This document shows positions 1-64,000 of a stretch of 64,000 nucleotides of DNA, in pieces; positions within the stretch are counted from its first letter, which is position 1; each line of letters opens with the position of its first letter. The DNA comes from a bacterium (lineage in GTDB: Bacteria; Joyebacterota; Joyebacteria; Joyebacterales; Joyebacteraceae). The notes under the pieces were generated by a model. It ran no database searches and was not told the origin of the DNA. It saw only the letters and a program-made list of their open reading frames with translations. The position numbers and the translations under genes were made by a program. The stretch is taken from positions 186,001 to 250,000 of the forward strand of contig JALGZK010000005.1 in NCBI GenBank assembly GCA_025774935.1, given 5' to 3'.

Positions 1-1215
1 CTGCCCGTTCTTGAGCGTTCGCAGGACCTTGTAGGGTCCCGAGACCACCTTCTGGCCCTCTTCGAGGTCGCCGTCGATCTCGATCGAGAGCTCGTCGGCG
101 ATCCCTGCCGTCACCGGCACCCAGACCGCTTCGTCCTCTTCGCCCACGACGAAGACACCTTCGATCTCCTTCTCTTCCTCCCGCTCGCTCCGTCTCTTCT
201 TGGGCTCCTCAGTCTTGGCGTCGTCGCTCTCGTCGCCAGACTCCTCGCCCTCCTTCTCCGCCTCCTCGAGCTCGCTGGGAGTGCGCGAGGCCACCGACTG
301 GATCGGGACGTTCAGGACGTCCTCGTGGGTCGCGGTGATGATCTCGACGGTTGCCGTCATCCCCGGTCTGAGCGCGTTGTGAGCATTGTCGACGAGCACC
401 GTCACGAGGAAGTTCGTCACCTCCTCCTGCGTGCCCGCCATGCTCGTGATGCCGGAGTTCCCGACCTCGGTAACGCGTCCCGGGAGGAGCGTGTCAACGA
501 GCGCCTCCACGTCGATCTCCGCACGCTGGCCGATCTCGACGTCAACGATGTCGGTCTCGTCGATCTCGACCTCGACCTCCATGTGCTCGAGATCCGACAG
601 CGTCATGAGAACGGTGCCCGGCTGGTTCATCGTGCCGGTGACGACGTTCTCGCCCACCTCGACGTTGAGTCGGGTGACCACACCGTTGATCGGGGAGTAG
701 AAGACGGTCTTGTCGAGCTGATCCTGGGCGGCTCGCAGAGCGGCCCGCGCCTCCTGACGAGCCTTGCGATACATGACCGCCCGAGCGACGAAGTCGTCGC
801 GCTCCTTCTCGGAGATGAGATCACGTTCGTACTGGGACTCCGCATCGTTGAGCTCGCGCTCGACCGTGGTGAGCTCCGCGGTCGCCCGCTCGACACGCGC
901 GCTGGCCTGCTCGACCTGCGAGCTGTACCAGATGTCGTCGAGCCGCATGAGGAACTGGCCCTGCTCGATCACGTCCCCCTCGTCGACGGCGAGCTCCTCG
1001 ATTCGAGCCATCACGCTCGAGCTCACCTGCACCGTCGTCTCGGCCCGGACCCTGCCGGGCCCCGAGACCTTCGACACGAGAGTCCCCCGCTCCACCTCAT
1101 CGACCGTGACGTCGACCTTCTCCTTCCGGTCGATGCCCTGGTTCGCGATGATCGCCCCGACGACGACCAACACGATGACGATGGGGATGATGAGCTTCCT
1201 CCGGTTCACAGCCAT
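1..1215 (-). CDS. HlyD/MacA-like periplasmic adaptor of an efflux pump (3' end outside window)
   Basis: Membrane fusion protein that would link an inner-membrane transporter to a TolC-type channel. It begins with a short cytoplasmic basic tail and one membrane segment (residues 7-24), then a lipoyl/barrel region, a long coiled-coil hairpin rich in Glu/Arg/Ala (about residues 75-155), the returning lipoyl half (FYSPINGVVTRL) and a beta-barrel (LRPGMTATVEI). A strongly acidic, Glu/Lys-rich insertion sits near residues 320-345. 405 codons are visible with no stop, so the C-terminus and probably the partner ABC permease lie outside the window. It starts 25 bp after the stop of the TolC-like gene, so the two are co-transcribed. 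Family assignment is firm; substrate unknown. Confidence 0.88.
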   Translation of the reverse strand, partial: MAVNRRKLIIPIVIVLVVVGAIIANQGIDRKEKVDVTVDEVERGTLVSKVSGPGRVRAETTVQVSSSVMARIEELAVDEGDVIEQGQFLMRLDDIWYSSQVEQASARVERATAELTTVERELNDAESQYERDLISEKERDDFVARAVMYRKARQEARAALRAAQDQLDKTVFYSPINGVVTRLNVEVGENVVTGTMNQPGTVLMTLSDLEHMEVEVEIDETDIVDVEIGQRAEIDVEALVDTLLPGRVTEVGNSGITSMAGTQEEVTNFLVTVLVDNAHNALRPGMTATVEIITATHEDVLNVPIQSVASRTPSELEEAEKEGEESGDESDDAKTEEPKKRRSEREEEKEIEGVFVVGEEDEAVWVPVTAGIADELSIEIDGDLEEGQKVVSGPYKVLRTLKNGQ

Positions 1216-1240
1216 GGCATGCCCCCTGTAGATTGTGCCA

Positions 1241-2539
1241 CTAGAGCCCGAGGACCCTCTTCATGTCGGCCTTCGCGATCTCGTAGTCGTACACGGCGCG
1301 CACGAGCTCGGCCCTCGCCGTCGAGAACGCGACGCGCGCGTCGATGACGTCGAGCATGCTCGCGGCCCTCAGGCGGAAGCGCTCCTCGGAGATCCTCATG
1401 TCCTCCTCGGCCGACGCCGCGGCCTCCTCCGCCACCTCGACGCTCTCACGCTTCTCGAGGATCGTCAGGCGCGCGGTCTCGATCTCGTACGCGGCCTGGA
1501 GCCTCGCGTCGCGATACGCCAGCTCGAGGCTTCTGAGCGTGGCCTTGCTCCTGTCGGTATTCGCCTTCGTGGAGAGACCGCTGAAGAACGGGAAGTTGAG
1601 CGAGACGCTCGCAGAGCGCGTGTAGTCGTTCCGGAGCTGATCGAAGAACTCCCCGACCGACTCCGGGTTTCTCGAGTACGAGAGCGACAGGTCCAGCGCT
1701 GGCCACCACCCCGCCTTGGAGGCCAGGAGGCTGCGCTTCGCCGCGGTGACGGTCTCTTCCCACGACATCATGTCGGGTCGCCGCGCGATCGCCTCCTCGA
1801 GGGTGAACTCCACCACCTCTTCCTCGCGCTGGTCCTCGGGCGGGTCGACGACCTCAATCTCCGCCATCGGGTCGAGAGCAAGGTAGAGCCTGAGACCCGC
1901 GCGTGAAGTGCCGACGCCCTTCTGCGCCGTGATAAGCACGAGCTCGGCCGACTGAACCTGCACCCGCGCCTTCAGGAGGTCCGAGCGTGACGCGGAGCCC
2001 AGCTCGAAGAGGCTCTCGGTCTTCCGGAGCTGCTCGTTCGCGAACTCGAGGTTCTCCTCCGCGACCACGTTGAGCTTCTCGGCCTTGAGGAGCGTGTAGT
2101 ACTGCTCCTTCGCGCCGAAGACGACGTCGCGGTACGTCCACTCGAACGAGTGCTCGGCAGCGTCCCGCGTGTGGTAGGCCCCGGCGATTCGGGCGAAGGT
2201 CGGTCCGTCGAAGATGGTCTGCGACAATCGGATCGACCCGCTCGTGAAGTCGGTGTCCTCTTCAATGCCTTCGATCACGTTCAGGTACTTCGTGTGCGTC
2301 GCGTTGGCTGAGAGGTGAGGCAGGGCGCCGGACCAACTGGACATGAGTCCCGCTCCCGACTCCGCGATGTCCTCCCTCGCCTGTCCGAGCGATCCGTTCT
2401 GCTGGATCGCGATCTCGACGCACTCATCGAGGGTGTAGACGCGCGCCGACGCCGTGAGCGACATCGCAAGGGCTGCGATCAACGCGAGTGCCGCGGGCGC
2501 CAGGCGGGCGCGATACCCGCTGTGTCTGTTACATCCCAC
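1241..2539 (-). CDS. TolC-family outer membrane efflux channel
   Basis: 432-residue outer-membrane factor that forms the exit duct for the neighbouring adaptor. It has a signal peptide (hydrophobic stretch up to LTASA), the usual opening YTLDECVEIAIQQN, and two repeats of long helices separated by short strands, with the second repeat opening at FTLEEAIARRPDMMS and a C-terminal helix pair (RFRLRAASMLDVIDARVAF) typical of the family. The start is a GTG at 2539 preceded by GGGAGGG; it overlaps the last codons of the Yip1-like gene by 11 bp, which implies translational coupling. Length is normal for TolC-type proteins. Confidence 0.9.
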   Translation of the reverse strand: MGCNRHSGYRARLAPAALALIAALAMSLTASARVYTLDECVEIAIQQNGSLGQAREDIAESGAGLMSSWSGALPHLSANATHTKYLNVIEGIEEDTDFTSGSIRLSQTIFDGPTFARIAGAYHTRDAAEHSFEWTYRDVVFGAKEQYYTLLKAEKLNVVAEENLEFANEQLRKTESLFELGSASRSDLLKARVQVQSAELVLITAQKGVGTSRAGLRLYLALDPMAEIEVVDPPEDQREEEVVEFTLEEAIARRPDMMSWEETVTAAKRSLLASKAGWWPALDLSLSYSRNPESVGEFFDQLRNDYTRSASVSLNFPFFSGLSTKANTDRSKATLRSLELAYRDARLQAAYEIETARLTILEKRESVEVAEEAAASAEEDMRISEERFRLRAASMLDVIDARVAFSTARAELVRAVYDYEIAKADMKRVLGL

Positions 2540-3326
2540 CGAATGACCCTCCCTGGGGTACGAGGAACGTGAGAACCGCCGTGGCGATGGCCCACGACAG
2601 GAGCGCCACCGCGGCCGCCTTCCCCTTGGTCAGGCGGTACATCACGGCGACGCCAAGAAGCACTACGACGGTCTCCCAGATGACAAAGACGTCGAAGCCG
2701 GCGTTCAGGAACTTGAAGAGCGTGTCCCCCGGCTCGAGACCGGAGAAGAAGATCGACGGTGACGTCTCGACCATCATCTTGCCGGTCACGGCCATGATCG
2801 GGATCTTCACGAGCGTCCCGAGCGCGGGGATCAGGAGCCCCCAGCACGCGATCGCACGCGCGTGCCGGAATAGACCCTTCCCACCGAACATCTTGCTGAA
2901 GAGATGGATGATGGCGGCGCCGATGAAGGCGATCACGAACACGAAGATCACGATCGCGACGATCTGGACCGGCAGCCCCACCGTGCGTGCCATCTGCACG
3001 GTCTCGTCGAGGCTCTCCGCGGGCACGCCGGCCTCAAGCATCTGCTCCCTCATCATCTCGGCGCCCTGCGGCGACAGCATGACGTAGGCGGTCGTGATGG
3101 CCAGGATCACCGCGAAGATGACAATCGCGATCCACCACTTGGACTTGTCCTTGGTCTTACCGCTCTCGGTCGGATCCGGCACGGCGATGACCTGCGAGAT
3201 CGAATCGAACGTCGCGGTCGGCTCCGTGAAGATCCCGACGACCCAGCTCCAGAACCCGCCCTTGGACTCGCCGGTCGCGCTCGGCGTGTCTCCACCGGGG
3301 GTCTCGACCTCTCTGTACTCGGCCAT
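2529..3326 (-). CDS. Yip1-domain integral membrane protein
   Basis: 265 residues with a soluble N-terminus containing SWVVGIFTEPTATFDSI, a pattern common at the start of bacterial Yip1-like proteins, followed by about five hydrophobic segments (near residues 63-85, 125-150, 160-185, 205-230 and 240-258). The role of such proteins in bacteria is unknown. The gene lies between the TonB genes and the TolC/HlyD pair and overlaps the TolC start, so it probably belongs to the efflux transcription unit. The start ATG has a good ribosome site (GGAGGGAG). Confidence is good for the fold and low for function. Confidence 0.75.
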   Translation of the reverse strand: MAEYREVETPGGDTPSATGESKGGFWSWVVGIFTEPTATFDSISQVIAVPDPTESGKTKDKSKWWIAIVIFAVILAITTAYVMLSPQGAEMMREQMLEAGVPAESLDETVQMARTVGLPVQIVAIVIFVFVIAFIGAAIIHLFSKMFGGKGLFRHARAIACWGLLIPALGTLVKIPIMAVTGKMMVETSPSIFFSGLEPGDTLFKFLNAGFDVFVIWETVVVLLGVAVMYRLTKGKAAAVALLSWAIATAVLTFLVPQGGSFGGM

Positions 3327-3424
3327 GATTCTCCCTCCTGCCTCAGGTACGGCGCTCCCTCATCAGGTACACGCCGCAGCCCGGAGTATTCGCCGCGCCC
3401 TGGGGGCCGGGTGGCCCCTAGAGC

Positions 3425-3456
3425 AGAGGGCAGCGACAAGGCCCGCGCTGCCCTCT
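3425..3456 (-). terminator. Strong intercistronic hairpin between tonB-like and Yip1-like genes
   Basis: An 11-bp perfect inverted repeat (AGAGGGCAGCG and its complement) with a 10-nt loop lies between the tonB-like stop at 3578 and the Yip1-like start at 3326. A second smaller GC hairpin (GGGGCC/GGCCCC) is at 3403-3418. There is no U-tract, so it may be a Rho-assisted terminator, an RNA-stability element or a processing site that separates the Ton genes from the efflux genes. Confidence 0.5.
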
Positions 3457-3577
3457 TCTAGGACACTCTCTGTCTCGCTTATGTTTAGCAGATTCGACGC
3501 TTCCCGTCGCCCCCCGTACGGCGGTCGCCCTGGCGCCCGTCCGGCCCCGCAGGCCTCCGGGGGCCCGGGGGAATCCC

Positions 3578-4213
3578 TTAGCCTCTCAGCTCGAAACGCA
3601 CGGGAACGTGGTACACGATCGGAACCGGGATCCCACTCTGCAACGCAGGCTCGTACTTCCACTGAAGCACCGCCTCGATCGCCGCCTCGTCCAGGCCCGG
3701 CACCGACTGAACCGCTCGCGCGTCGACGACGTCGCCCGATTCGTCGATGACGATCCGGAGCATCACCGTGCCCTCGAGCTCCGCGAGCCTCGCGAGCTCC
3801 GGGTAGTCGGGAAGCACCTGCCGGACGAGCTTCGGCGGCACCTCCCAGCTCGTGCGGGGCCCGGTGCTCTTCACCGCCCGCACCGGCAGCGGCCGGATGA
3901 AGTCCTCGAAAGGCAGGACGTTCACCGGCGTCGTCGCGTCTTCGCTGGCTCCGTCCGTCGGTTCGACGGCCGTCGGTGGCGGCTGGGACGGGAGCTCCTC
4001 AGGCGGTGCCGGGATCTCCCAGTCCCTCACCGACACGACCTCGAAGGCGCTCTCGCTCTCGATCCGGTACGGTCGGACCCGAATCCCGGGTACGACGAGA
4101 AAGGCGACCACATGGAGCACGAGCGCTCCAAGAACGGCCGCCCTCAGGATCCTCGGATAGTCTTCCCTGAACCTCTGCTCTGCGGTCATCTGACCGGCTC
4201 CAGGTGGACACAT
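3578..4213 (-). CDS. TonB-family energy transducer (second copy)
   Basis: 211 residues: a cytoplasmic N-terminus with MTAEQRFREDYPRILRA, one membrane anchor (AAVLGALVLHVVAFLVV), a Pro-rich periplasmic spacer, and a C-terminal TonB domain with LARLAELEGTVMLRIVIDES, SVPGLDEAAIEAVLQWKYEPA and VPVRFEL. It would carry energy from ExbB/ExbD to outer-membrane receptors such as the TonB-dependent receptor at 15.4-18.1 kb. It is a close paralogue of the gene just upstream (4296-4928). The ATG at 4213 is chosen for its spacing from GGGGGAGG; an internal ATG at 4189 matching the paralogue's MTEEQR is an alternative. Confidence 0.87.
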   Translation of the reverse strand: MCPPGAGQMTAEQRFREDYPRILRAAVLGALVLHVVAFLVVPGIRVRPYRIESESAFEVVSVRDWEIPAPPEELPSQPPPTAVEPTDGASEDATTPVNVLPFEDFIRPLPVRAVKSTGPRTSWEVPPKLVRQVLPDYPELARLAELEGTVMLRIVIDESGDVVDARAVQSVPGLDEAAIEAVLQWKYEPALQSGIPVPIVYHVPVRFELRG

Positions 4214-4295
4214 CGTCTCCACCTCCCCCGAGCCGCGTGCGGATGCCGTTGCTGGAGATGTTCTCGTCGCCGCCCCTCCGGGCGGCGCAGGGCTC

Positions 4296-4928
4296 CTAGC
4301 CCGTCAGCGTGAAGCGCACCGGCACGAAGATACGCACCGGCACGGCGACGTCGCGCTGCTTCGCCGGCTTGAACTTCCACTGCATGACGGCGTCGACGGC
4401 AGCCTGGTCGAGGCCCGGAACTGACTGGACGACCCTCGCCTCAACGACGTTCCCGAACTCGTCGACACCGATCTGCAGTCCCACCACCCCTTCGAGCTCT
4501 GACTGGACGGCCATGTCCGGGTAGACCGGCTCGACCATTCTCACGAGCTGCGGAGGTTCATCGTACGCGTCGAAGAACCTCGGTCGCGTGGGAGCCGGCG
4601 GAAGCTCGGGTGGAGCGTCGACCTCGAAGGTTGTCTCCGCGATCGTCTCCTCCTCGCTTGCATCCGCGGTCGGCTCGATCTCTGTCACGACCTGCTGCTT
4701 CACTTCCTCCTTCGGGGGGGGCGGAATCTCAAACTGGTCCGGAATCTCGATCGCCTCCGCGACCTGTCGCTCTCTCAGCCGATACGGTTCCGGGGCCCAC
4801 TGCGGCATGAACAGGAAGGCGAGGATGTGGATAACGACCGCCGCGAGCGCGGCCATCCGAAGGATCTTCGGATAGTCGTTCTTCAGCCTCTGCTCTTCCG
4901 TCATGTGCACGGCCAGGTATGGACTCAT
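4296..4928 (-). CDS. TonB-family energy transducer (first copy)
   Basis: 210 residues with the same architecture as its downstream paralogue: MTEEQRLKNDYPKILRM, a single membrane helix containing HILAFLF, a Pro/Glu-rich linker (EIPPPPKEEV) and a C-terminal TonB domain with SELEGVVGLQIGVDEFGNVV, SVPGLDQAAVDAVMQWKFKPA and VPVRFTL. It starts 53 bp after the second exbD stop, inside the exbB-exbD-exbD-tonB-tonB operon. Two transducers sharing one motor suggest receptor-specific TonB proteins; that is inference. Confidence 0.88.
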   Translation of the reverse strand: MSPYLAVHMTEEQRLKNDYPKILRMAALAAVVIHILAFLFMPQWAPEPYRLRERQVAEAIEIPDQFEIPPPPKEEVKQQVVTEIEPTADASEEETIAETTFEVDAPPELPPAPTRPRFFDAYDEPPQLVRMVEPVYPDMAVQSELEGVVGLQIGVDEFGNVVEARVVQSVPGLDQAAVDAVMQWKFKPAKQRDVAVPVRIFVPVRFTLTG

Positions 4929-4981
4929 TCGTATGCCTCTTGCTTCCTAGAAGAAGCCCCACCACTTCCCCACGGGCCCCT

Positions 4982-5389
4982 CTAGCCCTCCTCGGGCATC
5001 GTTGTGAACGAGACCCTCAGGGCGTTGGCCAGCTTCAGTCGCTCCATCGACTCGTCAACGACCTTGTACGGCGCCATCGCGTCGGTGTTGAACGAGATGA
5101 TGAGCGCCGGGTTCTCTCGCATTTTCACCGTGACCATCGGCTCGATGTCGAGGACGCTGATCACGAGATCGTCGATAGAGATGAGGCCGTCCCTGTCGAT
5201 CCAAACGTGAGCGATCTTCTCACGGGGGATCTTCTCGCCGGCGACGGACCGCGGCAGTGTGATCGGCAGCCCCTGCTCCAGCTTGAAGATCGTAGTCACC
5301 ATGAAGAAGACGATGAGCAGGAACGCGATGTCGGCCATCGATGAGGTCGGAATCCGCGCTCCCGTCCCAGCCTTTCTTCTCAGCTCCAA
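4982..5389 (-). CDS. exbD: ExbD biopolymer transport protein (second copy)
   Basis: 135 residues: a short basic N-terminus, one membrane helix with the ExbD signature (SSMADIAFLLIVFFMVTTIF, including the conserved Asp in the helix), and a periplasmic domain. Works with ExbB to convert the proton gradient into TonB movement. The start is TTG at 5389 with GAGGAAG upstream; no ATG fits as well. It follows the first exbD by 19 bp. Slightly shorter than its paralogue. Confidence 0.9.
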   Translation of the reverse strand: MELRRKAGTGARIPTSSMADIAFLLIVFFMVTTIFKLEQGLPITLPRSVAGEKIPREKIAHVWIDRDGLISIDDLVISVLDIEPMVTVKMRENPALIISFNTDAMAPYKVVDESMERLKLANALRVSFTTMPEEG

Positions 5390-5408
5390 TTGACTTCCTC
5401 CAGCCCGC

Positions 5409-5855
5409 CTACTCGACCTTGAGCATCTTCAGCGAGATTCTCTTTCCCCGCTGGATCTTCGCGGCCTCGAGTTCGTTGTAGGCGAGCATCACCTCATCGA
5501 GCGCCTCGATCATGCCCCCGTAAGGTGCGTCGGGATGCGTCTCGAGCGACAGGATGAGTTTCTCGTTGTCAATGAGTCTCTGTTTCACGAGCCCCCTGAG
5601 CTGCGAGAGCTGTGTCGGCGTGGTCTCCGTGTCGATGTAGTAGAGTCCCGTCCGCGAGGTCACGATCTGCATCACGTTCGTGCGCGCGACCTGCGTCACA
5701 TCGCCCACAGCGCTCGGAAGGATCAGAGGGAGACCGATCTCGGGGAACGTCGTGCTCACGATGAAGAACACCAGGAGCAGGAACGCGACGTCCGACATGG
5801 ACGACTCGCCCACGAGTTCCGCCGAAATCCCCGAACGTCTTCTGAATTTCGCCAT
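5409..5855 (-). CDS. exbD: ExbD biopolymer transport protein (first copy)
   Basis: 148 residues with the same single-helix plus periplasmic-domain layout: RRSGISAELVGESSMSDVAF followed by LLLVFFIVSTTFPE, keeping the proton-path Asp. Its periplasmic part ends KRISLKMLKVE. It sits between exbB and the second exbD, all on one transcript. Many FCB-type bacteria carry paired exbD genes; whether they form a mixed pentamer/dimer motor here cannot be told from sequence. Confidence 0.9.
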   Translation of the reverse strand: MAKFRRRSGISAELVGESSMSDVAFLLLVFFIVSTTFPEIGLPLILPSAVGDVTQVARTNVMQIVTSRTGLYYIDTETTPTQLSQLRGLVKQRLIDNEKLILSLETHPDAPYGGMIEALDEVMLAYNELEAAKIQRGKRISLKMLKVE

Positions 5856-5924
5856 TCTAAGAGTGCCTTCCTCAGCGGTCGCGACAGGCCACGAAAGCCG
5901 TCCCGCGACCGCATGCCTGCGGAC

Positions 5925-6782
5925 CTACTCGCTCATCGACGCGAGAGTGTCCACGAGCTCCGCTGCGCTGTCCTCCATCTCCACGACGAACCGATCGATG
6001 CGCTGAACGAAGAGGTTGTGCGCGATCTGGACCGGAATCGCGATCGTGAGACCGGACATGGTCGTGATGAGCGCCTCGGAGATACCGCTAGCGACGAGCT
6101 TCGCGCTGACCTGCTCGGCCTCGGCGATCGCCTCGAACGCCGAGATCATGCCCGAGACCGTCCCAAGGAAGCCTAGGAGCGGCGCCACGTTCGCGACCGT
6201 CGCCAGGATGATGAGTCCCCTCTCGAGGAAGGACATCTCGATGATGCCCGCGGTCTCGATCGCCTTCTCGACCGCGACCGTTCCCTTCTTCGCCTGCCTC
6301 AGGCCGGCGTGGAGGATCTGCGGGATCGGCCCGCGCGTGTTGGCGCAGACGTCGAGCGCGCCCTCGAGGTCGCCCTTCTTGAGGCTCGTGACGACGCCTT
6401 CCATGAGCTTGCGGACGTCGGCCTTGGCCTTCTGAAGCGTGATCGCGCGCTCGATGATGACGGCGACGCCGACCACCGACAGGAACAGGAGGCCCCACAT
6501 GAACCGGCCGCCCTTGTTGAAGAACTCGACGAGTCCGCTCTGGGCTGCGAAGCCTTCTGGCTCGGGCTCGGGCTCGACGGGCTCTTCCTCCACGACAGCG
6601 GCGAGCGTGTCGACAGCGGTCGTGTCGACGAGACCCGTGTCGGCCAGTGCAGACTCGGCCATCGCCGCAGCTGTCTCCATGGGCTCGTCGAGCGTCTCCT
6701 CCTGCGCCAGGACCGGGCTCGCCGAGCCGATCAGGACGAGCGTCAGAAGCGCCGCCGGAATGATAAAGAGGACTCTTCTCAT
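5925..6782 (-). CDS. exbB: ExbB/TolQ/MotA-family proton channel
   Basis: 285 residues. A signal peptide (MRRVLFIIPAALLTLVLIGS to VLAQ) is followed by a Glu/Pro-rich periplasmic stretch (about residues 27-80), a membrane helix (FMWGLLFLSVVGVAVIIERA), a cytoplasmic domain, and two C-terminal helices with ILATVANVAPLLGFLGTVSG and TMSGLTIAIPVQIAHNLFVQ, the conserved ExbB pore pair. The start at 6782 is preferred over an upstream ATG at 6848 because GGAGGAG lies about 10 nt before it and it begins the signal peptide. First gene of the Ton operon, driven by the promoter at 7018-7046. Confidence 0.92.
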   Translation of the reverse strand: MRRVLFIIPAALLTLVLIGSASPVLAQEETLDEPMETAAAMAESALADTGLVDTTAVDTLAAVVEEEPVEPEPEPEGFAAQSGLVEFFNKGGRFMWGLLFLSVVGVAVIIERAITLQKAKADVRKLMEGVVTSLKKGDLEGALDVCANTRGPIPQILHAGLRQAKKGTVAVEKAIETAGIIEMSFLERGLIILATVANVAPLLGFLGTVSGMISAFEAIAEAEQVSAKLVASGISEALITTMSGLTIAIPVQIAHNLFVQRIDRFVVEMEDSAAELVDTLASMSE

Positions 6783-7017
6783 TACCTTGATTCTCCTCCC
6801 GTGCGCGCCCCCGGGCCTAGGCCCGGAGCGCGGAACGTGATCGTACACCCCTTCGCTGCACAGTCACTCGGTCTCAAACCTCGATTCCCTCGTAGCCACC
6901 TCCTGCCTGTCATGTGCGCGCCGACAGCCGGGTGCCGCGCCGATGTCCGGTCCCGGTGCGTCGACAGCAAGAACGGCGACGGCGCTAGGGGCGCCGGCCG
7001 GCTCCAGTTGTCGTGGG

Positions 7018-7046
7018 ATTCTACATTCAGAGGGGGATACTGTCAA
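7018..7046 (-). promoter_or_regulatory. Sigma-70-type promoter for the exbB operon
   Basis: Reading the minus strand: TTGACA (7041-7046), a 17-bp spacer, then TAGAAT (7018-7023). Predicted start of transcription near 7011, giving a leader of about 230 nt before exbB. Confidence 0.75.
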
Positions 7047-7120
7047 CCGGTTTTGTCCCAAGTCCAAACTAGCACGAGGGTTGCGCGGATGCAAGCGCGC
7101 ATTCCGACCCCCTTTTTGTG

Positions 7121-7148
7121 TTGACACCCAGGACCCGGGAGGTATAAT
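7121..7148 (+). promoter_or_regulatory. Near-consensus sigma-70-type promoter for the lipoprotein operon
   Basis: TTGACA (7121-7126), 16-bp spacer, TATAAT (7143-7148): perfect hexamers, the strongest promoter in the window. Transcription should start near 7155, directly before the C8/G8 hairpin. Confidence 0.82.
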
Positions 7149-7158
7149 GATTCTTGGA

Positions 7159-7195
7159 CCCCCCCCTACTCCAAGGGACTCCCTTGTGGGGGGGG
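7159..7195 (+). promoter_or_regulatory. 5'-terminal hairpin of the lipoprotein mRNA
   Basis: C8 at 7159-7166 can pair with G8 at 7188-7195, with an inner AAGGG/CCCTT stem (7173-7177 with 7181-7185) closing a 3-nt loop. It begins about 4 nt after the predicted transcript start, where such hairpins often protect mRNA or tune expression. No anti-terminator partner is evident. Confidence 0.55.
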
Positions 7196-7294
7196 CACGA
7201 CCATCCGGTTCCGGGAGGAGGACCCGGGGATCAGGTGCCCCGCCCCGTCTCGGTCAGTGGTCTTCCTTTGTCCAAGCTTGGAGGAACGGCGAAC

Positions 7295-8698
7295 ATGACA
7301 GCGTTGAGGAGACTGGCGGCGGGAACGCTCGCCGCCGTGCTGGTCGGCATCGCTCTGTCGGCGGTGCTCGTCCTGAGTGGCTGCCGGAAGAGAGAACGGG
7401 CCGCCATCGACACGAATCTCCCCCCCGACACAGAGCTGACAAGCGCCCCTGCGCCTTTCGCTCAGACCAACTACCGCATTCACTTCTTCTGGAACGGCGC
7501 GGATCCGGATGGGTACGTGGTGGGCTACTACTTCGCCTGGGACGACACCTTCCCGACGTCCTGGGAGTACACGACGAAGACCGACAGCATGTTCAAGGCG
7601 TCGATCGACACGGTCGGAGAGACGAGACGCCACACGTTCTACGTGAGGTCGGTCGACAATGAGGGCAAGCTTGACGGGTCGCCGGCCAGGATCCGGTTCG
7701 ACGCGTGGACGGTGATCCCCGTGCTGGACTCGCTCTACCGCGTGGGCGGTCCGCTCGACCCGAGCAATCCTGAGTACGACCCCGACGCCAAGGACACCGT
7801 CCTCATGGGAACGCCCTGCACCTGGACGTGGGGCGGACGAGATCCGGACGGCTTCGGCGCAGACATCGACTACAGCTATCGCCTGGACTCCGACACGTTC
7901 TCCGAGTTCGACGCGACGCAGACGACGACTCTCCACAGCATCTCGAGCGGCTTCCACTTCTTCTACGTGAAGACGAAGGACGAGACGGGGGCCGAGAGCT
8001 TCCCCGAGAACTACCAGTTCACGATGAACTACGACCCTGACAGCGAGATCATCGAGCCGCCAGAGCCATCCGGCACGCTCACGATCGCCGACGGGGACAC
8101 CATTTGGTTCAGGTGGAACGTCCGGGACAAGGAGGAGCTCGAGGGGGCCGACGGAGGCATCAAGGAGGTCTGGATCGAGCTTGAGTCGATGGGCTTCCTG
8201 AAGCGGTTCGAGGTCGGCACCCCGGAGTACGCGGAGGAGTTCTACTTCACGTCGAACGTGTCGGCGGCGAACGAGCACTACATCGAGAGCGACAACAACC
8301 CGACCGGCGGGAACGACATACACACGTTCCGCGTCTTCGCCAAGGACGTCGAGAACAGATTCGAGTCGCCGAGCGAACTCGCGGAGGACAGGGAGGTCTA
8401 CCAGTTCTGGTACAACTTCGCCCCGACCACCGAGAACCTCTCCCCTGCTGAGGGCGAGACGGTGTGTCCCGACTTCGACGTCTGCTGGGAGGGTGTCGAC
8501 ACCGACGGCGAGGTCGTGGCGTACCAGTACGTGCTCGACCCCCAGCTCAACAGCTGGCAGCAGACTCAGGAGTCGTGCGTGTCGTACGAGGACGTGGAGG
8601 TGGGACCTCACCAGTTCTGGATCCGCTCCCGCGACAACTCCGACTGCTGGTCGAACGAATACGAGATCGTCCATTTCTTCGTAGAGGACTGCGACTAG
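7295..8698 (+). CDS. Surface or periplasmic lipoprotein with repeated Ig/Fn3-like domains (copy 1)
   Basis: 467 residues. Lipoprotein signal with lipobox LSGC, then DTNLPPDTELTSAP and at least four beta-sandwich-like segments, each with a W-x-G-x-D-x-D-G-type core (FFWNGADPDGYVVGYYFAWD; TWGGRDPDGFGADIDYSYRL; CWEGVDTDGEVVAYQYVLD). These resemble fibronectin type III or related domains. Function unknown; probably binding or structural. The ATG at 7295 has GAGGAA upstream and opens the signal peptide; an upstream in-frame ATG at 7154 lies at the predicted transcript start and lacks a signal. Paralogous to the next gene. Confidence 0.8.
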   Translation: MTALRRLAAGTLAAVLVGIALSAVLVLSGCRKRERAAIDTNLPPDTELTSAPAPFAQTNYRIHFFWNGADPDGYVVGYYFAWDDTFPTSWEYTTKTDSMFKASIDTVGETRRHTFYVRSVDNEGKLDGSPARIRFDAWTVIPVLDSLYRVGGPLDPSNPEYDPDAKDTVLMGTPCTWTWGGRDPDGFGADIDYSYRLDSDTFSEFDATQTTTLHSISSGFHFFYVKTKDETGAESFPENYQFTMNYDPDSEIIEPPEPSGTLTIADGDTIWFRWNVRDKEELEGADGGIKEVWIELESMGFLKRFEVGTPEYAEEFYFTSNVSAANEHYIESDNNPTGGNDIHTFRVFAKDVENRFESPSELAEDREVYQFWYNFAPTTENLSPAEGETVCPDFDVCWEGVDTDGEVVAYQYVLDPQLNSWQQTQESCVSYEDVEVGPHQFWIRSRDNSDCWSNEYEIVHFFVEDCD

Positions 8699-8765
8699 AC
8701 TCGCGAAACGCCCGACGTTTCTGACGTCACGCTCGGGGCACGAAGCCAAGGAGGGACGCAACACG

Positions 8766-10721
8766 ATGATCAGGTTGAGGAAGCTTCTCGCGATCGCGAT
8801 CCTAGGCGGACTCGTGATCGCCGGGTTCCTCGCCGGGTGCGACAAGTTCGACCCGGGCAAGCGGGCCCCGAATGTGCCCCCTGAGACAACCCTGTCGTTC
8901 TCCCCGGACGAGGGCGACACGGCGAACTACCGCGTCAGACTGAACTGGTTCGGCTGGGACGAGGACGGCGAGATCGCCTACTACCAGACGGTCTGGGACT
9001 GGTCAGACTCCCTCGTGGACACGCTGACCGGTGAGATCGACTGGGACAAAGCGGACTGGCGGAACGTCGTGAACACGGACAGCGTCTTCCTCGTGTCAGC
9101 GTCAGAAGACACCGTCACCGAAGACAGGGGATTCGAGGCTCACCGGTTCGCGGTCAGGGCGATCGACAACGAGCTCGCGAAGGACGAATCGCCGGAGACC
9201 ATCGAGTTCACGGCCTTCACGGTCGTCCCCAACACCACGATCCTCAGGGGCCCCGCCGGAGTCACGGGACCGATGGTCACGTTCGAGTGGATCGGTAACG
9301 ACCGCGACGGTGTCATCACCGGCTACCAGTACAACCTCTACCGCTGGGACGACTCGACGTCAGATTGGATCCTGGTGTTCGAGAGCGAAGTTCTTCCGTT
9401 CGACGAGGTCGTGCGCATCTTCGGTCCTCTCGCCGGACGCCACAAGTTCGAGGTCGCCGCAATCGACGACGCCGGTGCCTGGGACCAGACTCCCGCGACG
9501 AGCATCTTCACGTGCAACCCGGAGCTTGCGGGACCGAAGCTCTTCATCCACTCGAACGTCTTCGAGACGTTCACCTTCCGGGGCCCGGTCTGGCCCGACA
9601 GGTTCAACATCCCGATCCCGATCTTCGCAGGCGAGCGGCTCAGGTTCTGGTGGGAGGCGACCGCCGAGGACTACGGCGGCGAGGTGCTCGGCTACCGTCA
9701 CGCGTACGACGACACGACGGTCTGGCCCGCGTGGTCGATCTTCGACCGGACCTTCCAGGTCACGCCCGACCTCGGCAGACACTCGCTCTACGTGAGCGCG
9801 ATCGACAACGCGAACGTGGTGACTCGAGGCCGCGTCTTCTTCGACGTCGTCGAGGCTAGCCTGAACGAGTACATCCTCATCGTCGACGACTACAACTGGT
9901 GGGAGCACAACCCTCAGTGGGGCACCGACGCCGAGAGGAACGCGTTCTACGACGGTCTCCTCGTGGGCTACGCCCGTCAGCGCGTCGAGTGGGAACCTTC
10001 GCAGCACGTCGATGAGGGGGTGCCGCAGCCCCCCGACGTGGACGCGCTCAGAGGGGCGTCGACGGTTCTCTGGTACGGCGACGGGCAGCAGACGGTTCTG
10101 GGGCTCGCGTTCAACCCATTCGAGGTGACCTACAACGCGCTGGCCGGATACCTGCGTGTCGGCGGGAACCTGATCCTGTGCGGGTACGAGAACCTGTGGG
10201 AGATCACGGGAGAGCCGTATCCGATCACGATCGCCGAGACCGACACGATCCCGTCGAACAGATTCGTCAGGGAGTTCCTCCACATCGGCTTCGGCGAGTC
10301 GAGCGGAACGGCCGCCAACAAGAGCGCCCCCTGGAACTACGGGTACTGCTTTTACGGCGGGGAGCCGACGGACCCGAGCCAGTTCACGCCGGTGTACATC
10401 GACAGCGTCGGCCCCGGCGGTTTCCCGGAGCCGGGGAAGTGGCCCGTCTACACGTGGTCGCAGGCGCAGTATCGGAGGGGCGGGCTCCCGCAGATCGAGA
10501 AGATCGAGGCCTACCAGGGCTCGGCGCTCGAGTTCCTGACCATCGACTCGTACCTCAACATGAACTTCGAGGGACAGCCTTGCGGGATCCTCTACCTCTC
10601 GGGCGACAACCACATGAACACGTGCTACCTGAGCTTCCCTCTCTACTACATGCAGACCGCGCAGGTGCAGCCCCTGATGGACAAGATCATGGAGCTCTTC
10701 GGAGAGGAGAAGGTGCAGTAG
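8766..10721 (+). CDS. Lipoprotein with repeated Ig/Fn3-like domains and a C-terminal extra domain (copy 2)
   Basis: 651 residues with lipobox LAGC, then KRAPNVPPETTLSFSPDEGD and the same repeating beta units as the preceding gene (LNWFGWDEDGEIAYYQTVWD; FEWIGNDRDGVITGYQYNLY). After about residue 370 it carries a different domain (YILIVDDYNWWEHNPQWGTD, then VLWYGDG and GYLRVGGNLILCGYE) resembling the class I glutamine-amidotransferase-like fold often seen in secreted proteins of uncultured lineages. It follows the first lipoprotein by 67 bp with AAGGAGGGA as ribosome site and ends at a strong terminator. Exact role unknown. Confidence 0.8.
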   Translation: MIRLRKLLAIAILGGLVIAGFLAGCDKFDPGKRAPNVPPETTLSFSPDEGDTANYRVRLNWFGWDEDGEIAYYQTVWDWSDSLVDTLTGEIDWDKADWRNVVNTDSVFLVSASEDTVTEDRGFEAHRFAVRAIDNELAKDESPETIEFTAFTVVPNTTILRGPAGVTGPMVTFEWIGNDRDGVITGYQYNLYRWDDSTSDWILVFESEVLPFDEVVRIFGPLAGRHKFEVAAIDDAGAWDQTPATSIFTCNPELAGPKLFIHSNVFETFTFRGPVWPDRFNIPIPIFAGERLRFWWEATAEDYGGEVLGYRHAYDDTTVWPAWSIFDRTFQVTPDLGRHSLYVSAIDNANVVTRGRVFFDVVEASLNEYILIVDDYNWWEHNPQWGTDAERNAFYDGLLVGYARQRVEWEPSQHVDEGVPQPPDVDALRGASTVLWYGDGQQTVLGLAFNPFEVTYNALAGYLRVGGNLILCGYENLWEITGEPYPITIAETDTIPSNRFVREFLHIGFGESSGTAANKSAPWNYGYCFYGGEPTDPSQFTPVYIDSVGPGGFPEPGKWPVYTWSQAQYRRGGLPQIEKIEAYQGSALEFLTIDSYLNMNFEGQPCGILYLSGDNHMNTCYLSFPLYYMQTAQVQPLMDKIMELFGEEKVQ

Positions 10722-10768
10722 CGGGAGATTCACGGGCCGACAGGCCTGAAGGGACGGAAGCGGTTCAG

Positions 10769-10796
10769 CGCCCGGGGCTCACGCCCCGGGCGTTTT
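10769..10796 (+). terminator. Rho-independent terminator of the lipoprotein operon
   Basis: GC-rich inverted repeat (GCCCGGGGC / GCCCCGGGC, loop TCAC) followed by GTTTTCGT, 48 bp after the second lipoprotein stop. Classic stem plus T-run. Confidence 0.85.
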
Positions 10797-10827
10797 CGTC
10801 CGACGTTGAAGGCCCCCCGGCAACGAA

Positions 10828-10857
10828 GACGCCCGAGGACCTCGGTCCCCGGGCGTC
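10828..10857 (-). terminator. Terminator-like hairpin after the PorV genes
   Basis: GACGCCCG/CGGGCGTC stem extended by an inner GGAC/GTCC stem. One extra pair forms as U-G only in the minus-strand RNA, which supports that strand. It is followed by TTCGTT. It ends the convergent PorV operon. Confidence 0.65.
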
Positions 10858-10907
10858 TCTCGATCATCTATCGCGGGGCGGGCACGCGGGCCCGCGCCGG
10901 CTGCTGT

Positions 10908-11891
10908 CTAGAACAGGAACGCCAGCCCGACCCTGTGGATGTCCGGGATGTTCTCCATGTCCTCCCACGAGTAGTCGATCCGAGCGTCGGCCTCGGAACT
11001 CGTCGGAAACTTGAGCCCCAGTCCCAGCGTGAGCCCGCCCTCGTCGTACCCGACGCGATAGCCGGCCCGGCCGAACGCGAACACCTTTCCCTTGTTGAAG
11101 GTATACTCGCCTCCGGCCATGACGCGGTGGTCACCCTCGGGCGGGTACTTGTAGTCAACCGCCAGGGTGAGACGATGCGTCACGATGTCGTAGACCCTCA
11201 TCGAGGCGCCGGCCCGGAAGCTCCGCGGCAGCGGGAAAGTCTCGCCGATGTTCGAGTCGCTGCCCGTGTTCGCCCACCTGTTGGACGGACCGAGGTTCAT
11301 GACCGACGCCCCCAGACGCAGGTTCCTGAACCGCGTCTCCCAGAGCACGCCGGCGTCGAACGCGAGCCCCTCGCAGAACGCTTCGGCCATCGCCAGGTGA
11401 TACCACTTCACCGTACCCGCCACCGAGAGCCCGTCTCCGAAGTCCCAGCAGTAGGACCCGCCGAAGGCCATGTCGCCGCCGTCGACGTTGGGGAGCGTGC
11501 CGACACCGAACTCGCTGTCCGGGTCGTAGTACTCGGTCAGCTCGGCGTAAGGACTCATCTGCAGCACGACCCAGCTGATGCCGAAGATACCCGGCAGCGT
11601 GCTGTGACGGAAGCCGTACGCCAGATGCTGGTAGCTCAGGCCGCCGTCCCAGGCCGAGGTGTCGATGTGAATCTCGCTCCCCTCGACGAACTTGAGGCCA
11701 GCCACGTTGTAGTAGACGCAAAGGGCGTCGTCGGCGAGTCCGGTGAAGGCACCGCCGAAGCCGAGCTGTCTGGCCCCGCCGTCCGAATCGAGGAACGACG
11801 CGAGGTACGTCCCCGCTCCATCCGCGTGGACTACCCCCGGGACCGAGAGCGTCAGGAACAGTGCGCCTGCGATGAGCACGAATCTGCGCAA
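10908..11891 (-). CDS. PorV/PorQ-family outer-membrane barrel protein (copy 2)
   Basis: 327 residues with a signal peptide ending VVHA, then GARQLGFGGAFTGLADDALCVYYNVAG, the N-terminal signature of PorV/PorQ-type proteins, and alternating beta strands ending in the aromatic HRVGLAFLF. In type IX secretion PorV shuttles cargo to the attachment complex, but many relatives outside that system have no known role. TTG start at 11891 with AAGGAG upstream. Last gene of the operon with the TonB-dependent receptor, the sorted protein and another PorV-like gene. Confidence 0.83.
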   Translation of the reverse strand: MRRFVLIAGALFLTLSVPGVVHADGAGTYLASFLDSDGGARQLGFGGAFTGLADDALCVYYNVAGLKFVEGSEIHIDTSAWDGGLSYQHLAYGFRHSTLPGIFGISWVVLQMSPYAELTEYYDPDSEFGVGTLPNVDGGDMAFGGSYCWDFGDGLSVAGTVKWYHLAMAEAFCEGLAFDAGVLWETRFRNLRLGASVMNLGPSNRWANTGSDSNIGETFPLPRSFRAGASMRVYDIVTHRLTLAVDYKYPPEGDHRVMAGGEYTFNKGKVFAFGRAGYRVGYDEGGLTLGLGLKFPTSSEADARIDYSWEDMENIPDIHRVGLAFLF

Positions 11892-11973
11892 ATGGGTACT
11901 CCTTTCACCTGCCCCCTGTCGGTGGCCCGTTGACGGACGGGCACCGGGCGCAGAACCGCCGGGCGGCGGTCAC

Positions 11974-12945
11974 CTAGAACTCGCCCACGAGGCCGAGACG
12001 GTGAACCCCGCCGAGGTGTCCGAAATCAGAGTAGCTGTAGTCGACCCCGAGACTGCCGAGGGAGCCCACCGCAACCTTCACACCGCCGCCCGCCGTGAAG
12101 CTCTCCTCGTCGAAGTTCGATTTGTAGCCCGCTCTCAGGAAGTACATCTGTCTCAGGTCATACTCCGCGCCGACGAGGATCTTCTCGCTCGTGTCGGATG
12201 GATGCCGGAACTCGGCCGCCACGGTGATCGCCTGTCCGGGCGTCTCGAAGATGTTCATCGAGATCCCGAACTTGAACGTCGCGGGGAGCGGCACGGGCTC
12301 GTCGTTGTAGGTGACCTCCGGTCCCATGTTCTGGATCATCAGACCGATCTTGAGCGACCGGAATCCGGTGTCGTAGAGCGTACCGAAGTCACCCACGAAG
12401 CCCTCGACATAGTAGTCCTGGAGCCCGGGCTCGCCCAGGGCCGACAGGTCCGCCAGCCCCGAGTGGAACCACTTGAGCGTCCCGCCCGCAGAGAACTTGT
12501 CGGTGAAGACGCGCGCGTAGGTCAGACCGATCGCGAGATCGCCGGGGTCGAACATGACACCGACGCCGTCGGGGTTGTCGGCCGTCCGGACCACCATCGG
12601 GTCCATCTGGAGCGAGGTGACGCTGATCGCGACGATGCCCTGCACGAACGACGGCTGCATCGCGTAGGCGAAGTACTGGTGCGAAATGTCGGCCGGCCAC
12701 GTGCCGTACGTCAGAAGCACCGTCGGCCGCGTGATCGTGCGCAGACCGGCTGGGTTCCAATAGGTCGCCTCGATGCCCGTGTAAGCACCGACGACGGCCT
12801 CCCCCATCCCGACCCCCCTCGGCCCCACACCGATCTCGAGGAACTGAAGCCCCACGGTGCCCACCTTCTCGAACATCTCCGTCGCGGATGCGTTCGAGAC
12901 GAGCACCGAGAGCGCCAGCAGTGTCAACAGAAGCTTCCTTGTCAA
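11974..12945 (-). CDS. PorV/PorQ-family outer-membrane barrel protein (copy 1)
   Basis: 323 residues with a signal peptide (LLLTLLALSVLVSNASA), the family opening LEIGVGPRGVGMGEAVVGA then EATYWNPAGL, and a C-terminal strand HRLGLVGEF. Homologous to the gene downstream. The chosen start is TTG at 12945 with GGAGG about 8 nt before it; the longer frame to 13041 would overlap the preceding gene and add a low-complexity Ser/Arg tail. 61 bp separate it from the sorted protein gene. Confidence 0.83.
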   Translation of the reverse strand: MTRKLLLTLLALSVLVSNASATEMFEKVGTVGLQFLEIGVGPRGVGMGEAVVGAYTGIEATYWNPAGLRTITRPTVLLTYGTWPADISHQYFAYAMQPSFVQGIVAISVTSLQMDPMVVRTADNPDGVGVMFDPGDLAIGLTYARVFTDKFSAGGTLKWFHSGLADLSALGEPGLQDYYVEGFVGDFGTLYDTGFRSLKIGLMIQNMGPEVTYNDEPVPLPATFKFGISMNIFETPGQAITVAAEFRHPSDTSEKILVGAEYDLRQMYFLRAGYKSNFDEESFTAGGGVKVAVGSLGSLGVDYSYSDFGHLGGVHRLGLVGEF

Positions 12946-13006
12946 GAACCGTCCTCCTCTTCCGCCGCCCGACCTCCGATGAGTCCCCCACCTCGGCGGA
13001 GTCCCG

Positions 13007-15253
13007 TTACTTGATGATGACGAACTTGCCGACCTTCTCACCGATCGGCGAGTCGACGTGGTACAGGTAGACCCCGCTCACGACGATCTGGTCGTTTCGC
13101 GAGATCATGTTCCAGCAGGCGTCGCCGCCTGTGTCCTCTGCGTCCAGTCGGAGGGTCTGAACGAGCTCCCCTCCGAGGGAGTAGATCCTGACGATCGAGT
13201 CGCGCGGGAGGTTCATGAAGCAGAGCTTCTCGCCCGTCGGGTCGACATCACTCGGCTCGAGATTCCACCGAGCCATGTAGGGGTGGTTCACGTACGGGTT
13301 CGGCACGACGATGACCTCGTCCAGCGAGTTGTTCACGGCCGAGCTCGGCGTGACGAGTGTCTTGACCTGACTGAACTTCCCGAAGTGGAATCCCTCGGCA
13401 GTGCTGTCGTAGGCGGTCACCGAATACCAGTACACGAACCCGTTCTTCACGTTCTCGTCGACGAACGCGTACTTGCCGATGCCGTTCAGTCCGGTGTCGA
13501 GCTCCTCGAGCTCGGCACCGTTGTCGGATCGGTCGACGTCAAGGATCAGCTGCCAGTCCTGGTCCTTGGGTTCGCTCGATTCTCGAGTCCAGCCGACCGC
13601 CTTCCAGACCTGATACCCGTAGAAGTCCCTGATCCTCGTGAGCGGGTCCTCGACGGTCTCCGGGTAGTCGTCCCACTCGAGCAGAACGAACTGGTCGCCC
13701 GCGGTGATCTCCTGGTTCGGCGGAGGCGGAGGCGTGTCGGCCACCCAGTGCACGAGCACGCTCTCCTGGAGGCCGATGCAGTTCGGGACCTCCTGCCAGA
13801 CGCCATTGTAGATCTGCTGAGCGGTGGCGGCGTTCTCGAGCATGCCCTCGAGCCCCGTGCCGATCACGAAGGCGTACTGGAATGAGAGGGTGTCCCCGGG
13901 CACGATCTCGGCGAACGGCCCCGCCGACAGCATGAACCGCCAGTCCTGAGGGGAGTCGGCGTTCCGATCGATGTTGACACGCCACTCGTACTCCTCGTCG
14001 ATCAGGCCGTTGTTGTTGTCGTCGATGCCGTTCAGGAGGGGATAGTCGACCTGGCCCCGGAGGTAGCGGTACCTGTCCCGGTCGTGGTTCGGGTCCTCCG
14101 TTCCGCTCGACCAGATCGAGAAGGCGTGCACCCGGACCTCGGTCGGAACCGCCGGGAATTCGTCGTCGGGAACGTCGTCGGCCCTCATCGTGGGGTGGCC
14201 GAGGAACATGCAGCCGAAGTAGCCCCGGGCGACGTTCCCGTCCTCACCGTACGGGTCGTCGTACATGTAGGCGATCGACATCGCCAGCGTGTCGACGGCC
14301 TCGGGGTCGTTCGGGTTCACGCTCACAACGGTCGTGTCGATGAACCCGCCCCGGTCGTCGAGGTAGTTGGCGAACTCGTCAGAGAGGGGGCCCGCGTCGG
14401 CGTCGACCATGAACCCGATGTACGCCATGTCGATCGTGTCCTCACCGACGTTGACGACGGTGAAGTTGATGCCGACGAAGTCGTCGGTGAGGTCGCTCGT
14501 CCACTGGTAGCTCTCCTGGAGAACGACGAGACCCAGGGCCGTGTGCTCGTCGCCTGCGGGAGCGTTCTCGTTGACGTCCTCGACGTACGTATCGGTGTAC
14601 TGCATCCTGAACATCTGCTGCGAGATCGCGGCGAAGTCCTCGTCGATCAGCCCGTCGCCGTCGTTGTCGATCGCGTCGAGCGGATCCTCGTCGAACCAGA
14701 TGAAGGGCTCGTCCTCGTCGAAGAGGTGGTCGCTGCAGTCGCCGTCGTCGTCCCCGATGCGGATGCTGTTGGCCGCCCCCTCCCACGTCTCGTAGATCGT
14801 CGCGAGGAGATCGTCCGGGTCGGGACGGAACTCCTGCTGGTAGACGGCTGCCGAGACGAGCGTGTCGCGCAGGCCGGTGACCGGGTTGTCGACGATGCCC
14901 CCGACCCAGATGCCTCCGGCGTAGAGGTACTCGTGGCCGCTCCCCGCGGGCCACTCCGCCGACGGCGCCCCGATGTCCGCGTCCCAGTCTCCGAAGTAGC
15001 CGAGGTTCGAGATGTGAAGCAGGAGCTGCCCGACGCTGTGGTACCAGCCGTAGAAGGCGTAGATGCGGGAATTGAGCGTCGCGTCTACCCCCTCGTTCCG
15101 CTCCCTGCTGCTCCTGTCCATTCGCGCGCCGGCGATCCCCGCGACAGAGAGGATCAGCGCCGCGACAAGCAGTGTTACTGCCGCTCCTGCTAGAAAGCGC
15201 TCCGCCCGTCCGGGAGCGCCGCGTGACTTCGTACCAATGTCGCCGAATGCCAT
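13007..15253 (-). CDS. Large secreted protein with C-terminal sorting-like beta domain
   Basis: 748 residues. An N-terminal hydrophobic signal (AAVTLLVAALILSVAGIAGA) leads to a long region rich in Asp and aromatic residues with Ca-binding-like acidic loops (DAIDNDGDGLIDEDFAA; DDNNNGLIDEEYEW). It ends with a roughly 85-residue domain, VPNPYVNHP through RDSIVRIYSLGGELVQTLRL to SGVYLYHVDSPIGEKVGKF, of the FlgD-Ig/type A sorting kind. It lies between a TonB-dependent receptor and two PorV-like genes, so it is probably a surface protein handled with them. No enzymatic motif seen. Confidence 0.78.
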   Translation of the reverse strand: MAFGDIGTKSRGAPGRAERFLAGAAVTLLVAALILSVAGIAGARMDRSSRERNEGVDATLNSRIYAFYGWYHSVGQLLLHISNLGYFGDWDADIGAPSAEWPAGSGHEYLYAGGIWVGGIVDNPVTGLRDTLVSAAVYQQEFRPDPDDLLATIYETWEGAANSIRIGDDDGDCSDHLFDEDEPFIWFDEDPLDAIDNDGDGLIDEDFAAISQQMFRMQYTDTYVEDVNENAPAGDEHTALGLVVLQESYQWTSDLTDDFVGINFTVVNVGEDTIDMAYIGFMVDADAGPLSDEFANYLDDRGGFIDTTVVSVNPNDPEAVDTLAMSIAYMYDDPYGEDGNVARGYFGCMFLGHPTMRADDVPDDEFPAVPTEVRVHAFSIWSSGTEDPNHDRDRYRYLRGQVDYPLLNGIDDNNNGLIDEEYEWRVNIDRNADSPQDWRFMLSAGPFAEIVPGDTLSFQYAFVIGTGLEGMLENAATAQQIYNGVWQEVPNCIGLQESVLVHWVADTPPPPPNQEITAGDQFVLLEWDDYPETVEDPLTRIRDFYGYQVWKAVGWTRESSEPKDQDWQLILDVDRSDNGAELEELDTGLNGIGKYAFVDENVKNGFVYWYSVTAYDSTAEGFHFGKFSQVKTLVTPSSAVNNSLDEVIVVPNPYVNHPYMARWNLEPSDVDPTGEKLCFMNLPRDSIVRIYSLGGELVQTLRLDAEDTGGDACWNMISRNDQIVVSGVYLYHVDSPIGEKVGKFVIIK

Positions 15254-15369
15254 CCACTACCTCCGTGCCATGACTCATCGCGTGACGCAGGCCGGCAGTT
15301 GAAGTTCGGCCGAGGCACGTTTGGGCTTCGGCCCCGGCCGAGCTGCGCGACTTCGTCTCTCGGACGCCC

Positions 15370-18114
15370 CTACCAGTCGATAGCGACGCCGATCCTGATG
15401 ACCAGCCCTTCCTGGTAGACCGAGGGATCGTTCAGGGGCTTCAGATACTCGCCCCCCTCCGCGTTCACCTCGACGTAGCCGCCACCAGGATCCGCTGCCT
15501 CGGTGTAGTACTCGGGTCCGTACGCGCCGAGGCCGATGACGTTCCTCTTGTCGAACACGTTCAGGGCCTCGAAGAAGAGTCGGAACTCCTGACCGTACAG
15601 CCTGTACTTCTTCGTGCCCCGCATGTTCAGGATCTGATGGGACGGGAGCCTCCCCGAGTTGATCAGCTCGGGGAGAATCTGCTTCTGCCCGAGATAGGTC
15701 GGCGTGTAGGGTGTCCCGCTCCCATAGTTGTAATCGAACGTAACCTCCCAGTTCCCGGGATCGCTGATGAAGAGGAACCCGGTCACCGAGTGCCGCTCGT
15801 CCCAGTCGAGCGGGATCTCCTTGAGCGGCTGGCGGGGCAGCCCCAGCGCCTCCGCCTGCTGGCCCTGGTTCTCGTCCGACGAAACGCCGGTCGCGTTGAG
15901 CCAGGTGTACGTGAAGTTTCCGGAGAAGAAGTTCGAGAAGCGCTTCGTCAGCTTGAACTCGACTCCCCTCACCGACGCGTAGTCCTTGTTGACGTACGGG
16001 AAGACCGCACCTTCGGTCGGTCCCCTCACGTATCGCTCGGTCGCGAGCAGACCGAAGATGTCCTTGTAGAACCCCGTGATGTCCATCGCGAGATTCTGCG
16101 AGAACTGATGCTCCGCGCCGAACTGGTAGGAGGTCGTCACCTCGGGCTCGAGACCGGAGTAGCCGATCACCCTGCCTGCGGATGCGCCCTCGAGATCCTC
16201 GCCTGCCGTGAAGTAGGCCGTGAGATGGGGCATCTGATAGAACCTGCCGTAGTGGAAGTGCAGGGCGTCCCGGTCGGAGATGGGGTGGGCGATTCCGAGC
16301 CGCGGCGACACGACCGCCTTCATCCGCTCGCGCCAGATCTGATACTCGCCGACGCCCGACGCCGGTCCTGGATCCGACCAGTCGAACCTGAGACCCGCTC
16401 GCACGATCATCCCCTCGTAGCGCATCCTGTCCTGCAGGTAGATCGCGCCGTTCGACGGGAAGCCGTTGTAGATGTTGTGCTGGCTCCTCTCGACCGGGTC
16501 GTTGAGGGCGCGCTCCCAGCTGAAGAACTGGAAGTCGTCCTCGAGCGTGTCCGCGACGCTCGGGATGAGATTGCCGAGGCTGAGCTGGACGACGTCGAGC
16601 TCGTTGTAGACGATCTCGAACCCCGTCTTCAGCTGGTGCGTGTCGCCCGCCTGGTTGGTCAGGTCTGCCTTGATCGTCGTGGCCTTCGTGATCTGGTGGT
16701 TCCATCCCAGGAGGTCGCCGGCGGTCCTGTAGTAGCCGGGCTCGGGCAGGAGGTTCCCGTCCGAGTCGGGATCCGTGACCCTCTTACCCGCGACGTACGC
16801 CTGCCACCAGTAGTCGTTCGGGTCCTCGTAGAGCCAGTACTGGCTGTCGGACTGGAACTTGGCGAGCCTGAACGTGTAGAACGTCGTCGGGCTCATCTGG
16901 TCGCGCCACGACAGCTTCTGCTGCTGGAAGTCGGTCGTCGTGGCGGGCGTGTGCTCCGCCGCGTTGTAGAAGGCGTAGGTCGTGTCCAGGGGAACGTGGA
17001 ACCAGTCCTCGGTCTCCTGCGACCAGTACCCCACGCGCGAGAACCTGTGATCGTAGTGGTCCCTCCGCGTGCGCGACAGCAGGAACTCGCCCGTGAGCTT
17101 CTGCCTGGGGTTAATGTGCCACGACAGCTTGCCCTGGCCCGAGCGGAGCTCGGACTGGCGCTGCCGGGCGGTGATGTCGAAGAGGCCGAGTCCGACCTCC
17201 TCCTCCGGCCTTACCTCGGTGGTCTTCAGATACGTGTCGGACCAGCGCCCCTCGCCGGAGATGTAGAAACGGACCCTCTCCGTGAAGAACGGGCCGCCCA
17301 TGCCGAAGGAGAGGTTGTCGAAGTTGTCGTACGTCTTCTCGGGCGCGCCGAAGTCGTCGGTCATGTACCTGACCTCGCCTGAGAAGTCGCGGCCGCCCTC
17401 GCGCGTCTGGAGGTTGATGACGCCCGACTGGACGTTGCCGTACTCCGCGTCGAATCCGCCTGAGAGGAGCTCGAACTCCGAGAGCGACGAGAGGCTGACC
17501 TCGAGATTCCCCCGTCCGGTCGCGGCGTCGGTGATCGCAACACCGTCGACATACATCTTGACCTCGGTGGAACGGCCGCCTCGGACGTGGATCTCTCCTT
17601 CGTGGAGCACGACGCCCGGCTGGGTCGCGATGGCCTCCTGGACGGTGTTGATCGGCCTGACCTTGACCTCCTCCTGGTCCATCGAACGGCGGGTGGCCGT
17701 GGATTCGGTCTCGATCATCGGCCGCTCCTCCTGGACGACGATCTCCTGGAGCTGGATCACGTCGGACTCGAGCGAGAACGATATCTGCGTCGACCGGTCA
17801 GCCTCCACCACCACATCCGCTCTCTTCTCGCTCGTGTATCCGATGAAGCTCACCTGCACGGTGTACGTACCGACAGGCACGAGGTCGATGACGAACTCAC
17901 CGGCCTGGTTGGTTGTCGCCCCGTAGGGAGTCCCAAGGACCGACACGTTCGCCCACGCGAGCGGTCCTCCCGTGTCCGCCGCCGAGACGGAGCCGGAGAT
18001 CCGGCCCGATCCCTGCCCAAACGCCGGCGCCGCCGCGAGCAGCACCACGAGGGCGCAGGCGACAGCCACGCATGCGCGTCCATTCTCCCGGGACTGCGGT
18101 CTCGGTAGTCTCAT
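15370..18114 (-). CDS. TonB-dependent outer-membrane receptor with N-terminal carboxypeptidase-like domain
   Basis: 914 residues. Signal peptide ending PAFGQ, a carboxypeptidase-regulatory-like beta domain (GRISGSVSAADTGGPLAWAN), a plug domain (VQEAIATQPGVVLHEGEIHV through SGFDAEYGNVQSGVINL-like strands), and a large 22-strand-type barrel ending EGLVIRIGVAIDW. This is the SusC/RagA-like or transporter-type arrangement, energised by TonB. The start at 18114 is chosen because GAGGAG precedes it; an upstream ATG at 18156 adds a non-signal tail. First gene of a four-gene operon with its own promoter at 18211-18239. Ligand not inferable. Confidence 0.9.
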   Translation of the reverse strand: MRLPRPQSRENGRACVAVACALVVLLAAAPAFGQGSGRISGSVSAADTGGPLAWANVSVLGTPYGATTNQAGEFVIDLVPVGTYTVQVSFIGYTSEKRADVVVEADRSTQISFSLESDVIQLQEIVVQEERPMIETESTATRRSMDQEEVKVRPINTVQEAIATQPGVVLHEGEIHVRGGRSTEVKMYVDGVAITDAATGRGNLEVSLSSLSEFELLSGGFDAEYGNVQSGVINLQTREGGRDFSGEVRYMTDDFGAPEKTYDNFDNLSFGMGGPFFTERVRFYISGEGRWSDTYLKTTEVRPEEEVGLGLFDITARQRQSELRSGQGKLSWHINPRQKLTGEFLLSRTRRDHYDHRFSRVGYWSQETEDWFHVPLDTTYAFYNAAEHTPATTTDFQQQKLSWRDQMSPTTFYTFRLAKFQSDSQYWLYEDPNDYWWQAYVAGKRVTDPDSDGNLLPEPGYYRTAGDLLGWNHQITKATTIKADLTNQAGDTHQLKTGFEIVYNELDVVQLSLGNLIPSVADTLEDDFQFFSWERALNDPVERSQHNIYNGFPSNGAIYLQDRMRYEGMIVRAGLRFDWSDPGPASGVGEYQIWRERMKAVVSPRLGIAHPISDRDALHFHYGRFYQMPHLTAYFTAGEDLEGASAGRVIGYSGLEPEVTTSYQFGAEHQFSQNLAMDITGFYKDIFGLLATERYVRGPTEGAVFPYVNKDYASVRGVEFKLTKRFSNFFSGNFTYTWLNATGVSSDENQGQQAEALGLPRQPLKEIPLDWDERHSVTGFLFISDPGNWEVTFDYNYGSGTPYTPTYLGQKQILPELINSGRLPSHQILNMRGTKKYRLYGQEFRLFFEALNVFDKRNVIGLGAYGPEYYTEAADPGGGYVEVNAEGGEYLKPLNDPSVYQEGLVIRIGVAIDW

Positions 18115-18210
18115 GCTCTCATCTTCTCCTCGGGGGTGTCCGGCACACTTATCCACTCGCCTTCGCCCGGGGTTTGGGCGAGGGCCGGTCGCTCGTCTCC
18201 TCTACTGAAA

Positions 18211-18239
18211 ATGCTACACGGGCATACCTGCGCTGTCAA
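18211..18239 (-). promoter_or_regulatory. Sigma-70-type promoter for the TonB-dependent receptor operon
   Basis: Minus strand: TTGACA (18234-18239), 17-bp spacer, TAGCAT (18211-18216). The upstream context (CAAAAACAGG) resembles that of the exbB promoter (CAAAACCGG). Predicted start near 18204, leader about 90 nt. Confidence 0.75.
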
Positions 18240-18255
18240 CCTGTTTTTGCCCAGC

Positions 18256-19062
18256 CTAAGCCCACGTTCCGTGCTCAGTTGCGAGTCTCGCGGCTGCCTC
18301 CGACTCCACGTCGTCCAGCGTTCCCTGAACGAGACTCAGTCCCCAGGCGCGCTCGAACCCGAGCCGCATCGCGCGCGCGACCTCATCGAACTGCGCGGGC
18401 CTGCCGAGCACGCACGCGAGGTCGGTCGTCTTCGCGCGGAGAGAGCGCCGTATCATCTTACGCTGTCTCTCGTTCCGGACGCGCAGGAGGTCGGCGAGGG
18501 CGAGGTGCGTGTCGTCCGTGAGGAGCGAGCCGTGCTGGAGCACCGCACCCGAGGAGCGCCGCTGCGCGCTTCCGACGAGCTTCCTCCCGTCGACGACGAT
18601 CTCGTACCGGCCCGCGCTCACGAAACACGGCGGGCTGGGCCCGTCCCCTTCCCCGCGCGGGTCGGTCACGACAGTCGCGAGCTCTGCTGTGACGCCCAGG
18701 ATCGAGAGGCCTTCGATGAGTCCCCCGGCGATAACCCTGTAGTCCTCCATGATCGAGTTCCCGAGCGGTAGGACGCCGGCGGGTGCGACGACGGCGTACG
18801 TGAGCTCACCCGCGTGAAGGACCGCCCGGCCGCCGGTCGGGCGCCGCACGACGCCGACCCCGGCCGCGGCGCACGCGTCGAGGTCGAGCTCCGACTCGAC
18901 GTCCTGCGAGTGCCCCGTCGAGACCGTTGGCGGTTGCCACCCGAAGACGCGGACGGTCGGCGGCGAGGTGCCGGCGGCAACGCCGAGGAGGAGTGCCTCG
19001 TCGACCGCCATGTTCCAGGCGCCGTCGCGATGCCCTGTGTCCAGGAACCGCCAGCTCTGCAC
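18256..19062 (-). CDS. lplA: Lipoate-protein ligase A family protein
   Basis: 268 residues of the biotin/lipoate ligase fold: AWNMAVDEALL at the N-terminus, VRRPTGGRAVLHAGELTYAV (the RRxTGG nucleotide/lipoate loop), and DGRKLVGSAQRR with the lysine that contacts lipoyl-AMP. Attaches lipoate or octanoate to carrier domains; GcvH encoded at 33.3 kb is a likely target. GTG at 19062 is preferred because AGGGAGG precedes it, over an in-frame GTG at 19080 with no ribosome site. Scavenging ligase and octanoyltransferase cannot be distinguished here. Confidence 0.88.
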   Translation of the reverse strand: MQSWRFLDTGHRDGAWNMAVDEALLLGVAAGTSPPTVRVFGWQPPTVSTGHSQDVESELDLDACAAAGVGVVRRPTGGRAVLHAGELTYAVVAPAGVLPLGNSIMEDYRVIAGGLIEGLSILGVTAELATVVTDPRGEGDGPSPPCFVSAGRYEIVVDGRKLVGSAQRRSSGAVLQHGSLLTDDTHLALADLLRVRNERQRKMIRRSLRAKTTDLACVLGRPAQFDEVARAMRLGFERAWGLSLVQGTLDDVESEAAARLATEHGTWA

Positions 19063-19086
19063 GGAACCCTCCCTCTTCACACGGAA

Positions 19087-19108
19087 GCCCGGAGCGTCTG
19101 CCCCGGGC
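19087..19108 (-). terminator. Terminator-like hairpin after the A-B-C-D cassettes
   Basis: GCCCGG/CCGGGC stem extended to 9 bp in the minus-strand RNA by a G-U pair, loop of 4 nt, followed by TTCC. It lies between the cassette's last stop (19181) and lplA, so lplA may be only partly co-transcribed with the cassettes. Confidence 0.5.
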
Positions 19109-19180
19109 GTGGCGCACCATCAGTGTGATTGCTGTCGCTGGCCGAGGTCCTCGACGGCCCCGGCGTGCGGACTCCGGGGA

Positions 19181-19864
19181 CTAGTCGATCACGTGCAGCC
19201 AGTCCCGGAGCAGGAACGTCATCCTGCCGATCAGAAGCGACACTCGGCCCATCACCGTGTATCCGAACGACGCGCCGAACGCCACCATCAGGTACAGGAT
19301 GCCGATCTTGGCCGCGACGCCGAGCGCGCCCTTGTGCTCCTTCGAGAAGAAGAAGTACAGGAGCACGGCGACGACGCCGACGATCGCCGAGAGGTTCAGG
19401 ATGAGCGAGAGCACTCCCCCTCCCGTGAGCGGCGTCCTCATCGTCGCGTAGATCTGCTCGACGAAGTCCCCCTGGGCGAAACCGGTCAGGTTGACGGCCG
19501 CGTACATCCCGACGATGAACGCGAGCGCCCACCTCGAAAGCCAGGAGAGCTTTGGGAAGAACCGGAGGAGCATGAAGATCGCGAGTATGCCCGGGAACAC
19601 ACGGTACCAGATGAGCGGCTCGCCGGAGTCGCCGGGGAAGAGCGCCACGAAGAGCTTCGGCTTGAGCGTGTTGTGGTAGAGGGTCGCGAGCCAGTACGCG
19701 GCACCGATCCCGACGAAGAGGCTCTCCGCGAACTTGTAGAACGGGTTGTCCTTGTAGAGGAAGCTGTAGATGCAGAGGGTGAGAAGAGCGCCGACCCACG
19801 TCCCCCAGAAGACGGCGGTGGTCGTCCCGGGCGCTCCTGTGAAGAACTCCTGCAGCCAGCTCAT
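19181..19864 (-). CDS. Cassette protein D2: polytopic membrane protein of unknown function
   Basis: 227 residues, about six membrane helices. Clear paralogue of D1 (22691-23530): both share GALLTLCxYSFLYKDNPFYKFAE near the N-terminus, a motif ending RFFPKLSW or RFFPKIAW, and a C-terminal GASFGYTVMxRxSLLIGR followed by WLH. D2 lacks about 50 residues (two helices) found in the middle of D1. Fourth and last gene of the second cassette, 16 bp after C2. I recognise no named function; the cassette context suggests a subunit of a membrane complex. Confidence 0.8.
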   Translation of the reverse strand: MSWLQEFFTGAPGTTTAVFWGTWVGALLTLCIYSFLYKDNPFYKFAESLFVGIGAAYWLATLYHNTLKPKLFVALFPGDSGEPLIWYRVFPGILAIFMLLRFFPKLSWLSRWALAFIVGMYAAVNLTGFAQGDFVEQIYATMRTPLTGGGVLSLILNLSAIVGVVAVLLYFFFSKEHKGALGVAAKIGILYLMVAFGASFGYTVMGRVSLLIGRMTFLLRDWLHVID

Positions 19865-19880
19865 CTACCGGCCCTCACGT

Positions 19881-20720
19881 TCAGCTCTGCCCGCCCACCG
19901 GGGCGGATCGCCTGCTCACGAAGTAGACCACGTTTCCGAACAGGATGAAAAGGACGATGAGCGCGTGGACGATCGACTGCGCGTCCATGCCCTTCGTCGC
20001 GTCGGCGGGTGCCCCGACGAGCGTCTCGTACTCGGCGGCGCCCTTGAGCCCTCCGAGTAGGCCGACCAGCTGTCCGCTCGAGACGTATGGGTAGAAATTC
20101 GGCGCGCCGACGGCGGTCGTCCCCGACCCGAGTGTCACGTCGAACCTGCTCACGGCCTGCTGGACCCACTCCCTCGTTCCGGGCGTCCCGGCGGAAACCT
20201 CCATCACGAGCGCGACGTCGGCGAGGCTTCCGACCTCGTCCATGAGCGGGATCTCGCCGACGGGCGTCCCGTAGTAGTCGCGCGGGAACGTGCCCGGGAT
20301 GCTGTTGCCCATGCCGAGAATCGTGACCGGCCCACCCGTCATGTACCCCAGGTTCACGTAGTCGACGCCGTACTCCTTGTCGAACTCCTCAACGAGCGGA
20401 GCAAGAGCGGCCTCGACGAGCGGAGGAGAGGCCGGCCAGAGGCACGTGATCACAACCCGGAGATCGTTCTTGAAGGCGTGCCTCAGGAACGCGATCGACA
20501 TCGGCTGGAGCTCGGGCATGCTGTCGGGGCTGTAGTCGCCGCCGAACATGACGATCGTGCCGGGCGGAAGCGCCTCGACCGCGTCGAAGAGCGACTGGAC
20601 GGGCGGCGAGACGCCGATGGGGAGCCCCAGAGGCTTGATGAGCGGGATCGCGACGGCCACGAAGATCAGCAGGAAGATGATCCTGCGGTCGATGCTCTGT
20701 ATGTTCAATCCCCTCGCCAT
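19881..20720 (-). CDS. Cassette protein C2: membrane-anchored protein with about 200-residue soluble domain
   Basis: 279 residues: N-terminal membrane helix (IIFLLIFVAVAIPLIKPLGL), a soluble alpha/beta-looking domain, and a C-terminal helix (IVHALIVLFILFGNVVYFV). Paralogous to C1, sharing PPVQxLxDAVE, a DYxPxxxPELxPM segment, LRHxFxxDxRV, FPxDxYGTPxxEIPxM and SGQLVGLLGGxxGAAEYExL. No known catalytic motif is evident. 15 bp after B2. Both hydrophobic ends flanking one soluble domain suggest a sensor, binding or assembly subunit; this is inference. Confidence 0.8.
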   Translation of the reverse strand: MARGLNIQSIDRRIIFLLIFVAVAIPLIKPLGLPIGVSPPVQSLFDAVEALPPGTIVMFGGDYSPDSMPELQPMSIAFLRHAFKNDLRVVITCLWPASPPLVEAALAPLVEEFDKEYGVDYVNLGYMTGGPVTILGMGNSIPGTFPRDYYGTPVGEIPLMDEVGSLADVALVMEVSAGTPGTREWVQQAVSRFDVTLGSGTTAVGAPNFYPYVSSGQLVGLLGGLKGAAEYETLVGAPADATKGMDAQSIVHALIVLFILFGNVVYFVSRRSAPVGGQS

Positions 20721-20735
20721 CCGTCCGCTTCTCCC

Positions 20736-21410
20736 CTACTTCTCCCCGCCGAGATACGACCTCTCGATCCCGAGGATGATCCTGAGCCCCATCGCCATCA
20801 CGCCGAGCGCGGCGCCCATGAGGATCCCCCGAAACGCCGCCATGTTCGGGTATGCCATGATCGTCTCCGTGATCCACGGAAGCTGCGCCTGCTCCGGCAG
20901 GCTCCGCGTCATCAGCTGCCCGAGCGGAACGCGCCCGAGCATGACGATGATCGCCGCGATGAGAAGCAGGCTCGCCTCGGCCGACCGGAGCCTGAACGCG
21001 CGGTACGCGGCGGATGCGATGAAGAACGCCAGGAGCGAGAACATCGTGCTCTGGAGGGGGACCTGCATGTAGATGAACATCCAGTTGAACGGCGACCCCT
21101 GCTCCACGGTCCCGATCAGCTCGTTCGGCCCCAGGCGGGCGCCCGGCCACAGACCGAGCCAGAGCATCGCAGCCATGACCGTGAGGGTGACGATGCTGTA
21201 GCCCCACCCCTCGTTCCGTCGGGCGATCTTCTTGGAATGGACCCTGATGAGGTTCCCGATTCCGAGCAGGATCGACGCCGCGATCACGATGATCCCCCAC
21301 TGCTTCATCTCGTCCGCGGCCGTGGTCACGGCCGTGTGCGGGATGAAGAAGTCGACGATCATGAAGACGCCGATCAGGAACGTGATCGCGATCGGGATCT
21401 CTCTTCTCAC
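20736..21410 (-). CDS. Cassette protein B2: polytopic membrane protein
   Basis: 224 residues with about six membrane helices. Paralogue of B1: shared features include IPHxxVxxA near residue 25, LIRVHxxKxxxR after helix 2, SPFNxMFxYxQVPxxxTMFSLLAF in helix 4 and VMLGRVPxGxxxxxxxPE after helix 5, then ERxxxGG at the C-terminus. GTG start at 21410 with GGAGTGAAG upstream, 12 bp from the A2 stop. Function unknown. Confidence 0.8.
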   Translation of the reverse strand: MRREIPIAITFLIGVFMIVDFFIPHTAVTTAADEMKQWGIIVIAASILLGIGNLIRVHSKKIARRNEGWGYSIVTLTVMAAMLWLGLWPGARLGPNELIGTVEQGSPFNWMFIYMQVPLQSTMFSLLAFFIASAAYRAFRLRSAEASLLLIAAIIVMLGRVPLGQLMTRSLPEQAQLPWITETIMAYPNMAAFRGILMGAALGVMAMGLRIILGIERSYLGGEK

Positions 21411-21422
21411 AGCTTCACTCCG

Positions 21423-22652
21423 CTAGTTCGTGTGGAACCACTCGACGAACGCGTCGGCGCCCGCGAGGTTCATGATGATACCGACAACGATGAGGCCGAT
21501 CGTAATGATCTTCATCCAGTCCGAGCCCTTGAGCCCGCCGAGGAGCTTCGGTTCCCGGGACAGATACGCGCTCGCGGCATAGAGCTCCTCGCCGAGGAGC
21601 GTGTAGTCGCACGCCGTCACGAAGAACGGGAGCTGGGAGACCATCGCCGTGCCCGCGACCTGGATCGCTCCCGCCTCGAATCCGGTCTCTGCCAGGAGGA
21701 GCGACTCCGCCCAGAACGCCCCGAGGTAGAGGTTCGCGGCCGGGCGCTCGCGAAGCATGATCCCGTTCACGGCTCCCGCGAACGCGAACTGGGCGTCCGA
21801 GAGGTAGCGGATGTTGTCCGGGTTATAGGCGTCGGGCTTGCCCGCCTCCGCGTAGGCCTCCTTCACGACCTCCTCGGCCGCCGACATCACGACCGCGCGC
21901 GCGGTCGGGACGATGAGCGGTGTCTCGTACCGCGCCGTGATCTTCGCGACGTGAGACAGAATCGTCAGCGAGGCGATCGTCATGATGTTGTCGATCTCAC
22001 CGATGCCCGGGACGTAGAGGACAGGCCTGCCCATCTCTGTCGCGCGACCGACGGCTTCCTCGATGGCGTTCAGGCCGGGGATGCGCCGGACGAAGAGCTC
22101 GGCGCCCTTCTCCGCGAGCCGCGTGAACGCCAAGACGAGCGCGAAGAAGATCGCCGCGAGCACGAGGACCGCCAGACGGCTCACGGTGAACCAGTCGCGC
22201 CTACCGGAGACCGGCCCGAAGGCCGCCTCGCCGGAGAGCGACGTCCCGTCGGTGGCGGTCACGGCGTAGTAGTAGGGAACCCCGGGAACCGCGGTGTCGT
22301 CGACGAAACTCGACGTCCCGGCGACGACCAGCGCGAGCGTGTCGCCGCGGGCGTCGGGCGACTCGGAACGCCACAGGTAGTATCCGGTCACGTCCCTCAT
22401 TCCCCCGGCGTCGTCCGGGGAGAGCGTCCACGTGAGCTCGATCTTGTCACCGGCGTCGTCGTTGTCGACGAGGTCGACGGCGGTGAGGTCCGTCGCGGGC
22501 GCGGGCGGAAGAATGTCGGGAATCGTGTCGGGTGGCGCGAGCCCGGTCTCGATGGGAACGGGGTCGTCCTGAGCGGACGCCCAGCCGCACGAGAGGGCCA
22601 CAATCAGTACGGAGAGAACTGCGAGAGATGCTCTCATCATCGAACCGCGCAT
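21423..22652 (-). CDS. Cassette protein A2: Fn3 domain, membrane helix and conserved cytoplasmic-type domain
   Basis: 409 residues: signal peptide (LAVLSVLIVALSCGWASAQ), a fibronectin type III domain (about 45-155), a membrane helix (LAVLVLAAIFFALVLAF), a well-conserved region of about 200 residues (AVGRATEMGRPVLYVPG, EEVVKEAYAEAGKP, GAVNGIML, AAxLYLGAFWAESL, CDYTLLGEELYAASAYLSRE), then LLGGLKG and a final helix. I associate the conserved part with a domain of unknown function (DUF6754, from memory, not checked). Paralogue of A1. The start is uncertain: ATG at 22652 or 22640, neither with a strong ribosome site. Confidence 0.8.
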   Translation of the reverse strand: MRGSMMRASLAVLSVLIVALSCGWASAQDDPVPIETGLAPPDTIPDILPPAPATDLTAVDLVDNDDAGDKIELTWTLSPDDAGGMRDVTGYYLWRSESPDARGDTLALVVAGTSSFVDDTAVPGVPYYYAVTATDGTSLSGEAAFGPVSGRRDWFTVSRLAVLVLAAIFFALVLAFTRLAEKGAELFVRRIPGLNAIEEAVGRATEMGRPVLYVPGIGEIDNIMTIASLTILSHVAKITARYETPLIVPTARAVVMSAAEEVVKEAYAEAGKPDAYNPDNIRYLSDAQFAFAGAVNGIMLRERPAANLYLGAFWAESLLLAETGFEAGAIQVAGTAMVSQLPFFVTACDYTLLGEELYAASAYLSREPKLLGGLKGSDWMKIITIGLIVVGIIMNLAGADAFVEWFHTN

Positions 22653-22690
22653 CAGTGACGAAGATCTGCCGCCCGGCGGGCGGAGTGACA

Positions 22691-23530
22691 CTAGATCAGG
22701 TGCAGCCAGTCCGTGAGGAGGAAGCTCACCCTGCCGATGAGGAGCGAGATCCTCGACATCACCGTGTAGCCGAACGACGCTCCGAACCCGACCATGAGGA
22801 AGATGATGCCAATCCGGGCAAGCCCGCCCAGGAGCCCCGCATGCCTCATGGAGAAGAAGAAGTACGCCAAGGTCCCCAGGAGTCCGACGACGAGCAGGAT
22901 GTTCGTCATCGACACGACGCCCTGGGCCGAGAGCGCTGACAGCACCACGTAACCGCCGTACCCGGCGACGGCTGACAGAACGACCGCACCGATCGACATG
23001 GCGATGCCGCGGGCGACGATGTGCCGCTTCACGAGCAGGAAGTACGTCAGCACCACAAAGATGGCGAACCCGAGCGCGGCGTTCGTCGCGGCCGCGAACG
23101 GATCGGGCACGCCCGCCAGGGGTGACGAAGCGGCCTGCATCTGATCGATGACGCGCGCCTGCATCACCGGCGAGATGCCGAGACCCGCGTAGCCTCCGAC
23201 GTAGATCCCGAGCGGCCACCGGCCCACCCACGCGATCTTGGGAAAGAAACGCGTGTAGAGCAGGAGGCCCAGGAGACCGGGGATGAGCGCCATCCACCAC
23301 TCGGTGCCGCCGAACGCGACGGCCTCGCCTCCGAGCTCGAGCTGGAAGACCGGCCGCACGACATTCGGGTCGATGAAGTTGAAGTAGTAGATCACGAGGT
23401 AGTAGCCGGCCGACACGCCGACGACGAGGTGCTCGGCGAATTTGTAGAACGGGTTGTCCTTGTACAGGAAGCTGTAGACGCACAGCGTCAGGAGCGCCCC
23501 GACTGTCGTCCAGATGAAGGTGAGCGTCAT
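22691..23530 (-). CDS. Cassette protein D1: polytopic membrane protein
   Basis: 279 residues and about eight membrane helices; the longer of the two D paralogues. It carries the same N-terminal LYKDNPFYKFAE and C-terminal GFGASFGYTVMSRISLLIGR blocks as D2, plus an extra helix pair around residues 135-190 (KRHIVARG then AMSIGAVVLSAVAGYGGYVV). Fourth gene of the first cassette; its stop is 38 bp before the A2 start, so the two cassettes form one continuous transcript. GAGGCGG ribosome site. Function unknown. Confidence 0.8.
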   Translation of the reverse strand: MTLTFIWTTVGALLTLCVYSFLYKDNPFYKFAEHLVVGVSAGYYLVIYYFNFIDPNVVRPVFQLELGGEAVAFGGTEWWMALIPGLLGLLLYTRFFPKIAWVGRWPLGIYVGGYAGLGISPVMQARVIDQMQAASSPLAGVPDPFAAATNAALGFAIFVVLTYFLLVKRHIVARGIAMSIGAVVLSAVAGYGGYVVLSALSAQGVVSMTNILLVVGLLGTLAYFFFSMRHAGLLGGLARIGIIFLMVGFGASFGYTVMSRISLLIGRVSFLLTDWLHLI

Positions 23531-23589
23531 TTCCGCCTCCGCGAGGTCGGGCCCTCAGGCCGCCGGGCTCGAGCGCCCGCCGTCCGTCC

Positions 23590-24444
23590 CTACGTCCCTT
23601 CGCCCGCCAGCTTCCTCTGTCTCCTCGTCATGAAGTACGCGAGGTTCCCGAGGATGATCAGGATGATGATGATGAGATGGATCACGGACTGCGAGTCCAT
23701 GCCCCGCACGCCGGAGCCGTGCTGTCCGATTAGCTCTTCGTACTCGGCCGCGCCGCGCATCCCGCCCAGGAGTCCGACGAGCTGCCCGGAGTCGAGGTAT
23801 GGATAGAGGTCGGTCGCCATGACCGCCGTCACGCCGCCGCCGACCCTCTGTCCGTAAGGCTGGTGCGCGTAGTAGACCCACGCCTCCGACGCGGACCACC
23901 CGGCCAGGGAGATGAGGAGCGGGATGTCGTCGTAGTTCCGGATCCCCTCCATCATGGGGATTTCGGTGAGAGGCGTCCCGTAGGCGTCCTCCGGGAAGAC
24001 GTTCGAGATGTTAACGCCGAGACCCAGGATGACCGCCGAGGTGCCGGGCTGAAACCCGAGGAAGCAGAAGTCCTCGCCGTACTCGGCCCCCTCCTCCTCC
24101 GCCGCCGCGAGGATCGCGCTCTCGGCCATCCCGTAGCCCGCGGGGTGGAGTGTCATCACGATGACCCGGGCGTCCTGCCGGAAGACGTGACGTAGGATAG
24201 CCGTCGACATCGGCTCGAGCTCGGGTGAGGTCGCCGGCGTATAGTCGATCGAGAGGAGGAGCGGCGGACCTCCCAACTCGAGCTCTTCGACCGCGTCGTA
24301 GAGGCGTTGCACCGGCGGCGTCACGACGACGGGCAGACCGAGCGGCAGGAAGAACGGGACGACCACCGCGATCGCGATCGCGAGGAAGATCCAACGCCGG
24401 TCGATCCTGAGGAATTTCTCGAAGAACTCCGTCACCGATGCCAT
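23590..24444 (-). CDS. Cassette protein C1: membrane-anchored protein with soluble domain
   Basis: 284 residues; N-terminal helix (IFLAIAIAVVVPFFLPLGLP), soluble domain with LSIDYTPATSPELEPMSTAI, LRHVFRQDARVIVMTLHPAG, EYGEDFCFLGF and FPEDAYGTPLTEIPMM, then SGQLVGLLGGMRGAAEYEEL, a C-terminal helix (LIIIILIILGNLAYFM) and a basic tail. Conserved with C2 along its whole length. The linker just before the last helix (GMDSQSVIH) is nearly identical in both copies. Ribosome site GGAGG. Confidence 0.8.
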   Translation of the reverse strand: MASVTEFFEKFLRIDRRWIFLAIAIAVVVPFFLPLGLPVVVTPPVQRLYDAVEELELGGPPLLLSIDYTPATSPELEPMSTAILRHVFRQDARVIVMTLHPAGYGMAESAILAAAEEEGAEYGEDFCFLGFQPGTSAVILGLGVNISNVFPEDAYGTPLTEIPMMEGIRNYDDIPLLISLAGWSASEAWVYYAHQPYGQRVGGGVTAVMATDLYPYLDSGQLVGLLGGMRGAAEYEELIGQHGSGVRGMDSQSVIHLIIIILIILGNLAYFMTRRQRKLAGEGT

Positions 24445-24489
24445 CGATGCCTCCGGGCGCGGCCGTCCACGCCCCTCACGGTACTCGGA

Positions 24490-25119
24490 CTAGTCGCCGC
24501 CGCCCATCCATGCGCGCTCGATGCCGAGCATGATCTTGAGGGCCGTCGCCATCATGCCGAGGCCGACGCCGATCATGATGCCCCGCTTCGCGGCGAGGTT
24601 GGGCACTTCGAGGATCCACCTCGTCGCCTCGGGGATCCTCGCCGAGATCATGTCGCCGATTGGCACTCGACCGAGCATCACGATCGCTGCCGCGACGAGC
24701 AGCAGCGTCGCCTCGAGCGTCCTCGCGCGGAACGCGCGGAAGGCGGCCGAGGCGATGTAGAACGCCAGGAGCGAGAACATCGTCGCTTCGATCGGGACCT
24801 GGACGTACAGGAACATCCGGTTGAAGGGCGATCCGGGCGCGTGGTGCGATGGGTGGAAGAAGCCGAGACCGATCATGAGGAAGAGCCCGACGAACATCAC
24901 GATGCTAAACCCGCGATCGGGCGCCCGGTCCCTCACCTTGTGGTAGTGCACCCTGATGAGACTCACGGTTCCGAGGAGGAACGCGAACGCGAGGAGCGTC
25001 TGCAGCCAGAGGAGCAGGCGCTCGTAGGCCGCCGCCACGTTGTGGTGCGGAATGAAGTACTGCACCGCCATGAAGAGACCAGCGATGAAGCAGAGTGTCA
25101 GCGGTACTCTTCGACGCAT
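24490..25119 (-). CDS. Cassette protein B1: polytopic membrane protein
   Basis: 209 residues, about six hydrophobic segments: near 6-25, 35-55, 71-88, 103-128, 134-157 and 180-198. It shares the SPFNRMFLYVQVPIEATMFS helix and RVPIGDMI with B2, and a loop KRGIMIGVG that lines up with B2's RGILMGA. His residues cluster near the first loop (IPHHN) and in GFFHPSHHA; the second cluster is absent from B2. 58 bp after A1. Function unknown. Confidence 0.8.
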   Translation of the reverse strand: MRRRVPLTLCFIAGLFMAVQYFIPHHNVAAAYERLLLWLQTLLAFAFLLGTVSLIRVHYHKVRDRAPDRGFSIVMFVGLFLMIGLGFFHPSHHAPGSPFNRMFLYVQVPIEATMFSLLAFYIASAAFRAFRARTLEATLLLVAAAIVMLGRVPIGDMISARIPEATRWILEVPNLAAKRGIMIGVGLGMMATALKIMLGIERAWMGGGD

Positions 25120-25177
25120 CCTGAATCCCTCGGATCTTCGGCTCGCCCGCGCCGATGCGCGGGTCTCCGTGCGGTGC

Positions 25178-26419
25178 CTACTGCGTTTCGAGAAACGGCG
25201 TCATGAAATCGTACTGAATCACGCCCACCGAAGCGAGCGTGGCGACCACGGTCGTGATGATGATGGTGATCGCGATGAGCATCTTGAGCGTGTCCTGCCC
25301 CTTGAGACCGCCTAGGAGGACGGGCTCGCGCGACAGGTAGGCGCTCGCGGCGTAGAGCTCCTCGCCGATGAGCGTGTAGTCGCAGGACGTAATAAAGAAC
25401 GGGAGCTGGGTCACCGCATCGGTGCCTGCGATCTGGATCGAGCCGACCGACGCACCCGTCTCGGCGAGAACCAGCGACTCGGCGTAGAACATGCCCATGT
25501 AGAGGATCGTCGCGGGGCGCTGCCGGACCATGATGCCGTTCACGCCCGCCACGTAGGCGAACTGGCTCCTCGTGAGATAGAAGACGTCGTCCTCGTTGTA
25601 CGACTCAGGCCTGCCGACCTTGGCGTACGCCTCCTTGACGACCTCCTGCTCGACGGCCATAACGATCGGGTCGGCACACGGGACGATGAGCCGGGTGTTG
25701 TACTCGGCGGTCTTCTTCGCAACCTCGCCCAGGATGTTGATCGCGGCGATGGTCGCGACGTCCGAAACCGTCGAGAGGCCCGAGATGTAGAGGATGGGCT
25801 TCCCCATCTCAGTGGCGCGGCCGACGGCGTTGTCGACCTCGTCGAGACCCGCGAGGCGTCTGATGAAGAGGTCCTTGCCCCGGCGGGCCGCGGTCACGAA
25901 GTAGATGATCGCCGCAACGAAGATGATGACGGCGATCATGACGTTGACGCGATCTCGGTTGAACCAGGCGGGAAGCGCCACGGCGGGCTCCGACGTGGCC
26001 GAGAACGACTCGGCTCCTGTCTCGTCAGTCGCCGAGACGCGGTAGTAGGTCGGCGCATTCTCCGGAGCGCCGCCGTCCCGGTACTCCGCGTTGCCGGGCC
26101 ACGCCCTGCCGGCGAAGACGAATCCGGTCTCCGGGTGGGCCGAGCGGTAGACTCGATACGAGGTGACCCTCCCGGTCTCTTCACCGTCGGAGAGTTCCCA
26201 AGTGACGTTGATGGAGTACCCTCGGTCGTTCGGGGTGTCCGTGGCCGTGACGGCGGTCGGGGGCCCGAGAGGCGGAAGGCTATCGGCGGGGACCGCTTCG
26301 GTCTCCTCCTGCGCGAGCGCGGCGGCCGGGCAAACGAAAAGGGCCGCGACCGACACCACGCCGGCAACAAGCCCCATCACTGCGCGCGCCGTGCTCGAGC
26401 GCCCTCTGTGACCCCTCAT
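25178..26419 (-). CDS. Cassette protein A1: Fn3 domain, membrane helix and conserved domain
   Basis: 413 residues with the A2 architecture: signal peptide ending AAALAQ, Fn3 domain (WELSDGEETGRVTSYRVYRS to YYRVSATDETG), membrane helix (VMIAVIIFVAAIIYFV), the conserved region (NAVGRATEMGKPILYISG, QEVVKEAYAKVGRP, GVNGIMVRQRPATILYMGMF, CDYTLIGEELYAASAYLSRE), LLGGLKG, and a last helix. First gene of the eight-gene run, with its own promoter at 26494-26522. The signal peptide and Fn3 domain place the N-terminal part outside the cytoplasm. Conserved domain tentatively DUF6754 from memory. Confidence 0.82.
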   Translation of the reverse strand: MRGHRGRSSTARAVMGLVAGVVSVAALFVCPAAALAQEETEAVPADSLPPLGPPTAVTATDTPNDRGYSINVTWELSDGEETGRVTSYRVYRSAHPETGFVFAGRAWPGNAEYRDGGAPENAPTYYRVSATDETGAESFSATSEPAVALPAWFNRDRVNVMIAVIIFVAAIIYFVTAARRGKDLFIRRLAGLDEVDNAVGRATEMGKPILYISGLSTVSDVATIAAINILGEVAKKTAEYNTRLIVPCADPIVMAVEQEVVKEAYAKVGRPESYNEDDVFYLTRSQFAYVAGVNGIMVRQRPATILYMGMFYAESLVLAETGASVGSIQIAGTDAVTQLPFFITSCDYTLIGEELYAASAYLSREPVLLGGLKGQDTLKMLIAITIIITTVVATLASVGVIQYDFMTPFLETQ

Positions 26420-26448
26420 TCAGTTCCCCCTTCGCCGCCCCCGAGTAG

Positions 26449-26467
26449 AGGGGGCGCATCGCCCCCT
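26449..26467 (-). promoter_or_regulatory. Leader hairpin of the A-B-C-D transcript
   Basis: Perfect 7-bp inverted repeat (AGGGGGC/GCCCCCT) with a 5-nt loop in the 5' leader, 30 nt before the A1 start codon and close to the ribosome site. It may damp or time translation of A1. Confidence 0.4.
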
Positions 26468-26493
26468 TCAGGACAGTCCGGAAAGTGAAGAAA

Positions 26494-26522
26494 ACGCTAC
26501 CAGACCGTTCCGGGCCTGTCAA
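26494..26522 (-). promoter_or_regulatory. Sigma-70-type promoter of the duplicated A-B-C-D cassette
   Basis: Minus strand: TTGACA (26517-26522), 17-bp spacer, TAGCGT (26494-26499). Predicted start near 26487, leader about 70 nt. It makes the eight cassette genes independent of the gcv/mutL genes upstream. Confidence 0.7.
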
Positions 26523-26599
26523 GCCAAATGTCCCGACGCGCCCCGCGAGCCGTCGCGCCTAGGTCCGGCGCGGCCGAATCCTCAGATTCGTTTGGCTTC

Positions 26600-27727
26600 C
26601 TAGTGCTCGATCATCTCGACGTTGGCACGGGGCAGGAGCGCCTCCGAGCCGTCTTCGAACCTGACTTCGAGCACCCTGACCATCGACTCCGACTCCATCT
26701 TCTGGAGCTCGTTCGGAAGCTGCGTGACCTCGCCGAGCCTTCCGAAGTAGGGCTCGCGGATGACGCGGATCGAGCTGCCGATCTCGAGGCCCGTCGCCTC
26801 GCCCACCGCCTCTTCCTGGAGCTTGTCCCGCTCCTCGACGATCGGTATGACGATCTCGGGCCGGATGACGCCCGCCCGGATCTGCGTCGCCCCGTTGACG
26901 GACGCCTTCCTTCCTTCGCGCTTCTTGAGGAGGTCGAACGTCCCGTGGGCCATGGCGATCTCGCCGAAGCCCTCGGTGAGAACGAGCGTGGTCGTCACGT
27001 CCTCGTGTCCGGTGATCGCCACCCCGAGGTCCTTCCCCAGGAGGCGCTTGAGATCCGGATCGTCGAATCCCCCGACGACGACGCCCGCCGCCCCGACCTG
27101 CATCGCCTTCTGGAGCCCGTCCCACGTGACGTGCGAGCCGCCGATGACGATCTGGTCCTTCATCGAGTCGTCGAACCTGGACGCGTCGAGAACCTCTCCC
27201 GCGTTGGCGACCGCGACCTTGATCTCCCCGGTCCTCTCGCCGCCGACGCCGAAGATGCCCTGGATGAACGTCCCGACCGTCTCGATCGCGACCCCCTCCT
27301 CCTCCATCACCTCGACGACCTGGCCGTCGACGTAGGCGTCGATCTGGATCGGGGTCGGGGGCTCCCGCAGGATGACCTGTCCAGTGACCGTCGAGATGTT
27401 CTCGAGGGAACCGTCGCACGGCGACGGGACGTTCGACTTGAACAGGCCGAAGAACCCCTTCGTCGTCGCGATGGGCTCGCCCTTCTCGATTGCGTCACCT
27501 TCCTTCTTGACCATGACGGTCGGGAGGTCCTCCGGTGGAAGCCCCAGCTTGCTCGCGACGTTCACGAGCTGGACGTTCCCGGGGAGATGGGTCCTCGCCA
27601 CGACCGTGTCCGAGGTCACCACGTCACCCTTCGCGACGAGGACCTCGCCCTTGATGGGGAGCCGGCGCTCCTTCCTGAGCACCGTGAGCTCCGCGACCCT
27701 CAGGCCTGGTGTGTATGCGTGTGCCAT
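26600..27727 (-). CDS. Lipoyl-like/KOW-domain protein paired with MutL
   Basis: 375 residues. The N-terminal third has biotinyl/lipoyl-type hammerhead strands (IKGEVLVAKGDVVTSDTVVA; KKEGDAIEKGEPIATTKGFF; VPSPCDGSLENI), without the carrier lysine motif. A middle domain has glycine-rich turns (IVIGGSHVTWDGLQKAMQVG; AAGVVVGGFDD). The C-terminus (IREPYFGRLGEVTQLPNELQ to EALLPRANVEMI) looks like a KOW/SH3-type barrel. Start ATG at 27727; a longer open frame extends over the mutL end. It directly follows mutL (52 bp), suggesting a joint role. No characterised function known to me. Confidence 0.72.
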   Translation of the reverse strand: MAHAYTPGLRVAELTVLRKERRLPIKGEVLVAKGDVVTSDTVVARTHLPGNVQLVNVASKLGLPPEDLPTVMVKKEGDAIEKGEPIATTKGFFGLFKSNVPSPCDGSLENISTVTGQVILREPPTPIQIDAYVDGQVVEVMEEEGVAIETVGTFIQGIFGVGGERTGEIKVAVANAGEVLDASRFDDSMKDQIVIGGSHVTWDGLQKAMQVGAAGVVVGGFDDPDLKRLLGKDLGVAITGHEDVTTTLVLTEGFGEIAMAHGTFDLLKKREGRKASVNGATQIRAGVIRPEIVIPIVEERDKLQEEAVGEATGLEIGSSIRVIREPYFGRLGEVTQLPNELQKMESESMVRVLEVRFEDGSEALLPRANVEMIEH

Positions 27728-27779
27728 CGTTCTGCTCCTGAAATCGGTTCGTTTCAAGCGGGCGGCTCGCGCGGCCCGG

Positions 27780-29582
27780 CTACGCCACGGGGTAGGCGTC
27801 GAACGCCTTCGCCCACTTGTCGAGCTTCGCGACCCTCTGCTGCTCGTCGGTCGGGAGCACGAAAGGCCTCCCCCTCGTGTCGACGACGACGCCGACGACA
27901 CCTCCGCCGAGCGTGGCCTCGAGGACCTTCCCCTGCCCCGCGCCCGCGTCGAAGCCGCGCGCAGGTGTGATCTTGATGCCGACGGTCTCCCCTACTCCGA
28001 GCGGGTAGACCTTCATCTCGCCGAAGGGGATGTCCTCGTCGATTGCCGTGCCGTCCGGGAAGGTCGCCTCGAGCTTGATGCAAGGCTTCCCTTCCTGCGC
28101 CGTCCCGACGGGCGCCACGAGCGTGCCGAGGTGGATCAGGCAGTCCTTCTCGAAGACCTCGGTCGCCGCCTTTTCGTGCACCTCCGCGAGTACGCCCAGC
28201 TGCGGCATCATGAAGATCGAGTCGACCGCGAGCCTCGTGATGCCCTCCGGCAGGAAGCCGTCGACGAGCATCATCGCGGCCTGCTGCCTGCGCGGGGCGT
28301 GCGAGAGAACACCGCCCGAACCGACCAGGAGATCGAGGTCCATCATGTTGACGAGGGTCTCTCCCGACGCCGACTGGCTGAACGCGTCGGAGATCGTCCG
28401 CTCCTGCTGGACGCCCTTGAGACCGACCGCGAACGACTTGTGCTGCTCGAACGCCAGGCGAAGCGCCTCGCGCGCGATCGCCTGCTCGAGCTTGAGGTCG
28501 TCGAGCGCCTGAGGCACAGTCGTCGGCCGGATCATCTTGTTCTTGATTCGGTTCCTGACCCCAAGCTCCGGGAGCTCGAACGGGACCCAGCGCATGACGT
28601 TCTCGATGCCCGCCTCTGCCAGCACGTTCGAGACCGAGTAGCTCATGCCGAGGTTCGCCGAGACCGTGCGGTTGAACGTGTCCTGGAAGACCGAGAAGAC
28701 GTCGGTCGTGGCGCCGCCAATGTCGACGCCCACGACCTCGATGTCCTGCCGCTTGGCGATCGTCTCGATGATCGACCCGACGGCGCCCGGTGTGGGCATG
28801 ATCGGGGCGTCGGTCCATCCCATCAGCTTGTTGTACCCCGGCGCCTGGGCCATCACGTGTTCCATGAAGAGGTCATGGATCTTGTCCCTGGCGGGCCCCA
28901 GGTTCTCCCTCTCGAGAACCGGGCGGAGGTTGTCGACCATCTCGAGGGCCGTCTTGTCTCCAAGGAGGTTCTCGACCTCGCCGCGCGCGTCGGTGTTGCC
29001 GGCGTAGATGATCGGGAGGTTGTAGCCGATCCCCAGGCGCGGCTTCGGGTCGGCCGCTGAGATGACCTGTCCGAGCTCGACCACGTGTGTGATCGTGCCG
29101 CCGTCGATCCCGCCCGAGAGGAGGATCATGTCGGGCCTCAGGTGACGGATCCGCTCGATCTTCTCGTGCGCGAGCCTGCCGTCGTTCGACGCCAGCGCGT
29201 CCATCACGATCGCCCCGGCGCCAAGCGCCGCGCGCTCAGCGCTCTCGGCGGTCATGCTCATGACGACTCCGGCCACCATCATCTGGAGTCCGCCGCCCGC
29301 GCTCGAGGTCGAGAGGTAGAGATCGACCCCGCGCTCGCCGTCGTTCGGGTGGATGATCTTCTCGCCGTCGAGGACCTCGTGACCCGAGAGCTCCTCCACC
29401 TCCCTGATCGCGTTCAGCACACCCCGCGTCACGTCCTCGAACGGCGCCTCGACCGTCGTCGGGGCTTCGCCCCTCACGATCAGCCGGTACTCTCCATCGA
29501 CAAGCTTGATCAGGATCGCCTTCGTCGTCGTGCTACCGCAGTCGGTCGCGACGATGGCCCTGACCTTCGCGTTCTCACTCAT
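27780..29582 (-). CDS. MutL/GlmL-family ASKHA ATPase (mutase accessory type)
   Basis: 600 residues. The N-terminus holds the ASKHA phosphate-1 loop (VATDCGSTTTKAILIKL), followed by STSSAGGGLQMMVAG and a second phosphate loop (VVGVDIGGATTDVFSVFQDT). This is the family of the glutamate mutase accessory protein (GlmL/MutL), thought to reactivate B12 enzymes as an ATP-dependent chaperone. No B12-dependent mutase is encoded in the window. Start ATG overlaps the upstream small gene's stop by 4 bp (ATGA), so the two are coupled. Family certain; client enzyme unknown. Confidence 0.88.
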   Translation of the reverse strand: MSENAKVRAIVATDCGSTTTKAILIKLVDGEYRLIVRGEAPTTVEAPFEDVTRGVLNAIREVEELSGHEVLDGEKIIHPNDGERGVDLYLSTSSAGGGLQMMVAGVVMSMTAESAERAALGAGAIVMDALASNDGRLAHEKIERIRHLRPDMILLSGGIDGGTITHVVELGQVISAADPKPRLGIGYNLPIIYAGNTDARGEVENLLGDKTALEMVDNLRPVLERENLGPARDKIHDLFMEHVMAQAPGYNKLMGWTDAPIMPTPGAVGSIIETIAKRQDIEVVGVDIGGATTDVFSVFQDTFNRTVSANLGMSYSVSNVLAEAGIENVMRWVPFELPELGVRNRIKNKMIRPTTVPQALDDLKLEQAIAREALRLAFEQHKSFAVGLKGVQQERTISDAFSQSASGETLVNMMDLDLLVGSGGVLSHAPRRQQAAMMLVDGFLPEGITRLAVDSIFMMPQLGVLAEVHEKAATEVFEKDCLIHLGTLVAPVGTAQEGKPCIKLEATFPDGTAIDEDIPFGEMKVYPLGVGETVGIKITPARGFDAGAGQGKVLEATLGGGVVGVVVDTRGRPFVLPTDEQQRVAKLDKWAKAFDAYPVA

Positions 29583-29953
29583 CCGGAACCTTCCTTCAGT
29601 CTCTTCGCGGCGAGCTTCTCTTCCTTCCGCTTCCTCTTCCCCTCACGCTCCGCCTTCCGTCTCTCTGCTTCCAGCTCCTCTATCTTACACAGGAGGTACT
29701 CGATGTTCTCCCGGTCCTCGAGGACCTCGACGATCTCGTCGTAGCTCTTGAAGCTGAAGATCGACTGGACGATCGGCTGGAAGAAGATGAGGGCCTGGTT
29801 GCCGAGAAACGACAGCGGCTTCGACGACTCGAGGAACATAATCGCGGGTGCCGTCATCCGCCAGTCGACAACCTTCGCCGCGAAGCGGTCCATCGCCTCA
29901 CGGTGCTCCTCGCGCTTCTCCTCCGCCCTCTCGTGGTCCTTCATCGCCCACAT
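29579..29953 (-). CDS. Small amphipathic/coiled-coil protein coupled to mutL
   Basis: 124 residues: charged N-terminal helix (KDHERAEEKREEHREAMDRF), a hydrophobic central stretch (TAPAIMFLESSKPLSFLGNQ then ALIFFQPIVQSIFSF), and a highly charged C-terminal coiled coil (IEELEAERRKAEREGKRKRK). It overlaps the gene before it by 55 bp and mutL after it by 4 bp. The central motif looks conserved and membrane-seeking. Probably a membrane-associated partner of one of its neighbours; no named family recognised. Confidence 0.72.
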   Translation of the reverse strand: MWAMKDHERAEEKREEHREAMDRFAAKVVDWRMTAPAIMFLESSKPLSFLGNQALIFFQPIVQSIFSFKSYDEIVEVLEDRENIEYLLCKIEELEAERRKAEREGKRKRKEEKLAAKRLKEGSG

Positions 29954-30401
29954 CGTCTTCCCTCTCGCCCGCCTGCCCCATCATCATCTCGACGAACGCC
30001 ACCACCTCGTCGCGGTTCCCGTGGAACTGAAGGGAGAACCCGCGGAACTTCTCCAGCCGCGACCTCACGACGAAGGGAGACAGGAGGAGTCCGCCGGGAT
30101 CGACGTAGTAGCTCCGGAACTCCGTCCAGGCCTTCTCCTTCTTCGACACGAGCCCCTTCGCAGCGACCTTCTCCCGCGTGAGCGTGAAGGTCGCCGGCAG
30201 GAAGAAGCTCGCCACCTGTCCCCACACGAGGAGCACCGCGACGACGGTGAAGAGCCCCGTGTGGAAGATGCTCTGGAGCGTCCACGCGACGAGGGCGATG
30301 AACACCACCGCGAGGGCGGCCCGGCCGGGGCTCAGGAGCATCGGCCACGCCCGCCAGGTCAGGCTCTCCGCCCGATCGACTCGCTCTGCGTTCGTCGTCA
30401 C
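29898..30401 (-). CDS. Small membrane protein with two helices and a PH-like soluble part
   Basis: 167 residues. Two adjacent hydrophobic helices (AALAVVFIALVAWTLQSIFH; LFTVVAVLLVWGQVASFFL) lead into FTLTREKVAAKGLVSKKEKA and RSYYVDPGGLLLSPF, which resembles bacterial PH-type or YcxB-like domains on membrane stalks. GTG start at 30401 overlaps the gcvPB stop (GTGA) with GGAGGA just upstream, so it is translationally coupled to gcvPB. Start is moderately certain; function unknown. Confidence 0.68.
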   Translation of the reverse strand: MTTNAERVDRAESLTWRAWPMLLSPGRAALAVVFIALVAWTLQSIFHTGLFTVVAVLLVWGQVASFFLPATFTLTREKVAAKGLVSKKEKAWTEFRSYYVDPGGLLLSPFVVRSRLEKFRGFSLQFHGNRDEVVAFVEMMMGQAGEREDDVGDEGPREGGGEARGAP

Positions 30402-31936
30402 TCCTCCCGGTCGCCGTCCCAGGAGCAGACGTCGAGCTCCCGGGCCGCGCACGCCTCGTCCATGCGCCCCACCGGTGTCGAGGTCGGCGCCCCGGTAACG
30501 AGCTCGGGCGTCTCCTCGCTCTCGCGCGCGATCGCGATCATCGCCTCGGCGAAACGATCGAGCGATTCCCTGCTCTCGGTCTCGGTCGGCTCGATCATGA
30601 GGGCCTCCTTGACGATGAGCGGGAAGTAGATCGTCGGCGCGTGGACCCCGTAGTCGAGGAGCCTCTTCGCGATGTCGAGCGCGCGGACCCCGTGCTCCTC
30701 CTTCTGTCTCGTCGCGGACAGCACGAACTCGTGCTGGCAGTACCCCTTGTACGGCAGCTCGTAGTGAGGCTCGAGGAGCGCCTGGAGGTAGTTCGCGTTC
30801 AGGACCGCGTTCTCGGCGACCCTCCTGAGTCCTTCCGGGCCGAGCGTCAGGATGTACGCGTAGGCCTTCGCCATCACCAGGAAGTTGCCGTAGACCGCGT
30901 GGACCTTGCCGATCGACTTCGGCCGGTCGTAGTCCATGAAGTACTCGTAGCCCTCGGCCTTCGCTTCGTCTCGCGACGCGAGAGGGTACGGCAGGTACTT
31001 CGTGAGGTGGGCCTTCACGCCGACCGGCCCCGACCCGGGCCCGCCGCCGCCGTGAGGCGCCGAGAACGTCTTGTGCAAATTGAAGTGCATGATGTCGAAG
31101 CCGGCATCGCCCGACCGCGCGATCCCGAGGGATGCGTTCAGGTTGGCGCCGTCCAGGTAGGCCAGCGCGCCCGCTTCGTGGACGACGTCGATGATCTCCT
31201 GAATGCGTGTCTCGAAGACGCCGAGCGTGTTCGGGTTCGTGATCATGACGGCCGCGGTGTCGCCGTCGACCTCGCGCCGGAGCTCGTCGACGTCGATGCG
31301 GCCGTCGGGCCCCGATGCGACCTCCATCGTGCAGTACCCGGCGAGCGCGACGCTCGCGGGGTTCGTGCCGTGTGCCGAGTCCGGGACGATGACGGTCTTT
31401 CTCTGGTCCCCACGGTCGGCGTGGTACGCGCGCACCATGAGCATGCCCACGAGCTCGCCGGACGCGCCCGCCGGCGGCTGGAGGCTCACGGCGTCCATTC
31501 CTGAGATCTCGGCGAGAAACCGCCCCAGGTGGTACATCATCGCGATGGCGCCCTGCGCGTACTCGCCCTCGACCTCGGGGTGGACGCCCGCGAGGCCCTC
31601 GAGCGCCGCGACGTCCTCGTTCACCCGCGGGTTGTACTTCATCGTGCACGACCCGAGGGGGTAGATTGCCCTGTCGACGTGGTGGTTCTTCTCGGCGAGC
31701 CGCGCGAAGTGGCGCACCACCTCGGGCTCGGTCAGCTCCGGAAGAGCCGGCGGCTCGGCGCGTAGCTGGTCGGCGCCCCACGCGGCCGCCGGATCGACCT
31801 CGGGAACGTCGAGTGGCGGAAGACGGTAGCCCCGCCTCCCCGGCCGGGAGAGCTCGAAGACCGTGGGCTCGCGGACGGAGGCCTGAGGGCTCGCTCCCCG
31901 GCCCGCTCGCTTCTCCCTGTCGGTCGCGGTGTTCAG
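30398..31936 (-). CDS. gcvPB: Glycine decarboxylase subunit 2 (P-protein, C-terminal half)
   Basis: About 512 residues. The PLP-dependent half of the P-protein: VFELSRPGRRGYRLPPLDVP, YPLGSCTMKYNPRVNED, LQPPAGASGELVGMLMVRAY, and the lysine region MHFNLHKTFSAPHGGGGPG. Works with GcvPA, GcvH and GcvT to cleave glycine. No ATG, GTG or TTG lies between the gcvPA stop and the conserved sequence. The listed start is a CTG at 31936 overlapping the gcvPA stop; alternatively the protein is made by a -1 shift on a G7 run from gcvPA. Function certain; start very uncertain. Confidence 0.9.
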   Translation of the reverse strand: MNTATDREKRAGRGASPQASVREPTVFELSRPGRRGYRLPPLDVPEVDPAAAWGADQLRAEPPALPELTEPEVVRHFARLAEKNHHVDRAIYPLGSCTMKYNPRVNEDVAALEGLAGVHPEVEGEYAQGAIAMMYHLGRFLAEISGMDAVSLQPPAGASGELVGMLMVRAYHADRGDQRKTVIVPDSAHGTNPASVALAGYCTMEVASGPDGRIDVDELRREVDGDTAAVMITNPNTLGVFETRIQEIIDVVHEAGALAYLDGANLNASLGIARSGDAGFDIMHFNLHKTFSAPHGGGGPGSGPVGVKAHLTKYLPYPLASRDEAKAEGYEYFMDYDRPKSIGKVHAVYGNFLVMAKAYAYILTLGPEGLRRVAENAVLNANYLQALLEPHYELPYKGYCQHEFVLSATRQKEEHGVRALDIAKRLLDYGVHAPTIYFPLIVKEALMIEPTETESRESLDRFAEAMIAIARESEETPELVTGAPTSTPVGRMDEACAARELDVCSWDGDREE

Positions 31937-33288
31937 GATTGCCCCCCCGTCGAGAGTATCGCCTCGAGACCCGAGGCGAGCGAATCGATGTCGTCCCTCG
32001 TGTGCCGCTCGGAGACCGTCACGAGCAGGCAATTGTCCATGCCGTCGTAGTAGCAGCTGCACTTGAGGCCCGGCCAGATCCCGATCTTCGAGAGCTCGCA
32101 CTTCACCCACGACGCGTCCGCCGGAAGCTCGACCACGAACTCTCGGAAGAACGGCCGCGCAAACCTGAGCGAGACCCCGGGGACGCCAGCGAGGGCGTCG
32201 GCGGCATAGCGGGCCTTCGACCCGAGCTGCATGGCCAGCTCGCGGAGGCCGTCCTTCCCAAGGAGGGAGAGGTAGACCGTGGCCCCGAGCGCCACGAGTC
32301 CTTCGTTCGTGCAGATGTTCGAGGTCGCCTTCTCGCGGCGGATGTGCTGCTCGCGCGTCTGGAGCGTCATCACGTACCCGCGGCGCCCGTCGCAGTCGTC
32401 GGCTCCCCCGATGATGCGCCCGGGGAGTCTGCGAAGGTGCCTCTCGGTGGTCGCCATGAAGCCGAGAAGCGGCCCCCCGAACGCCACGGGCGACCCCAGG
32501 CACTGCCCTTCCCCAACCGCGATCTCCGCCCCGTACTCGGCGGGGGACTTGAGGACGGCCAGGGACACCGGGTCGACCGAGGCGATCAGGAGCGCCTCCG
32601 ACTCGCCGACCAGCCGTCCGATCTCGTCCACGGGCTCGAGGAGCCCGAAGAAGTTCGGGTGCTGGACCACGACCGCGGCAGCGCCCGGGAGCCCCTCCCT
32701 GAGCGCCTCGAGATCGGTTGCGCCCCCGTCGGTCGGGAGCTCCACGATCTCGATCTCGCTCGACCCGAGGTAGGTCTTCGTGACTGCGCGGAGGGCCGGG
32801 TTCGTCGTCGCCGAGACGAGGATCTTCTTCTTCCTCTTGATGCCGGCCGCCATGAGACACGCCTCCGCCGCAGCGGATGCGCCGTCGTACATCGACGCGT
32901 TCGCTGCCGGGAGACCGGTGAGTCTCGCGACGAGCGACTGGAACTCGTAGATCGACTGGAGCGTGCCTTGGCTGGCCTCGGCCTGGTACGGGGTGTACGC
33001 CGTGAAGAACTGCGGCATGCCCGTCACGTGCCCGACCGCCGCGGGCGTGACGCAGTCGTAGACGCCGCCCCCGAGGAAGGAGACCACGCCCTCCCCCGTC
33101 CGGTTCATGGCCGCCAGCTTCCGCATGTGGCGGACGAGCTCGAGCTCGGCGAGCGGGCCAGGTATGTCGATGCGCTCGTCGGCGCGCAGGTCGGCCGGTA
33201 CGTCGGCGAAGAGCTCGTCGATCGACGAAGCTCCGATCGCGGCGAGCATCTCCTCGCGGTCACGCTCTGTGTTCGGAACGTAGGGCAA
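31933..33288 (-). CDS. gcvPA: Glycine decarboxylase subunit 1 (P-protein, N-terminal half)
   Basis: 451 residues: FLGGGVYDCVTPAAVGHVTG, FFTAYTPYQAEASQGTLQSI, YDGASAAAEACLMA, and TREQHIRREKATSNICTNEG, all standard for GcvPA. It pairs with GcvPB to decarboxylate glycine using PLP. TTG start at 33288 with GGAAGG upstream, 12 bp after gcvH. Its last codons include ACG GGG GGG, followed two codons later by the TGA, which is important for the gcvPB start question. Confidence 0.93.
   Translation of the reverse strand: MPYVPNTERDREEMLAAIGASSIDELFADVPADLRADERIDIPGPLAELELVRHMRKLAAMNRTGEGVVSFLGGGVYDCVTPAAVGHVTGMPQFFTAYTPYQAEASQGTLQSIYEFQSLVARLTGLPAANASMYDGASAAAEACLMAAGIKRKKKILVSATTNPALRAVTKTYLGSSEIEIVELPTDGGATDLEALREGLPGAAAVVVQHPNFFGLLEPVDEIGRLVGESEALLIASVDPVSLAVLKSPAEYGAEIAVGEGQCLGSPVAFGGPLLGFMATTERHLRRLPGRIIGGADDCDGRRGYVMTLQTREQHIRREKATSNICTNEGLVALGATVYLSLLGKDGLRELAMQLGSKARYAADALAGVPGVSLRFARPFFREFVVELPADASWVKCELSKIGIWPGLKCSCYYDGMDNCLLVTVSERHTRDDIDSLASGLEAILSTGGQS
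31942..31948 (-). other. G7 slippery-type heptamer at the gcvPA/gcvPB junction
   Basis: In the gcvPA frame the run reads ACG GGG GGG CAA TCC TGA, so G-GGG-GGG sits exactly as an X-XXY-YYZ heptamer. gcvPB lies in the -1 frame, is open across this point and lacks a normal start codon. Slippage here would fuse gcvPA to gcvPB. Confidence 0.45.
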
Positions 33289-33300
33289 AGCCCGCCTTCC

Positions 33301-33675
33301 CTATCCCTTCGTGTGAGCCTCGTACTGCTCCGCCGTCATGAGGCCCGAGACGTCGGCGTCCGGGGCGATCTTCATCTTGAGGATCCAGCCCTCGCCCTCG
33401 GCGTTCTTGTTGAGGATCGCGGGATCCGCGTCGAGCGCCGTGTTCACGTCGGTGACTTCGCCGGCGACCGGCGCGTAGAGCTCGCTCACGCTCTTGACCG
33501 ACTCGATCGTGGTCAGGACGTCGCCCGGGGCCAGCACCTGGCCGACGGCAGGCAGCTCGACGAACACGATGTCACCGAGTTCGCCCTGCGCGTAGTCGGT
33601 GAGGCCGAGCGTGGCCTCTTCGCCTTCGATCTTCAGCCACTCGTGCGTCTCGCTGTACTTGAGACCTTCGCTCAT
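33301..33675 (-). CDS. gcvH: Glycine cleavage system H protein
   Basis: 124 residues; lipoyl carrier that shuttles the aminomethyl group. It has THEWLKIEGEEATLGLTDYA, the lipoylation segment VLTTIESVKSVSELYAPVAG with the modified lysine, and a C-terminal EGEGWILKMKI. Normal length. 96 bp after gcvT and 12 bp before gcvPA in the gcv operon. The LplA-like protein at 18.3 kb may attach its lipoate. Confidence 0.96.
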   Translation of the reverse strand: MSEGLKYSETHEWLKIEGEEATLGLTDYAQGELGDIVFVELPAVGQVLAPGDVLTTIESVKSVSELYAPVAGEVTDVNTALDADPAILNKNAEGEGWILKMKIAPDADVSGLMTAEQYEAHTKG

Positions 33676-33771
33676 CCAGAACCTCGCTCTCGTCTGCCGG
33701 AGCAGCTCCTCCGGACCCCGCTGCCGTTCCTCGAGGGGCGAACGACGCCCCGTCTTCCGCCTTCGCTCTCG

Positions 33772-34881
33772 CTACTTCCTGCGGCGCACGCTCCCGTCGC
33801 GGTAGAAGGGAGGCTTCACCCTCCTCGCCGGGACGGTCCGGCCCCGCATCTCGATCTCGAGTTCGTCGCCGGCTACGACGCTCACGTAACCCAGCCCGAT
33901 GCCCTTCTCGAGGCTCGGCGAGTACGTACCGCTCGTCACGGCCCCGACCTCCTCGCCGCCGGCCAGGATGCGCTGGCCGGTCCTCGGGACACCTCGCCCC
34001 TCGAGCTCGAAGCCAGTCAGGCGCTCAGCAGAACCTTCTTCCGCGCGGGCGACGATCGCCTCGCGTCCGATGAAGTCGCCCTTGTCCTTCTTGACGACCC
34101 ACGAGAGACCGGCCTCGACCGGCGTCCGGGTCGCGTCGATGTCCTGTCCGTAGAGGTGGTAGCCCATCTCGAGGCGCAGGGTGTCCCGCGCCCCGAGCCC
34201 GATCGGCTCGACCCCCCACTCGGATCCCGCGCTCAGGAGCGCGTCCCAGACACGAGGCGCCAGTTCGTTCGCGCAGTAGATCTCGAATCCGTCCTCGCCC
34301 GTGTACCCCGTTCGCGACACGAGCGTCTTCGCGCCGAGGATGTCGAGCCGGACCGCCCGGTAGAAGCCGACCGCGGAGAGATCGGCCTCGACGATCCTGC
34401 CGAGGACGTCCTCCGACTTCGGACCCTGAATCGCAACAAGCTGCGTGTGGTCCGAGTGGTCCTCCAGCACGACGTCGCCGGAGATGTTCGACCTGATCCA
34501 GTCCAGGTCTTTCTCGCAGTTCGACGCGTTCACGACCAGCATGTAGCGTTCGGGCAATCTGTAGACGAGCACGTCGTCGACGATCCCGCCGTCCTCGTAG
34601 CACATGATCGTGTACTGGACCCGGCCTTCCTTGAGCGACTCAGCGCGGTTCGTCGTCAGCCGTTCGACCGCCGCGAGCGCGTCGGGCCCCCGGAGGACGA
34701 GCTGGCCCATGTGCGAGACGTCGAAGATCCCGACGGTCTGCCTCACGCGGTCGACCTCGGCGACGATGCCCCTGTAAGACATCGGCATCGCCCAGCCGAA
34801 GAAGTCCACCATCTTCGCTCCGGCCGCGACGTGCCGCTCGTAGAGCGCCGTCCTTCTCTCCGCGGTGGCCGTCGGGATCAC
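33772..34881 (-). CDS. gcvT: Aminomethyltransferase (glycine cleavage T protein)
   Basis: 369 residues: YERHVAAGAKMVDFFGWAMP, VRQTVGIFDVSHMGQLVLRG, YTGEDGFEIYCANELAPRVW, and LRLEMGYHLYGQDIDATRTP, all GcvT hallmarks. Transfers the methylene group to tetrahydrofolate. The GTG at 34881 is chosen because AGGAGAGGAAG precedes it; the frame runs further upstream to 34989, but that part overlaps the predicted leader and has no family sequence. First gene of the gcv operon, driven by the promoter at 34992-35020. Confidence 0.95.
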   Translation of the reverse strand: MIPTATAERRTALYERHVAAGAKMVDFFGWAMPMSYRGIVAEVDRVRQTVGIFDVSHMGQLVLRGPDALAAVERLTTNRAESLKEGRVQYTIMCYEDGGIVDDVLVYRLPERYMLVVNASNCEKDLDWIRSNISGDVVLEDHSDHTQLVAIQGPKSEDVLGRIVEADLSAVGFYRAVRLDILGAKTLVSRTGYTGEDGFEIYCANELAPRVWDALLSAGSEWGVEPIGLGARDTLRLEMGYHLYGQDIDATRTPVEAGLSWVVKKDKGDFIGREAIVARAEEGSAERLTGFELEGRGVPRTGQRILAGGEEVGAVTSGTYSPSLEKGIGLGYVSVVAGDELEIEMRGRTVPARRVKPPFYRDGSVRRRK

Positions 34882-34954
34882 CTTCCTCTCCTGCTGTTGC
34901 TCGGGCACCCGTCCGCGGGCAGACCCTGACGACCGCCCCGGGACGTGCTCCTGC

Positions 34955-34981
34955 GGATGCGCCCCCGTGAGGCGTCCGAAG
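34955..34981 (-). promoter_or_regulatory. gcvT leader hairpin, shared with the methyltransferase gene
   Basis: In the minus-strand RNA, CTTCGGACGCC and GGCGCATCC form a hairpin with a 2-nt CA bulge, starting 10 nt after the -10 box. Nearly the same element occurs at 36038-36062 at the same distance from its promoter. It does not match the glycine riboswitch. Confidence 0.5.
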
Positions 34982-34991
34982 ATATCCACCG

Positions 34992-35020
34992 ATACTAGGC
35001 CCCGGAAAACCCCTGGTCAA
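34992..35020 (-). promoter_or_regulatory. Sigma-70-type promoter of the gcv operon
   Basis: Minus strand: TTGACC (35015-35020), 17-bp spacer, TAGTAT (34992-34997). Predicted start near 34985, leader about 105 nt. Confidence 0.75.
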
Positions 35021-35069
35021 GGCGATTCTCGGGCCGCACAGGCAGCTCTGCCCCCTCTCACACGGGATC

Positions 35070-35101
35070 GGGGCCCTGCGGCTTTCCAGCCGCAGGACCC
35101 C
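35070..35101 (-). terminator. Terminator-like hairpin of the methyltransferase gene
   Basis: 14-bp stem (GGGG-CCTGCGGCT type) with a 4-nt loop. The one mismatch in plus orientation becomes a G-U pair in the minus-strand RNA, indicating that strand. 53 bp after the methyltransferase stop; no U-tract. Confidence 0.6.
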
Positions 35102-35153
35102 GTGAACTGAATCGCGACCGGCTTCACACCGCCCGCCTCTTCGGGGGCACCGT

Positions 35154-35906
35154 TCACACCTGCTCGCCTGCTCGTCCGAGAAGGTAGTACGCCCCCGTAC
35201 ACAGTACCTCTCGCGCTCCTGCGAACCACGGAGCGCCGAAACAGACCGTCGGCAGGCCGTAGCGGAGCTCGAACGAAGGGCGGAGGAGGTAGAGCGTCCG
35301 GGCCTCGATCCGCATGTCGTTCACAGCCGCGAGGCGTTCAAATCCGCCTACCGTCACGCGCGTCTGGGCAATGTGGCGAAGGCCGGGGTGCCAGTGGACG
35401 TAGGGCACGTATCTCAGACGCGACCCCCTGAGTTCGGCCTGCTGGTGGGCCCCGAACGCGGAGTAGTACGGTGGGAATGTCACGAACAGGTGTGCCCGGC
35501 CACGCATCGAGGTCCGGACGTGCTGCATAAGCTTCGCCTTGTCCCCTATGTGTTCGATGACGTCGCGCAGGAGGACGAGATCGAAGCCGCCGGCGAGTGA
35601 CGACGCTACCTCCGGGGAGAGGATGTCCGCTTTCCGGAACTCGAGGTTCTGCGATCCCCTCCAATCGAAGTCGCCGGCGTCGATGCCGACGCACCGGTCG
35701 GCATGCTCCGCGAACGCGGCGGTGGCGCCGCCGTCCCCGCATCCGACGTCCAGCACCGCCGCGCCCCCGAGGTCCACGCCGTGGTCGTTCAGGAACGGGA
35801 TGAGGTAGCGGAGCGCGAGCTCGCGCTGGTAGTGCGCGTAGTACTCGCCCCACGTGTCGAAGTCGCGCCGTCGAATACGGCGGCCCGACCTCTTCTGCCA
35901 TAACAC
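35154..35906 (-). CDS. Class I SAM-dependent methyltransferase
   Basis: 250 residues. Motif I is AAVLDVGCGDGGATAAF, motif II CVGIDAGDF, post-II FRKADIL, and motif IV FDLVLLRDVIEHIGDKA, typical of Methyltransf_11/25-type small-molecule or lipid methyltransferases. The C-terminal part (LLRPSFELRYGLPTV) resembles those working on glycans or lipids. GTG start at 35906 with AGGGGG upstream. Monocistronic between a promoter at 36073-36101 and the hairpin at 35070. Substrate unknown. Confidence 0.82.
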   Translation of the reverse strand: MLWQKRSGRRIRRRDFDTWGEYYAHYQRELALRYLIPFLNDHGVDLGGAAVLDVGCGDGGATAAFAEHADRCVGIDAGDFDWRGSQNLEFRKADILSPEVASSLAGGFDLVLLRDVIEHIGDKAKLMQHVRTSMRGRAHLFVTFPPYYSAFGAHQQAELRGSRLRYVPYVHWHPGLRHIAQTRVTVGGFERLAAVNDMRIEARTLYLLRPSFELRYGLPTVCFGAPWFAGAREVLCTGAYYLLGRAGEQV

Positions 35907-36037
35907 TGAGATATCCCCCTGGTCGCGCCGGCAGGCGCGGAGTCACACCACAAGGCACCGGCGAGGATTGCCTTCGCACGTGCCGGCCTTGACGATCTGC
36001 GCCCTGGCGTCACGTGGGGCTCCAGGCGCGCCCCCAC

Positions 36038-36062
36038 GGATGCGCCGATGAGGCGTCGGAAG
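36038..36062 (-). promoter_or_regulatory. Leader element of the methyltransferase gene, like that of gcvT
   Basis: Minus-strand CTTCCGACGCCTCA and GGCGCATCC, near-identical to 34955-34981 and also 10 nt after the -10 box. It can form a CGCC/GGCG hairpin. Confidence 0.5.
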
Positions 36063-36072
36063 GGGCCCGCTG

Positions 36073-36101
36073 ACACTAGGGACGCGGCACGGCCTGGTCA
36101 A
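36073..36101 (-). promoter_or_regulatory. Sigma-70-type promoter of the methyltransferase gene
   Basis: Minus strand: TTGACC (36096-36101), 17-bp spacer, TAGTGT (36073-36078). The -35 hexamer and its context are the same as in the gcvT promoter. Confidence 0.7.
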
Positions 36102-36204
36102 GGCGTTTCTGGGACGGTGTGTGCACCGCGCGCGTACGTCACGACCCGCCCAGCCGCGTGCGGAAGCGAGCGGGCGCGGCGGGGCCGTGGAGACCGGCGT
36201 CGCC

Positions 36205-36837
36205 TCATCGCCCGCTCGGGACACCTTCCTCCACGACTGCGTACTTGCCGTCGAGTCGACTGCGATCCTGCGGTGTGTTGATGTTCAGGAAGGAGGCCCC
36301 CTGAGGGTCGAACCGGGCGATCTCCTCGGGACCGACCATCTTCACCGCGACGTGCTGAAGAAGATCGGCCACCTTCAGACGGCCGTCAGAGAGTTGCCGC
36401 TCCATGGGATGAACGCACCCTCTCGAGTAGACGGCGCAGAGGGTCTGGAGCGTGTTCTCGCTGCAGGGGATGACGAGATCGAAGCCGTCGATCTCCTCCG
36501 ACATGAAGCGGACAAGGTCGGGATTCACGAAGGGCATGTCGCACGCGGCGACAAAGCAGCTAGGCGTCGCCGCCGCGAGCAGGGCCGTGTGGATGCCCCC
36601 CAGCGGGCCGCGGTTCGGCAGGAGGTCCTTCTCCACTCGGACCGAGAAGTCCGTGTAGCGGTCGGGCGAGTTGGTGACGATGATGACGTCCTCGAACAGA
36701 GGAACAAGCCGATCGAGAACACTCTGGATCAGGGGCCTGCCGGAGAAGGGAACGAAGGATTTGTCCTCGCCCATCCTCCTGCTCTTGCCGCCAGCCAGGA
36801 TGACACCGGTGACGTTCTCGATCGGTTGCACCGTCAT
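36205..36837 (-). CDS. mobA: Molybdenum cofactor guanylyltransferase
   Basis: 210 residues: nucleotide-binding VTGVILAGGKSRRMGEDKSF, GRPLIQSVL, VTNSPDRY, NRGPLGGIHTAL and the Asp of AACDMPFVNPDLV. Adds GMP to molybdopterin to make the bis-MGD cofactor required by the DMSO-reductase-family enzyme encoded at 38.6 kb. Start taken as ATG at 36837; alternatives are ATG 36846 and TTG 36864, none with an ideal ribosome site. Last gene of the molybdoenzyme island, 46 bp after tatC. Confidence 0.93.
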   Translation of the reverse strand: MTVQPIENVTGVILAGGKSRRMGEDKSFVPFSGRPLIQSVLDRLVPLFEDVIIVTNSPDRYTDFSVRVEKDLLPNRGPLGGIHTALLAAATPSCFVAACDMPFVNPDLVRFMSEEIDGFDLVIPCSENTLQTLCAVYSRGCVHPMERQLSDGRLKVADLLQHVAVKMVGPEEIARFDPQGASFLNINTPQDRSRLDGKYAVVEEGVPSGR

Positions 36838-36883
36838 ACCGTCCATACCCTCGGGAACCCACAATGGTCGGGCGGCCGCGCCG

Positions 36884-37615
36884 CTACTCGCTCACTTCGG
36901 CCGCCAAAGCACTCTCCTGCATCCGTTCTCTCACGGCGAACTTCGAGAAGAGCACCCCGAGTTCGTAAAGGAGAATGAGCGGCCCAGCCATCATGCACTG
37001 AGTGATCACGTCCGGGGGCGTCAGCGCCGCGGCTGCGACAAAGACGAGCACCACCGCGTGCTTCCTCTTCCGGATGAGGAACTCCGGCGTGACCACACGT
37101 ATCTTCGTAAGGAAGAGCATCACCAGAGGAAGCTCGAATATGGCGCCGAAGGAGACCAGTAGCGTCCCGACAAAGGAGACGTACTTCCCGATGCTGATCA
37201 TCGGGATGAGGGTGTCGGTCTGGAAGCCGAGGAGAAAGCGGACACCGATCGGCACGATCACGAAGTACGCGAAGCTGACTCCGACCCCGAAGAAGAGAAG
37301 GGACAGCGGAGCGCAAACGATCGCGTACTTCATCTCCCGCGGCCTCAGCGCCGCAGACACGAACCTCCACGCCTGGTACAGCACGACAGGCGAGGAGAGA
37401 AGGAGCCCTCCGTAGAAGGCGACCTTGATGTTCGTGACGAACGCTTCCTGAGGAGCCAGGAACACGAGTTCCCCGACCGGCCTGGTCAGGTGGGCGACGA
37501 TCGGCTCGACGAAGCTGTAAAGCAGACCAGCGCCCACGATCACGGCGATCACGGACTTCAGCACCCTGCCCCTGAGCTCATCCAAGTGCTCGACGAGACT
37601 GAGCTTTTTGTCCAC
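36884..37615 (-). CDS. tatC: Sec-independent protein translocase TatC
   Basis: 243 residues with six membrane helices. The N-terminus has LVEHLDELRGRVLKSV, the TatC signal-binding motif, then PREMKYAIVCAPLSLLFFGV and LTPPDVITQCMMAGPLILLY. Transports folded proteins with twin-arginine signals; both enzyme subunits encoded upstream carry such signals. GTG start at 37615, 13 bp after tatA, preferred over a longer frame running through tatA. Placing tat genes beside their cargo is a strong functional link. Confidence 0.94.
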   Translation of the reverse strand: MDKKLSLVEHLDELRGRVLKSVIAVIVGAGLLYSFVEPIVAHLTRPVGELVFLAPQEAFVTNIKVAFYGGLLLSSPVVLYQAWRFVSAALRPREMKYAIVCAPLSLLFFGVGVSFAYFVIVPIGVRFLLGFQTDTLIPMISIGKYVSFVGTLLVSFGAIFELPLVMLFLTKIRVVTPEFLIRKRKHAVVLVFVAAAALTPPDVITQCMMAGPLILLYELGVLFSKFAVRERMQESALAAEVSE

Positions 37616-37628
37616 GGTGCGGCCTCGC

Positions 37629-37814
37629 CTACGTGACGTCCGAGTTCTCGCCGGTTGCCTCCTCGACGCTGTCCCTGATCTCCTTCCCAGCGTTCTTGAA
37701 CTCCTTGATCGACTTGCCCATCGCCTTGGCGATCTCGGGCAGCTTCTTCCCTCCGAAGAGCAGGAGGACAATCAGCAGCACGAGGCTCAGCTCGCCGACT
37801 CCGAATCTGAACAT
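37629..37814 (-). CDS. tatA: Twin-arginine translocase TatA/E subunit
   Basis: 61 residues: short N-terminal membrane helix (GVGELSLVLLIVLLLFGGKK) followed by the amphipathic helix LPEIAKAMGKSIKEFKNAGK and an acidic tail. Typical TatA length and FGGKKLPE motif. Oligomerises to form the Tat pore with TatC. Good ribosome site GAGGTGAGGAG; 13 bp before tatC. Confidence 0.94.
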   Translation of the reverse strand: MFRFGVGELSLVLLIVLLLFGGKKLPEIAKAMGKSIKEFKNAGKEIRDSVEEATGENSDVT

Positions 37815-37938
37815 GTCTCCTCACCTCCCTCTGTCCGCATCCTCAGGGGGTCGGTCGCCGCAGCAGTAGCGAGTCGCACCACTACGACCGCCGCCCCCAG
37901 CACGGCTCCGTACCATACTTCCCCGGGGATCGTGTCTC

Positions 37939-38583
37939 TCACGACCCCCCGGGGGTCCTCACCTCTTCGATCGACTCCTCCACCGCGTCGGCGTCCGCGA
38001 GGACGAACTCCCTCGTGAGGACGGCCATCTCGCGGTACAAGCTGGTTCGTGCGTTCGCCGCGACCCTCTCCGAGAACTCCGACACCCACTGCGCCAGATG
38101 ATCGCGCAGGAACCGTCTCTCGATCTCGAGGTAGCCCGTCGCGGTGTCGGTATCCTCATGCTCCCAGGCGCGGCCCTCCGCCTCCGTCAGCTTCTCCATG
38201 AACTCAAGCTGGATGCTGATATGGTCGGGGGCGTCCCGGTAGTCCGGCGCGTAGTCCAGGCCGGACGCCTGGATCAGGTTCCGCACCTCACCGCCCGCAT
38301 CCCGCCCCCGGGGGTCCTCTTCGCTCCGGTAGGCGGACTCATACGGGTAGATGTGCTTCCCGGGACCCAGGAAGAGACGCGTGTACTCGACCGCGAGTTC
38401 CTCGACGAGCGCCTCGGTGGACCTCTCGCGGAAGTACTCGCCGAGGTCGATACCGATCCCCTCGAGGGTCGCGAGGAATGCCGGCTCCATGAAGCTCTTC
38501 AGGAACCTGGCGTCCGGCTCGTGGTAGTACACGTGCGCCAGAAGGCCGTAGATGCGGCTGCGTTCCTCTGCTCCTGTTTTCAT
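37939..38583 (-). CDS. TorD/DmsD-family molybdoenzyme chaperone
   Basis: 214 residues, helical. It holds the family motif EYTRLFLGPGKHIYPYESAY (compare Y-x-x-L-F-x-G-P with a P-Y-E-S turn) and DHISIQLEFMEKL. These cytoplasmic chaperones bind the Tat signal and help insert the molybdenum cofactor before export. The gene lies 8 bp after the catalytic subunit, clearly its dedicated chaperone. Ribosome site GAGGGAG. Confidence 0.9.
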   Translation of the reverse strand: MKTGAEERSRIYGLLAHVYYHEPDARFLKSFMEPAFLATLEGIGIDLGEYFRERSTEALVEELAVEYTRLFLGPGKHIYPYESAYRSEEDPRGRDAGGEVRNLIQASGLDYAPDYRDAPDHISIQLEFMEKLTEAEGRAWEHEDTDTATGYLEIERRFLRDHLAQWVSEFSERVAANARTSLYREMAVLTREFVLADADAVEESIEEVRTPGGS

Positions 38584-38591
38584 GACTCCCT

Positions 38592-41078
38592 CTAAGCCTT
38601 CGTCACCTGGACGACGGTGTCATTGAACCGGAGCTGCCCGGCAACCGGGTCCGGCGCGTTCGGGATGATCCAGTTCGGATGCACGCCGACCTCGCTCCAC
38701 CACTTGTTGTGGCAGTCCGGCACGCATTCGTGGCCGGTCGCGGCCTTGTTGCCCGACGCGAACTCCCCGTACTCGAAGTGCCCCAGGTGGTGGGAGATGG
38801 CGATGACCTGCGGGTGCACCGCGTCCGTTACCCGTGCCGTGGTCACGATCTCCCCGATCGGAGATGTGACCCTGATCCGGTCGCCGTCTGCGATGCCCTT
38901 CTTGGCCGCGGTCGCCGGGTTGATCCACGCGGGATTGCTGTGGTAGATCTCCGTCAGCCACTTGCAGTTCTGACTCCGCGTGTGGATCTGGACGTTGACC
39001 TTGTAGGTCGTGAGGATCAGGTCGTCCGCCCCCATAGCTTCGTGCTCCGGAATCGCCATGAAGGTGGGAAGAGCGCTGAAGCCCTTCTTCGCCATGAAGT
39101 CGGAGGAGATCTCGAAGAAGCCCGACTTGTTCAGCTTGTCCGGCTTGAAGCCCGCGTAGACTTTGTCGCCGATCTTCTGGCCGACGTAGCCCTTGTAGGC
39201 GTACTTCATGGCCGTGTAGCCCTTCTCCTCGGCCTCTTCCTTGGTCTTCGCCTTCGACTTCGTCCAGTCCCAATAGACCCCGGTCGCCTCGTCGAAGAGG
39301 ATCTTCTCCCCGGTGTAGTCCTCCGGCGTGAGCTCCTTCGCGTAGGCCTTGTACTTGGGCTTGGCGTCGGCGTCGTGCCACACGCCGTGACTGGTCATGT
39401 ACCCGAAGTCGAGACCCGACTTCTCGCAGGACTGGCGGATGAAGTCCTCGGCGGACTCGAAACCGAGCTCGAGACCGAGCCTGGTAGCCAGCTCGCAGCA
39501 GACGTCCTGGAACTGCCTCGTGGCCCCGGGAGCGGGAAGCACCGGCTGCCGAATGTAGAACTCGGGGATCATGTCGTACGAGACCATGTCGTCCCAGGAC
39601 CACCTCTCCAGGTACGTGACGTCCGGCAGGATGATGTCCGCGAGCGCCGACGACTCGGTGTAGAAGGGGTTGATCGACACGTGGTACGGGATGAGGCTCT
39701 CGTCCTTCAGGATGTCGATGTTCTCCTGAACGTCGCCGTTGGCATAGACCGGCTCGTAGCAGTAGGTCATGTATACGTCCGGTCGCCCGTGCGAACCCTC
39801 CTTGATCGCATCGAGCACGCGATGGCTGATGTGGTGAGTCGGCAGCGCGGCATCGCCCTCGAGGCCATCGAGGATCTTGAGCTTCGCCGTGGACCCCGAC
39901 ACCTTCGGGTACTTCCACTTCGCGCCGACTCCCCTGCAGGTCCCGCCCCTGACGTCGATGTATCCGAGGATGGCGTCGAGCATCTTGGCGGCGCGTTCCG
40001 TGTCTACGCCGTTGTAGTGCGCGACGGCGCCCCGGTACGAGACGAGCGTGCCCGGCTTCGCGTTCGCGTACTCGATCGCCAGGGACCTGATCTTGGACGC
40101 CGGAACGCCGCTGATCCCCTCGGCCCACTCGGGGGTGTACTGGCGCAGGTGGTCCGTCAGCTCCGCCACGCTGACGTTCGTCCAGGTATCGATGAAGTCC
40201 GCGTCGTACAGACCCTCGTCCATGACGACGTTCGCCATCGCGAGGATCACGGCCCCGTCGGTTCCGGGCTTGATGGGAATCCACTCGTCGGACTTCGCGC
40301 CCGTGTTGGAGAGACGGACATCGAAGGTGACGAGCTTCACCCCCCGGTCCGCTACCGCCCCAATCGTCCGCTGGGACAGCTGCAGATGTGAGGTGTGCGC
40401 CTCCATGATGTTGCAGCCGAAGTTGAGGATCATGTTCGCGTGCTCAACGTCGTTGACGTCGTAGTGCTTCCCCCAGGTCAGCTCCTGCGCGGTCCACTTC
40501 GCTGCCTCGCAGATCGACGTGTGGTTCCCTACCGTCCCGGTCCCGTAGGCCTTAAGGAAGGCGTCCTTGACGATCTTGCTGTCGGAGCCCTTCATCCTGC
40601 CGTAGTGGAACATGAACTTCTCGGGATGGCCCTCGTCGAGGAGCGCCTTGAGCCTCGCGGTGACCTCGTCCAGCGCCTCGTCCCACGAGACCCTCTTCCA
40701 TTCCCCGTCCCCCCGCTTGCCGACACGCTTCATCGGGTAGAGGATCCGGTCGGGGTCGTAGACCTGGTTCAGGCCGGCCTGGCCCTTGGCGCAGATCTTC
40801 CCCCGGTTCCTGATCGACTCGGGGTTGCCCTCGATCTTGACCAGCTTGCCGTCCTCGACATAGCAGAGGATCGCGTCTCTGGCCACGCACTGCCAGCAGG
40901 CCGAGGGGACGATCTTCCGTTCCTTGCCGGTCACCGGGGAGAAGTCCATCCCACCGTCGACCAGCTTCAGTGTTCCGGTCAGCGCCAAGCCCTGCCCGAG
41001 GGCTCGTTCCGCCCCCGCGAGGACCGCGGCGCATGCGACTCCGAGTTTCATCAGACTGCGGCGTGTTAGTTTCACCAT
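38592..41078 (-). CDS. Tat-exported molybdopterin oxidoreductase, catalytic subunit (DMSO reductase family)
   Basis: 828 residues. Twin-arginine signal (LTRRSLMKLGVACAAVLAGA), an N-terminal Fe-S region with Cys61, Cys64, Cys72 and Cys96 (Asp68 where the usual third Cys is expected), molybdopterin domains (WDEALDEVTARLKALL; ILNFGCNIMEAHTSH), a likely Mo ligand Cys190 (GNHTSICEAA), and a C-terminal cofactor-binding barrel (ADGDRIRVTSPIGEIV). Closest in look to the PsrA/PhsA/TtrA branch; the substrate (a sulfur, arsenic or other oxyanion) cannot be told. Start ATG at 41078 with GGTGGAG. Partner is the Fe-S subunit upstream. Confidence 0.9.
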   Translation of the reverse strand: MVKLTRRSLMKLGVACAAVLAGAERALGQGLALTGTLKLVDGGMDFSPVTGKERKIVPSACWQCVARDAILCYVEDGKLVKIEGNPESIRNRGKICAKGQAGLNQVYDPDRILYPMKRVGKRGDGEWKRVSWDEALDEVTARLKALLDEGHPEKFMFHYGRMKGSDSKIVKDAFLKAYGTGTVGNHTSICEAAKWTAQELTWGKHYDVNDVEHANMILNFGCNIMEAHTSHLQLSQRTIGAVADRGVKLVTFDVRLSNTGAKSDEWIPIKPGTDGAVILAMANVVMDEGLYDADFIDTWTNVSVAELTDHLRQYTPEWAEGISGVPASKIRSLAIEYANAKPGTLVSYRGAVAHYNGVDTERAAKMLDAILGYIDVRGGTCRGVGAKWKYPKVSGSTAKLKILDGLEGDAALPTHHISHRVLDAIKEGSHGRPDVYMTYCYEPVYANGDVQENIDILKDESLIPYHVSINPFYTESSALADIILPDVTYLERWSWDDMVSYDMIPEFYIRQPVLPAPGATRQFQDVCCELATRLGLELGFESAEDFIRQSCEKSGLDFGYMTSHGVWHDADAKPKYKAYAKELTPEDYTGEKILFDEATGVYWDWTKSKAKTKEEAEEKGYTAMKYAYKGYVGQKIGDKVYAGFKPDKLNKSGFFEISSDFMAKKGFSALPTFMAIPEHEAMGADDLILTTYKVNVQIHTRSQNCKWLTEIYHSNPAWINPATAAKKGIADGDRIRVTSPIGEIVTTARVTDAVHPQVIAISHHLGHFEYGEFASGNKAATGHECVPDCHNKWWSEVGVHPNWIIPNAPDPVAGQLRFNDTVVQVTKA

Positions 41079-41167
41079 GATCTCCACCCGCCTATCGTTC
41101 GAGGTCTACCCAGCCTTGCATTCATCGATCAACGTCGTTCGACCACTGCGCTCGGGTCGCCGCCTCG

Positions 41168-41902
41168 TCATCTCGGCAGGTCTCCCTCCGGAAGCTCCTC
41201 GGTGGCGATGTAGAAGACCTGCGGGTCGGTCCCGAGCTCCGGTTTAAGGACCCGGACGGACGCCCCCCCCGCAAGCGCCGAGACGTCGCTGTTCGAGTCG
41301 TTGACGTCGCCGAAGATCCGGGCGTTTGCCGGACACGTGTTCACGCACGCGGGCGTGACACCCTGGTCGATGCGATGGACGCAGAAGTCGCACTTCTGGG
41401 CCATCTCCGAGTCCGGGTTGAGATACCTCGCGTCGTACGGGCAGGCGGCGACGCAGCGTCCGCAGCCGATGCAGTCCGCCTCGTTGATCGTGACCGCGCC
41501 GTCTTCCCGCTGGATCGTCGCCCCGGTGGGGCAGACGGGCACACAGGGCGGATTGTCACACTGGTTGCAGAGCCGGGGAAGGAACACCCTCCTGGCATCG
41601 GGGAACTGCCCGCGGTCCTCCGCCACGACCCACGATCGCCACACTCCGAGCGGAACGTCGTACTCCGCCTTGCAGGCGACCGCGCAGGCGTGACAGCCGG
41701 TGCACCGCTCGGTATCGATCACCATCGCAAGCCGCCGTCCGGCTGCCTGCTTCGCCTGTGCGAGAGCCGCGTCCTTCGGAACCGACGCGGCGGCGACCGC
41801 CAGCGCGGCCGCTCCCCCCATCTTCAGGACGTCTCGTCTCGTCAGGCCTCGGTCCTCTACCTCGACATCAGGCGCTCTGACCTTCTCTTCCTTCTTTGCC
41901 AT
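41168..41902 (-). CDS. Tat-exported four-cluster ferredoxin subunit (PsrB/TtrB-like)
   Basis: 244 residues: a twin-arginine signal (LTRRDVLKMGGAAALAVAAA) then four [4Fe-4S] motifs: CTGCHACAVACKAE, CNQCDNPPCVPVCP, CIGCGRCVAACPYD, and CDFCVHR with CVNTCPANA. It transfers electrons between the catalytic subunit and a membrane donor or acceptor. Carrying its own Tat signal is like TtrB. 89 bp precede the catalytic gene. ATG 41902 is preferred over an upstream frame that adds a basic stretch. No NrfD-type membrane anchor is encoded nearby. Confidence 0.92.
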   Translation of the reverse strand: MAKKEEKVRAPDVEVEDRGLTRRDVLKMGGAAALAVAAASVPKDAALAQAKQAAGRRLAMVIDTERCTGCHACAVACKAEYDVPLGVWRSWVVAEDRGQFPDARRVFLPRLCNQCDNPPCVPVCPTGATIQREDGAVTINEADCIGCGRCVAACPYDARYLNPDSEMAQKCDFCVHRIDQGVTPACVNTCPANARIFGDVNDSNSDVSALAGGASVRVLKPELGTDPQVFYIATEELPEGDLPR

Positions 41903-42072
41903 GCGGATCCACCCCCTCTTCCGCGTAACCGCCACGGGTCGCCTCCGCCCTGCAGCGGTACTGCGACCCTGTCGCATCTGATGCACCCAGCGACGAACAC
42001 CCGTCCTGCCGGGGCCGGAAGCGACCGGCCCCGGCGTCGTTCACGCTGTCCTGCCAGCCGTCGTCCAGCCGG

Positions 42073-43212
42073 CTAGAACTTCACCTCCAGCTGTGCGAGG
42101 AACTCGTCGTTCTCCCACTCCTGATCTGCCCGCGCGTCGCTGGAGCCGAAGTCCTCGCCGTTGATGTAGTACTCGAGCTTGAGCTTCGCGCCCTTCACCA
42201 CGTCCACGATCCCTGCGACGATCACCTGGTCGCGGTCCCAGCTCAGGGGCTTGTCGAAGGACTTGTCGTTGTCGACCGTGTAGTCGCAGTACGAGGCGAC
42301 GAACGTGACTCCCTGGAACCACGCCCTGTCCCCGCCGGCTTTGAAGTTATACAGGCCCTCCAGGAGCCAACTCGCCCTCTCGAGGTCGCCATCGGTGGCG
42401 GTGATGTAGGCGCCGTAGAGTCGCGCCGGGCCGAACGTGAACTTGGCGCCGCCGCCGATGCGTGTCTTGTCCGTCTTGTCGGAAACGTACCCTGGCATCG
42501 CCGCCACCAGGTACGCCACACCGAGGTCGCTCAACTCGTCGGTGTAGTAGAACCCCATCAGATCCATCTTGCCGGCGTCGCCGATGGGAGTCTTGACACC
42601 GAGGTTGACGCCGTACTCGAACGCGTGCGACGAGAGCGCGGGCAGGCTGCTGTCATCGTGGAGGACCCGCGACTTCGCCGCAGCGTCCTCCCCGACCTGC
42701 TTCGCGCCGAGCCGGTAGCCGTTGCCGACCGAGACCATCCAGTAGACGGGCTTGACGTCGGCGCCCCACGTGACGGTGTACCCGTCGTCGCGGTAGAAGG
42801 CCGACCCGAGGATCGAGTACCCCTCGGTCTTCCGGCCGTGCTGGCTCTTGAGCCATCTCTCGTAGAGCCCCGCGTCGATCCAGGAGTTCCAACCGAGCCC
42901 GGAGAACTTCGCGTGGGCCTCGTTGAGATAGGCGTTCACCGCCGTGAAGTAGAGCTGGGCGTCCAGCTCGAGGTTGTCGCCGACCTTGACCTTCGGCTGA
43001 AGGACGAACTTGTCGACGGTGAAGTACGGATCGCTGATGAGTGCGCTGTCTCCGGCCGCGACGAACTCGAACTCGAGCTCGCCCGCGAGATTGAATTCCA
43101 TCCCCTTGTTGGAGAGGAATCCGCCTTCTTCGGCGTGCAACGGGGACACGCAGCACACGCCTGCGACGGAGAGAACGACGACAGCAACTCCTAGTCTGTG
43201 AAACCCTGACAT
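42073..43212 (-). CDS. Outer-membrane porin-like beta barrel of the molybdoenzyme island
   Basis: 379 residues with a signal peptide (VAVVVLSVAGVCCVSPLHA) and alternating amphipathic strands (AGELEFEFVAAGDSALISDP; KLKLEYYINGEDF; LAQLEVKF with terminal Phe). Probably admits substrate for the periplasmic enzyme encoded just downstream; this is context-based. ATG 43212 with GAGGAG is the clear start; the open frame continues upstream without signal character. It lies between the cofactor genes and the enzyme genes. Confidence 0.78.
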   Translation of the reverse strand: MSGFHRLGVAVVVLSVAGVCCVSPLHAEEGGFLSNKGMEFNLAGELEFEFVAAGDSALISDPYFTVDKFVLQPKVKVGDNLELDAQLYFTAVNAYLNEAHAKFSGLGWNSWIDAGLYERWLKSQHGRKTEGYSILGSAFYRDDGYTVTWGADVKPVYWMVSVGNGYRLGAKQVGEDAAAKSRVLHDDSSLPALSSHAFEYGVNLGVKTPIGDAGKMDLMGFYYTDELSDLGVAYLVAAMPGYVSDKTDKTRIGGGAKFTFGPARLYGAYITATDGDLERASWLLEGLYNFKAGGDRAWFQGVTFVASYCDYTVDNDKSFDKPLSWDRDQVIVAGIVDVVKGAKLKLEYYINGEDFGSSDARADQEWENDEFLAQLEVKF

Positions 43213-43390
43213 GCCTCGACTCCTCGTTGAGTTAATGAGCGTGTCCTTCCGAACCAACGTGAGAGAACGGAGCGGGGACGTCGTCCTCCTTTCGCGCCCG
43301 ACGGCGCTCTGATGTCCTGGTGCCTTCACTCTGATGCTAGCGCTGTCTCCGCAGAGCCGCGTGCGACTCCCACCCGGACTTCGGACAGGC

Positions 43391-43870
43391 TCACACAGCG
43401 GCCCGCGACTCCCTTCGATCACACCCACTGACCTTGCGGTCAATCCTCCATATACCGTCCCCCGGTTTGACGGTTCCTCCGGTGAGTACTTCCGCAAAGA
43501 TGCCCTCGCGGGGCATGATGCAGTCCCCGACCTGCTCCTTGATCGCACACGCCGTGTGGCACTCCTTCCCGATCTGTGTCACCCTCACGACCGCCGAGCC
43601 CCCGATCGCGATCTCGTCTCCTATGCTGACATCCCTAAGATCGATCCCCCGGGTCACGAAGTTCTCCGCGAACGCCCCGGAAGTCAGGGTCGACATCTTC
43701 TCCTTCATGCGATCGATGCTCTCGCCGGCGAGAAGGGAGACCTGACGGTGCCAGTCGCCCGCGTGCGCGTCGCCCTCGATGCCCCAGGACTTCACGAGCA
43801 CCGCCATCGGACGCTCGCGCTTTGGCGTGCCCTTCTCTTCGCTCACGCAGATCGCTTCGATTCGTCCCAT
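43391..43870 (-). CDS. MOSC-domain protein
   Basis: 159 residues: GRIEAICVSEEKGTPKRERP, GIEGDAHAGDWHRQVSLLAG, FAENFVTRGIDLRDVSIGDE, IGKECHTACAIKEQVGDCIM with the conserved Cys, and EGIFAEVLTGGTVKPGD. MOSC domains handle molybdenum cofactor or sulfur; stand-alone forms are common in moeA/moaB operons. Start ATG at 43870 overlaps the moeA stop (TGATG), so the pair is translationally coupled. Confidence 0.9.
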   Translation of the reverse strand: MGRIEAICVSEEKGTPKRERPMAVLVKSWGIEGDAHAGDWHRQVSLLAGESIDRMKEKMSTLTSGAFAENFVTRGIDLRDVSIGDEIAIGGSAVVRVTQIGKECHTACAIKEQVGDCIMPREGIFAEVLTGGTVKPGDGIWRIDRKVSGCDRRESRAAV

Positions 43871-45105
43871 CAGCTCATCCACGGGAAGGGAAGAACCTCG
43901 ACCAGCTCTCCCTGTTCGAGGGTCCCTCCCGGATCGATGAGAAGAAACCCGTCGGCAGACGCCGTCGTGGTTATCATGTGCGAGTTCTGGCGCTCCATGA
44001 CTTCGACGCCCGGCACGGGGTCGCTGCCCCACGTGAGCCGGACCTGTAGGAACTGCGCTCTGCGCCCCGAGTTCCGAACGTGGGCGGCCAGTCGTCCCGT
44101 GACGGACCGACGCCCGAAGCCCAGTCCGGCGAGGTTCCTCAGGACCGGATGGACGTAGTGGGCGTAGCAGACGAACGCCGAGACGGGGTTCCCCGGAAGA
44201 CCGAACAGAATGCAGTCGTCCTTCCTGGCGACGAAGAGAGGCTTGCCCGGCTTCTGACGGACCTTCCAGAAGAGTGCTGAGAAACCCGCCAGGCGCGCGG
44301 CCTCCTTCACATGGTCGTGAGGGCCGACCGACACGCCGCCTGAGATCATGATGACGTCGCAGCATCGGGCTGCGTCCTCAATAAGGCGCGTGAGGCTCTC
44401 CAAATCGTCGGGGGCCCACTCGCGCTGCACCACGTCTCCTCGCGACTGCTCCACCGCCGCGGCGAGCATCGGCCCGTTGGAGTCCCTGATCTGCCACGGC
44501 TCCGGCGGCCGATCGTGCGGGACGAGCTCGGTCCCGGTCACGAGTACGGAGATACGCGGCGCGGCGTACACCGGCATCTCTTCCATGCCGAGCGCCGTCA
44601 ATAGCGCGATCTGCGGCGAGTTGAGCGCCGTGCCTTTCTCGAGAACGACCGTCCCCTTCTCGAACTCCTCTCCTTCGACTCTCACGTGACGACCCGCCTC
44701 GCTGACACTCAGGATCGACACTGAGTCCCCGTCGACGCGGGTGTCCTCGACAGGGATCACCGAGTCGGCTCCGTCGGGCATCATCGCGCCCGTACTGATT
44801 CTCACCGTCTGACCGGGCCCGACCGCTCCTCGATGCGGGACCCCGGCGCGGCTCTCGCCGACCACAGTCACGACGGCCGGGTTCTTCTCGCCGGCCCCCC
44901 TCACGTCCTCCCATCTGACGGCGAATCCGTCCATCGCGCTGTTCGTGTATCTCGGCGAGGGCTCCGGAGCTGCAATGTCGGCTGCCAGGACCTTGCCGTG
45001 CGCCCCGGCCAGTGTCGCCGTCTCCGTGCGCGGAGCCGGTTGGTTGGTCCGGACGATCTCGAGGGCTTCGTTCGTTGAGATCATCGTTAGCTGCTCGGTC
45101 AACAT
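43870..45105 (-). CDS. moeA: Molybdopterin molybdenumtransferase
   Basis: 411 residues: SPRYTNSAMDGFAVRWEDVR, RISTGAMMPDGADSVIPVED, ISVLVTGTELVP, DVIMISGGVSVGPHDHVKEA and LFGLPGNPVSAFVCYAHYV, the standard MoeA blocks. Inserts molybdenum into adenylylated molybdopterin. 51 bp after moaCB and overlapping the MOSC gene. ATG 45105 is used; a second ATG seven codons in (45084) is possible. Confidence 0.95.
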   Translation of the reverse strand: MLTEQLTMISTNEALEIVRTNQPAPRTETATLAGAHGKVLAADIAAPEPSPRYTNSAMDGFAVRWEDVRGAGEKNPAVVTVVGESRAGVPHRGAVGPGQTVRISTGAMMPDGADSVIPVEDTRVDGDSVSILSVSEAGRHVRVEGEEFEKGTVVLEKGTALNSPQIALLTALGMEEMPVYAAPRISVLVTGTELVPHDRPPEPWQIRDSNGPMLAAAVEQSRGDVVQREWAPDDLESLTRLIEDAARCCDVIMISGGVSVGPHDHVKEAARLAGFSALFWKVRQKPGKPLFVARKDDCILFGLPGNPVSAFVCYAHYVHPVLRNLAGLGFGRRSVTGRLAAHVRNSGRRAQFLQVRLTWGSDPVPGVEVMERQNSHMITTTASADGFLLIDPGGTLEQGELVEVLPFPWMS

Positions 45106-45156
45106 GGTGACGCCCGTTCCTCTCTTCGGCCGGAGTCATCCGGCCCCGTCAGTCGC

Positions 45157-46104
45157 TCAGTCTCCGGCCACCAGGCTTCGGCTCCTCTTCCCGGACTCGT
45201 GCCCTCCGCCCCACAACATGGGGAACGCGTGGAGCAGCCCCGGGAAAAGCACCTCCATGCTCTCCCTGGCCCCGCGGGAGCTACCGGGCAGATTCACGAT
45301 GAGGCTCTGCCCGCGCACCCCCACCAGAGAGCGGGACAGCATCGCCCGCGGCGTGCGGTCCATTCCGTGGCCGCGAATGGCCTCGGCGATCCCCGCCACG
45401 TCCTTCTCGACCACCTGCCGCGTCGCCTCGGGCGTGAGGTCCTTCGGACCCAGCCCCGTGCCACCTGTGGTGATGATCAGGTCCATGCCCTCGTCGTCGA
45501 TGAGTTCGATGAGCCGGTCCCGAATCCTGTCGACGTCGTCCGGGAGGACCTCGTACGCGGCGACCACCACCGGCTGACCCTCCAGGAGTTCCTGAATTGC
45601 CTTTCCAGACTTGTCCTCACGTGTCCCCGCAAAGGTCGAGTCGGAGATCACCAGGACGGCCGTCCTGAGCGGTTCCACCAGGTCTTCTCCGAAGTCGCTC
45701 TTCCCGCCTTTCTTCGCCGTCAGCCGGACCTCGCCGATCGAGAGTTCACTGTCGAGAGGCTTGAGCATGTCGTACGCGTTGAGGAGCGCCGCGGAGACAG
45801 CGGTCAGCGCCTCCATCTCGACGCCGGTCCTCCAGATGGCCTTGGCCTCGGCGGTCACGCGAATCCCACGCTCCTCGACCTCGAGCCTTACGTCGACCCA
45901 GTCGATCGGGATCGGATGGCAGAAGACGATCCAGTCTGCGGTGCGCTTGGCCGCGCTGATGCCGGCGCCGCGGGCGACCTCGAGGACGTCGCCCTTCGGC
46001 ACGGTGCCGTCGGAGACCTGTCTGAGTGTCTCGGGGGCCGCGTTCAGGAACCCCTCGGCCCTTGCCCAGCGAAGCGTACTGAACTTGGAACTCACGTCTA
46101 TCAT
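45157..46104 (-). CDS. moaCB: Bifunctional MoaC-MogA/MoaB fusion
   Basis: 315 residues. N-terminal half is MoaC, cyclic pyranopterin synthase (KGDVLEVARGAGISAAKRTA; FCHPIPIDWVDVRLEVEERG; GVEMEALTAVSAALLNAYDM). C-terminal half (from about residue 148) is a MogA/MoaB adenylyltransferase (VLVISDSTFAGTREDKSGKA; LIITTGGTGLGPKDLTPEAT; NLPGSSRGARESMEVLFPGL). The fusion is known in several lineages, including Bacteroidetes. Start overlaps the transporter stop by one base (TGATG). Confidence 0.95.
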   Translation of the reverse strand: MIDVSSKFSTLRWARAEGFLNAAPETLRQVSDGTVPKGDVLEVARGAGISAAKRTADWIVFCHPIPIDWVDVRLEVEERGIRVTAEAKAIWRTGVEMEALTAVSAALLNAYDMLKPLDSELSIGEVRLTAKKGGKSDFGEDLVEPLRTAVLVISDSTFAGTREDKSGKAIQELLEGQPVVVAAYEVLPDDVDRIRDRLIELIDDEGMDLIITTGGTGLGPKDLTPEATRQVVEKDVAGIAEAIRGHGMDRTPRAMLSRSLVGVRGQSLIVNLPGSSRGARESMEVLFPGLLHAFPMLWGGGHESGKRSRSLVAGD

Positions 46105-47294
46105 CAGTCTTCCACTCCCTCTCTCACGGGGATTCTCTTTCCATACAGAACCAGGATGCCCTCAACGGCGAGACCGACTGCGACGGCGACCGCCAGGTTC
46201 CGCGTCACGAACGAAATCGTCCCGACGAGAATCGCGACAGATGCCTCGACCCTCGTCTCCAGCTCCGTCACGAGCACCATCATTCGCCAGCCAGTCAGGA
46301 GCAGGATCGCGCCGAGGACGGGGACGGGAATCGAGGTGAGGAACGCCAGAGCCGGCGCCGTCAGCGCACAGAGGATGAGTATGGACCCGGTGATGATGGT
46401 GGTTCCGCCGGTCCGGCCTCCGAATCGCGCGTGCGCTCCCATCCCGCCGGCCCCGTGGCAGAACGGAAATCCGCCGAGGAGGCCCGCAGCCACGTTGCCC
46501 AGCCCGATGGACAGACCGAGCCGAGTCGGCGTCACGCGTCTCGCTCTGGCCCCCCAGAGACTGTGGGAGGCTTCCGACGCGGCGAAGACGGCGTTCCCGA
46601 GCGTGAGCGGGAGCTGCGGGATCATCAGAAGGAAGAGCGCCGGGAAGAAGAACGACCAGCCCGGAAGTGTGAAGCTCGCCGGCGCGCCCCCCGCGATCAT
46701 GGGGCCGGAGGGAAGGACGACGAGCGCGAGGGCCGCCGAGCCCCCTAGAATCAGGAGCACGGGCACCGCGCCCTTCCCGCGTCGCAAGGCGAGGTACAGC
46801 ACCAGACTCACGGCTGCCATGATCCCGACGTTCGCCATAGGGGATGCCGCCTCTGTGTTCAGAACGAGTCCGCTCTCCATGACGATCGCGAGAGCCCTCC
46901 GCACCAGGATGAGACCGATGCCGAGCTGGACCCCCCGGATGAGCGTGGGAGAGAACCACCGCTGAAGCCACGCGATGGCGCCCGTGAGCGAGAGCACGAT
47001 CATGATGGCGCCGTAGAAGACCGCCGTCGACGAGAGCTGTTCGGGTGAGAAGCCCCCCGCGATGGCGATGGCGGCCATTGCCTTGAGAGGTTGAACTGAT
47101 ACGGGCACGCGGTAGAACCACCCCGTCAGAACGTACGCCAGCCCCCAGACGAACAGCATGCGACCAAGAGGGAAGCCGGTCGAGATCATGAGCGCGAGTG
47201 CCAGTGGCAGAAGCGTCCCGAGGTCACCGAGTGCGCCCGACCACTCGCCGATGCCGAACCGGTTTCTGAGATCAGTGTGTGCCACCTTCGTCAC
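46104..47294 (-). CDS. MOT1-type molybdate (or sulfate) transporter
   Basis: 396 residues, about ten membrane helices. It has the two MOT1-family motifs: GALGDLGTLLPLALAL near the N-terminus and PVSVQPLKAMAAIAIAGG; also AAGLLGGFPFCHGAGGMGAH, as in the SulP-related MOT1 group. In this operon molybdate is the likely substrate, replacing the usual ModABC system. GTG start at 47294 with AGGAG upstream, 21 bp after moaA. Confidence 0.87.
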   Translation of the reverse strand: MTKVAHTDLRNRFGIGEWSGALGDLGTLLPLALALMISTGFPLGRMLFVWGLAYVLTGWFYRVPVSVQPLKAMAAIAIAGGFSPEQLSSTAVFYGAIMIVLSLTGAIAWLQRWFSPTLIRGVQLGIGLILVRRALAIVMESGLVLNTEAASPMANVGIMAAVSLVLYLALRRGKGAVPVLLILGGSAALALVVLPSGPMIAGGAPASFTLPGWSFFFPALFLLMIPQLPLTLGNAVFAASEASHSLWGARARRVTPTRLGLSIGLGNVAAGLLGGFPFCHGAGGMGAHARFGGRTGGTTIITGSILILCALTAPALAFLTSIPVPVLGAILLLTGWRMMVLVTELETRVEASVAILVGTISFVTRNLAVAVAVGLAVEGILVLYGKRIPVREGVED

Positions 47295-47315
47295 GACCCA
47301 CCGTCTCCTGTCCGT

Positions 47316-48344
47316 CTAGCCACCTATGGTCGCCATGGAGTAGGAGGAGCCGAGCGCACTCCCCGCCTCCGCTTCGAAACCATCGCGCGCGCGCCCGAGC
47401 ACGCGCGCCTGAATGGCCGTCGCGAGCTCTCGATCGCCGGCCCCGCTTCGGAGCAGCTGTCTGAGATCGAGGACCCCGTCCCCGTACAGACAGGTCCTCA
47501 GCTTCCCGGCCGGGGTGATGCGCACTCTGCTGCAGCTTCCGCAGAATGTCCTCGAGTGTCCGCCGATGATGCCGACGGTGCCGGCGAACCCCGGGATCTC
47601 ATACACGCTCGCGGTGGAGGAGCGTTCGTCGACTCGCCTGATCTGGGGGTAGGCGGCCCTCAGGTCCGCGAGGATCCTGCCGGCGTCCCACTTCGTCTCG
47701 ACGTCTGCCCTGCCGTTGAACGGCATCTCCTCGATGAATCGCACCTGGATGGGCAGGAACTCGGCGAGCCGAGCCAACGGGACGATGGCGTCCGTGTTGA
47801 CGCCGCCCTGGATGACGGCGTTGACCTTGAGCGGGATGCTCGCGCTGACAACTTCGTGGAGCGTCCTCAGGACGTCGTCGAAGAGGTCCCGGCGCGTGAT
47901 CCTGATGAAGCCCTCCCGTGACAGCGTCTCCAGACTCAGATTGATGCCTGCGATCCCGAGTTCCTTCAGCTCAGAAACGAGGGGGGCGACCAACACACCG
48001 TTCGTGGTGACGTGCAACGACTCGAGACCGGGGATCGCTCTGAGACTACGAAGGAAGTGCAAGAGCCCCCTGCGAACGAAGGGCTCGCCGCCGGTGACCC
48101 GGACCTTCTCGATCCCCATTCCCACCAGGAGCGCCACCAGCCGCTCCATCTCTTCGAACGTGAGGATGTCGTGACGAGGCAGGAACCGAATTCCCGCCGC
48201 GGGCATGCAGTACTGGCAGCGGAGGTTACAGCGGTCCGTGACACCGAGACGCAGGTACGTGATCGAGCGCCCGTAGGCGTCGGTGAGTCTCGGTGGATGG
48301 CGGCGAGTGCGGGGTAGACTGCCGATGAGTTGCTCTTCGCTCAC
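47316..48344 (-). CDS. moaA: GTP 3',8-cyclase MoaA
   Basis: 342 residues, radical SAM enzyme of the first molybdopterin step. N-terminal cluster motif LGVTDRCNLRCQYCMPAAG, VRVTGGEPFVRRGLL, C-terminal second cluster CGSCSRVRITPAGKLRTCLY, and a terminal Gly-Gly, all diagnostic. The GTG at 48344 (AGGAA upstream) is used; the open frame extends to 48494 with low-complexity Arg-rich residues. First gene of the island; its leader begins at the structured RNA and promoter near 48.85 kb. Confidence 0.95.
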   Translation of the reverse strand: MSEEQLIGSLPRTRRHPPRLTDAYGRSITYLRLGVTDRCNLRCQYCMPAAGIRFLPRHDILTFEEMERLVALLVGMGIEKVRVTGGEPFVRRGLLHFLRSLRAIPGLESLHVTTNGVLVAPLVSELKELGIAGINLSLETLSREGFIRITRRDLFDDVLRTLHEVVSASIPLKVNAVIQGGVNTDAIVPLARLAEFLPIQVRFIEEMPFNGRADVETKWDAGRILADLRAAYPQIRRVDERSSTASVYEIPGFAGTVGIIGGHSRTFCGSCSRVRITPAGKLRTCLYGDGVLDLRQLLRSGAGDRELATAIQARVLGRARDGFEAEAGSALGSSYSMATIGG

Positions 48345-48778
48345 GTCGTCATTCCTGCGTGACGCAGACTCGCGTCCGTGCCTGGACGGGGTTCCTTGGC
48401 GCAATCGTCGCGTCGCGGCCGACTCTCCCGGGCCCCCGAGTGTCACACGGACGCCCCAACGCGGTCCGGAGCTTCCGGGCGCGACGACAGTCAAGAGGGC
48501 ACTCGCAACTGTCCGACTGCCCGTGCGCCGCGAGGTGCGGACCCGCAGATCGGGTTCGCGCAGACTCGCTGGCGTACCGCCAGCCGGTCAGATTGGCGAT
48601 GGACCTCAAGGCTCGACCCGGGGCCGTGATGCACTGCAGGACGTCCGCGTCGACCACCGGTGATCAGGACGGCGGTGCTCCCGCATGCGCGTTCACGACG
48701 AGGCCGACCGTGGCTCCCTACGCGCGCCAAGCTCTCGGGGCACCTGGCCCCGGGAACACAGCTATGTCTTGTTTGGGC

Positions 48779-48849
48779 GGGGCGGGAGGTTGCGAACCCC
48801 CAACTTCCTGCTCTCGAGCAGGCGTGCTAAGCAGACAGCTGTACGCCCC
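48779..48849 (-). ncRNA. Structured RNA element, copy 1 (71 nt)
   Basis: Four-way-junction fold on the minus strand: P1 GGGGCG/CGCCCC (48844-48849 with 48779-48784); a 3-bp hairpin CAG/CTG; linker CTTAGCACG; a 5-bp hairpin CCTGC/GCAGG with a 6-nt loop; linker AAGTT; and a 6-bp hairpin. Copy 2 at 59412-59482 has identical length and linkers. Three paired positions differ by compensatory changes, and one pair is a wobble only in the minus-strand RNA. Lies 17 nt below a promoter and about 435 nt ahead of moaA. Leader element or independent small RNA; no known family recognised. Confidence 0.72.
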
Positions 48850-48866
48850 TAGATATGTGAAGGCCG

Positions 48867-48895
48867 AATCTAGCACCAATGGTCTGACAAGTCAA
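48867..48895 (-). promoter_or_regulatory. Sigma-70-type promoter before structured RNA copy 1
   Basis: Minus strand: TTGACT (48890-48895), 17-bp spacer, TAGATT (48867-48872). Predicted start near 48860, about 10 nt before the RNA's P1 stem. Confidence 0.72.
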
Positions 48896-49077
48896 GCGAG
48901 GAGTGTTCCACAGGAACGACTCGAGCGGACGGAAGCTAGGAGACGTGAGCACTCCGTGGTTCGGCTTCCGCGGTGATGACTGAGTCTAGGTAAGTATCGG
49001 CTGTCGGTATCAGCAAAGCAGCACCGGGCCAAACTCGCGCCGGACGCATTCCGTGATTTCCGCGCCGTCTCGCTACG

Positions 49078-52005
<2,928 letters not shown>

Positions 52006-52068
52006 GTTATTGAGTCTACTACGACTGTCAACGGCCAACAAGAATCAAAGCCCGCGGAGAATCCCGCC

Positions 52069-53415
52069 ATGAGCACGCGCCGCGTGAGTCTGTTCGCCAT
52101 CCTCGCCATCGCGATCGTCCTTCTCGTCTCGGCCATCCGATGGCAGCCCGCTCCTGAGGAGCCAGAGGGCGGCACGACCGGCCTCCAAGTCCTCGTCATC
52201 GGCGTCGACGGGCTCGACTGGTACCTCGTGGCGAAGTACGCGGAGGCGGGAAGACTGCCGATGCTGGGGCGGATGCTCCGCGGCTCGATCTCGGCCGAGA
52301 TCGCGGCCGACATGCCGCCCGTGCCGCACGTCGGCTGGACCCTCCTGGGGCGCGGCAGCTCGCTGACCGACGCCGAGGCGGCCGTCTTCGATGGAGACGG
52401 CGGGGGAAGGCTCTTCGCGACGGGGCCCGAGCTCGCGGAACACGTGGTGCGCGCCGGAGGCTCCGTGCTCACGGTCGGGTGGCCCGGGACGTGGCCGGCC
52501 TCTCCGGAGGCGGGGCTCGTCATAGCGCCATACTCTCCCGCGTCGAGCGCGCACGTGGCCGCCCTTGCGCCCGCGATCTTCGAGGGCGCCCCGGGGCAGA
52601 CCTCGGTCGCCGACCTCGACGCGAAGGTCGACCGTGTGGTCGCGGAAGCGCTGGCCGAGTACGAGACGGAGTTCGAAGAGAGGATCCTCGAGCTCGCACG
52701 GCCGGCGGGGACCGGATGGCGCGATCACGTCGTCGCAGCGAGGTGGAGCTTCGTGTCGGACTCCATCACCCTCGAGCTCTGCGCGAAGATGATGGCGGAG
52801 ACGGAGCCCGATCTCACGCTCGTTTGCCTGGGTGGCCTCGACGCGATCGCCCACAGGTTCACCGCGCCGGCGTCGCCTGATCTCTTCGCCGACATGCCCG
52901 CCTCGTTCCTGGCGTACGAGGACGTGCTCCCCAACTACTACGACTACGTCGACGGGGCGATCGACCGTCTCGTGAGGCTCGCCGACGACCGCACGCTGAT
53001 CTTGATCTGCTCGACCTACGGCACGCCGCCCGTCTTCGACATCCCGAGGTTCTCCGGCTCGCACGAACAGGTCTCGCGCGAGGACGAGTCGCTCAAGGAG
53101 GCGGTGCCGGGCGTCCTCATCGTGCGCGGCCCCGATCTCGTGAGGACCGCCACGGCACCGACCATCTCGACGCTCGATTTGGCGCCCACGGTCCTCGCGG
53201 CACTCGGGCTCCCGATCCCCGACCACGTGGACGGGAGGATCGTAAACGGCATCCTCCCGGAGTGGCTCCTCCAGAGGCATCCGCCCGACTACGTCTCCGT
53301 CGGCGAGCGCGCGCCGTCGCACGACCCGGCGGACGGCCCGCCGGAGGAGATCCACGCGATGGAAGAGCTCGTGCGCGAGAGGCTCGTGGAGATCTCGACG
53401 GCCATGGCGCGATAG
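52069..53415 (+). CDS. Membrane-anchored alkaline-phosphatase-fold protein, probably catalytically altered
   Basis: 448 residues. N-terminal membrane helix ([16 protein letters not shown]), then the alkaline phosphatase/phosphodiesterase fold: [11 protein letters not shown] (metal Asp47), [12 protein letters not shown] (Thr91 at the nucleophile position), [12 protein letters not shown] (Asp258, His262). The expected S-D-H-G metal motif reads STYG (315-318), so two metal ligands are missing. Similar proteins are common phosphohydrolases or sulfatases; this one may be inactive or use a different metal arrangement. Ribosome site GGAGA, divergent from uvrA. Confidence 0.75.
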
Positions 53416-53444
53416 GCAGACCCCCGCCCCCCGCACGTCGGTCC

Positions 53445-53765
53445 TCAAGCGGTGCCGTCCACCTCATCCTTCCCGGCGCCTCGCGTATCTCGGGACATCT
53501 CGCAGCAGTCGGATGCGTCGCATCCGTCGCAGCACTGCTGCATCATCTTCCGCATCCAGTCGTCGTCGAGCGACCTGGTGTCGCCGTCCGAACACCACTC
53601 CCGCATCATCGCGAACATGGAGTCCATCATGCTCCCGGCGCCATCGGTCAAGCTGCGGTTCTGCGCTCCGCCTGACGCCCCGTCGCAGCACCCCTTTGGG
53701 GAGTGCGGCCCATCGGTCCGGTAGGTCTTCTCTCCCGCGTCCTTGCGCCTGCTGTCTTCCGTCAT
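53445..53765 (-). CDS. Small Cys-rich protein of the putative sigma-factor regulon
   Basis: 106 residues with paired cysteines (GCCDG, QCCDGCDASDCCEM) and Met-rich helices (GSMMDSMFAMMREWC; WMRKMMQQ). Cys and Met spacing suggests metal or redox chemistry, though no family is recognised. Strong ribosome site GAGGAGGCAGG before ATG 53765. A GTATCC-N17-GTCTG motif lies 51 bp upstream of the start, directly downstream of the sigma-factor gene, so it may be expressed by that sigma factor. Confidence 0.72.
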   Translation of the reverse strand: MTEDSRRKDAGEKTYRTDGPHSPKGCCDGASGGAQNRSLTDGAGSMMDSMFAMMREWCSDGDTRSLDDDWMRKMMQQCCDGCDASDCCEMSRDTRGAGKDEVDGTA

Positions 53766-53815
53766 TCTGCCTGCCTCCTCTCGTCCGGCCATGGGGATTC
53801 ATGGCTTCATGTACT

Positions 53816-53843
53816 CAGACGGAGGAGCCACCGGAATGGATAC
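53816..53843 (-). promoter_or_regulatory. Putative ECF promoter 1 (Cys-rich protein)
   Basis: Minus strand GTATCC (53838-53843), 17 bp, GTCTG (53816-53820). Same hexamer, spacing and pentamer as two other sites upstream of small genes nearby. Confidence 0.68.
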
Positions 53844-53997
53844 GCCGTCAGCAAGAACGGGTGAATCCAGCCAACAGGGCTCACTGGTGGAAGACGTGCG
53901 ATGAGACCGCAGCGGCACGTGCGGTGCTGTGGGGGTCGTGCGGAGTCCGGACGCTCGGTCGAAGAGATCCCGGCGTGGCGCTCGATTCGCTCGGCGC

Positions 53998-54597
53998 CTA
54001 GTCGTCGTCCGCCGGCTCGGAGTCCTTCCGGTCGCATCGGAGCACATCGTCCCCGTCGCGATAGAAGGAGCACCCGCTGTCCAGCGACGCCTTGAGCTTC
54101 GTCCGCGCACGGTGAAGGCGGATCTTCACGGCGCCGACGGAACACTCCAGGATCTCGGCGATCTCCCGGTTCTTGAAGCCCTGCAGGTCGTGGAGGATGA
54201 CGACCGCGCGGTAGTCCTCGGGGAGGTCGTCGACGAACTCCCGGACGCACCCGCTCATCTCCTCCTTGACGACGCGATCCTCGAGGGGAACGACCCTCGA
54301 CCTGGCCGCCTCGTCGAGAGATCCGGCGGGGACGTCTCCCTCCAGCGCGTCCGTCCTCTCGCCCTTCTTGTGGGCCGACGACCGGAAGTGGTCGAGGCAG
54401 GTGTTCGTCGCGATGCGGTAGATCCACGTGGAGAGCTTCGACCTGCCCTCGAAGCCTGGGAGGCTCCTGTGGACCTTCAGGAAGACCTCCTGCGTCAGGT
54501 CCTCCGCGACCGACTCGTCTCTCACCATTTGGAGGACGTAGCCGAAGATCGGCTTCTCGTAGGACGCGAACACCGTATCGAAGTCGGTGGGCTCCAT
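53998..54597 (-). CDS. ECF-type RNA polymerase sigma factor
   Basis: 199 residues. Region 2 (MVRDESVAEDLTQEVFLKVH; GRSKLSTWIYRIATNTCLDH) and region 4 (LPEDYRAVVILHDLQGFKNR; EIAEILECSVGAVKIRLHRA) are clear. Region 1 and 3 are absent, as in ECF factors. The C-terminal extension (GCSFYRDGDDVLRCDRK) has two Cys and may bind a metal or regulator. No obvious anti-sigma gene; instead three small Cys- or Trp-rich proteins surround it. ATG 54597 with GGAGA. Confidence 0.93.
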   Translation of the reverse strand: MEPTDFDTVFASYEKPIFGYVLQMVRDESVAEDLTQEVFLKVHRSLPGFEGRSKLSTWIYRIATNTCLDHFRSSAHKKGERTDALEGDVPAGSLDEAARSRVVPLEDRVVKEEMSGCVREFVDDLPEDYRAVVILHDLQGFKNREIAEILECSVGAVKIRLHRARTKLKASLDSGCSFYRDGDDVLRCDRKDSEPADDD

Positions 54598-54848
54598 GGC
54601 GGGATCTCCGTCTGCGGGTGACGAAGCGACGCACGCCGGCGGCGCAGGGCGGGGCCCCGCATCCGCTCGGCCGCGCTATTGCCGTTGACACCTCAAGTAT
54701 GTCAGCCCCCGCCGGAGGGCGCAACGGCCGAGTGTGGACACAGCCGCCGACCGCCACCGGGCCCCCACGCCTTCCCGCTGCAACAGCGACCGGGGGCAGA
54801 GCTCCTCGCCCCGCCCCCGTTGGATGGTCGCCCGTCTCAGACGGTCCG

Positions 54849-55301
54849 TCAGGCCCGACGTGTGATCGCCCTCACGAGGATTGTCGCGCCGACGGCTCCG
54901 AGGAGCACCGGCCAGAACCAGTCTCCCTTGAGAAGTCCGTCAAGGCCGAGCCCGAAGAGGAAGACACCGAAGATCGCCGCCATGGCGATCGGCCGCCTGA
55001 CTTCGGTCAGCACCATCCGGGCGCCGACCTCGATCAGGATGATCGCGCCCGCTCCGGCCAGGAACAGCGACCAACCGTCCCACCAGGCGTAGCGATCCGC
55101 GTACCCCGCGCTGCCGGCCAGGAGCACGATCGCCGCCCAGATGAAGATGGCTGCCCACCCGATGGCGTCGATCCGATCGGTCTTCCACCAGTTCCCCCAG
55201 CAGGTCTCCCAGCCATCCTCCCACCAGCTCTCCCAGCAGTTCTCCCACCGATCATCCCGGACCTCGTCGGTCCTCTCTCTGTTCATGCACCACTGTCGCA
55301 C
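54849..55301 (-). CDS. Small membrane protein with Trp/Cys-rich N-terminus
   Basis: 150 residues. After the start comes an unusual segment with eight Trp and two Cys in 24 residues (RWENCWESWWEDGWETCWGN, then WWK), then about four membrane helices (AIFIWAAIVLLAGSAG; LFLAGAGAIILIEVGA; PIAMAAIFGVFLFGLGLDGL; FWPVLLGAVGATILV), like a DUF-type four-helix membrane protein. The GTG at 55301 is preferred because GAGGAGG lies about 7 nt before it; the ATG at 55286 has none. Preceded by the second GTATCC-N17-GTCTG motif. Confidence 0.75.
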   Translation of the reverse strand: MRQWCMNRERTDEVRDDRWENCWESWWEDGWETCWGNWWKTDRIDAIGWAAIFIWAAIVLLAGSAGYADRYAWWDGWSLFLAGAGAIILIEVGARMVLTEVRRPIAMAAIFGVFLFGLGLDGLLKGDWFWPVLLGAVGATILVRAITRRA

Positions 55302-55350
55302 TGTCAGCCTCCTCTCCCTTACTGCCCTGTTTCTCGTCGTCCCATATGTG

Positions 55351-55378
55351 CAGACGTAGCGGTGCCCGAAAGGGATAC
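55351..55378 (-). promoter_or_regulatory. Putative ECF promoter 2 (Trp-rich membrane protein)
   Basis: Minus strand GTATCC (55373-55378), 17 bp, GTCTG (55351-55355). Predicted leader about 45 nt. Confidence 0.68.
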
Positions 55379-55416
55379 ACCCCCTGCGAAGCGTGCGTCG
55401 GACGGGGGGAACAGAC

Positions 55417-55446
55417 GACAGGACCGCCGGTTTCGACGGTCCTGTC
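55417..55446 (-). terminator. Terminator-like hairpin after the small conserved protein gene
   Basis: 10-bp perfect stem (GACAGGACCG/CGGTCCTGTC) with a 10-nt loop, followed on the minus strand by GTCTGTTCC. 48 bp after the stop at 55495. Confidence 0.65.
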
Positions 55447-55494
55447 ATCGTTCCGCGATCGTGTCCCCGACGCCTGCGCGTTCCGGGTTCGCTA

Positions 55495-55707
55495 CTACTG
55501 GGGGAGCTCCTTCAGCCCGTAGACCTTCGTGTGGGAGTTCCACCCGGGGCACCAGGTGCGGTGCCACCTCATGACCTTCTCGAAGGACGTACCCGGCTTC
55601 CTGTTCGCGTGGGCGCAGATAGGGCAGTTGTGGCAGAGCCCCGCCCAAGCCCGAGTCCCGATCCCGTACTGCACCTTCGCCTGCTCACCTCTCGTCGCTT
55701 CGTTCAT
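55495..55707 (-). CDS. Small conserved protein with Cys motifs
   Basis: 70 residues: WAGLCHNCPICAHANRK, then MRWHRTWCPGWNSHTKVYGL. The C-x2-C-x2-C cluster and the W-H-x2-W-C-P-x-W-x2-H pattern suggest a metal-binding fold; I believe this is a widespread short family of unknown role. ATG 55707 has GAGGAGG about 12 nt upstream (an in-frame GTG at 55716 is too close to it). The third GTATCC-N17-GTCTG motif lies just upstream. Confidence 0.78.
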   Translation of the reverse strand: MNEATRGEQAKVQYGIGTRAWAGLCHNCPICAHANRKPGTSFEKVMRWHRTWCPGWNSHTKVYGLKELPQ

Positions 55708-55732
55708 CTTGTGCACCTCCTCTCCGCTTCTA

Positions 55733-55760
55733 CAGACGGAGGGCGGGGGGAAAAGGATAC
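55733..55760 (-). promoter_or_regulatory. Putative ECF promoter 3 (small conserved protein)
   Basis: Minus strand GTATCC (55755-55760), 17 bp, GTCTG (55733-55737). Predicted leader about 20 nt. Confidence 0.68.
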
Positions 55761-55838
55761 GTCACGCTCGGCAGGACTGCGACAGGGCGGCGGCCGGTCC
55801 CTCGTTGCCCGAATGCCGTCCAGCGGACGCGCCAGCGC

Positions 55839-56870
55839 TCACGCGCGGGCCGTGAGGACCGTCAGGTCGCTCCCGAATCTCCCGGCCCCTTCACTGGCCG
55901 AGGGAAGGGCCTCCTCTGAAGGATCGCGGAACCCGGTCGCCTCAAGGAGCCTCCTGACCTCCGAGGCGGTCACGTATGACGCGTCCGGATCGGACAGCGT
56001 ACGGTCGAACGCCCAGTCCACTCGCGAGGAGGGTGCGGCGCCCTCGGCGGGAGCGAACTCATCGACGATCACGAACCTGCCGCCGGGACTCAGAGAGGTC
56101 CTGACCTTGCGGAGCAGCGACTCGTCGTAGACGTTGACGTCGCACTCCAGGACAAGGTCGAAGTCCGATGGCAGATCGTCCTCGAGGAAGTCGGCGGGAT
56201 GGTAGGTGACCCGATCCTGGAGGCCCGCCTCCGCGGCGATCTCCCGCCCGGCCTCGCAGACTGTCGCGACGTCGACGACGACCGCCGTGGTTCCGGGGTG
56301 CCGGTCGAGCACGGCCAGAGACACGACTCCGGAGCCGCCCCCCAGATCCATGAACCGTCGCACGCCGTCCATGTCGAGGTACTCCGCGAGATCATCCGCC
56401 AGGGGCCGGTGGAGGTCGTACAGCATGCGCGTGAACCGGCGGGCCCGCACGGGATCCTCTCTCATCTTCGAAACGTACGAGGGCCGCTCGAGTCCGAGAA
56501 CCTCGAGGACAGAGCCGGGATGTGTGATGTGGACGGCGAGATCGACCAGCTCCGGAAGATGCTCTCTCGCTTCTTCAGCCAGGAGAGCCCAGGTGTCCTG
56601 ACGGTGGGCGTCGAGGATCGCGGTTCTCGCCGTCGAGGACGACGCGTAGCCGTCGGCGACTCTCTCGAGCAGACCGGCGCTCGCGAGGAGACCAAGCCAG
56701 TGGCGGCACCGGTTCACCGGTATCCCGAGGGCCTCTCCCACTCCGGCCTCGTCCATCGGATGGCCGTCGAGCAGCCAGAAGAGCCCGAGCTCCATCGCCG
56801 CACCCAGTGCGGCCGACGGGTAGCTCGCGTCGAGCAGTTCGAGAACGTCCTCGGTAGTCGTCGGCTTCAC
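55839..56870 (-). CDS. SAM-dependent O-methyltransferase (acetylserotonin-type)
   Basis: 343 residues: winged-helix dimerisation N-terminus (GVGEALGIPVNRCRHWLGLL ASAGLLERV), then motif I FMDLGGGSGVVSLAVLDRHP, motif IV DLVLECDVNVYDESLLRKVR and SPGGRFVIVDEF. Members methylate small aromatic or polyketide-like compounds. GTG start at 56870 preceded by GGGGGACC. Alone in its transcription unit, without recognisable biosynthetic partners, so its substrate is open. Confidence 0.85.
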   Translation of the reverse strand: MKPTTTEDVLELLDASYPSAALGAAMELGLFWLLDGHPMDEAGVGEALGIPVNRCRHWLGLLASAGLLERVADGYASSSTARTAILDAHRQDTWALLAEEAREHLPELVDLAVHITHPGSVLEVLGLERPSYVSKMREDPVRARRFTRMLYDLHRPLADDLAEYLDMDGVRRFMDLGGGSGVVSLAVLDRHPGTTAVVVDVATVCEAGREIAAEAGLQDRVTYHPADFLEDDLPSDFDLVLECDVNVYDESLLRKVRTSLSPGGRFVIVDEFAPAEGAAPSSRVDWAFDRTLSDPDASYVTASEVRRLLEATGFRDPSEEALPSASEGAGRFGSDLTVLTARA

Positions 56871-56942
56871 GGTCCCCCCGTTTCAGAGGCGACGCCGGGG
56901 CACCGCAGGCTGCGGAGCACCCCGACGTCAGGTCCAGTTACG

Positions 56943-59213
56943 TCATCGTATCACCAGAATCTTCTGTGTTCGCACTTCTCCCCCGGCATCCAGGCGGGCG
57001 AGGTAGACCCCCGACGCGATCCTGGATCCGCTCGTGTCCCGCCCGTCCCAGGCGACGGACGTGTACCCCGCGGCGGCGGGACCCCTGTGAAGCTCGGCGA
57101 CCCGCTGGCCGGCGACGTTGTAGATGCAGAGCTCTGCGGCCCCGGCTCTCGGGAGGGCGAAGACGATCATCGACGGTCCGGAGGTGGGATTCGGCGAAGG
57201 GGCAAGGAGAGCCGCCCGAGTGATCTCGGCTTCGTCCGGCACGCCCGTGCCGTCCGTCCAGACGAGAAACGTGAGTCCGCCCGCCCGTCCCAGGAAGTGC
57301 CCGTCGAGGTCGTAGACGTCCTCGCGTACCGTCGCCATTCCGATTCCCTCACTCATCGCATCCATCGTGAGCATCCGCGGGAGTCGTTCGTCCGGACCGA
57401 GCACGACCGAGTCCATGCCGGCCGGCACCAGCTGCGAGTTCCACCCGTCCGGCAGACTGGTCTCCAGCCTCATGACGACGGTGCACGGCTCCGGAAACGG
57501 ATTCGTCATCCAGAACTGGAGGTACGTCCCCGTGAAGAGGGGGATCTGCGCGTGGTGCACTGCCTTGCACGCGATGTTGTTGTCCAGCTCGACCCAGAGA
57601 TCGTGGGGCGGATCGAGCGGCGAGTGGCACTCGACGAGGAAGTTGTAGTACTCCTGCCCGAAGCTGTTCAAGCCCGGCGCGGCGAAGATGACGGGATCGG
57701 TGAGGACCGTCTCGCCCGGACCGATGAACGGCACGACCGTCGTTGCGAACGGCATCATCTCCGGGTCGCCCGAGAACTGGGCGAGCCCGGGATCGCCGAA
57801 GTAGAAGTCGACGTAGACGTCCGTCGCCGGAAAGTCACCGCGGTTCTCGATCTCGACCACGAAGTCGTTCGGAACGCCGGGAGCGTAGTCGTGCGGCAGG
57901 ACCGAGACGTGGGCTCCGTCCCACCACCTGCCCCTGGGGATGTGGCAGATGGATGGGTCGCTCGTGACGGTCGGGCGCGGAACCCAGACCTGCGTCCGTG
58001 GGCTCCAGCTGCCGATGTCGTCGATGTAATTCGGAAACGACGTCGCGCTCGCATTCACACGCCCCCACGTCTCGGCGATCGCCTCGGTCCCGGCCCCGTA
58101 CCCGATGGCCACGCAGTTCCAGCTGTTCTGCGCGATCTGTCCGCTCGCCGCGTTCTGCACGAACGGGATCGTCTGGTTCTGGCCCTGCGCGAGCGCCGAG
58201 TTGAGGCTGTCGCTGGAGATCGCGTAGAACCCTAGCAGGCCGCTGATGTTCACAGGGACGCCGGTTCCCTGCACCGGGAGGGGATCGGTGTACGTGGCGG
58301 TCGCCGAAACCTGGAACCCGTTCGGGCAGTATGACCCGAGGGGCGGAACGTCGATGCTCGTGTGCCATGGAGCGACGATGAGGAACTCCTTGCTCGTCCA
58401 CAGGGTGTCCCAGAACGCGGTCTGCCTCGACATCTTGGCGATGCCGAGCGTCGGGTCGCGGTACAGGATCGTGCCCCAGTTGTTGTTGTAGCCCCGGACG
58501 ACCACCGAGTGTCCGACTACGGTGTCCTCGACGCTCGTGTAGTCGGTGTCCCCGGGGATAGCGTCCGAGTCTCCGAGGTCGTTCTCGGGCGGGTTATCCC
58601 CGAGCGCCGCCGCGTTGAGATGGACGATGATGGGGTACCCGAGGGCCAGCACCTGCTTGAACTGCGCGACGCTCCAACCCCACACGCCCTCGATCCCCAC
58701 GAGCCCGTACTGCGTCCTCGGTCCGGGGACCGCGAAGGCGCCGGGCCACGTGTAGCCGGTTCTGTTCGCGTTCACGTACGCCGGAGGCGGGCTCGGCCAC
58801 GCCGGGCTCGTCGGCGAGAAGTGAACGGCCCGTCGGGCATCGTCGTTGAAGGTCCCCGCGTGCCCGTCGAGCCCCATCGGGTCGTTCGTGTTCGCCACGG
58901 CCGCGATCTCTTGCTGAGGGAGTGGCGGATTGCCGTGGACAACGCCGCCGTTGCTCCAGTAGTTCATGAGCATGTCGATGCATGCCACGGTGCAGAACCC
59001 ATTCGGGATGACAGCGTTCCCGGGCTCGGTCCAGATGAAGCCGGGCCCGATGTTGGGATCCCCGGGCGGAATCTGAGAGTGGTACGGGACCGGGAGCCGC
59101 ACGACCTGCTGCGCCGATGACAGGGCCGGGGGAATCGCCAGCGAGAGGGCGAGCAGGACGGCGACTGCGAGTAGCGGGGAAGAAGCGCAGGTGCGCCTAT
59201 CGAGGCGGTTCAT
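56943..59213 (-). CDS. Secreted protein with C39-like peptidase domain and C-terminal sorting-like domain
   Basis: 756 residues. Signal peptide ending LSSAQ, then VPYHSQIPPGDPN and a papain-like C39-type domain: GFCTVACIDMLMNYW with catalytic Cys74 or Cys78, VVGHSVVVRGYNNNW with the His, and YRDPTLG with a likely Asp. The middle is beta-rich. The C-terminus (SPNPTSGPSMIVFALP to SGVYLARLDAGGEVRTQKIL) is the FlgD-like sorting type. ATG 59213 with AAGGAGG is preferred over ATG 59276. Its long leader contains structured RNA copy 2. Confidence 0.82.
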   Translation of the reverse strand: MNRLDRRTCASSPLLAVAVLLALSLAIPPALSSAQQVVRLPVPYHSQIPPGDPNIGPGFIWTEPGNAVIPNGFCTVACIDMLMNYWSNGGVVHGNPPLPQQEIAAVANTNDPMGLDGHAGTFNDDARRAVHFSPTSPAWPSPPPAYVNANRTGYTWPGAFAVPGPRTQYGLVGIEGVWGWSVAQFKQVLALGYPIIVHLNAAALGDNPPENDLGDSDAIPGDTDYTSVEDTVVGHSVVVRGYNNNWGTILYRDPTLGIAKMSRQTAFWDTLWTSKEFLIVAPWHTSIDVPPLGSYCPNGFQVSATATYTDPLPVQGTGVPVNISGLLGFYAISSDSLNSALAQGQNQTIPFVQNAASGQIAQNSWNCVAIGYGAGTEAIAETWGRVNASATSFPNYIDDIGSWSPRTQVWVPRPTVTSDPSICHIPRGRWWDGAHVSVLPHDYAPGVPNDFVVEIENRGDFPATDVYVDFYFGDPGLAQFSGDPEMMPFATTVVPFIGPGETVLTDPVIFAAPGLNSFGQEYYNFLVECHSPLDPPHDLWVELDNNIACKAVHHAQIPLFTGTYLQFWMTNPFPEPCTVVMRLETSLPDGWNSQLVPAGMDSVVLGPDERLPRMLTMDAMSEGIGMATVREDVYDLDGHFLGRAGGLTFLVWTDGTGVPDEAEITRAALLAPSPNPTSGPSMIVFALPRAGAAELCIYNVAGQRVAELHRGPAAAGYTSVAWDGRDTSGSRIASGVYLARLDAGGEVRTQKILVIR

Positions 59214-59327
59214 GGGGTCCTCCTTGTCGGAGGGTGGGCAGCGGGGAGTAAGCGAGGTTGAGAGTGATCCCAGCATTCGAGGCGGCTTCCGTCTCGAACG
59301 CGGTCGGTCATGGCACCGTACCCTCCC

Positions 59328-59354
59328 CTGTCACGCCCGCAGAGCGCGTGACAG
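59328..59354 (-). promoter_or_regulatory. Leader hairpin of the C39-like gene
   Basis: Perfect 9-bp inverted repeat (CTGTCACGC/GCGTGACAG) with a 9-nt loop, between structured RNA copy 2 and the start codon. Could be a terminator/antiterminator partner; no T-run follows. Confidence 0.45.
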
Positions 59355-59411
59355 AACGGTGGCGCGGGCTGACCGCGCCGCCGCATGGGTATCATCGATG
59401 GGTAATTGGGC

Positions 59412-59482
59412 GGGGCGGGGAGCAGCTGGCTCCCAACTTCCTGCAACCATGCAGGCGTGCTAAGCGGACCGCCGTACGCCCC
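59412..59482 (-). ncRNA. Structured RNA element, copy 2 (71 nt)
   Basis: Same fold and exact length as copy 1 at 48.8 kb. P1 GGGGCG/CGCCCC; 3-bp hairpin CGG/CCG (CAG/CTG in copy 1); linker CTTAGCACG; CCTGC/GCAGG hairpin; linker AAGTT; 6-bp hairpin GGGAGC/GCTCCC. Loops differ while stems hold, as expected of conserved RNA structure. Conservation stops within a few bases of P1 on both sides. About 200 nt before the C39-like start codon. Confidence 0.72.
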
Positions 59483-59500
59483 TGAGTGACAGCCACTCAC

Positions 59501-59529
59501 ATAATACCACGGTCGGTGCGGGAAGTCAA
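59501..59529 (-). promoter_or_regulatory. Sigma-70-type promoter before structured RNA copy 2
   Basis: Minus strand: TTGACT (59524-59529), 17-bp spacer, TATTAT (59501-59506). The -35 box and the 18-nt distance to the RNA match copy 1. A small GAGTG/CACTC hairpin follows the predicted start. Confidence 0.75.
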
Positions 59530-59820
59530 CTCGCGAGCTGGGAGCAAACCTGGCCGACCGCGCGACTCCTTGATGGTCGCGCCATGAGCCCTGCCTTTCG
59601 CCCATCGGGCAGACGCCGGGTCCGTGCGGCTTCTCCGGATCGGGGCTGTCACCGCGAAGGCCGGTAAAGGAAGAGGTCGTGGGAGATGGCAGACTCGCAT
59701 CAAGTCGGACCTACTTCGGTCCTGGATTGCTGTCGCGGCCTGCCGGTGTTAGAATCGCGCGCAGAAGCGGAGGAGAACAGGAATTCTCTCGCCGATGTAC
59801 CTTCGGAGGAGGTGACAGGG

Positions 59821-60666
59821 ATGCGTTGGCAAAGAATGCCATCCGTCATCGCTGGCGCGCTTGCGTTGACGGTCGTTCTGTGTGCCGGGCTGGTGACGGT
59901 GGCGGGCGGGACAGCGACCCCGCCGAGGCCCATGGCTCACGGTCCGGGCGATGTCAACGGCTGGCCCGTGAGTTCGCCGGCCGACCGCTCCCGCGCCATC
60001 ACGATCATCGAGAGTCAGAGCCAGAACATCTACCACGACATGGATTTGGAGTGGCAGGCGCTCGCCACTGGTCTGGGACACAGTGCGGCCATCGTCGGCC
60101 AGAACGCTCTCGACGACATCGCGAGTCTCGAGAGCAGTGACATTCTCATCGTCGCATCGGGACTCATCGCCCTCTCCCCCGAGCGAATCCAGACCATCCG
60201 TCAGTTCGTGGAGAGTCACGGTCCCGCCTACCTGCAGGGCGAGTTCTCCCCGGGGCATCCGGGAAATGTCGCGTTCATCGAGATTGTCGGCGATCTTGGT
60301 GGATCGTTCGCGCTCTCGGGCACTGCCAGCGGGGACCTGCAGCCCATGACCGTGCTGGGCTCCCTCGCCACGCACCCGAACGCGGTGCCGACCCTCCCGT
60401 ACTTCTGGTACGGGTGCGCAGGCACCGGTGACAGCACGATCGAGTACTTCCTGGAGTACCAGGGAGACTACTTCGGCTGGATCTTCGTGCCGCCTCGAGG
60501 CGTCGGAAGGCTGATCCATACAACCGACCAGGACTGGGCCCGCGAGGCGGACGAGCGCCCGGAGTCGGCGGCGCTGATGGAGAACATCCTCACCTATCTG
60601 GACGAGCATGCGGACTCTGCGGTCGAGGATGCCACATGGGGCGCCATCAAGTCGCTCTTCCGCTAG
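59821..60666 (+). CDS. Exported protein with glutamine-amidotransferase-like domain
   Basis: 281 residues. Signal peptide (VIAGALALTVVLCAGLVTVA), then a Rossmann-like region: ITIIESQSQNIYHDMDLEWQ, LESSDILIVASGLIALSPER, IQTIRQFVESHGPAYLQGEF, as in class I glutamine-amidotransferase-like domains that lack the catalytic Cys. Later GRLIHTTDQDWARE and LMENILTYLDEHA. ATG 59821 with GGAGGAGG; upstream in-frame starts have no ribosome site. A related domain appears in the lipoprotein at 8766. Unknown function. Confidence 0.72.
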   Translation: MRWQRMPSVIAGALALTVVLCAGLVTVAGGTATPPRPMAHGPGDVNGWPVSSPADRSRAITIIESQSQNIYHDMDLEWQALATGLGHSAAIVGQNALDDIASLESSDILIVASGLIALSPERIQTIRQFVESHGPAYLQGEFSPGHPGNVAFIEIVGDLGGSFALSGTASGDLQPMTVLGSLATHPNAVPTLPYFWYGCAGTGDSTIEYFLEYQGDYFGWIFVPPRGVGRLIHTTDQDWAREADERPESAALMENILTYLDEHADSAVEDATWGAIKSLFR

Positions 60667-60795
60667 GCGTCCCCAGCGCTGAGAAGCTGGAACCGCCTCA
60701 TCGAGTGGCTTCGGTTGGTGTCCCGCCTCGGGGCTGGCTGTGGGGAGGGAGCTCGTGCTCCTGATGCGATGGTGGATAGGCACCCGCCCGGCAAC

Positions 60796-62274
60796 CTATC
60801 GAATCAGCACCAGCTTCCTTGATACTGCCGAGCCTGCAGCCTCAACGCGAAGGAAGTAGACTCCGCTGGCGCGTGCCCCAAGCTCGGTGAAATCAAGCTC
60901 GAATCGGTGGGCCCCAGCAGGCAGTGGCCGTCTGAGCAGGGTCTTGATCCGTCTCCCTCTCACATCGAACAGCGTCGCGTTCACGTTCGATTCTCTTCCA
61001 AGCCGGATCGTATACTGGGAGCTCGCCGCTGTAGGATTCGACGACACGAACAGCTGCAGTGGCCCGGCAAGGCCCTCCTCTCCGGCCACGCCGGCCGTCT
61101 CGTCGCAGTAGGTGTAGCGAGCCACATTGTCTGTATCCTCGCCATTGGCTTCGCCGAAATCCCCGCCAATCAAGAGAGACGATGTAATGTAGTTGCCGAC
61201 GACCTCCAGATCGTAGACGGAAGGCCCGAAGGGCCACCCGCCTCCCTCCACGCCGGCATCCACCGGTTCCCAGCTCTCCCCATCCCAAACGGCCAGAGCG
61301 GCGGCTTCATCTCCCACCGCCTCGCTGAAATCGGCCCCCACGTAGAGGAGCCCCTTGTAGGAGGCAACCGACAGCGCCGCCTGCCGCTCGCCGAAGAGGT
61401 CATCGTACGGATCCGGCCCCGAGCCAACACGGGACCAGCTCACGCCGTCCCAGATTGCGACGTTGTTCGCTTCGACTCCGCCCGCGAAGTCCAGAGCCCC
61501 GACTACTACGAGTCCGCCGTCATGCGTGTCGACACCGCGGAGTCCCGTCGGCCCTCCATCGATCATCGAAACTCCGCCCCCCACATCCGACCACGTGGAG
61601 CCATCCCATCGGGCCACGTAGGAGACCTCGGTGTCCCCGGCGTGCGTGAAACCGCCGACCGCGTAGAGATCGCCCTGCCACACGACCATGTCCCAGACGT
61701 CGCCTGCCCCACCCGAAAACGTGTTGTAGACGCCTGTGCCGAGCGGGTGCCAAGCGCTTCCGTCCCATCGTGCAATGCTCTGCGCCGCGACACCGCCGGC
61801 GTGCTCGAAGTATCCGCCAGCGATGAGATCCCCTCTGTAGGTAACGAGGCATCGGATCTCGCCATCGACACCGGTGCCGAGCGGACCAAACTGAACCCCG
61901 TCCCACGTCGCGATCGAGTTGACCGTTGTCCCCCCGGCGGTTGGGAAGTACCCACCAATGACGAGAAGCTCGTCGAAAGTCGCGAAGTCTGCAGCGAACA
62001 GAGTCCCCATGTCACCGCCGATCCCACCGCCGAAGATCTCCCATTCGTCGTTGACCCAACGGACCAGGAGGAACCAGCTGCCACGGTAGACGACACCGTC
62101 GTACTCATAGACGCCGTAGACGCGGTTTGTTTGGAAGTCGGGGAATGTCTCCCAACCAGGCACACAGTCCTGGGATCGAGCCTCCTGAGCGGACAGCGCG
62201 AGCAGTGCAACGAGCAGGACAGCCAGAGAGACAGTGCGGAACGACGCAGGAACAGCGGAAATGGATGCCATCAT
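60796..62274 (-). CDS. Secreted repeat protein with C-terminal sorting-like domain
   Basis: 492 residues. Signal peptide ending EARSQ, then about seven repeats of roughly 45 residues with the pattern G-G-x-F/Y-x-x-A-G-G ... I-A-x-W-D-G-x-x-W-x-x-L/V-G-x-G (for example FEHAGGVAAQSIARWDGSAW), suggesting a beta-propeller. The last 85 residues (SSNPTAASSQYTIRLGRESN to SGVYFLRVEAAGSAVSRKLV) are the type A sorting-like domain. ATG 62274 with GGAAGGAG. Likely surface or secreted; ligand unknown. Confidence 0.8.
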   Translation of the reverse strand: MMASISAVPASFRTVSLAVLLVALLALSAQEARSQDCVPGWETFPDFQTNRVYGVYEYDGVVYRGSWFLLVRWVNDEWEIFGGGIGGDMGTLFAADFATFDELLVIGGYFPTAGGTTVNSIATWDGVQFGPLGTGVDGEIRCLVTYRGDLIAGGYFEHAGGVAAQSIARWDGSAWHPLGTGVYNTFSGGAGDVWDMVVWQGDLYAVGGFTHAGDTEVSYVARWDGSTWSDVGGGVSMIDGGPTGLRGVDTHDGGLVVVGALDFAGGVEANNVAIWDGVSWSRVGSGPDPYDDLFGERQAALSVASYKGLLYVGADFSEAVGDEAAALAVWDGESWEPVDAGVEGGGWPFGPSVYDLEVVGNYITSSLLIGGDFGEANGEDTDNVARYTYCDETAGVAGEEGLAGPLQLFVSSNPTAASSQYTIRLGRESNVNATLFDVRGRRIKTLLRRPLPAGAHRFELDFTELGARASGVYFLRVEAAGSAVSRKLVLIR

Positions 62275-62305
62275 GACGACACTCCTTCCTCTTCTCTCAA
62301 CCCCT

Positions 62306-62335
62306 ATTATACCACTTCCGCCGCCTCGATGTTAC
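62306..62335 (-). promoter_or_regulatory. Probable promoter of the secreted repeat protein
   Basis: Minus strand: perfect -10 TATAAT (62306-62311); an 18-bp spacer leads to a weak -35 GTAACA (62330-62335). Predicted start near 62299, leader about 25 nt. Confidence 0.6.
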
Positions 62336-62450
62336 GCTTCGACAGACGCACACGGGCCGCCAGGGCCACGCGGCAACGACACACTTGGTGGCTCTGTCCG
62401 ACGGACTCAAACACGTAGGCGGAGGCCTGCCGTGCCCGGCACGCCGCCTA

Positions 62451-62546
62451 GTGCTGGCGTCCCTAATGAGTGAGAGTCCGAGACACGTCGATCAATGGCT
62501 TGAGGATATGGAATCGCTCAGGCAGGCGGCAATGAGCGCGGCCTGA
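62451..62546 (+). CDS. Micro-ORF or gene relic, copy A
   Basis: 31 codons from GTG. The peptide VLASLMSESPRHVDQWLEDM continues ESLR and ends MSAA. It resembles copy B at 63745-63864 (ASL..E...H-V/L-DQWL..-M/L-E-x-LR), and the differences are often silent third-base changes (GAT/GAC, CAA/CAG). No ribosome site. Either a tiny protein or remains of a duplicated gene. Confidence 0.3.
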   Translation: MLASLMSESPRHVDQWLEDMESLRQAAMSAA

Positions 62547-62632
62547 GAATCAGCAAGGCGGCTTTCAGACCCCGATTGCAGTCCGCTCCCCGACCCCGGA
62601 GGGATTCGAACCGGCCGGCTTGCGCCGGTCCG

Positions 62633-63565
62633 CTAGCGCCAGACGTAGTGATAGCCTAGGGTGAGCTTCTCGAAGTCACTGCCGGACTCGGTGACGATCC
62701 CCGCGCTGTAACTCGCCCGGATGGCGTGATAGCGCTTGAACGGGAAGAAGACGGTCCCTCCGAGCCTCGAGTTGCGCTGCAGATCGGCCTTCGTCTCCTC
62801 CCCGACGGTCGAGCGACCGCCGTGGTAGTAGTTCACATCCAGAGCCGCCCAGAAGCCGGGCCCTACCCGCTTGATCAGATGGAGCTCGGTGGAGAGGATC
62901 GGCTCCTGCTCCCGCGTCGCGCCCAGGAACTCGTCGTTGTCACCGAAGAGCCACACGCCAGCCTCGAACTCCAGCATCCAGGTGGGGTGGAACGGCCAGA
63001 TGACCCCGAAGTCCGGCTTGAGGGCCCACCTGTTCGCCCCGACATTGATGAGTCTGTCTGTCTCGTAGATCCCGGTGGGCAGCCGAAGGGTGAGGCTCGT
63101 CCCTACCACTGTTCGCGGGTTCGCCACCAGCTCCTGGAACCCCGCGAAGTCGATGGTCGGGGCGCCCAGGATGTTGATGGAGGCGCTGACCTGCACGTCC
63201 CCAATCCCCGTGATCTCGCGGCTTCGCGGCTGTTCTTCATAGAAACCCTCAGACTTCCCGCTGACGAACGGAACGCCGAGCCGCGCGTTCGCGGTCCTGC
63301 CGAACAGGCTGAATGTCTGGAAGTAGGAAGGCATCAGGGCGTGGATGCTCGATTCCAGGCCGGTAATAGGCAGCGAGGGATCGGTCAGCACATCGCCGGT
63401 GGAGTACTCGTAGTTGAGAACGACCGCCTTCGTTCCGTTCGGCGCCGGCCAGTAGGCTCGCGGCCTGAGCTCCTGTGCGACGGCGGACAGGTGCAGGATG
63501 AGGACGCAGATGAAGGCCGCCGGAATCGCGACCAGCGCAGGAATGCTGCTTCTCCGCCCTCTCAT
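62633..63565 (-). CDS. Outer-membrane transporter-like barrel (phenol-MetA-type)
   Basis: 310 residues: signal peptide ending SAVAQ, then LRPRAYWPAPNGTKAVVLNY, the usual opening of the MetA-pathway/transporter family of outer-membrane barrels; GIGDVQVSASINILGAP, SLTLRLPTGIYETDRLINVG, and a C-terminal strand ending in Arg. Family members are predicted outer-membrane channels of unknown substrate. ATG 63565 with GGGAGAGG. Expressed from the promoter at 63646-63674. Confidence 0.8.
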   Translation of the reverse strand: MRGRRSSIPALVAIPAAFICVLILHLSAVAQELRPRAYWPAPNGTKAVVLNYEYSTGDVLTDPSLPITGLESSIHALMPSYFQTFSLFGRTANARLGVPFVSGKSEGFYEEQPRSREITGIGDVQVSASINILGAPTIDFAGFQELVANPRTVVGTSLTLRLPTGIYETDRLINVGANRWALKPDFGVIWPFHPTWMLEFEAGVWLFGDNDEFLGATREQEPILSTELHLIKRVGPGFWAALDVNYYHGGRSTVGEETKADLQRNSRLGGTVFFPFKRYHAIRASYSAGIVTESGSDFEKLTLGYHYVWR

Positions 63566-63645
63566 AGCTGCCTCTCCCGACTGCCGTCCGGTTCCCCGCT
63601 CCCCGCGCGAACTCGACCCGGTGGATCGTTGTGCTGGTGGGCGAC

Positions 63646-63674
63646 AATGTACCTGAGCCCACGTTGCGCGTCAA
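63646..63674 (-). promoter_or_regulatory. Sigma-70-type promoter of the outer-membrane barrel gene
   Basis: Minus strand: TTGACG (63669-63674), 17-bp spacer, TACATT (63646-63651). Predicted start near 63639, leader about 75 nt. Confidence 0.7.
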
Positions 63675-63744
63675 CCGGTACCGTCGCGCGCGGCGCGGTG
63701 GGAAGAAGCGAAGAGGAGTCCGGACTTGCGGACCCCCCTCAGGT

Positions 63745-63864
63745 GTGGCGTCCCTACCGCCTGAGATTTCGAAACACCTGGACCAGTGGCTGTGGCAACT
63801 TGAGGCGCTTAGGATGGTCGCAAGCGAGAGCAGGCTCTGGGCTTTGCTCACGTCCATTGGGTGA
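63745..63864 (+). CDS. Micro-ORF or gene relic, copy B
   Basis: 39 codons from GTG: ASLPPEISKHLDQWLWQLEA, then LRMVASESRLWALLTSIG. Related to copy A (62451-62546) over about 24 residues. The frame is open upstream to an ATG at 63631, but homology begins at the GTG. No strong ribosome site. Real small protein or relic of a larger gene. Confidence 0.3.
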   Translation: MASLPPEISKHLDQWLWQLEALRMVASESRLWALLTSIG

Positions 63865-63883
63865 AATCGCCTCGACAACTCTC

Positions 63884-63912
63884 GTGACTGCGAGGGTGAA
63901 ATGTGCTATAAT
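63884..63912 (+). promoter_or_regulatory. Plus-strand promoter near the right edge
   Basis: Perfect -10 TATAAT (63907-63912) with a 17-bp spacer to GTGACT (63884-63889). Probably drives a gene beginning at or beyond the window edge. Confidence 0.5.
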
Positions 63913-64000
63913 CATTAAAGTCATACGGTCAGGAGACAGGGTAGATGCCGTTTGTCTCTTACGTGCACTATGCCGAGGTGGATTGCCCTTCCCTTTGAAA

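Follow-up and report, generated by a model that had tools for sequence, protein, structure and literature searches.

The tandem pair of four-gene membrane cassettes (A-B-C-D) in the window, by which we mean the whole 64,000-nucleotide stretch of bacterial DNA that was analysed, is part of a larger conserved gene set in which the cassettes are accompanied by four upstream partners (W, Z, Y and X). We consider it probable that each A-B-C-D cassette specifies one inner-membrane complex and that the complexes are served by a shared W-Z-Y-X set, with Y using ATP. This reading draws on gene order, co-occurrence, copy numbers, paralogue age, the ATPase motifs of Y and predicted folds and topology, from which we infer a physical complex, ATP-driven action and any role in transport or envelope assembly. 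The cassette genes of the window are as follows.

A1, 25178..26419, minus strand: signal peptide, Fn3 domain (outside), TM helix, DUF6754 alpha/beta domain (predicted cytoplasmic) and TM helix, from topology, a PF20539 match of 401 bits and an AF2 model (pLDDT 91.8)
B1, 24490..25119, minus strand: six-helix membrane protein, N-in/C-in, from topology; no Pfam or PDB matches
C1, 23590..24444, minus strand: TM helix, alpha/beta domain (predicted extracytoplasmic) and TM helix, from topology and an AF2 model (pLDDT 96.1); no Pfam match
D1, 22691..23530, minus strand: polytopic membrane protein, from helix prediction and topology; no Pfam or PDB matches
A2 (second cassette), 21423..22652, minus strand: PF20539 match of 388 bits; 46% identity to A1 over 408 columns (BLASTP, E 6e-113)
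B2, 20736..21410, minus strand: 47% identity to B1 over 222 columns (BLASTP, E 1e-67)
C2, 19881..20720, minus strand: 46% identity to C1 over 273 columns (BLASTP, E 5e-75)
D2, 19181..19864, minus strand: two segments of 39% (E 3e-39) and 59% (E 9e-28) identity to D1 (BLASTP)

All eight frames are open and follow the order given in the original prediction, which had described two A-B-C-D repeats on the minus strand at 19181-26419, and the homology that it proposed between paired genes holds for all four pairs, B, C and D included, at 39-59% identity. B and D showed no homology to each other in sequence comparison. Gene spacing is as tight as had been suggested, with gaps of 12-59 bp when the start of A2 is set at about 22652. 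The predicted architectures likewise agree with the earlier descriptions of B (about six helices), C (a soluble domain between two helices) and D (polytopic), and those of A (signal peptide, Fn3, helix and conserved domain) gain a C-terminal helix. The proposed limits of the locus were not upheld. A promoter scan lists nothing in front of the cassettes, where a single promoter had been placed; a TTGACA-17-TAGCGT picked out by eye at about 26522-26494 has 9/12 consensus matches, and X lies upstream of it on the same strand. The terminal hairpin consists of a GC stem (z = -1.6) that lacks a T run, and a terminator is unsupported. The operon instead continues upstream, past 19181-26419, into four conserved partners that the original prediction had missed.

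X, 26600..27727, minus strand: barrel-sandwich-like N-terminus (weak lipoyl and RnfC_N matches), middle domain and KOW-like C-terminus; co-occurs with A
Y, 27780..29582, minus strand: predicted MutL/GlmL-like ASKHA ATPase with phosphate and adenosine motifs intact; co-occurs with A
Z, 29579..29953, minus strand: small conserved protein with a hydrophobic core (FLESxKPLSFxxSQ)
W, 29898..30398, minus strand: two helices, then a bacterial-PH-like domain, a stretch assigned through weak bPH_6/bPH_7 matches of two homologues

The general gene order is W-Z-(Y-X)-A-B-C-D. Z precedes Y or A wherever it is found, including the deepest loci, which read W-Z-A-B-C-D (L035) and Z-A-B-C-D-Y-X (L036). In two further phyla, 19 of the 20 loci fetched have W, Z or both ahead of A, and in most of the 20 W and Z directly adjoin the cassette; Y-X is adjacent in some and lies elsewhere in others. 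Distant forms of Y and X (Y' and X') are fused in one 904-residue frame containing an NQRA_N-like stretch (L129 in G000:C16, 8943-11657, minus strand), and the same fusion occurs in other members of the window's family; the fusion in L129 supports contact between Y and X.

Co-occurrence was assessed in 61 genomes, 31 with A (12 families) and 30 without (30 families), among which related genomes are not independent. Where A was present, strong X was found in 28 genomes, Y in 27 and Z in 28; in the genomes lacking A, X and Z were found in 0/30 and Y gave one weak match (G050). Exceptions to this pattern comprised two incomplete genomes (G012 and G015), one lacking X only (G018) and one whose sole Y or X material is a divergent Y'-X' pair (G049). 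The 100%-complete genome G026 carries three A genes, one X and one Z, with no MutL-type Y gene, and this absence counts against our preferred reading. Z and full-length X almost always occur as one copy, whereas cassettes number from one to four per genome.

The expectation that A, B, C and D co-occur in fixed order in other genomes was confirmed by 123 complete cassettes from many phyla, assembled from scan loci and directly fetched loci with the order A-B-C-D as a requirement; the mapped genes showed no other arrangement. Cassettes occur singly or as tandem pairs or triplets. Scattered single homologues, which had been named as evidence against the cassette, amount to no more than a minority of additional A genes that stand alone. 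Solitary A genes, or extra copies preceding another A, were seen in L052, L057, L069, L116, L075 (second A), L107 and L153 (first A); several of them belong to genomes or loci that also have full cassettes, and the several solitary copies are a second point against our reading. In L153 a tandem pair of A genes is followed by a single B-C-D (8446-10271), and C and D form a single open frame in L097 (12024-13751), a fusion that favours our reading.

Overall identity between the two cassettes of the window is 0.49, against 0.89 between either of them and the matching cassette of L041. In all four protein trees (A to D), type 1 and type 2 each form a monophyletic group (support >=0.999), and in no tree are they sisters; these trees and identities rule out a local tandem duplication. 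The array thus consists of old paralogues held side by side. The genome of the window, with 40 contigs totalling 3.24 Mb, also carries a third, unlinked cassette, which has no W-Z-Y-X alongside (L023, G000:C14:35001-54000, 6528-10088) and falls in another old clade. The claim of a tandem co-duplication yielding two specialized versions is therefore retained insofar as A-B-C-D travels as a unit, but there are three versions and they are old paralogues. Recent cassette expansion was seen in some WOR-3 loci only (L064). The distance matrices of A to D correlate at r = 0.74-0.84, values that include the effect of shared phylogeny.

A scan of named genome contigs detected at least 577 relatives of A, the best 80 of which span WOR-3/Stahlbacteria, Zixibacteria, Eisenbacteria, Latescibacterota, Poribacteria, Fermentibacteria, Edwardsbacteria, Coatesbacteria, CSSED10-310 and Armatimonadota, among others. 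Among the matches listed, the nearest named relative (71% identity to A1, for A only) is from a Candidatus Effluviviaceae MAG (L045), a family that belongs to the phylum Candidatus Effluviviacota (PMC11323493). DUF6754 is present in 15/15 genomes of the window's phylum, in 32/32 genomes of the phylum of G027 (as one Fn3-less copy), in 90/101 genomes of the phylum of G023 (mostly as one copy) and in 16/34 genomes of the phylum of G026, and was found in 0/14 well-known control genomes. Near-universal presence in three phyla and absence from the controls speak for a core function, not an accessory one. With 89-100% of the sampled genomes of these phyla carrying DUF6754, these bacteria share a core membrane system absent from standard model organisms.

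That none of the proteins had a nameable function still stands with respect to function, but A does have a family name: A1 and A2 far exceed the gathering cut-off of 27 bits for Pfam DUF6754 (PF20539), and the third A of the genome is an equally clear member at 383 bits. The family covers these three proteins, one protein of the eight in the set, and its model is silent on the cassette. B, C and D matched no Pfam or NCBIfam family above cut-off, and their profiles gave no convincing homologue among solved structures. The Fn3 domain of A is clear in the AF2 model and in Foldseek matches and weak in Pfam, and a fold search with A returned mostly Fn3. The confident AF2 models of A1 and C1 are alike in having a TM helix, a short helix, six beta-alpha units and a TM helix. 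Homology of the two alpha/beta domains is not claimed, because in profile comparison the real pair did not outscore block-shuffled controls. Assignment of C to a known fold was likewise rejected, the top PDB match (E 2e-3, TM about 0.5 at most) being generic Rossmann-like. Charge distribution over the 123 cassettes, read by the positive-inside rule, predicts that the A domain is cytoplasmic, that the C domain is outside and that B has six helices with both termini inside.

We propose that B and D would form the membrane core of the complex, with the DUF6754 domain of A on its cytoplasmic face, Fn3 outside in many lineages and the separate alpha/beta domain of C on the outer face. A single W, Z, Y and X set per genome would serve all cassettes, with the putative ATPase Y and X docking on the cytoplasmic face and ATP being spent on driving, loading or assembling the complex. 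A genome with two or three cassettes of ancient divergence may then have complexes of differing specificity run by one common engine. If Y does drive the complex, this would be a membrane machine powered by an actin/Hsp70-type ATPase, and the sharing of one engine by several modules makes specific tests possible (loss of the engine versus loss of one module). The W-Z-Y-X set with its one to four A-B-C-D modules, energized by an ATPase of the ASKHA and not the P-loop type and resident in the core genome of several phyla, may constitute a novel class of multi-subunit envelope machine, a proposal that we advance more tentatively than that of the complex itself. No described system with these parts was found in the open-access papers searched, in which DUF6754 is not mentioned and MutL/ASKHA and GlmL topics gave nothing relevant; a description in a subscription journal is possible.

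A more specific form of the same explanation is an ATP-driven transporter, with B and D as the conduit, C taking up substrate outside, A coupling to Y-X inside, and different cassettes handling different substrates. The two polytopic subunits, the soluble domains predicted on opposite membrane faces and the pairing of one partner set with several modules that resemble specificity units are all consistent with this arrangement, which resembles ECF transporters by analogy in that one energizing set is shared by several membrane modules. We nevertheless regard it as possible rather than likely, as the loci examined have no conserved substrate-linked neighbours and we know of no transporter with a MutL-type ATPase. 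Membership of the ABC/ECF group itself fails, because the conserved set of W, Z, Y, X and A to D contains no P-loop ATPase and Y is of the ASKHA type; no sequence relation to ECF systems was seen either.

In the window's family, the locus is flanked by genes of glycine cleavage and lipoate metabolism, giving the layout gcvT-gcvH-gcvPA-gcvPB-W-Z-Y-X-(ABCD)x2-lplA.

lplA, 18256..19080, minus strand: lipoate ligase LplA, downstream neighbour; association conserved in the family, candidate member only
gcvT-gcvH-gcvPA-gcvPB, 30398..34989, minus strand: upstream neighbours by association, candidate members only

Together with the MutL family membership of Y, these neighbours could fit a system that maintains or reactivates cofactor enzymes, in which Y would act like the GlmL/EutA reactivases and be tied to glycine cleavage and lipoate. 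Outside the family, L073 and L086 have gcvPB upstream as well, and L086 also has lplA on the downstream side. Y scores 421 bits against PF13941, with a cut-off of 27 bits, and is thus a member of the MutL superfamily, sharing the fold family and ATPase motifs of the glutamate-mutase-associated MutL/GlmL ATPases; its motifs DxGSTTTK, DxGGATTD and GxGG are invariant among homologues. However, Y falls under the NCBIfam equivalog cut-offs for GlmL (226 vs 475 bits) and Or-4 (214 vs 600 bits). It also differs in being tied to X, Z and the membrane cassettes, and no B12-dependent mutase was seen in the part of the neighbourhood that was scanned. Most other Y loci, moreover, have no gcv genes in their visible flanks, as is true of gcv and lplA for most other loci overall, and four membrane subunits would be left unexplained; with the sub-threshold equivalog scores, this makes a reactivation system improbable.

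The part of A ahead of TM1 varies from none to about 670 residues, as might be expected of a sensor or signal-transduction system whose Fn3 ectodomains vary. We also consider this quite unlikely, since the inner parts are highly conserved and kinase, HD, GGDEF and DNA-binding domains are absent. An RNF/NQR-type ion pump driven by redox reactions, suggested by the barrel-sandwich-like domain of X and by weak hits to RnfC_N for X and to NQRA_N for X', is very improbable: membership fails for want of cysteine motifs (one invariant Cys in A, none conserved in X, B, C or D, and no Fe-S motifs), the membrane subunits are unrelated, and Y is a predicted ATPase. The PADLOC 2023 models of known anti-phage systems matched none of the proteins A to D, X or Y.

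In most lineages the neighbouring genes differ (DHQ synthase, sulfatase, PPDK or ExbB/ExbD/TonB), so that function could not be read from them and the module seems to be self-standing. A DUF4388 protein and an ExbB/ExbD/TonB set lie 3' of D in L089 (10060-15194), as also in L076 and L120. A recO-like gene adjoins D in one lineage (L035, 13099-13905) and X' in another (L130, 7383-8111). In the window itself, a large TonB-dependent-receptor-like protein (15370-18156) is a conserved neighbour of lplA in the family, and a gene with weak likeness to PorV (type IX secretion) is located at 11974-13041.
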